DNA of 26,574 nucleotides, taken from a virus. The stretch covers positions 1-26,574 of the IMG/VR virus record IMGVR_UViG_3300007344_000193. One strand, 5' to 3'. The position numbers were made by a program, and so were the translations under genes. Below the pieces are notes generated by a model that worked only from the letters and a program-made list of their open reading frames with translations, searched no databases and was not told where the DNA came from. Positions within the stretch are counted from its first letter, which is position 1. Each line of letters begins with the position of its first letter. Shown here one piece after another: positions 1 to 26,574 of this stretch.

Positions 1-470
1 AACTCTTGAGGAATAATACTACGAACTTGTATATAAATATGTTCGTATTTCTCATAGAGTTTAGCTACTGGAATGAGTTTGTTTGGTTTTGGATAATCCG
101 TATTTTGGGAGTAAATGTGTGTATGTACTACTTGCTCTTCTTGTATATACGTAGGGTTAAGTATGGATAGGTCGAGCAAGCTTTTGATTGGTAAGTAATA
201 TAGTGTTTGTTTTTTATCTCGGACCCATATACGCTCTATACTTTGTAGTACACTGTCTATAACCGTTTTATTAAGCGAAAAAGTCTCACTATGGTCAATA
301 CATAATATATAACCTTTAGTGTCATTAAACGGTCTAATATAAATTAATGAAATGTCATTTAAAGCAGGATGAACATTATCATGATATGGGATTACTTCAA
401 CAAATGCATCTTGTATAGGATGTTGTTTTAAATAATCTAATTGTTCCTCTGTCTCTATTAACCAAAACAT
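1..470 (-). CDS. N-terminal part of an unrecognised protein, possibly a family A DNA polymerase (runs off the window)
   Basis: An open frame begins at an ATG at 470 and stays open for about 156 codons to the window edge, so only the N-terminus is visible. The protein starts MFWLIETEEQLDYL and continues with a segment reading IRPFNDTKGYILCIDH. This mix of beta-strands and acidic residues recalls the exonuclease-type N-terminus of polymerase-like proteins in marine phages, but no catalytic motif can be checked within the visible part, so that call is weak. A 47-base gap separates it from the preceding gene. There is no clear Shine-Dalgarno sequence. The ATATTTAT motif found before many virion genes is absent here, which would fit a replication gene outside the virion set. 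The reading frame is much more certain than the function. Confidence 0.6.
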   Translation of the reverse strand, partial: MFWLIETEEQLDYLKQHPIQDAFVEVIPYHDNVHPALNDISLIYIRPFNDTKGYILCIDHSETFSLNKTVIDSVLQSIERIWVRDKKQTLYYLPIKSLLDLSILNPTYIQEEQVVHTHIYSQNTDYPKPNKLIPVAKLYEKYEHIYIQVRSIIPQE

Positions 471-517
471 AACCTTGATTTGCTATTAATATAGTATCAA
501 GATTTTACAAAGACAAA

Positions 518-1120
518 TTAAAAATAGAATTTATCATAACCCCCATGTGCTTCTATATATTTAGTTAAACCATAAAGTTGGAGGGACTGTTCTTTTCTTG
601 TTACATTGATTCTATTAGTTTGTACTACTTTTTCATAGTCACCTGCTATTAACCAATATATTTGAAAAGGAATATATAGTTGAACCCAATTTTGGTTTTT
701 ATTATATAAAGCTGTATATGTTGAATTATTAATTTCTATAAAAACAGGTTCATTAACTTTTCTACAAAAATATCTTACAAATTGTCCTATACCATAATCT
801 GTTTGTTGTGGAGACCTAAAAACAGGGGTTGGTACATTTTGTTTTTGACCAGTTGAAATAATAGTAGCATATGATTCTGTTTTTCCACTTGGGCCAAAAT
901 CATCTATTAAACGAATATCTGTTTTAATTGATTGATCACTATCAAGAAGAGAAATTTCTATTATTTCTCGATTTCCTTTAGTTGGAGATTTACCTTCATA
1001 AAACTTTCCATTGTATAAAGCATAATAATATCCTGTAAAAGAAGATTTATTATCAGCGTAAATGTATTCTCCTCCATTAGTATAAAGACCTGTTTTTATT
1101 TTGTTTTTAGGATAGTACAT
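518..1120 (-). CDS. Unknown protein after the baseplate hub, probable virion or tail protein
   Basis: A 200-residue protein with no family I can name confidently. It is rich in Tyr, Asn and Lys, and looks mainly beta-stranded. The N-terminus alternates aromatic and Gly residues (GLYTNGGEYIYADN), and a short segment reads GKFYEGKSPTKGN. There is no signal peptide or membrane segment. It is the last gene of the tail cluster, 20 bases after the hub gene. Its ATG is preceded at exactly 5 nt by the ATATTTAT motif shared with seven other virion genes, which argues that it belongs to the virion set rather than to the next gene. A baseplate or neck role is inferred from position only. Confidence 0.7.
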   Translation of the reverse strand: MYYPKNKIKTGLYTNGGEYIYADNKSSFTGYYYALYNGKFYEGKSPTKGNREIIEISLLDSDQSIKTDIRLIDDFGPSGKTESYATIISTGQKQNVPTPVFRSPQQTDYGIGQFVRYFCRKVNEPVFIEINNSTYTALYNKNQNWVQLYIPFQIYWLIAGDYEKVVQTNRINVTRKEQSLQLYGLTKYIEAHGGYDKFYF

Positions 1121-1125
1121 TTATT

Positions 1126-1133
1126 ATAAATAT
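1126..1133 (-). promoter_or_regulatory. ATATTTAT motif, copy 1, 5 nt before the ATG of the gene ending at 518
   Basis: On the minus strand the sequence reads ATATTTAT-AATAA-ATG. It lies in the 20-base gap after the hub gene. The copy is extended on its 5' side by AT rather than TA, so it is slightly divergent from the rest. Function unproven: late promoter giving a near-leaderless transcript, translation signal or RNA-processing site. Confidence 0.5.
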
Positions 1134-1140
1134 ATTTTTA

Positions 1141-4100
1141 TTATACATTTGGTACTTCATTGACTGGGATTGATGATGGGAGAGTTGAATAAAATTTAAC
1201 TGCTTTACATAATCCTTCTACAAAGATCTTACCTGTTTCAGCACTTCCCCAACCTGCATTTGCTTTAATCATATATTTTATAGTGGCTTCGGGATCATTT
1301 TTAACTCCTTCAAAAGTACTTTTATGTCTATTTATAGCTTTTTGGAAATATAAACCAGCTACCCAAGCCGCTATTTTGTATATTCCATCTGAATCTTTTT
1401 TATTTAAATCCTCTGGATTTTTTACTAGGTCAACTTGGCCTGCTGGGCTTCCAAGTTCTCTATATAATCTATTATAACCAGCATATCCATCACCGCTTTT
1501 TTCACTTCCTAAAAATGTTACACCATTATATCCCCTACCAATATATCTCCACGCTTGTCCTTTTGGATTTCCATATAAACCACCATAAAATAACTCCCAA
1601 AAATCTTTATCAGCTTGTATATGTTTAGGACAAGAACCATCAGCATAACATCCTGAGCTATAGTCACTAGCACCATCTGCTAAAAGTTTTAATACTTTAT
1701 TTCTTAAAGGAGGGTTTTGTACTTTTGGCCATACTTCAATAATTCTTTTTATTTTAGTATTACCATTAACATAACTTATTTCATCTACCGGTTTAAAGTT
1801 TGATTCTTTAGAACTAACAGATACAATTGCTCTGGCTTGACTTTCTGTAAAATTAAATTTAGAAGATTTAAGAAGTTTATATAAATAAATAGCATTTTTT
1901 CTTTTTTCGCTAGAAAGATTACTAAAAGGTGTTACCTTTTTAAGAATTTCTGGGTCGCAACTTCCTAGTCCTTGGAAGGTTACACCACCGCCACCACCAT
2001 TATTAGTAACTACTCTTATATATTTTTCAACATTTTCAGAAACAGGAATAACCTCATTATTTTTAGATTTATTTACTATTTGACTTTCTAAAGTTGTAGT
2101 CCATTTATTGTTTGTTATAGTATGAGATATAGCTTTAGCAATAAAGTTATAAGATCTATTATCATACATTGGAGGTAATATTTTATCATCAACCTCAAAA
2201 GTTTCAAATATTTTCATTCCTGAAAGGCCCATCATTGTTAGTGATAAGTTATAAGGAATAACTATAGGGTTAGGTATTAATCCGTTTTTTACAGAGTTAT
2301 TAATTTCGTAGTTGGCTAAGTCTCTATTAGCAGACATAAAAGCATCTACCTCACCTCTGTTTATACTTAATTGTCCCCAAATATCTTGAGCAAAAGTTTT
2401 AGCGGTATTATAAAGATTATTAAGGTCTTTAACTGTTGTACCCCCAGATGTTGATCCTATTTCTGCTGCTGATTTCTTTTGGGATATAATTCTATCAACT
2501 AGTCCTTCATTATATTTAGATAATCCTGTATAATCCATACCTAATACATTAGTATCAGATTGGGCAGCGATAGTTATCATATTAACAAAGTCATTAGTTA
2601 ATTGGGAAGTGAAGTTCACATCATATATAAAAGAACCATAATTAAACCTACCTATAGGTTTAAAACCAAAAAGATTAAAAAATGCAGGAGCATTTGATTT
2701 TTCTTTTAACCCCCCATAATTTAAAATTTTATAATCATATATTTTTACATAATTAGTTTCCCTATCATAAATTACTTGAAAGTCATGACAATAACCTAAA
2801 GCAGCGTTTATACCTGTTAGTAATTGATTTAAAAAGGAAATTAAAGATAAATTACCTTGTTTATCTATATTATTATTAGCTACTGTTGCTATATATTCTA
2901 GATTAACATGAATATCCATTAACCTTCCAATAAAATTATTTACAATAAAGTCTGTATTTAGATCTTGTGATGTTAACCCCGATTCGATATCATCAGCATT
3001 TCTAGTTTTAGTTAAATTAGGAGTTGTACTTTTATCTTTATCTGGTATTCTTTTAAATTTTCCATCTTTAATAGTCCAAGAACCTTGTTCTGTTAAATTA
3101 GTAGGTTCATTATCTTTTTTTCCAAACTGAAAGTATCTACTTCTAGTTATATATCTAATGGAATTTGGAAAATTAATAGTATAAGCCTCAACTTCTTTTG
3201 GTGCTCCTTTGATAGTTATTGTTTCTGGTCCTGTAAAACCAGCTGAGCCTGAGAATACTACTGGTATATTTTCAAATACTCTTCCAAGATTTTCTTCTTG
3301 TATTACTTCATCTCTACTTGTTGTTCCCCCACCAGCATTTGATTGAAATGTAGAAGGTAAACCTCCATAAAAAGGATGACCAGAAGCATCTGTTGACCCA
3401 GAGGCTGCTTTATTTTCAGATGTTAAGTCAGTAGAAATACTTTTTAAATATTGTTGAGCGGCTGTGAGGGCTTGTTCAGCGGCTGTTGGTTCTTTAATAA
3501 CATCAAGAAAACCAGCGGGTTCAGTAGTTTCTGTATTTGGTTTAGTGACTTCAAAAGGATTAAATACTCTTTCACCAGGAGTAGTAGGAGAAAAATCTAT
3601 TGTTCCTATATTTTCAATTGATTGATTTATTTCAAGAACATCCTGAGCAAGTTCAACATTCTTTTGTTGTTGTTGTAGTTTTCTTTGTAGTTCAGCTATT
3701 TTTTCTGGTCTTTCTCTAACTTTTTTATAAGATTCAGGAACAGCAATTTTTCCATCTCTTACAGGAATCATACAAATTTCAGGGTCAGCTGAAATATGTT
3801 TACTAAAATGGAAACAATAATTGTTATTATTTGTATCTATTCTAAAATAAGGGTTACTTTTGCTAGTACTATATAATAAAAGATTATTTTGAATAAAATC
3901 TAGCAGATTACCTAACTTCATAAAATATAGAAAATCATTAGCAGTATCTGTAGTTTCAATTATTAAACCTTCTTCATTTACTGTTTTTGTTTTTTCTATT
4001 TTTTCTACTTTCATAGATAAAATATCTTGAGAAGCACCCCCGGTATTTCCTTGCAGATAATCTCTAACACGTTTTAATTCTAAATGTATCCTTGATTTAT

Positions 4101-5289
4101 TAGCTAATCTATCTACAACATTTGTAGCTTCTATATCTTCTCCAGTAAGAGTTATAATTTCATTTCTTATTTCAGTTGGTCTACCTTTTAAATCATTAAC
4201 TTCTTTTCTTAATTCTTCAATAGTAGGTACAGAAGCAGCAACTACTTCTTTATATTTAGGTGTATTTATAAGTAGTACATTTTTTCGTTTATATTCCTCA
4301 AACGCTGTTTCAAGAGCTTGTAGTTCTTTAGCTTTTTCTGCTATTTTACTTTCATTAAGAGCTAACTCAGCTTTAAGGTCTTCAACTGTTTTATTTCTTT
4401 GATCTTGGTCTAAAAGCTGTTGTTTAGCCCCTAAAGCCCCTTCTCCTGGAGATACTGTGTTTATTTTTAAATTTTCAAGTAAATCTCCTTGAGTTACAGC
4501 ATATACTGTTATTTTATAAGTACCATTAGGTTGAAATGTAAACTTAAAATTTTTAACAATTAAGTATAAGGCATCATAATTGCCTGATTGTTTTTGTTTT
4601 TCTTTTTTTATTTCATTGTATATAGTATATTGAGTGCTTTTTTTAGATAATATTGATTTAAAAGGATCAGTTATTAAACTAGTTGGATCATTATGAATAA
4701 CAGTCGCTGTATCATTATCAATATATCTTGTCCATCCCCATTCTAATAAGAAACTATAACCAGGATGTAAAAATAAAGTATCAATTATATTTAGTTGTTC
4801 TTTATTAAAAGCAATTATATCGATTTCTGCATTAGCTAAAGCTCCTTTATTTACATAACTTACTCTTACAGATTCAATACCAGGCATTGGTCTTAGTCCT
4901 TGATCTAATCCAGCAAAACCATAAGAATTAGTTATAGAAAAATCACTATTAGCAGCAAAATAATCTTGATTGTTTGTAGAAGGATTAAAAGATAAACTAT
5001 CTCCTGAACCTGTTACTGAAGATACTCCATTATATAAAATAAAATTTTTAGCTAAGTTTTCACTTGCATAATCTGCTCCTAAATTTAATGAAACTAATCT
5101 TTCAGCCGCTCTTGGTCCTCTAATATCAATACCAGATATCATTCTAGTCCAAGCTGAATTGTTATGTAACCATTGGTTAACACTATCATTAATAGTATTA
5201 CCCTCTTGTGAATAACCTAAAAGAGTTTGTCTAGCTTCTACTTGTTGTGTTACAAATCTATCAAAAACTTCACCTATAATATTTGCCAT
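1141..5289 (-). CDS. Baseplate hub protein (gp27-like) with C-terminal GH19-like peptidoglycan hydrolase
   Basis: A 1382-residue protein that probably forms the centre of the baseplate and digests the cell wall on injection. The N-terminal third has hub-type beta segments (HPGYSFLLEWGWTRY; KFTFQPNGTYKITVY). A Lys/Glu/Leu-rich coiled coil follows at about 290-380. A Ser/Gly/Thr-rich linker lies around 600-660. Near 1060-1110 is a segment typical of gp27/gpD-type hubs (EVDDKILPPMYDNRSYNF, then NNKWTTTLES). From about 1157 to 1375 comes a lysozyme/chitinase-like domain: SKESNF with Glu1162 as likely catalytic acid, and GRGYNGVTF near 1251, which resembles the GRG-Y core of GH19 enzymes. T4 carries the lysozyme on a separate protein, gp5; here hub and enzyme are one chain. 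It starts one base after the LysM gene stop. The hub call is strong; the exact hydrolase family is moderate. Confidence 0.82.
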   Translation of the reverse strand: MANIIGEVFDRFVTQQVEARQTLLGYSQEGNTINDSVNQWLHNNSAWTRMISGIDIRGPRAAERLVSLNLGADYASENLAKNFILYNGVSSVTGSGDSLSFNPSTNNQDYFAANSDFSITNSYGFAGLDQGLRPMPGIESVRVSYVNKGALANAEIDIIAFNKEQLNIIDTLFLHPGYSFLLEWGWTRYIDNDTATVIHNDPTSLITDPFKSILSKKSTQYTIYNEIKKEKQKQSGNYDALYLIVKNFKFTFQPNGTYKITVYAVTQGDLLENLKINTVSPGEGALGAKQQLLDQDQRNKTVEDLKAELALNESKIAEKAKELQALETAFEEYKRKNVLLINTPKYKEVVAASVPTIEELRKEVNDLKGRPTEIRNEIITLTGEDIEATNVVDRLANKSRIHLELKRVRDYLQGNTGGASQDILSMKVEKIEKTKTVNEEGLIIETTDTANDFLYFMKLGNLLDFIQNNLLLYSTSKSNPYFRIDTNNNNYCFHFSKHISADPEICMIPVRDGKIAVPESYKKVRERPEKIAELQRKLQQQQKNVELAQDVLEINQSIENIGTIDFSPTTPGERVFNPFEVTKPNTETTEPAGFLDVIKEPTAAEQALTAAQQYLKSISTDLTSENKAASGSTDASGHPFYGGLPSTFQSNAGGGTTSRDEVIQEENLGRVFENIPVVFSGSAGFTGPETITIKGAPKEVEAYTINFPNSIRYITRSRYFQFGKKDNEPTNLTEQGSWTIKDGKFKRIPDKDKSTTPNLTKTRNADDIESGLTSQDLNTDFIVNNFIGRLMDIHVNLEYIATVANNNIDKQGNLSLISFLNQLLTGINAALGYCHDFQVIYDRETNYVKIYDYKILNYGGLKEKSNAPAFFNLFGFKPIGRFNYGSFIYDVNFTSQLTNDFVNMITIAAQSDTNVLGMDYTGLSKYNEGLVDRIISQKKSAAEIGSTSGGTTVKDLNNLYNTAKTFAQDIWGQLSINRGEVDAFMSANRDLANYEINNSVKNGLIPNPIVIPYNLSLTMMGLSGMKIFETFEVDDKILPPMYDNRSYNFIAKAISHTITNNKWTTTLESQIVNKSKNNEVIPVSENVEKYIRVVTNNGGGGGVTFQGLGSCDPEILKKVTPFSNLSSEKRKNAIYLYKLLKSSKFNFTESQARAIVSVSSKESNFKPVDEISYVNGNTKIKRIIEVWPKVQNPPLRNKVLKLLADGASDYSSGCYADGSCPKHIQADKDFWELFYGGLYGNPKGQAWRYIGRGYNGVTFLGSEKSGDGYAGYNRLYRELGSPAGQVDLVKNPEDLNKKDSDGIYKIAAWVAGLYFQKAINRHKSTFEGVKNDPEATIKYMIKANAGWGSAETGKIFVEGLCKAVKFYSTLPSSIPVNEVPNV

Positions 5290-5290
5290 A

Positions 5291-5602
5291 TCACTGATTA
5301 TTTAATAACTGAAAATTTAAAATAATATTACTTAAATTTCCTGGAATTCTAATTTGAGTACCTTCAGGTACATAAAGAGAACCCATACCTAAGTCAGGAT
5401 TAGCTACAGATATTACCCAATAATATTCTGATGAGCCATAAAACTGTTTAGCTAAATTATCTAAACGGTCTCCTGCTGTTGTATAAACATAAATATCTCC
5501 AGAAGTATAAGGAATGTCAGGATATTTAACTCCAACAAAAGAAACAATTGTTCCTTCAGTATTTGTTGTGTTTTGTCCTATTGTATTTCTATATCTATTC
5601 AT
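5291..5602 (-). CDS. LysM-domain baseplate protein (gp53-like)
   Basis: A 103-residue protein with a central LysM-type fold at about 40-88: VYTTAGDRLDNLAKQFYGSS, then YYWVISVANPD, and a closing segment YVPEGTQIRIP. In contractile phages such small LysM proteins (T4 gp53 and P2 gpX types) are baseplate or tail-tip parts that hold hub and wedge together rather than free enzymes. It has no signal peptide. It sits between the 628-residue baseplate candidate, 5 bases before it, and the hub, 1 base after it, so the three are probably co-translated. The LysM assignment is clear. Whether it corresponds to the wedge or the hub component is inference. Confidence 0.8.
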   Translation of the reverse strand: MNRYRNTIGQNTTNTEGTIVSFVGVKYPDIPYTSGDIYVYTTAGDRLDNLAKQFYGSSEYYWVISVANPDLGMGSLYVPEGTQIRIPGNLSNIILNFQLLNNQ

Positions 5603-5607
5603 AACTT

Positions 5608-7494
5608 TTAAGCATTAGGTAAACCATCAGGAATAGCTCTACTAAATAAAGATTGATTTTTAAGTCGAACATCTGTAGGAGTTGAAGCATTTAATGGTCC
5701 TGAAATTCTTCTTTGGCTAGTAGGTTCTAAAACAAATGGTTTTTGGAGTTTATTTGGTATATTTATTTGTCCAGGGTTTGTTGGTTTTGGTATTGGAGCA
5801 GATTTTAATGTTGTTCCACTTATATTATCAACTTTAGATCCAAACCTTTCAGCGGCTTCTCTATTAACAATATAGGCTGCTTTGTTAAATTTATCTTCAT
5901 TACCTACAAAATTTCCATTTGTTTTAGGAACAAAATTATGAACAGGAGTAAAGGTCATACTAACATTAATCACCATCGGTAATATTTGAGTTCCATTATC
6001 TAAAAGATTACCATTATTGTCTCTAGCTATATCCCAAGGGACATTATTTGCTACTGAGTAATTTATACTATTAATAAATCCAGGAGTTTGTGTCAAATAA
6101 TCTCCTACAGTTAATTTAACAAAATTACCTCTCATAAATCCGGTTGAGTTAGAATAATCAGGAGCAGTTAATGAGGCTAAATAACTTATTTTTTTATATT
6201 GAGGTTGTTGTTCGAGTCTTGATTCAATAGCTATAGTAAATCCTAAACTAATTGACCTATTAAAGCTATCATAAATATGAAAATTCTCACCTCTACCAGA
6301 ATATTTAAATGATTGCCAATTTCCTGTAAAACTATCTCCAAAATTGTCTATATAAGCTCTAAAATGAACAAAAGTATAATTTGAAGGGTCATCATTATTA
6401 ACTACTTGAAAATAAAAAGGTATTAAATCTGATTCTGAATAATCTGTATCTACTTTGTTTGAACTATATAAAGAAACAGTATTGATTTTATCAGTAGACT
6501 GGTTTGAAGATAAAGCAGTTATATCAGAAACGTCTTTAAAACGAGTTCCTGGGTCAGACATTCCAAAAGTATCTTGTCTGTTGTTTTCAGAATAATTTCC
6601 TTTAGCTAAAAAGCTTTTAAATTTATATCCACCTCCTGCTTCAGCACCACCATCATAAGTTCTACTTCTAAAATCATTAAGGTAAGGAGTAGAAATTGGA
6701 TCTGATTTAAAAGGTCCGGAATTGCTTAGTTTTTCACTGGTCCAAGATGAATAATTAGATTCAAAAGTATTATCTAGTTTTTGTATAGTAAGAGTTGTAT
6801 CAGTTACTCTTCTATAACTAGATAAAGCATCATTTATAATAAAATCATTATCATTAAACTTGATACTAAAACCTTTAGATACTTTTAAGTCTGGTGAGTC
6901 TGGAAGTTGAGATATTTTAGATTTGTATAGTAAAGTTAAACGGTTAGTATTTTCTGTATTATATTGTTTATCTGTTTTAACTAGATATGAGTTTTCACCT
7001 TGACCATGAGGTATATCAAAGTAAAATGGATTTAAACCAGATTTATTTATATGGGTACCAATAGGATTACCTGCTAATTGAGCTAGAGTATTTAAAGGAC
7101 TATAAATTTCTCTTGGATAAATATCATTTGGTAATTTTGGTTTAAATGTTTTTTCTAATAAGTTTTGTTGAGCAATCCAAAGTAAACCTTGTGATGAAGC
7201 TAAAAATTTTCCAATTCTTATTTCATCTTCTTTAACATGTTTAGCAACAGATACTCCTCCTCTAATAAATAAATCATTATTTAAACCAGTGCTACCTAAT
7301 TGGTCTACAGATAAGTCAAAACTATTTTGTTTACTAACAGTTACAAAAGGTTGACCACTATTTCCTCCACCAGGACGGTCATATCCATAAGGTATGCTTT
7401 TTTGCCCAAAAGAATTAGGCGTTGACACATACCCACGACCACCTGAGTAGTATTTAAAGTTACCTAGATCTGTTAGTAAATCTACTAAAGGCAT
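5608..7494 (-). CDS. Putative baseplate or tail-tip structural protein
   Basis: A 628-residue protein that I place by context rather than by a recognised domain. It lies between the tape measure region and the LysM and hub genes, where T4-like phages keep baseplate and tube-initiator proteins (gp48/gp54 type). The N-terminal 60 residues are Gly/Tyr/Ser-rich. The body contains a segment typical of structural proteins, reading PFYFQVVNNDDPSNYTFVHF and then RAYIDNFGDSFTGNWQSF. A later stretch GDYLTQTPGFINSINYS with LPMVINVSMTFTPVH looks like a beta-rich assembly domain. The last 80 residues are Pro/Asn-rich and probably flexible. There is no enzyme motif, signal peptide or membrane segment. The start follows the previous stop by three bases. 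Confidence 0.65.
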   Translation of the reverse strand: MPLVDLLTDLGNFKYYSGGRGYVSTPNSFGQKSIPYGYDRPGGGNSGQPFVTVSKQNSFDLSVDQLGSTGLNNDLFIRGGVSVAKHVKEDEIRIGKFLASSQGLLWIAQQNLLEKTFKPKLPNDIYPREIYSPLNTLAQLAGNPIGTHINKSGLNPFYFDIPHGQGENSYLVKTDKQYNTENTNRLTLLYKSKISQLPDSPDLKVSKGFSIKFNDNDFIINDALSSYRRVTDTTLTIQKLDNTFESNYSSWTSEKLSNSGPFKSDPISTPYLNDFRSRTYDGGAEAGGGYKFKSFLAKGNYSENNRQDTFGMSDPGTRFKDVSDITALSSNQSTDKINTVSLYSSNKVDTDYSESDLIPFYFQVVNNDDPSNYTFVHFRAYIDNFGDSFTGNWQSFKYSGRGENFHIYDSFNRSISLGFTIAIESRLEQQPQYKKISYLASLTAPDYSNSTGFMRGNFVKLTVGDYLTQTPGFINSINYSVANNVPWDIARDNNGNLLDNGTQILPMVINVSMTFTPVHNFVPKTNGNFVGNEDKFNKAAYIVNREAAERFGSKVDNISGTTLKSAPIPKPTNPGQINIPNKLQKPFVLEPTSQRRISGPLNASTPTDVRLKNQSLFSRAIPDGLPNA

Positions 7495-7497
7495 TTA

Positions 7498-7779
7498 TTA
7501 TCCTGGTAAAGTATTTAGATATTTTTTATTATCAGGTACACTACCGTTGTTTCTATCTAAGATAGAAGGTTGAGGTAATTGATTGTTAGTACCATCTAAA
7601 TATTCTTGATATGCAGAATTTACTTCATTTTTGTTAGCTCCACTAACTGAGTAACTAGGTTGGTCTCCATCAGCGTGTAATTTAGAAGATTTAGTAGCAC
7701 CTGGGTTTGGTAATGGAGTTGTACCATTATAGCTTGAGTATGCTGATCCTTTTGTTTTTAATAAATCTAGAATTCCCAT
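7498..7779 (-). CDS. Small hypothetical protein between tape measure and baseplate genes
   Basis: A 93-residue protein rich in Ser, Asn, Gly and Pro, of low complexity and probably largely disordered apart from the N-terminal MGILDLLKTKG helix. I recognise no family. It lies between the tape measure and the large baseplate protein. The short N-terminal helix resembles the start of the following gene (MPLVDLLTDLGNFKYYSGG; here MGILDLLKTKGSAYSSYNG), which may reflect an old partial duplication or a shared docking peptide. The ATATTTAT motif lies 17 nt before its ATG, suggesting it begins a transcription or translation unit that continues into the baseplate genes. Confidence 0.6.
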   Translation of the reverse strand: MGILDLLKTKGSAYSSYNGTTPLPNPGATKSSKLHADGDQPSYSVSGANKNEVNSAYQEYLDGTNNQLPQPSILDRNNGSVPDNKKYLNTLPG

Positions 7780-7796
7780 AATTTTATTGTTTTATT

Positions 7797-7804
7797 ATAA
7801 ATAT
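7797..7804 (-). promoter_or_regulatory. ATATTTAT motif, copy 2, 17 nt before the ATG at 7779
   Basis: Minus-strand TTAATATTTATAAT lies in the 33-base gap between the tape measure stop and the small gene that begins the baseplate group. It agrees fully with the consensus of the other copies. Confidence 0.5.
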
Positions 7805-7812
7805 TAAAAAAA

Positions 7813-10428
7813 TTAACCTTGTTGGTAATTTCCTGTAGCTACAGCTGTACCTACTTTATTTCCTGACATTACAATCTCACGTTGTTCTGAAAGTTGTCCT
7901 GATATTGTTTTTAGTAATGAATTTGTTTCTTCTACACCTCCATTTCCACCAGCTCCTGAAATAGCTGAATAACGGGCCATTTCAGCGTCTGTTTCAGCCA
8001 TATTACCATATATTCTAGCTGCTCTTCTTTGGGCTGCTGTTTTTGGTTGTAATGATTCGGTAAATTCTTGTTCTTTTTTTAGTCTTTGTTTTTCTTTACT
8101 TATATCATTTAAACCCATAGCTAAACCAACAACACCACCAATTGCTGCTCCTATAGGACCAGCTATAGCTCCCATAGCAGCCATTGAGCCTGCTGAAGAT
8201 AATACTCCTCCTGCTTGTCCACCAATAGCTTGACCAGCCATCATTGCCCCCATACCTAACATTCCTGCTCCCATTCCTGTAAGACCTCTACCTACAGGTT
8301 TTTGACCAGACATGTTTCTAATCATTCTTCCTTGAGGAGAGTTAGCAGCATATGTTTGTCCTGATTTTGAAGTTACAGTTCCTTGATTAAATAAAGAACC
8401 CATTAATCCTCCTCCACCACCAGCACCTCCCATTGGACCTTGTCCTACAATTCTAACAGGAAGTCCTCCTACTAACATTTTAAGGGCTCCAAGTCCAGCT
8501 AATAAACCTAAGACTTTTCCTATTGGTCCAGTTAATACTTTACCTATAGAAAGAAAAACACTACCAATGTTTTTTGCAGTTTCTACTATTTTCTCAATAC
8601 CTCCACCTTTAATAAATTCATCAAACTTACCTAAAAACTTTGTGAACATTGGTTCAAGTTTTTGGATAAAAAGATCTTTGAATTTTTCAGTTAAAGCATT
8701 GATTTTTTCTTGGAATGTTAAGTTTGAAGCTTGAGCTTTTAATCTTTCATCTCCTATTTGAGCTAAAAATGCTTCTTTATCTGCTGCTTCACCATACGCT
8801 TTGGCTATGCTTTCTACATCTTTAAAACCAGCTTTATTAGCAGCATTTAACATTTCTTGTTTTTCCAACATACCTGCTACTTGGTCAGCAGACATACCAA
8901 AAGCTTTTGCTAATGATTCCTGTTGGATAACATTCATTTTAGTAAATTCTTCAGCACTACCTAATTGTGCTTTTAATTCTTTAGCTAAGGTAACTTGGTC
9001 ACCATTTAAAGCAGCTGTTCTTGCTCTTTCAAGATTTAAATTTCTACCAGTTAATAATTCAGCTTCTAACTCAGCACCAATTGAATTTTCAAATTGTAAT
9101 AAACTGTTAGCGGCTGAATTTAAATCACTAAACTCTGCACCTAATTTTTTAGCCTCAATAACTGAGTCAATTAATCCTTGGGTACCTCCTTTAATGTTTA
9201 ATCTTTGTTGAGCTGATAATTGAGTTATAGACTCATATATTGCTTTATCACTTAAAGCTACTCCTGATTGTTCTCTTCTTAAAGCTAATTGACCTGATAA
9301 TTCGTTTGTAAATTTATCAAATTCTTTACCTTGTAAGACAGAAAACTTATATATTCCTTGAGCAGCTCCTTCACTTAAATGTAATCCTTTAGTTAAGTTA
9401 TTATACGTTTCAACAGATGCTTGACCAAAATTAGCAAATGTACCTGCTACAGCGTTTAGTCCTGAAAATGCTTCGGATAAATTACCGGTTGTTGATAACA
9501 GATTATTTGAACTAGCTGATATTTGTCTAAACTCATGGGCTAATTCTCTACCCGCTTTTGGTGTAGCACCAAAGTTTCTAGATATGTCAACCGCTTTTTT
9601 ATCAAAATCAAGAAAAGCATTTTTAATAAAACCAAATATGCTCTTAACTGCTTTACCGACTAAAGCTAATTTAGTAACTGGATCTGATAATGAGTCTCCT
9701 ATTCCTTTGAATATACCACTCATACCAGCGCTTAAAGCTTTCCATTTACCTCCTTCTTTAGCTGCTTCTCTTATGTTTTTCTTAATATCATCAAAATGCT
9801 CACTTTCAATACCTATCTTTTTTAAAGAACCAGCTATACCATCAAATATTTTTCCAGTAATACCAATAGTTTTTTGGAGGTCTTTTTCAGCTTGTACTTC
9901 TTTTGCTGTTTGTTCATTAATATCAGATAAATAACCTGTTTTTTTCTTTAAAGATTCATTTATTTCATTAAGAGCCGATATTTCATCATCACTAGCTTTA
10001 CCACTTCTTTTTTTAGCTTCTAATTCTTTTTGAAGAATTCCAAGATTTTCAACTTCTAAAGCTATTTTTCTAGAAGTATCTTTTAATTGCTTAATTGTTA
10101 AAACATTTTCACCTTTTTTATGTTCTGATATTTTTCTGGTTAAGCCTTCTATTTTACCAAAGGAACTAAGAGATTCTTTATTTAGGTTTCTAACTCCTTT
10201 TAAATCATTTACTACATTTTTTAATGTTGTAGATATACCACCAAAAATATTTTTTAAATCATCAGCGTCTTTTTGCAAAGATTGTAATACCTTTCTAGAT
10301 CCATCAAGACCACCACCCATTGCTTTAATAGCAGCGTTAATGTCTTTAAACCCTTCACCTCCTAAAGATTGTACTTCTTTTTGGAGTTGTTGTATTTGTT
10401 TATAAAGAGCTTGTAGGTTATCAGCCAT
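7813..10428 (-). CDS. Tail tape measure protein
   Basis: An 871-residue protein that sets tail length and is expelled with the DNA at injection. The N-terminal half is a long series of heptad-like helices, beginning LYKQIQQLQKEVQSLGGEGF. A hydrophobic helix region lies at about 625-660 (VFLSIGKVLTGPIGKVLGLL). A long Gly/Ala/Met-rich hydrophobic stretch follows at about 716-772 (AIAGPIGAAIGGVVGLAMG), then a charged helix (SKEKQRLKKEQEF). Central membrane-compatible helices flanked by coiled coil are the classic tape measure layout. At roughly 1.5 angstroms per residue it would predict a tail near 130 nm (inference). It lies directly after the two assembly-chaperone frames, as in most tailed phages. 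The ATATTTAT motif is 5 nt before its ATG. Confidence 0.9.
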   Translation of the reverse strand: MADNLQALYKQIQQLQKEVQSLGGEGFKDINAAIKAMGGGLDGSRKVLQSLQKDADDLKNIFGGISTTLKNVVNDLKGVRNLNKESLSSFGKIEGLTRKISEHKKGENVLTIKQLKDTSRKIALEVENLGILQKELEAKKRSGKASDDEISALNEINESLKKKTGYLSDINEQTAKEVQAEKDLQKTIGITGKIFDGIAGSLKKIGIESEHFDDIKKNIREAAKEGGKWKALSAGMSGIFKGIGDSLSDPVTKLALVGKAVKSIFGFIKNAFLDFDKKAVDISRNFGATPKAGRELAHEFRQISASSNNLLSTTGNLSEAFSGLNAVAGTFANFGQASVETYNNLTKGLHLSEGAAQGIYKFSVLQGKEFDKFTNELSGQLALRREQSGVALSDKAIYESITQLSAQQRLNIKGGTQGLIDSVIEAKKLGAEFSDLNSAANSLLQFENSIGAELEAELLTGRNLNLERARTAALNGDQVTLAKELKAQLGSAEEFTKMNVIQQESLAKAFGMSADQVAGMLEKQEMLNAANKAGFKDVESIAKAYGEAADKEAFLAQIGDERLKAQASNLTFQEKINALTEKFKDLFIQKLEPMFTKFLGKFDEFIKGGGIEKIVETAKNIGSVFLSIGKVLTGPIGKVLGLLAGLGALKMLVGGLPVRIVGQGPMGGAGGGGGLMGSLFNQGTVTSKSGQTYAANSPQGRMIRNMSGQKPVGRGLTGMGAGMLGMGAMMAGQAIGGQAGGVLSSAGSMAAMGAIAGPIGAAIGGVVGLAMGLNDISKEKQRLKKEQEFTESLQPKTAAQRRAARIYGNMAETDAEMARYSAISGAGGNGGVEETNSLLKTISGQLSEQREIVMSGNKVGTAVATGNYQQG

Positions 10429-10433
10429 ATATT

Positions 10434-10441
10434 ATAAATAT
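10434..10441 (-). promoter_or_regulatory. ATATTTAT motif, copy 3, 5 nt before the tape measure ATG
   Basis: Minus strand: TTAATATTTATAATATATG. The motif begins just after a nine-base-pair hairpin that contains the stop codon of the preceding gene. Confidence 0.55.
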
Positions 10442-10443
10442 TA

Positions 10444-10469
10444 AGGGACATCATTTTTTAGATGTCCCT
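10444..10469 (-). terminator. Hairpin over the end of the second chaperone frame, weak terminator or attenuator
   Basis: A perfect 9-bp stem (10444-10452 with 10461-10469, AGGGACATC and its complement) encloses an 8-base loop. On the minus strand it is followed by TTAATATTTAT, which is T-rich but not a pure U tract. The TGA stop at 10453-10451 lies partly in the stem. It could reduce read-through into the tape measure gene or protect a 3' end produced by RNA processing. Confidence 0.5.
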
Positions 10470-10774
10470 GATTTATAAAGTAATTTTTGGTTAGGTCGTT
10501 GTTGTATTTCTTGTTTTTGGTTTTGGAATTGTTTTAAATTCTGCAAAGTGGTTTGCATGTTAGCATCATCACTGTTGTTTTCTTTATCGTAATGCTTTTT
10601 AAGTTGGTTTAAAATAAACTTTCTTAACCAAATAGGCAAATTATAAACAGTTTCAAAGTTATAACCTCCTTGACCCCAAAAACAAATATCATGTATTTGT
10701 AAAAACAAATCTGCTCTTACAACAGGAGCATTATCAAGACTCAGGCCAAAAAAAGCTAAGTCCAATAGGCACAT
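10451..10774 (-). CDS. Second tail assembly chaperone frame (gpT-like extension), overlapping the gp26-like gene
   Basis: This frame encodes MCLLDLAFFGLSLDNAPVV and then a conserved-looking segment with CFWGQGGYNFETVYNLPIWL and RKFILNQLKKHYDK, ending in a Gln-rich tail. It lies immediately before the tape measure, in the place where tail assembly chaperone pairs (lambda gpG/gpGT, Mu gp41/42) are encoded by overlapping frames. It overlaps the end of the gp26-like gene by 41 bases. A T7 run at 10754-10748 occurs in both frames, so a +1 or -2 slip there would make a 340-residue fusion. The alternative is independent initiation at ATG 10774, which has AGGAGGAG at 10786-10779. That is a near-perfect Shine-Dalgarno in a window otherwise lacking them, but it also encodes Glu-Glu-Glu of the upstream gene. 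A TTG at 10789 is a less likely start. Confidence 0.72.
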   Translation of the reverse strand: MCLLDLAFFGLSLDNAPVVRADLFLQIHDICFWGQGGYNFETVYNLPIWLRKFILNQLKKHYDKENNSDDANMQTTLQNLKQFQNQKQEIQQRPNQKLLYKSGTSKK

Positions 10775-11474
10775 CGATCTCCTCCTCAAGACCGTCTAGA
10801 CCTGTTATTGTCACTTTTGTATTAATGTCTGGTTGGAATGTTGTAATGTATTTTCTAAATTCTCTAGAATCTCTAGCTAAGAAAGCATTGTCTACAAAAT
10901 CACGAATAATTTTTTTATCTTCATTTCCATCAACAGCTAAAATCATTTGTTTAAATCTAGTTGTTAATTCAGGTAACCCATCTTTACTTATTTTCTTATA
11001 TCCTTCTAATTCAGCATCAACTGCTCTATCATCTTTACCAGTCATTAATTTAAAAGTTAAAGTAATTTTAGAGGCTGGAAGTAGATAAGTGAATTTGTTT
11101 TGGCCTTTTGTAAATAAAGATTCATCAATTTCCTTATTTTCTAGAACACTCAAATCAACAGTATGTTCTTCTCCTAAGTAACTAAATTTATACTCAGAAC
11201 CATAACCTAAAATACGAGCAGCAATCAAAAGAGCATTTTTATCACCTACAATCAAATCATCTACCTTAATTGTTTTATCAACAATCAAAGATTGTAGCAA
11301 TTTATCAAAAACTACTCCTTTAGAAATGTATGCTTGGTTGGTTAAAATATCCTCTTCTTTAGCTGTCATGTATTTCATTTCAACTTGACCTGATGAAAGG
11401 GGATGTGATTCTGGATAAACAAGACCTTTTGAAGGTAAGTCTACAACCTCAGTTGGGAAATTAAATTCGCTCAT
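10734..11474 (-). CDS. T4 gp26-like baseplate/tail assembly chaperone
   Basis: A 246-residue soluble protein that begins MSEFNFPTEVVDLPSKGLVY, a leader seen in T4 gp26-type baseplate hub assembly proteins. It contains EMKYMTAKEEDILTNQAYI near residues 32-50, which is the typical core of that family. There is no membrane segment. Lying between the tail tube and the tape measure, it most likely acts as an assembly chaperone that coats the tape measure. The end is unusual: PIGLSFFWPES is read just across a T7 run, and the overlapping next frame continues with GLSLDNAPVV. The gene has its own leader of about 97 bases containing a terminator for the previous gene and the ATATTTAT motif 29 nt before the ATG, so it probably begins a new transcript. 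Confidence 0.82.
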   Translation of the reverse strand: MSEFNFPTEVVDLPSKGLVYPESHPLSSGQVEMKYMTAKEEDILTNQAYISKGVVFDKLLQSLIVDKTIKVDDLIVGDKNALLIAARILGYGSEYKFSYLGEEHTVDLSVLENKEIDESLFTKGQNKFTYLLPASKITLTFKLMTGKDDRAVDAELEGYKKISKDGLPELTTRFKQMILAVDGNEDKKIIRDFVDNAFLARDSREFRKYITTFQPDINTKVTITGLDGLEEEIDVPIGLSFFWPES

Positions 11475-11503
11475 AATCTATTTTTTAATAACTATTATCT
11501 ATG

Positions 11504-11511
11504 ATAAATAT
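11504..11511 (-). promoter_or_regulatory. ATATTTAT motif, copy 4, just after a terminator and 29 nt before the gp26-like ATG
   Basis: Minus-strand CTTAATATTTATCATAG starts 6 bases after the terminator's U tract. A gene directly downstream of a strong terminator needs its own promoter, so this copy is the best argument that the motif is a promoter element. Confidence 0.6.
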
Positions 11512-11517
11512 TAAGAT

Positions 11518-11546
11518 AAAAAAAGAGCTTGACATAGCCAAGCTCT
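11518..11546 (-). terminator. Intrinsic terminator after the tail tube gene
   Basis: A perfect 8-bp stem (AGAGCTTG at 11524-11531, CAAGCTCT at 11539-11546) encloses a 7-base loop. On the minus strand seven T residues follow directly (11524-11518). It is oriented to end transcripts coming from the sheath and tube genes. Confidence 0.88.
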
Positions 11547-11571
11547 CTTTAATAAAAAGTATATTCTTTTT

Positions 11572-12060
11572 TTAGAAGTTCAATACGCAGTAATCCATAC
11601 CAACTGTTAAGGTAATGTTAACAGCAGCATCAGCAGTATCGTAGTTGTAATCACCGAAGTTAGCTTCTTTAATAAAGGCTCCTTTAATTACCCATTCTGA
11701 TACTACATCACCTACAGGACCTAAAATATCAATAGTTAAGTCTTTCTTATAGAAATCACTGTAACCATCTCTACCTGTTACTGATTCGTGGTGTAAACGT
11801 ACCCATTCCATTACTGCCTGAGCACCTGATGGGGTAATAGGGTCGAATAATGTCATCTGAATATCGCCCCAAGTAGCTCTACCTTTAACCTTTCTATAAA
11901 CGTTTATATGGTTAAGCATAATTTCAGGTTGGCTTAATGTAACAGCGTTAACACCCTTGATTAAATACGATGGTATACCCTCTAGATACATTATAAATCT
12001 ATTAGGGGTTTTAGGTTCGAACGCTGTGAAAAATATTTCGTTTGGATTTAATACTGCCAT
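11572..12060 (-). CDS. Tail tube protein (gp19-like)
   Basis: A 162-residue protein forming the inner tube of the contractile tail. The sequence has the pattern of T4 gp19-type tubes: NRFIMYLEGIPSYLIKGVNA near the N-terminus, then a central ATWGDIQMTLFDPITPSGAQ, and TGRDGYSDFYKKDLTIDILG. It ends in beta-strands with the closing MDYCVLNF. Length matches the family (about 160-170). It follows the sheath gene by 37 bases and is closed by an intrinsic terminator. Its codon and base composition is less AT-extreme than that of the enzyme genes, as expected for a highly expressed virion protein. The ATATTTAT motif lies 14 nt before the ATG, so it may be transcribed separately from the sheath to give the tube its own supply. 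Confidence 0.93.
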   Translation of the reverse strand: MAVLNPNEIFFTAFEPKTPNRFIMYLEGIPSYLIKGVNAVTLSQPEIMLNHINVYRKVKGRATWGDIQMTLFDPITPSGAQAVMEWVRLHHESVTGRDGYSDFYKKDLTIDILGPVGDVVSEWVIKGAFIKEANFGDYNYDTADAAVNITLTVGMDYCVLNF

Positions 12061-12074
12061 TTTATTATTTTGTT

Positions 12075-12082
12075 ATAAATAT
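12075..12082 (-). promoter_or_regulatory. ATATTTAT motif, copy 5, 14 nt before the tail tube ATG
   Basis: Minus strand: GAATATTTATAACAAAATAA, in the short gap between the sheath stop and the tube start. Confidence 0.5.
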
Positions 12083-12097
12083 TCTACTTTTAAAAAA

Positions 12098-13876
12098 TTA
12101 TGCTGGGAATTCTACTCCAGTTGGTAAGATGTTGAAGTTCAAGTAAATGAATTCAGCAGTCTTAGTTAGTTGGATATAAATCTGACCTACTAACTGGTTT
12201 CTGTCAATTACATCAGCGGTGTTGTTTGTGTCATCCATAATTACTCTGAAAGCATATAAACCTTGTTTCTGCTGTACTGAGGTTAAATATGGGTTAACTT
12301 GAGCTAAGAAACTGTTTCTAGTAGCTGCTGTATTTTGTTCAAATACTAAGTTATTAGCTACTTGAGAAATATATGATTTCAATGCAATTAACAATCTTCT
12401 AACATTTACTCTATCTAAAGCAGAAGCTCTAGTTTGTAATGTTTTCTGACCGTATACTACAACTCCAGTTCCTGGGAATGTAGCGATTGGATTTACTTTT
12501 CCTACATATAAAGAATCTCTATTAGTTTGAGATAATTTTTGTTCTGCTCTAATTACAGTCGTTAAACCACCTCTGTTAATACCAGCTGGTGCAAACCAAG
12601 GCTCACTTACACTATCATTATAAGCATAAACACCTGGAATCATTGTTGAAGCTGGAACCCATACTCTAGCTCCTGTATCTGGATCAATGGTTTGTAACCA
12701 AGGCCAGTAAGCAGCAGCATATGAAGTGTTTCTAGCAGCGGCTTGAGTAATTACTGTAGCTTGAGCTGTACCGTAGTAAGCTAAGTCAACTACAAAAATA
12801 TTATCTCCTCTGTTTTGGGTGTTGTTAATAATGTTAGTGATCTGTCCGTTATGTGTACCGATGTTATTGAACAAACCAGGAGTTACTAATAAGTTAAATT
12901 GGTAATCATCTTGGTTTGATAATAAAGCAATCATATTAGTATAATCACTACCTGATAAACCTTGAGTGTTGTTACCTGTGATTTCGTTATAATATTTATT
13001 AGCTCCATTAGGTACATTAACACCTACACCCGCAATAAATGAACCACTACCTGCTGCTGGAATAGATCCAGTAAATTCTGGTTTTGCAGTACCTGAGTTA
13101 TTAAAGTAATCTGGTGTTTTCTGATCAACTGATTTAACTCTTACATATCTTGAAGCGTTTGGATATTCACCACCAATTGTTATTTGTGGGTTTGCAACTT
13201 CTCCATTAAATGAAGCTGACTGGTCACCAATAATTTTAGAAATATAATTATCAGCTTTAGGGTCTAATGATAAGTTAGTCCAAGTTTCTAAAACACTTTG
13301 GTTATTATTATCGTCACTAGCTTGTCTAATGATTAATGAGAAAGTACCGTTAGCTGTGTCTGGATTTGAAATTACCCACCTTAAGTTATCAGTTGAACCA
13401 GAATCTAAAACTCCATTTGATCCAGTTGTACCAACACTATTCATAATCGCACCCATAGAAATAGTTTCTAAGGCAAATGATTGTGAGAATGAAGCAGAGT
13501 TCATAATTGAGACTGGAGCACCTACAGCATCTTGAACACCATTAGTTCCTGTTACAGAACCAGTATCTGTTGTTGCTGAAGCCCAAGAATCAGAAGCTGA
13601 TACTACTCTAGCTACTAACAAACTTTCACCACCATTTGCAAAATAGTTATAAGCTGCAATTGAAGTGAAGTAAGTGTAAACACTACTTGCGCTAGTAAAT
13701 GTTGTACCGAATAAGTTTTGATACTGTGAGTATGAAGTTACTACAGTAGGAATTTCAACAGGACCTTTCACAGTTGGGCCGATAATTGCAGCTCCTACAG
13801 TTACTGGCTGTTGGGTGAGAAACGACTGATCGTTTTCAATAGCGAGTACGCCAGGGGATATTAATGTTGATGCCAT
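12098..13876 (-). CDS. Tail sheath protein (gp18-like)
   Basis: A 592-residue contractile sheath subunit. The N-terminus is diagnostic: SPGVLAIENDQSFLTQQPV, then VGAAIIGPTVKGPVEIPTVV and a segment on querying a loaded position (SYSQYQNLFGTTF). A variable surface domain occupies roughly 95-330 and is rich in Ser, Asn and Gly. The conserved C-terminal sheath domain follows, with RNTSYAAAYWPWLQTIDPDT, VWVPASTMIPGVYAYNDS, PVVVYGQKTL-type strands and the last segment IYIQLTKTAEFIYLNFNILP. C-terminal arms of this kind link neighbouring subunits. It is directly followed by the tube gene. The ATATTTAT motif lies 23 nt before the ATG. Length is a little below T4 gp18 (659). Confidence 0.95.
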   Translation of the reverse strand: MASTLISPGVLAIENDQSFLTQQPVTVGAAIIGPTVKGPVEIPTVVTSYSQYQNLFGTTFTSASSVYTYFTSIAAYNYFANGGESLLVARVVSASDSWASATTDTGSVTGTNGVQDAVGAPVSIMNSASFSQSFALETISMGAIMNSVGTTGSNGVLDSGSTDNLRWVISNPDTANGTFSLIIRQASDDNNNQSVLETWTNLSLDPKADNYISKIIGDQSASFNGEVANPQITIGGEYPNASRYVRVKSVDQKTPDYFNNSGTAKPEFTGSIPAAGSGSFIAGVGVNVPNGANKYYNEITGNNTQGLSGSDYTNMIALLSNQDDYQFNLLVTPGLFNNIGTHNGQITNIINNTQNRGDNIFVVDLAYYGTAQATVITQAAARNTSYAAAYWPWLQTIDPDTGARVWVPASTMIPGVYAYNDSVSEPWFAPAGINRGGLTTVIRAEQKLSQTNRDSLYVGKVNPIATFPGTGVVVYGQKTLQTRASALDRVNVRRLLIALKSYISQVANNLVFEQNTAATRNSFLAQVNPYLTSVQQKQGLYAFRVIMDDTNNTADVIDRNQLVGQIYIQLTKTAEFIYLNFNILPTGVEFPA

Positions 13877-13899
13877 TTTTTATTAATGTTTATTTGATA

Positions 13900-13907
13900 A
13901 TAAATAT
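13900..13907 (-). promoter_or_regulatory. ATATTTAT motif, copy 6, 23 nt before the sheath ATG
   Basis: Minus strand: CCAATATTTATTATCAAATA, in the 49-base gap before the sheath gene. Confidence 0.5.
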
Positions 13908-13925
13908 TGGCAAAGGAGTCAAAAA

Positions 13926-14177
13926 TTAATTTGCTTTTGTAAACTCTCCGGTATTAATATTAATTGATCCTTCGCCGTATTTTTCTTGTATTTTTTGACC
14001 AAATTGAATTTCTTGAGTTTTTAATTTACTCAAAGCTTCAATTACTTGTTCTTTTTGCAACTCTAACTCTTGAATTCTAAGTTCTACAACTCCAAAATCA
14101 GTAGTAATATCTTGTCTTTGTTGTTGTAACTGGGTGAGTTCTGTTAACTCTTCTTGTGTTAAAACTATTTTTTCCAT
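13926..14177 (-). CDS. Small coiled-coil protein before the sheath gene
   Basis: An 83-residue protein of unknown role. Residues 6-70 are almost entirely helical, with two heptad stretches, LTQEELTELTQLQQQRQD and then LRIQELELQKEQVIEALSKL. A short hydrophobic turn (TTDFGVVE) between them would allow a two-helix hairpin, similar in shape to prefoldin-like subunits. The last dozen residues (INTGEFTKAN) are polar. It has no Cys, signal peptide or membrane segment. It lies between a fibre-like protein and the sheath, with the ATATTTAT motif 5 nt before its ATG and overlapping the stop codon of the previous gene. It could be an assembly factor or a small virion protein; the sequence does not decide. 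Confidence 0.72.
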   Translation of the reverse strand: MEKIVLTQEELTELTQLQQQRQDITTDFGVVELRIQELELQKEQVIEALSKLKTQEIQFGQKIQEKYGEGSININTGEFTKAN

Positions 14178-14182
14178 ATGTT

Positions 14183-14190
14183 ATAAATAT
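14183..14190 (-). promoter_or_regulatory. ATATTTAT motif, copy 7, 5 nt before the ATG and touching the previous stop
   Basis: Minus strand: TTAATATTTATAACATATG. The TAA stop of the preceding gene lies at 14192-14190, so the whole 12-base intergenic gap is essentially the motif plus its 5-nt spacer. Confidence 0.55.
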
Positions 14191-15011
14191 TAAGATCTTC
14201 TAATAAAATACCAACCTTGAGCCATACCTGTAGCTCCTCCACCGTCTAACCATTGGAAATCAAAACTAGCCATATTATTAATACCTGTTAAATTTTGTAA
14301 TGTGTCATCATTACCTGCTCCTATACTATTATTATTTAAACCAAAAATGCTAACCCCTGAAGAAGTAACATAGACAAAACTTGTTTCTAAATCACTTTTT
14401 TCAAAGAAAATATTAAAAGTAATTATTTTACCATCTTTACCAGTTAATGGAGAAAAACTTAATCCTAACTCATTATTATTACTTTGAGCATTAATACCTG
14501 ATTGGGAAATATAAATTAATGAAGGAACAGAATCATTAATTACATATGGTGTAGATGAAGTATAAGCTACATCATCAATTTTTACATAATTTGGATTATA
14601 TGAAGTTGGTGTACCTAATGGAGCATAAGAAGCAGATATAGCTTGTGAAGCTGAAGTAGCATAAGAAGAAGTAGTAAATAAATAATTAGTTACAGGATTG
14701 TATTCTAAATAAGTTTCACCTCCTGATTCTTGACCTTTAGTATAATATAAAGTGGCTGTAGAAGATGTGGCCGCTAAATAAGGAATTGAATATCCTTTAT
14801 TACTAACTACATTTGAAGGTCTAACTTGGTCAGTAGTTAAAGAACTAGCAAAGTAACCACTACCTGTTGTTCCAACAAGAGTAAAGGAACCAGAAACTGT
14901 TAAAGCATATCCTACAGTTCCAGTTAAAGCATCTATAGATTGAGTAACATGATAGTCTTGGACTGTTTGTCCGTTAACTATACCTGTTTTTGATAATGTT
15001 TCTAAAGCCAT
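14190..15011 (-). CDS. Probable virion fibre or decoration protein
   Basis: A 273-residue, Ser/Thr/Gly/Asn-rich, apparently all-beta protein. The middle has a repeat-like segment SSYATSASQAISASYAPLG, the SYA-x-SAS pattern common in phage fibre and appendage proteins. The N-terminal part (VTQSIDALTGTVGYALTVSG) and the C-terminal end (FDFQWLDGGGATGMAQGWYF) look like separate beta domains. There is no enzyme motif. It is the first virion gene after the modification island and may be a short fibre, a head fibre or a neck protein. The ATATTTAT motif lies 5 nt before the ATG. Assignment to the virion is fairly safe; the position on the virion is unknown. Confidence 0.65.
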   Translation of the reverse strand: MALETLSKTGIVNGQTVQDYHVTQSIDALTGTVGYALTVSGSFTLVGTTGSGYFASSLTTDQVRPSNVVSNKGYSIPYLAATSSTATLYYTKGQESGGETYLEYNPVTNYLFTTSSYATSASQAISASYAPLGTPTSYNPNYVKIDDVAYTSSTPYVINDSVPSLIYISQSGINAQSNNNELGLSFSPLTGKDGKIITFNIFFEKSDLETSFVYVTSSGVSIFGLNNNSIGAGNDDTLQNLTGINNMASFDFQWLDGGGATGMAQGWYFIRRS

Positions 15012-15016
15012 TTATG

Positions 15017-15024
15017 ATAAATAT
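15017..15024 (-). promoter_or_regulatory. ATATTTAT motif, copy 8, 5 nt before the ATG at 15011
   Basis: Minus strand: ATAATATTTATCATAAATG. It marks the boundary where the modification island ends and the virion genes with this motif begin; none of the nine island genes has it in front. Confidence 0.55.
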
Positions 15025-15041
15025 TATTATTTTTAAGGAAA

Positions 15042-15701
15042 TTAACGATTATCTATATGAATTATAACTTCATTATAATACTCTATAAAATGTTCATTCC
15101 ATAAATCCCATTTGATATTAACACCGTCTACAGAATAAACTTCAAAATTATTAAATTTAATTAAGTAGTTATCCCTAAAATTTCTAAATTTTTCTTTTAA
15201 TTCAGGAGTGCTTAAATGCCATTCTCCTGATATTTTTCTAATGTTGTTTAAAACATACTCTATATTTTCTTCTGTGAAGATGCTATACTCACCTCCTTCA
15301 CAATCTGTTTTTAAAAAATCAATATATTTAATATTATTTTCTTTTATAAATTTTTTAAAAGTTAAACTTCTACATTCACTAGCTAACCCATCCCATTGTA
15401 CTTCTGTTGTTTCTTCTTGACTAAGAAAAGCTTTAATAAAAGAAACAGAATAACCTAATAAATTTTCTTGTAAAATATCAAAATATGAATTTAAAGGTTC
15501 AACAACCCAACAATGTTTTGGTTTTTTATCCTTAATAGACCAGATAAAGTCTCCTATAGAGGCTCCAAAGTCAACTACTATATCTCCTTCTTCAACAGGA
15601 AAATATTTTTCATAAATGTTTTCTTCAAACATTTCTCTAGTAAGTTGATCTTTATACCATTCTGATGTTGGGCCCCAATTAAAATTTTCTAAGTTTATCA
15701 T
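15042..15701 (-). CDS. FkbM-family SAM-dependent methyltransferase
   Basis: A 219-residue methyltransferase, probably acting on a sugar hydroxyl of a glycan. The SAM-binding strand and Gly loop are at residues 40-50 (DIVVDFGASIG), followed by the acidic end of the second strand (CWVVEPLNSYF, 64-74). The FkbM-type segment KYIDFLKTDCEGGEYSIF lies at 125-142. The C-terminal part contains GEWHLSTPELKEKFRNF at 159-175 and SVDGVNIKWDLW at 190-201. Length is close to the catalytic core of the family, so this copy has no extra domain, unlike the two other FkbM-type genes in the island. It starts four bases inside the end of the large glycosyltransferase gene (ATGA overlap), so the two are translationally coupled. 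Confidence 0.85.
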   Translation of the reverse strand: MINLENFNWGPTSEWYKDQLTREMFEENIYEKYFPVEEGDIVVDFGASIGDFIWSIKDKKPKHCWVVEPLNSYFDILQENLLGYSVSFIKAFLSQEETTEVQWDGLASECRSLTFKKFIKENNIKYIDFLKTDCEGGEYSIFTEENIEYVLNNIRKISGEWHLSTPELKEKFRNFRDNYLIKFNNFEVYSVDGVNIKWDLWNEHFIEYYNEVIIHIDNR

Positions 15702-17977
15702 AAAGGTAATAAATTAAATACAGTTAATGGTGAGATTGATTTTTCACAAATATGTTGTTTATCTGTTCCTTCCCATATTGGGCACCAATCCCAATTTCCA
15801 GGGTCAAAAATAAAGTTAGTATTATTCCAACATGAATTACAAGCATGTTCATTTTGTATTCTTATATTATTAGATATAAATTCATGATCTTTTTGAGAAA
15901 AACCACTAATCATCACTGTTTGTTTTCCTAAAGCCCAATTTATCCAAGATAGTCCTGAACTTAATCCTATTAAAAATTTAGCATTATAAAGAATATCCAT
16001 AGATTCATTTAATGTTTTACCGTGAATATTTAAATTACCTTTTATATTATAGGGTTTATTTGTAAGTGTTACTACTGTGTATCCTAATTCACGCAACATT
16101 TTAGATAATGATACCCAACTGTCATAAGGCCACTCTTTACAACCAGCAGTTGATTCAGGGGCAATAACAATATAATTTGTTTTTATTGATTTTGATTTTG
16201 GGGCAAAATTTATCCCATAATTTAATTCTTTAAATTCTAAACCTAAAATATCTGATGCTGTTTTTTGGAGTGGTTGAGTTTGAGGATAATTAGGATACAT
16301 TTCAAATTTGTCCCATTTACCTGATTCTCCTCTAAACCATCCTATTCGATATATAACATCACAGTTTATTGATTGTCCTGGTTCTATAAATTCAATGTCT
16401 TTATATGTCTCTAATCCTTTAAACCAATGGTTATGAAATGTGCTTAAAATTACTTTACAATTATGTTTTTTAGCAAAATCAACAGCATAGGGTGTCCAAG
16501 CAATTGTATCACCAATAGATTTTGACTCTAATCCTATTAATACTCGTTTATTATTTAAGTTAAGTTCTTCAATTATATTTCCATTAACTTTAATTTTCCA
16601 TTTAGTATAATAGGTTCTAGAACATTTTGTCCACATATTATTAGTGATAGTGTCCTCATGAATAATATTATTATTTTCATCTAAAAATTCAATATGATAT
16701 TGTTCTAGTTTATCTCCTACAATTTCTATTTTAGGACCATCAAAATAACTAATTTTTATTTCATTTTTTAATTGAGCATTTTTATGTTTATTCCTTTCAT
16801 AAAATTCTATTATAGTTTTATAACCAATTTGTCCTACTTTTTCCCAACTAAAATTATGTTTAATTTCTTCTGATTCTTTTAAAGCATTTTTCTTACATTC
16901 ATCATACTTTTTATAAGAATACATCATCATTAGTTGTAAATGGTTAAAATCAGGTTCATAATAATTACCTGTGTAATCATTAAAATGATTATATGATGAA
17001 TCATTTGCTGATTTTTCACCTAATATATTTATTGGTATTCCTTTATTTTCAGCAAATTCAAGTTGACCTGAACAGTTTGAATAAATAGAGGGTATACCAC
17101 AGGCCATTGCCTCAATTAAAGGTAAATTCCAACCCTCAGAACGAGCACAAGATAAAAACACATTACATGATTTTAGTATTTTAATATAATCTTCTCTAGA
17201 TGGAAAATGAACTACTTTAATTCTTGGATCTGTTAAACCATAATATTTTAATCTATTTTCTGTTGTTTCTAAACCATCTCCTGAAAAAGGATTATCTATA
17301 GAAACAATTAAGTCAACAGGATCATTTTCATTAAATGTATTTAAAAATGTTTCAATAATTTCTTTAGTTGATTTTCTATAATCCCATCTACCTGCTAAAA
17401 AGAATTTAAATCTACCATCTGAAGTTAACTCATGAGTTGTTTCTTCAGGGTAAAAAGTATGAATATCAACTCCTTCAGGAACAACTTTAATTTTATCCTT
17501 TGGGTAGCCTTGTTTAATAGTTACATCACGCTGCCATTTTGAAGGAACCCATAATTCATCGAATTCTTTTAATTTATTAAAAAATTCTTCTGGTTGTTGG
17601 GTTGTTTCCCAAACATTATAAGCTATTTTTGGACCATTGTATCCATCATAAAATAAATGATGATTAGTTTCACATAAAACAATATTTAAATCATGTAGAA
17701 ATTCTTTAGATTTGTCAGAATATATTTTATAGTTATCTCTCCCACCCTTATCATTCCATAATATCTGTTCATATAAAATAGATTTATCTATTTCATTAAT
17801 ATAAGGTTCATTATTATGAGGGGTATTATTAAAACTTTCCCATGTTTTACCAATTGTGAAATTCCTAACTTTTAATTGTAAATGTTTAGATAACTCTCTA
17901 AAAAAGTCTCTTGTATGTTGGTTATAACCTGTAGTTCCTATATAAGAACCATGAACATATACTTTTGGTTTAGTCAT
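15698..17977 (-). CDS. Fusion of GT4 glycosyltransferase with autotransporter-heptosyltransferase-like (BAHT) domain
   Basis: A 759-residue, two-enzyme protein. Residues 1-395 are a GT-B fold of family GT4: GSYIGTTGYNQHTRDFF near the start, PEGVDIHTFYPEE at 167-179, a donor-site segment FFLAGRWDYRKS at 192-203, and the E-x7-E motif SEGWNLPLIEAMACGIP (Glu281, Glu289). A beta-rich linker spans about 405-475. Residues 478-759 resemble GT9-type protein O-heptosyltransferases of bacterial autotransporters (TibC/AAH): SIGDTIAWTPY at 487-497 and GLSSGLSWINWALG at 671-684. A cysteine set follows (Cys713, Cys716, Cys732, Cys744), which in that family forms an iron-binding finger. Known members glycosylate Ser in repetitive adhesins. 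The fusion and phage context suggest glycosylation of a virion protein. It overlaps both neighbours by 4-8 bases. Confidence 0.83.
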   Translation of the reverse strand: MTKPKVYVHGSYIGTTGYNQHTRDFFRELSKHLQLKVRNFTIGKTWESFNNTPHNNEPYINEIDKSILYEQILWNDKGGRDNYKIYSDKSKEFLHDLNIVLCETNHHLFYDGYNGPKIAYNVWETTQQPEEFFNKLKEFDELWVPSKWQRDVTIKQGYPKDKIKVVPEGVDIHTFYPEETTHELTSDGRFKFFLAGRWDYRKSTKEIIETFLNTFNENDPVDLIVSIDNPFSGDGLETTENRLKYYGLTDPRIKVVHFPSREDYIKILKSCNVFLSCARSEGWNLPLIEAMACGIPSIYSNCSGQLEFAENKGIPINILGEKSANDSSYNHFNDYTGNYYEPDFNHLQLMMMYSYKKYDECKKNALKESEEIKHNFSWEKVGQIGYKTIIEFYERNKHKNAQLKNEIKISYFDGPKIEIVGDKLEQYHIEFLDENNNIIHEDTITNNMWTKCSRTYYTKWKIKVNGNIIEELNLNNKRVLIGLESKSIGDTIAWTPYAVDFAKKHNCKVILSTFHNHWFKGLETYKDIEFIEPGQSINCDVIYRIGWFRGESGKWDKFEMYPNYPQTQPLQKTASDILGLEFKELNYGINFAPKSKSIKTNYIVIAPESTAGCKEWPYDSWVSLSKMLRELGYTVVTLTNKPYNIKGNLNIHGKTLNESMDILYNAKFLIGLSSGLSWINWALGKQTVMISGFSQKDHEFISNNIRIQNEHACNSCWNNTNFIFDPGNWDWCPIWEGTDKQHICEKSISPLTVFNLLPL

Positions 17978-18809
17978 TTTTAATAGCTAGTGTATTACAA
18001 GTGTGTTTAATTGTTTTATAAGAATTTGCTAAAAACCAAATATCAAGCTTAGCTTTAGTAATTATATCTAAATTTTCATCTTCATAAATTATTAAATTAG
18101 GTCTAGATTCCAAAGCTAAAATTAAATCTCCATCTAAACCTTCTACATCTAAATGTAACCAATCATAATTTTGATCTTTTATTAAATCATTAATTGATAT
18201 ACTTTTTCTATACGTTTTAGTTATTTCTGAAGAGTCTAACCATTCATTGATTACTGATGGTATTACTGTATCTGTATAGCCTTCTCCGCCTTGATACCAT
18301 TCTACATCAGATCCATCTGTTGTAACTATAATATTTTTAAATTTTGTATTTAAATAATTAAAATAATTTTCTTCTAGTTTTTTAAACTGGTTATCACTAC
18401 CGTCAATTAAAGTAGCTTCTGTTAAATTTTCTTTAACGGGGTATATCCAATGTCCGTTTCTTCCATCATGAGCACCAATAACTAAACCGTTAGATTTTAA
18501 TCCTTGTAATTGTCTACCTTTTAAATAGTACCATAACATTTTTTCATGAATATCTCCATTAACAGTGACATCCCATTTATGTTCATGTAATAAAGTCCCA
18601 TTAGAAGAATAAATCAAAACATCAGTAATAAATTCTCCACCTTTCCATTCTGCCCAACAATTGTCTGTTAATTTAACTTCATAATGGATTTCTTTTGAAA
18701 TAATATTTTTAAATTGGATAGTTAATGGAAGGTGTTCTTTAATTAAAGTTAAATTATTTAATTCTACTAAAGTTGAATTATTTTCTCTATTATAAGTTAC
18801 ATTTATCAT
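17970..18809 (-). CDS. FkbM-like methyltransferase with an N-terminal beta-rich domain
   Basis: A 279-residue protein with two parts. Residues 1-100 are beta-rich and not catalytic (a segment NCWAEWKGGEF, then HEHKWDVTVNGDIHEK). The C-terminal 180 residues are a Rossmann methyltransferase: the Gly loop LVIGAHDGRNGHW at 109-121, and WLHLDVEGLDGDLIL at 217-231, the DVEG-type signature of FkbM enzymes. The N-terminal part shares the short pattern KW-x3-VNG-x-I with the linker of the neighbouring 759-residue transferase (KWKIKVNGNI), so both may carry a common accessory beta module that binds substrate or partners. It overlaps the previous gene by four bases and the next by eight. The methyltransferase fold is well supported; the substrate is inferred to be a sugar. 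Confidence 0.75.
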   Translation of the reverse strand: MINVTYNRENNSTLVELNNLTLIKEHLPLTIQFKNIISKEIHYEVKLTDNCWAEWKGGEFITDVLIYSSNGTLLHEHKWDVTVNGDIHEKMLWYYLKGRQLQGLKSNGLVIGAHDGRNGHWIYPVKENLTEATLIDGSDNQFKKLEENYFNYLNTKFKNIIVTTDGSDVEWYQGGEGYTDTVIPSVINEWLDSSEITKTYRKSISINDLIKDQNYDWLHLDVEGLDGDLILALESRPNLIIYEDENLDIITKAKLDIWFLANSYKTIKHTCNTLAIKND

Positions 18810-19729
18810 ATATTATTAATTGTTAAAATATTTTGTCCAATAGAAATTATGTTTTTTGTATAATCAATTTCTTCATCATTACATAAAATTTTTAATAAAG
18901 AACAAGTATTAAATGGTAATTCAATATGTTCCCAAGTTTTTAAATTAAATTCTTTTTCAAAATTATCACTTATAATTTTTATATTTTTAACTCCTTCAAA
19001 TTCATAAAAAAGAAGTTTTATATTATCAAAGTCTGTTTTATGAATAAATAATTTATACTCATTTGTTGTAGAATAATTAAAAAAATCAAACTCATTAAAA
19101 TTATAAACTAAATCTTCTATAGGTTCAACATTTTCAATAACAGCAGGAATAAATTTTATAGCTTTATGAGTCCATGAAAAAGCATCTCCATTTTTTTCAG
19201 TTAGATAAGATTCTGGGGTTATTAGATTTTTAAACCTATTTAAATAAGTTTTATTTAAAGATATTAAATGAAGTCCTATAGGCCAAACAGATGTTTCTCT
19301 TTTTGATGGAAAAAAACTATTTGGTTTACTGTCTAAAAGAATATTTTTTACTTCATCAGTGATATGAGTATCATAATCTATTATAAAAAAGTGATCATAA
19401 TCCATAGATAAAGCTAAATTAGCCATTTTTTTAATTTGATTTAAAACAGCATAACCATAATCTGGGTATGTGCGACTCATTTTAATGTTTAGGTTTCCAA
19501 TAATAATATCAGTCCATTGATAGTAAGCTTTTATAGGCCAATCAAATACTAGGTTTTCTTTTGAAATTATAGTATAGTCTGCTTTTTTATAAATTTTTTC
19601 TGGGAGGTGGATAGCTGTATAAAGGATTGTATCTATATTAAGATTTTTTAATGTCTCTAATTTATTTTTTAACACATTAATTTTTTCCTTATTATTGCAA
19701 AAACTAGTTATTAAAGCTATTTTTTTCAT
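18806..19729 (-). CDS. Glycosyltransferase-like protein, GT-A type (paralogue 1)
   Basis: A 307-residue protein beginning MKKIALITSFCNNKEKINVL, a nucleotide-sugar-binding type strand-loop. It has a DxD-like motif in a hydrophobic strand, HFFIIDYDTHI at 113-123 (Asp118, Asp120), typical of metal-dependent GT-A glycosyltransferases. Between them is VFDWPIKAYYQW and a helix with YAVLNQIKKMANLAL. The C-terminal 100 residues are beta-rich, perhaps an accessory domain. It is clearly related in layout to the next gene upstream (same N-terminal strand, YDW/FDW segment and DYD position), so the pair arose by duplication. It abuts that gene without a gap. The DNA is noticeably AT-richer than the tail genes. 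No signal peptide or membrane anchor is seen, so it is cytoplasmic. The donor and acceptor are unknown. Confidence 0.72.
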   Translation of the reverse strand: MKKIALITSFCNNKEKINVLKNKLETLKNLNIDTILYTAIHLPEKIYKKADYTIISKENLVFDWPIKAYYQWTDIIIGNLNIKMSRTYPDYGYAVLNQIKKMANLALSMDYDHFFIIDYDTHITDEVKNILLDSKPNSFFPSKRETSVWPIGLHLISLNKTYLNRFKNLITPESYLTEKNGDAFSWTHKAIKFIPAVIENVEPIEDLVYNFNEFDFFNYSTTNEYKLFIHKTDFDNIKLLFYEFEGVKNIKIISDNFEKEFNLKTWEHIELPFNTCSLLKILCNDEEIDYTKNIISIGQNILTINNI

Positions 19730-20731
19730 TTAATTATATTGTGTTTGATTATTACGTTTAAATTTCTCTTTTAATTCTGGGGTGTTTATTAGGATGTGGT
19801 TTTTAATTTTGTTATCAACAATAATTAATATTTCATTAACATTATTGATATCATCTACTTCTCTTATACTCCATTGGTATTTGTTTATATTGTTTATTGT
19901 GATTATTTTTTCTTGATTTATAATAAAACTAGTATTAATAGGATAATCTTTTTTAGAGTTCCAAACAATAACATTTAATTTACCTGTTTTAGTATCATAA
20001 AAAGGAACAGTCCAATCATTTAAATCATCTTTTTGTGTAGATATAGATTGATTAAATATGTTTCCTTGATTTAGTAAATCATCCCAGTTTTTATACAATA
20101 TTTCCTCTCCATCTAATTTATATAAATCCTGATATATAATTTCATTTGTTTTATTAGGGGCTTCTTTTAGAATTTTTAATAACTCTTTTTCATCATATGT
20201 TGTAAAAATTTTATTTATTTTATTTAAATTTATTGATTGGAAAACACCTACACCACCTTCAACATTCCAATCAAAATTTCTGTATTCTTTTTTATATTGG
20301 ATTGTTACATACTTATTTAGTAATTCATTATTTTCATAAAACTCAGAATAATCATTAATAATAGCATCATAATCTATATAATGGGCTTTTTCATATCCAA
20401 AATTTTTAGCTATACCTAAACCACCCATTATTATTCTATTACAAGCAGAATAAGTACTAAAATTAGATATTAATGAAGAAACTATATGTAAACCTTCATA
20501 AGGTGAAAACCATGGAAGATTCATTAAATCCCAATCATATATTAAATCATTGTTAGCATCATAAAAAGTAAAATCTACTTTTTTACTAATATATTCAGGA
20601 ATATAAGAATGGCTTGAAATTAAAATATCAAAATCTTTTCTAATAGGTTGAAGAGAATTAATACAATTTTCAAGCATTGTTTTTCTTTCATCATCAGGGC
20701 AATAAGCAGAAACTATAATTATTGATTTCAT
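19730..20731 (-). CDS. Glycosyltransferase-like protein, GT-A type (paralogue 2)
   Basis: A 333-residue protein starting MKSIIIVSAYCPDDERKTML, with a DxD-like motif AHYIDYDAII at 116-125 (Asp120, Asp122) following a helix GLGIAKNFGYEK. The layout equals that of the next gene, including an IYDW segment near residue 64. It is therefore the second member of a tandem glycosyltransferase pair. The C-terminus is odd: after a beta-rich region it ends in NTPELKEKFKRNNQTQYN, whose TPELKEKF matches a segment in the middle of the FkbM methyltransferase at 15042-15701, also at DNA level over about 28 bases with about four differences. This looks like a recombination scar. It lies three bases after the radical SAM gene. 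Confidence 0.72.
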   Translation of the reverse strand: MKSIIIVSAYCPDDERKTMLENCINSLQPIRKDFDILISSHSYIPEYISKKVDFTFYDANNDLIYDWDLMNLPWFSPYEGLHIVSSLISNFSTYSACNRIIMGGLGIAKNFGYEKAHYIDYDAIINDYSEFYENNELLNKYVTIQYKKEYRNFDWNVEGGVGVFQSINLNKINKIFTTYDEKELLKILKEAPNKTNEIIYQDLYKLDGEEILYKNWDDLLNQGNIFNQSISTQKDDLNDWTVPFYDTKTGKLNVIVWNSKKDYPINTSFIINQEKIITINNINKYQWSIREVDDINNVNEILIIVDNKIKNHILINTPELKEKFKRNNQTQYN

Positions 20732-20734
20732 ATT

Positions 20735-21580
20735 TTAATTAGGGTTAATTCCATTTTCACAATAACGACACATATCATAACAAGAATTTAATTTTGGAAT
20801 AACATCTTCATATTCTTGTTCAAACATATTTCCTATAATATAACTTAAAGAATAATCCATACAACATAAAGATACATCTCCGTTTGGAAGCATCACGTTA
20901 TGGTATAAATTTTCTATACAGCCGCATGTTTTAGGTGACTCACCATGATATACTGATCTGAATAATTCTTTAACATTTAGCAGTTCTGGTTTTAGAATGG
21001 CTTCACCTATTAAGTTTCCTGCTCTAGACCACATTTCAGGATTGCTAGCATGACTAAAAATATGATTAATAGATTCATGGACAGTACCCATTGACATTAA
21101 ATGAAATGTGTTAAAAGAATCTTGATAGAGCCCGAAAGCTTCAATAACTTCTATATAACGAGGAGTTATAGGATGTTTTGCTAATCTTTCTTGGTCAGGT
21201 AAATGTAAAACAAAACCAGCGTTAGGACCATTATCATAGGAAACATCTTTAAGTCTTTCTACATCATCTACTGTCATTCCTACAGCTGTAGTAAATGCTG
21301 CTATTCTATGTCCTTTTTCATAAGCGTAAAGTAACATATCAGTACAATGCCTATTAGTCCAAGGTTCAGTAAAACCAGCAAAAGTAATTCTAACTTCTGT
21401 TGGGATTTTATCTATTGCTCTTTTAAAGTCATCTAAAGATAAATGACGGGTTCCATTATAATTTTTAACTAAAGTTCTTTGAGGACAAAAAATGCAATCA
21501 ACAACACAGCCTTTTTTAGGTAGATTAGTTGTAATCTCCATAGTAGCATAGGGTGTTATTTTCCAATCTTGATTAGCCAT
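20735..21580 (-). CDS. Radical SAM protein with SPASM-type C-terminal cluster domain
   Basis: A 281-residue radical S-adenosylmethionine enzyme. The cluster motif CxxxCxxC is at Cys25, Cys29 and Cys32 (GCVVDCIFCPQRTL). The barrel follows, with an early Gly-rich strand-turn RITFAGFTEPWTN. The C-terminus carries further cysteines in a SPASM-like arrangement: CGCIENLYHNV (219, 221), DVSLCCMDYS (239, 240) and CYDMCRYC (267, 271, 274), which would bind an auxiliary iron-sulfur cluster. SPASM enzymes modify peptides or sugars. Neighbouring glycosyl- and methyltransferases suggest a sugar or protein side-chain modification here. It is tightly coupled to both neighbours (8-base overlap with the TPR-FkbM gene). 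The class is certain; the substrate is unknown. Confidence 0.88.
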   Translation of the reverse strand: MANQDWKITPYATMEITTNLPKKGCVVDCIFCPQRTLVKNYNGTRHLSLDDFKRAIDKIPTEVRITFAGFTEPWTNRHCTDMLLYAYEKGHRIAAFTTAVGMTVDDVERLKDVSYDNGPNAGFVLHLPDQERLAKHPITPRYIEVIEAFGLYQDSFNTFHLMSMGTVHESINHIFSHASNPEMWSRAGNLIGEAILKPELLNVKELFRSVYHGESPKTCGCIENLYHNVMLPNGDVSLCCMDYSLSYIIGNMFEQEYEDVIPKLNSCYDMCRYCENGINPN

Positions 21581-22802
21581 TTAATATATAATGATCTGCT
21601 CTTTTAATTTTTTCAGAATAATCTACCATTGCTGTAAAAATTTCAGAATCTACTAATTCAGGATGTATCCACCAGTCTTCAAATGTACTATTTGAGTCAG
21701 GAGCTATATCTCCTACTACTCTTTTATAACCATGAGCTTCTAAGAATTTTCTAGAAAGATTTCTATAATCTAAAGAATGATTTAAATAATAATCATGTTC
21801 AAAGGTGATTACTCTAAATTTATATTTATCAAAAGGAATTGAAAGTAACACTTTAAATGTTATTTCAGCCGGTTCACAATCAACTTGAAGGTAATCTATA
21901 ACCTCACTAAAGTTGTTATTAACAAATAACTCTTCATAGTTGACAACTGTAGCATCTTGTAAAAGGCACGCGTTAGAACGTTGAGAGTTAAATTTATTTA
22001 CTTCTTCTTCATTGATTTCTAATGATACCCCTGTCCAGTTAAATTCTTTTTCTAATAAAGCTGTATTACTATTATGGAAAGGATCAGCTGCTCCTATTTC
22101 AACATAAGTGCCTTTTTCTTTTCCATCTAACATACTTAATACAAACAAATCCTGGTAAGTTTGGGAATAATTTTTCTCAATTTTTTCAGAATTTTTAAAT
22201 TTGTATCTTAATTTTGAGTGTTCTTCTTTAGTATAAGTTAACGTTGGATATTGAATCCCATGAATTGTAGATAAATTATTATAGCAAGCTTCTACAAATT
22301 CAGGACGCATAGAATATTCCTGTAATAAGTGATTAAATAATTTTCTTGACTCATCACAATATCCAATCCACCATCCTGCTACTGCTTTTTGGAATATTAA
22401 AGCATATTCACCAGGAAAATCAATACTAGTTAAAGTAGGTTTGATATTTTTTATTTTATCTAAACCTTGAACAGCTGCTAAATATGATTCTTGCCATTCT
22501 CCTTTAACTTGATAATCATAACTTAAATGATAATAAGCTTCAGGACGTTCACGATCAAAAGTAATAGCATTTAAGATAGCTCCTCTAGTTGAATGAGGAC
22601 GTCCTTCTATTTCTTTTAAACATAAAGCTACTTTAATTAAAGCTTCATATGTTAAATCTTTATCAAAACCATATTCTGCTGCTCTTAAAAATAAAGACAA
22701 AGCGGCTGCTTTATGTCCTTCTTGATAATATTGTTCACCAAATACAAAATTTGTTTCTGGATGATATGGATTATCTATAAAATTCTTTAAAATATTATCC
22801 AT
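21573..22802 (-). CDS. TPR-repeat protein fused to an FkbM-type methyltransferase
   Basis: A 409-residue fusion. Residues 15-185 are helical and TPR-like (FGEQYYQEGHKAAALSLFLR; AYYHLSYDYQVKGEWQESYL; GWWIGYCDESRKLFNHLLQE), the kind of scaffold that binds peptides or proteins. Residues 210-400 are a methyltransferase: SQTYQDLFVLSMLDG leads into GTYVEIGAADPFHNSNT at 231-247, a SAM-binding loop, with DYLQVDCEPAEITFKVLL at 303-320 as the FkbM-type acidic segment. FITFEHDYYL-like residues follow near 334. TPR regions are typical of protein-modifying glycosyltransferase systems, so a protein-bound glycan is a plausible substrate (inference). It overlaps the genes on both sides by eight bases. Confidence 0.83.
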   Translation of the reverse strand: MDNILKNFIDNPYHPETNFVFGEQYYQEGHKAAALSLFLRAAEYGFDKDLTYEALIKVALCLKEIEGRPHSTRGAILNAITFDRERPEAYYHLSYDYQVKGEWQESYLAAVQGLDKIKNIKPTLTSIDFPGEYALIFQKAVAGWWIGYCDESRKLFNHLLQEYSMRPEFVEACYNNLSTIHGIQYPTLTYTKEEHSKLRYKFKNSEKIEKNYSQTYQDLFVLSMLDGKEKGTYVEIGAADPFHNSNTALLEKEFNWTGVSLEINEEEVNKFNSQRSNACLLQDATVVNYEELFVNNNFSEVIDYLQVDCEPAEITFKVLLSIPFDKYKFRVITFEHDYYLNHSLDYRNLSRKFLEAHGYKRVVGDIAPDSNSTFEDWWIHPELVDSEIFTAMVDYSEKIKRADHYILNG

Positions 22803-23784
22803 TGATTAGTTCCTCTACAACATTTTCTGGGATTTTTAAAGCGAAAGCTGCGCTGTCATGGAATCCATAAGTGATAATTAAATCATTTTCCACAACCGCT
22901 GCTCCACAAACAAATTCAATTCTTCCAGTCATAAACTTAAATACATCAGAATATTTTACAATATTCCAATCTTTATCATAAACAATTATTCTATGGTTAT
23001 AAATACCATCTTTATTATTATTTTCATTTTGCCAAAAATCTACTTCATGAACAACACATAAACGATAATCTTTCCATTTCACAACAGATGAACCACCTCT
23101 TAAATCATGGTTTTTACTTATTTCTTTAAATTTACCTAAAAATATAGTTTTACTAGTTCCTTTAATAGGATCAACTTTTACAATTTCTACTGGGTTAGCC
23201 CATTTGACATAACAATAATCCATATCATTAATAGGCATCCAATTTTTTTCACAATATGAATTAGGATCATTAGGTGGTTCTATTCTTACTCTTGAGATTT
23301 CATTTGATGTTCTATAATCATCTATTTCAGAAAGTTCCATTCTACCTTCTCCATTTGGTTTAGTATCTCTTCTAACACCTGTAATATATAAAACACCATC
23401 CCAACGAACTACTCGAGCATCTTCTAACCCAATAAATTCCCAAACTGGTTCAATGTCTAACTCTGAAGTGTTTACTTCTTTGTATGATTTTATTTCTAAA
23501 GTTTTAGGATCTAAAATACATAAAAAGTTAGTTGTTCTTAAATGTGGATCATTTTCAGGATGAAGATAAGCTAATGGGCCCCAACGTCCTTGAAACTTTT
23601 GTTCATTTTCACAATGGTAAAAAAGATAACCTACATTTCTTAAATTAAGTAAAATAGTTCCATCATTATCAACAAAAATAGAGGGATTACATAAACCTGT
23701 ATTTCTACTATCAATTGAAGGAATCTTTAAATGAGATATAGAACCTCCTTTATCTAAAACTAATTTAACTAAATTGTCAATCAT
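22795..23784 (-). CDS. GH130-like five-bladed beta-propeller, glycan-acting
   Basis: A protein of 329 residues from ATG 23784. It resembles the GH130/GH43-type beta-propellers that cleave or phosphorolyse mannosides. Visible signatures, numbered from this start, are NPSIFVDNDGTILLNLRN at 33-50, FIGLEDARVVRWDGVLYITG at 117-136 (the GxED-x-RV motif of GH130), CEKNWMPI at 178-185 and the closing block EFVCGAAVVENDLIITYGFH at 290-309. Whether it is an active enzyme or a sugar-binding or transferase relative cannot be settled by eye. I prefer ATG 23784 because it lies one base after the stop of the upstream oxygenase; a GTG at 23805 would overlap that gene by 20 bases. It ends overlapping the TPR-FkbM gene, which supports one co-translated modification operon. 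Confidence 0.78.
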   Translation of the reverse strand: MIDNLVKLVLDKGGSISHLKIPSIDSRNTGLCNPSIFVDNDGTILLNLRNVGYLFYHCENEQKFQGRWGPLAYLHPENDPHLRTTNFLCILDPKTLEIKSYKEVNTSELDIEPVWEFIGLEDARVVRWDGVLYITGVRRDTKPNGEGRMELSEIDDYRTSNEISRVRIEPPNDPNSYCEKNWMPINDMDYCYVKWANPVEIVKVDPIKGTSKTIFLGKFKEISKNHDLRGGSSVVKWKDYRLCVVHEVDFWQNENNNKDGIYNHRIIVYDKDWNIVKYSDVFKFMTGRIEFVCGAAVVENDLIITYGFHDSAAFALKIPENVVEELING

Positions 23785-23785
23785 A

Positions 23786-24367
23786 TTACTTATAGTGTTC
23801 TCCACCAGCCCATAATACTAAGCTTTTTCTTAAACCTGAGGCTACAGGGGTTATTCTATGTTGTAAAAATGAAGGGAAAACAATAACTGCTCCTTTTTTA
23901 TTTGAAACTTTTTGGGTGTTACTGCCTGAACTAATTTCTAAAACACCTCCAGTATATTCTGAAGGATCAGAAAGTTGTACAATAACTGATACTTTACGAT
24001 GGGAAATTGAACCTGGGCCGATATCTATATGCCAGTTATAATGTCCACCACCGCCTCTATATTCTGTATATTGAATATCATCTAAAACAGAATGAAGATT
24101 AAATTTCCAAACACTATTAGCTTCTTTAATACAACCCATTAAACGGTCATAAATCCAAGAAGAATTTTCACTTGGTGCTATCCATTTGATATTACTATTT
24201 CTTATATCTGATGTATTGCCAGATATAATAGTAGCTTGTTCAAATTCATAGTCTTTTGTAAGTTTTAAGATTTCATCTGCTTCATCTGAAGAGAATCCAT
24301 TTTCGAACCAGTAGTAGTTTGTTTGATCAATTTCTAAATTAGGATCAAATATAGGTCTAGAGTACAT
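23786..24367 (-). CDS. 2-oxoglutarate/Fe(II)-dependent dioxygenase, prolyl-hydroxylase-like
   Basis: A 193-residue dioxygenase of the prolyl 4-hydroxylase/PKHD type. Iron ligands are visible: His113 and Asp115 in HYNWHIDIGPG, and His170 in FPSFLQHRITPV. Arg180 in GLRKSLVLWAGG is the expected 2-oxoglutarate-binding residue. The surrounding strands SVIVQLSDPSEYTGGVLEI complete the jelly-roll core. Length is normal for the family. It is the first gene of the modification island and follows three fibre-module genes after a 42-base gap that holds a promoter-like element. The substrate could be the fibre, a glycan or another protein. The fibre shaft in this window has prolines mostly at the X position of Gly-X-Y and hardly any at Y, so it is not an obvious collagen-type prolyl hydroxylase substrate. 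Confidence 0.88.
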   Translation of the reverse strand: MYSRPIFDPNLEIDQTNYYWFENGFSSDEADEILKLTKDYEFEQATIISGNTSDIRNSNIKWIAPSENSSWIYDRLMGCIKEANSVWKFNLHSVLDDIQYTEYRGGGGHYNWHIDIGPGSISHRKVSVIVQLSDPSEYTGGVLEISSGSNTQKVSNKKGAVIVFPSFLQHRITPVASGLRKSLVLWAGGEHYK

Positions 24368-24384
24368 AATTAATTATAATATAA

Positions 24385-24392
24385 CAAATTTA
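24385..24392 (-). promoter_or_regulatory. Bacteroidota-type -7 promoter element before the modification island
   Basis: In the 42-base gap before the oxygenase gene, the minus strand reads TAAATTTG, an exact match to the TAnnTTTG element of Bacteroidota housekeeping promoters, 17 bases before the ATG. I see no well-spaced TTG -33 element, and a TATAAT-like string lies between it and the ATG. It would be the only evident promoter for the nine-gene island. Confidence 0.35.
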
Positions 24393-24409
24393 TTTTAAAA
24401 AACCAAATT

Positions 24410-24607
24410 TTATTCCGGATTTCCTACTTTATCTTGAAAATATTCTTGTAAAAAAGTTGTAAGGTAAAAATAATATCTAGGGTTAACTCCGCTAATTCTA
24501 TATAAAGATTTTACTTCTTTACATTTATTAAAAATGGTTTCTTCTAAAGTAGATGAAGGTATATAACCTAAAAATTGTCTTGTTGATATAAAAGTATAAG
24601 TAGGCAT
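24410..24607 (-). CDS. Small hypothetical protein of the fibre module
   Basis: A 65-residue protein I do not recognise. It is rich in Tyr, Phe and Thr (TYTFISTRQFLGYIPSS, then YRISGVNPRYYFYLTTF). Residues 20-34 and 44-57 could form two helices. There is no Cys pair, signal peptide or clear membrane segment. It follows the Gly-rich fibre-tip candidate by two bases, so it is probably co-translated with the fibre genes, and ends 42 bases before the island. A fibre assembly or attachment factor is possible from position alone. Confidence 0.6.
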   Translation of the reverse strand: MPTYTFISTRQFLGYIPSSTLEETIFNKCKEVKSLYRISGVNPRYYFYLTTFLQEYFQDKVGNPE

Positions 24608-24609
24608 AA

Positions 24610-25302
24610 TTAATAAACAGTTACTACCACATCTAATCCAATAAAAGATCCAGCATTAGCTATAGCCGCCGCTCCATATGTATTCCAATCAAAAAGGTTA
24701 CTACCTCCACCTATTCCTGCTCCTGTAACATATCCTGTTCCATTTATGCTTATGTCACAAGAACCTCCTCCAAAACCAGGATCCATACTTAAATCTATAT
24801 ACCAATAACCTTGGGCTATAATAGGGGTATTATTTTGTGATATGTCTGTAGGGCCAAAACTACTAAATGTTGGTACTCCTCCTGAGTTACCTGCTAAATA
24901 AAGATAAGTTCCTGAATTGTCATAAAAGGATAAATTGCAGTCTTGTACATCGTTATTAATAGGAGGAGGTGGAGGTGGAGGTGGAGCTAGGTTATTTATT
25001 ACAGTTAAAGTAACTTGATAACTACTTTGATCATAAAAATAAACTAAACTTTTATAATCATTAAATTCATAAGGTCCGGGGTTAGCAGCTATAGGTAAGC
25101 CATATATTCTATTTACACCTCCTGCTGAATTTTGGCCCCAGGCGTTGTAGGATATAGTACCACTACCATTAGAACCATCAAAATAAGAATATCCTGCTAA
25201 GTCTCCAAAACTAATTCCACTACCAGGATTACCACTTCCTCCTCCAAATTGAGCTTCCCAATAAATATTTTCTAAATAAACATTAGTACTAGGTATTGCC
25301 AT
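24610..25302 (-). CDS. Gly-rich two-domain protein with octaproline hinge, fibre-tip or adhesin candidate
   Basis: A 230-residue protein directly behind the fibre gene stop, with no spacing. An N-terminal beta domain of about 107 residues has Gly-rich loops (FGGGSGNPGSGISFGDLAGY; FDGSNGSGTISYN). It is joined through eight consecutive prolines (about 108-115) to a C-terminal beta domain with further Gly loops (GFGGGSCDISINGTGYVTG; GAGIGGGSNLFDW). Two Cys (about 122 and 178) may pair. Gly-rich loop motifs in a protein encoded just after the long fibre recall the T-even gp38 adhesin, but there is no sequence match I can claim. A polyproline II rod would hold the two domains apart. Structural role likely; receptor binding is inference. 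Confidence 0.62.
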   Translation of the reverse strand: MAIPSTNVYLENIYWEAQFGGGSGNPGSGISFGDLAGYSYFDGSNGSGTISYNAWGQNSAGGVNRIYGLPIAANPGPYEFNDYKSLVYFYDQSSYQVTLTVINNLAPPPPPPPPINNDVQDCNLSFYDNSGTYLYLAGNSGGVPTFSSFGPTDISQNNTPIIAQGYWYIDLSMDPGFGGGSCDISINGTGYVTGAGIGGGSNLFDWNTYGAAAIANAGSFIGLDVVVTVY

Positions 25303-26574
25303 TTATTTATTTTTTAATTGGTTTACTTCATCTATTAATTCTTTAACAGCTTCAATCAACAATGCTGTTAATCTATCATAAACTACTGTCTTATATTCAT
25401 CCCAATCAACTACTATTTCAGGAAGTACTTTTTCAACTTCTTGAGCAATAACTCCAATTTCTGTTTTACCAGCTCTTGAAGGGGCCATTGCTTCAGCTTC
25501 TTCAGTCCAATTGTATCTTACACCTCTAAGTTTAGAAATTAATTCTAAAGCTGATTCAATTTTTTCAACATTAGTTTTTAATCTAGCATCTGAGTAGAAT
25601 GCTATAATATTACCTGTTGCTCTAATTTCTCCAGCAATACCTGGAGCAGTTGTATTAACACCTAATGAGTTAATTTGAGCGTTTGAGTTTGTAGTAAACC
25701 CACCAGTTGTACCTTGTGGGCCTGTTGGACCTGTGCTTCCATTACTACCTGCTGCACCTTGTGGACCTGTTCCTCCTGTTCCACCAGTTGTTCCTTGTGG
25801 GCCTGTTGGACCTGTACCTCCTGTTCCGCCTGTTGTACCTTGTGGACCTGTTGGACCTGTGCTTCCATTACTACCCGCTGTGCCTTGTGGACCTGTTCCT
25901 CCTGTTCCACCAGTTATACCTTGACGTCCTTGGATACCTTGAGCACCGGTAGTTCCTTGAGTACCTGTTGCTCCAGTAGTACCTTGAGTTCCAGGGACAC
26001 CTGGGTTTCCTTGGTCTCCTGTTATACCTTGACGTCCTTGAATACCTTGTGCTCCGATAGTACCTTGTGGACCAGTTGGTCCTGTACCTCCTGTTCCACC
26101 TGTTGTTCCTTGTGGACCAGTTGGTCCTGTTCCTCCAGTGTTACCTGTTATACCTTGTATACCTTGAGCACCTGTTGGGCCTGTTCCTCCAGTACCTCCA
26201 GTTGTTCCTTGTGGGCCTGTTGGACCTGTTCCTCCAGTACCTCCAGTTGTTCCTTGAGGACCTGTTGGACCTGTTCCTCCAGTGTTACCTGTTATACCTT
26301 GTATACCTTGAGCACCTGTTGGACCTGTTCCTCCAGTACCTCCAGTTGTTCCTTGAGGACCTGTTGGGCCTGTTCCTCCAGTGTTACCTGTTATACCTTG
26401 TCTACCTTGTATACCTTGAGCACCTGTTCCACCAGTTGTTCCTTGTGGGCCTGTTGGGCCTGTAGGGCCTGTAGGACCGTCTGGTCCTATTGGGCCTATA
26501 TTACCTGTTATTCCTTGACGACCTTGTATACCTTGAGCACCAATAGCTCCTTGGGTACCTGTTGTACCTTGAGG
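25303..26574 (-). CDS. Collagen-like tail fibre with C-terminal S74 intramolecular chaperone (N-terminus outside window)
   Basis: The visible 423 residues are the C-terminal part; the frame is open to the window edge. About 97 uninterrupted Gly-X-Y triplets (26568-25696) form a collagen-type trimeric shaft. Commonest triplets are [18 protein letters not shown] and GIT, so Thr and Gln dominate position Y and Pro sits at X. A short link ([15 protein letters not shown]) leads to [22 protein letters not shown], the entry of a peptidase S74 chaperone. Cleavage is expected before the Ser at 25593-25591, releasing a 96-residue domain after trimer folding. That domain shows [29 protein letters not shown] and a final helix [16 protein letters not shown]. 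The next gene starts immediately after the stop. An ATG inside this frame at 25488 is not the true start. Confidence 0.92.
26135..26477 (-). repeat. Long-period tandem repeats (99 and 144 bp) within the collagen-like shaft
   Basis: The string CCAGTGTTACCTGTTATACC (+ strand) recurs at 26135, 26279 and 26378, so units of 144 and 99 bp are nearly identical in DNA. The 99-bp unit codes 11 Gly-X-Y triplets; the 144-bp unit has five extra ones (45 bp). Repeats this alike allow copy-number change by slippage or recombination, altering shaft length in frame. Confidence 0.8.

Follow-up and report, generated by a model that had tools for sequence, protein, structure and literature searches.

The locus studied here raises the question of whether a collagen-like phage fibre, encoded close to an island rich in enzyme genes, is modified by the products of that island, and at which residues. 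The window, that is, the whole stretch of DNA analysed, is the linear, 26,574-base virus record IMGVR_UViG_3300007344_000193. Its minus strand, on which all the window features described below are encoded, carries a T4-like tail module with tape-measure-like, baseplate-like, tube and sheath genes, and the tail sheath (12098-13876; Phage_sheath_1 and Phage_sheath_1C in Pfam) anchored our comparison with other phages. A DNA search of a phage collection with the whole window gave no match. The closest cultured relatives of the sheath belong to Flavobacterium phages of the genus Immutovirus (52.7%) and to Microcystis phage Mel-JY01 (49.5%). Along the direction of transcription, the fibre is followed by the island (15042-24367), which agrees with an earlier note that placed the fibre upstream of it. 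The window also codes for a 1,382-aa protein (1141-5289) whose C-terminus looks lysozyme- or chitinase-like by eye and which has no match in Pfam.

The fibre frame (25303-26574) is open at its 5' end, and the window carries only the C-terminal 423 aa of the protein, the N-terminus being cut off by the contig end. We found that positions 25696-26568 encode exactly 97 unbroken GXY triplets, whereas, when this protein was shuffled 2000 times, the longest run with Gly at every third residue was 10. The X position is occupied by Pro (26 of 97), Gly (19), Thr (16) and Ile (12), and the Y position by Thr (54; 56%), Gln (31; 32%), Ile (4) and Pro (2). Thr is thus enriched at Y relative to X (Fisher p = 1.7e-8), and the commonest triplets are GGT (18), GPT (13), GTT (11), GPQ (11) and GIT (6), GNT occurring 3 times. 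Hence, the earlier estimate of about 97 triplets with Thr as the main Y residue is borne out. The regular triplet spacing described in the same note is not simple, as the repeats are built of larger imperfect units, for instance of 99 bp at 97% match. Pfam recognises a Collagen region (97 bits) and a C-terminal Peptidase_S74 intramolecular chaperone domain (25411-25593; PF13884, 68 bits, cut-off 22). Together with the uninterrupted Gly-X-Y pattern and the enrichment of Pro at X, this identifies the feature, on sequence grounds, as the collagen-like, S74-closed tail-fibre stalk of a T4-like myophage. The full fibre is found in the near-identical contig L002 (IMGVR_UViG_3300025889_000138; L002:2281-5019), which is 94% identical in DNA over the fibre; there, a frame of 912 aa contains 244 triplets, 129 of them with Thr at Y.

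Directly after the fibre, a 230-aa protein (24610-25302) without Pfam or PHROG match is followed by a 2OG-Fe(II) oxygenase of the PKHD/prolyl-hydroxylase fold (23786-24367; PF13640, 56 bits). The HxD...H facial triad and the 2OG-binding Arg are kept (His113, Asp115, His170 and Arg180) and are invariant in 14 relatives. The nearest solved structures by sequence are PKHD hydroxylases (3dkq, PiuC), with Bacillus P4H far behind, and the predicted model, of moderate confidence (pLDDT 77), matches the folds of 3dkq, PHD2, P. putida P4H and the viral collagen hydroxylase vCPH. Foldseek matches to PHD2, 4iw3 and 5c5t, at TMq of about 0.63-0.72, indicate a prolyl-hydroxylase fold, which PKHD enzymes show as well. 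The protein shares the 2OG-Fe(II) jelly-roll, the HxD...H...R residues and the link to collagen-like genes with the group formed by PBCV-1 vCPH, Bacillus anthracis P4H and the PKHD enzymes PiuC and Sbal_3634. Unlike the collagen prolyl hydroxylases, it is nearest to PKHD by sequence, its activity is putative, and the Pro of the adjacent shaft is at X, Y-position Pro, the classical P4H target, being nearly absent. PKHD-type hydroxylases, in turn, have substrates other than collagen, unlike the one proposed here. Across the contigs compared, the 2OG gene is constantly accompanied by Pro at X while the Y position is variable, with Thr, Gln, Lys or Ile, and we infer hydroxylation of X-Pro because of this constancy. 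In PPG peptides, Pro at X and Pro at Y are both substrates of Bacillus P4H (PMC8968730). Most likely, the X-Pro of the adjacent GXY shaft is what the phage oxygenase modifies. Peptides of Gly-Hyp-Thr form stable triple helices and those of Gly-Pro-Thr are not known to, which would fit GPT-rich shafts.

The rest of the island contains several sugar-type and methyltransferase-like genes. These are g336, a GH130-like protein (22795-23805; weak Glyco_hydro_130 matches in three of ten relatives, the best with E 6e-4); FkbM3, with a TPR-like N-terminus and an FkbM-like methyltransferase (21573-22802; weak Methyltransf_21, below cut-off); a radical SAM/SPASM enzyme (20735-21580; PF04055 just below cut-off, PF13186 above); g333, a GT-A-like protein (19730-20731) aligned with g307 at 18% identity, the invariant Y-D motif of g307 being common to both and the two forming one family; g307 itself, a GT-A-like glycosyltransferase candidate (18806-19729; the AF2 model, with pLDDT 90, resembles GT-A enzymes weakly in Foldseek, at a TM of about 0.4); FkbM2, an FkbM-like protein assigned by eye (17970-18809), with no match in Pfam, PHROG or NCBIfam; and FkbM1, an FkbM-family methyltransferase (15042-15701; TIGR01444 above cut-off).

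The remaining gene of the island (15698-17977) encodes a GT4 glycosyltransferase (PF00534) fused to a TibC/AAH-type O-heptosyltransferase. The C-terminal half scores 214 bits with TIGR04414 (TibC/AAH O-heptosyltransferases; NCBIfam cut-off 200), and the TibC-like (BAHT) domain (15713-16765) matches the TibC crystal structure (PDB 4rap) with E = 5e-35. Taking as reference the nine TibC residues named functional in PMC4358343, we found that eight are kept: the catalytic Asp110, the sugar-site Thr226, Lys230 and Trp305, which are Asp490, Thr610, Lys614 and Trp678 here, and the four Cys of the iron finger (Cys713, 716, 732 and 744 here), whose individual mutation in TibC yields an inactive enzyme (PMC4358343). 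The ninth, the sugar-binding Arg286, is replaced by Ser659; in TibC, its mutation to Ala abolishes or largely abolishes activity (PMC4358343). Because of this replacement, the donor may be other than ADP-heptose. The mapped acceptor sites of TibC are Ser, not Thr (PMC4358343). By family, then, the protein is a relative of true protein O-glycosyltransferases. It differs from TibC and AAH in being phage-encoded, fused to GT4 and devoid of an autotransporter partner: the neighbours of the gene are phage tail genes, and no autotransporter domain was found by Pfam in the window proteins scanned. When bacterial genomes were scanned for the BAHT domain, no close relative by pattern was found, the literature searched, outside subscription journals, held no earlier report of phage-encoded TibC-type enzymes, and phage go unmentioned in the paper describing the TibC structure (PMC4358343). 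The TibC-like domain is 84-87% identical to those of its relatives in L106, L109 and L118, whereas the sheaths are only 50-57% identical; since the domain identity is far above that of the sheath, the island has the character of an exchangeable cassette. In three contigs, a second, partial TibC-like copy lies directly behind the full one (G014:11077-11934, G026:9617-10495 and G029:4622-5500).

To relate enzymes to fibres, related loci were collected in five viral scans and long stretches of about 65 records were taken; fibres were scored by triplet composition and enzymes by purpose-built profiles, TIGR04414 being run additionally over whole records. The comparison set comprises 56 sheath-anchored phage contigs, nearly all fragments of uncultured phages, so that absences refer to the covered tail region only. 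The TibC-like gene was present in all 20 contigs with a Gly-[Ser/Thr]-Ser fibre. Microcystis phage Mel-JY01, a cultured phage, combines a Gly-[Thr/Ser]-Ser fibre with a TIGR04414 match of 321 bits. The 2OG gene was present in 14/14 contigs with a Pro-containing GXY fibre versus 3/42 others, and the 16 sheath contigs without any GXY fibre had neither gene (16/16). Among the three other 2OG-positive contigs, G004 carries fibre sequence with 15-18% X-Pro and G021 with 9%, and the covered part of G006 shows no fibre. When contigs derived from the 2OG search were left out, the figures were 9/9 versus 1/40. A PF13640 scan agreed for near 2OG copies and missed diverged ones. The associations are specific, as the Gly-[Ser/Thr]-Ser fibre does not track 2OG (p = 0.76) and the Pro-containing fibre does not track the TibC-like gene (p = 1). 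Apart from the sequences, the family memberships and the key residues, it is these two associations between genes and fibres that our data establish directly. The earlier note had assumed that hydroxyproline is unavailable to this shaft; this is now doubtful, as an oxygenase of prolyl-hydroxylase fold encoded about 0.9 kb away tracks such shafts.

On a sheath tree built by a quick method, the Pro-containing fibre and 2OG change 7 times each, in step. The best tree yields 7 independent pairs for Pro-containing fibre and 2OG and 9 for Gly-[Ser/Thr]-Ser fibre and TibC-like gene, all in the same direction and with traits matching in every scored row; well-supported branches give only 4 and 3 contrasts, respectively, numbers with which a sign test cannot reach significance. 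Adjacency was considered as a cause of the second pairing and is disfavoured. The gene order is Gly-[Ser/Thr]-Ser fibre, GXT fibre, 2OG ... TibC-like gene, sheath, so the GXT fibre lies between the two partners, yet it does not track the TibC-like gene. Adjacency alone would pair the TibC-like gene with the nearer GXT fibre and fails to explain a pairing that crosses the gene order in this manner. Most TibC-positive contigs that show no Gly-[Ser/Thr]-Ser fibre end soon past the island on the fibre side, and in G031 and G032 head genes occupy that side and the fibres may lie elsewhere. These contigs were not counted as contradictions; the pairing was scored from fibre to enzyme. While TibC and AAH act on autotransporters, the partner of the phage enzyme is apparently the Gly-[Ser/Thr]-Ser fibre.

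This second fibre, made of Gly-Ser-Ser and Gly-Thr-Ser triplets, is encoded immediately upstream of the GXT fibre, beyond the window. In G034 (G034:9608-21418; L206, L207), it is a giant protein, 3,937 aa long, in which repeats account for 3,357 residues. It contains 1,119 Gly-[Ser/Thr]-Ser triplets and a total of 1,769 Ser, and the GXT fibre downstream of it has the same N-terminus as the fibre studied. As a fully extended collagen helix, the giant fibre would measure about 0.96 micrometre, by arithmetic only and with the proviso that long fibre repeats may be mis-assembled. Similar giant fibres occur in G003, G016, G020 and G024, and both fibres are encoded together in one phage in L002, G003 and G020. 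In G037, Gln replaces Ser in the giant fibre and occupies 86% of its Y positions. This contig has just one TibC-like protein (G037:39369-40403; L179/L180), which has lost all four iron-finger Cys; this is a single case, and the gene is also relocated between tail and baseplate genes. A short SGSSGSSGSS stretch resembling the giant-fibre repeat was also seen in a large tail- or baseplate-like protein of G026 (G026:21479-24967; L254/L255).

Our best explanation, which we hold about as probable as its negation, is that the phage makes two fibres and a separate modifying enzyme for each of them: the 2OG oxygenase would act on the GXY shaft and the TibC-type enzyme on the giant fibre. We infer trimerisation, hydroxylation, glycosylation and the assignment of each enzyme to its substrate as follows. 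The C-terminal S74 chaperone would trimerise the collagen-like fibre. A Y position rich in Thr and Gln is what bacterial and phage collagens commonly have in place of Y-hydroxyproline, and Pro at X together with hydration by Thr and Gln can hold the triple helix without sugar. In the infected cell, the 2OG oxygenase would hydroxylate the X-Pro of GPT and GPQ triplets before the chains trimerise, and the TibC-type enzyme would glycosylate Ser residues of the giant fibre, whose gene immediately precedes that of the shaft and falls outside the window. A more ambitious form of this explanation, in which T4-like phages own an exchangeable fibre-maturation cassette that combines TibC-family hyper-O-glycosylation of the giant fibre with X-Pro hydroxylation yielding a hydroxyproline-stabilised collagen, is conceivable but stays tentative.

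On the other hand, the stalk could be ordinary and unmodified, the enzymes acting on host surface polysaccharide or on other parts of the virion and the associations reflecting cassette hitch-hiking. The exchangeability of the island would suit such hitch-hiking, and EPclA, a collagen stalk of phage origin that was produced recombinantly and has 20% Y-Thr, is not glycosylated and is stable up to its melting at 42 C (PMC3368898). However, hitch-hiking hardly accounts for two specific pairings that hold across the gene order, and the TibC-family enzymes studied so far modify proteins, not lipopolysaccharide, so we regard this alternative as unlikely. The collagen-like tail fibres of the EPclA type and of E. 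coli O157 prophages also have a collagen stalk without Y-Hyp, but the shaft described here is far richer in Thr and Gln, poor in charged residues and adjoined by modifying-enzyme genes.

Less probable still is the proposal of the earlier note that the Y-Thr of the shaft are O-glycosylated by the island as in BclA, either by the TibC-like enzyme or by the GH130-like/FkbM pair with the GT-A-like proteins. In BclA of the Bacillus exosporium, Thr in PTG triplets is indeed O-glycosylated (PMC6222408), and the phage shaft shares with it a long GXY region, X-Pro, Y-Thr and GPT triplets, but ends in an S74 domain and not in a BclA-type C-terminal domain. Moreover, the island does encode a relative of protein O-glycosyltransferases besides several sugar-type enzymes, and to this extent a fibre glycosylation encoded by the phage is plausible. 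The Thr of the shaft is not favoured as the target. Gram-positive collagens average about 31% X-Pro, 48% Y-Thr and 18% Y-Gln, and Thr or Gln at Y is explained by hydration networks in collagens without hydroxyproline (PMC3368898, PMC8968730). A Thr-rich Y position is therefore the published norm for such collagens, an ordinary make-up that, with EPclA unglycosylated, gives no evidence of sugar. The TibC-like gene follows the Ser-rich giant fibre, in keeping with the Ser sites of TibC, and does not track Y-Thr (p = 0.16). In addition, the most Thr-rich shafts compared, those of G005 and G042 (65% and 69% Y-Thr), occur with sheath, 2OG, g336, FkbM3 and the radical SAM gene, but with no TibC-like gene by TIGR04414, no GT4 and no g307 or g333; nor do the other proteins encoded from fibre to sheath, the region to which this absence applies, include a recognisable glycosyltransferase. 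Enzymes elsewhere in the genome or in the host are possible. Thr-rich shafts thus persist without the glycosyltransferase island. Pro-containing GXY fibres have a mean Y-Thr fraction of about 0.43 with g336 and FkbM3 and about 0.13 without (p = 0.001, shared descent ignored); because of this difference, glycosylation of Thr by a non-TibC enzyme, for example alongside the GH130-like/FkbM pair, is possible. That the TibC-like enzyme glycosylates both the Ser of the giant fibre and the Thr of the GXT shaft is highly improbable, since G042, and most likely G005 too, keeps a GXT shaft while lacking the enzyme, even if some phages encode the two fibres together.

Viruses with collagen-modifying enzymes of their own are known. 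Like Mimivirus, the phage studied here carries candidate modifiers of its collagen, although Mimivirus is a eukaryotic virus whose collagen is modified by its own hydroxylase/glycosyltransferase, a lysyl hydroxylase, whereas we describe a tailed phage with a prolyl-hydroxylase-like gene. If our explanation is true, phages modify their own fibres post-translationally with enzymes known from bacterial adhesins and from animal- and algal-virus collagens, and the usual view of bacteria and phages as lacking collagen prolyl hydroxylation would be corrected. Such enzymes would be compact tools for producing hydroxylated or glycosylated collagen in bacteria. The finding would also touch on the question of what stabilises very long phage fibres that are poor in hydroxyproline, and fibre glycosylation would join the factors that shape phage-host recognition.
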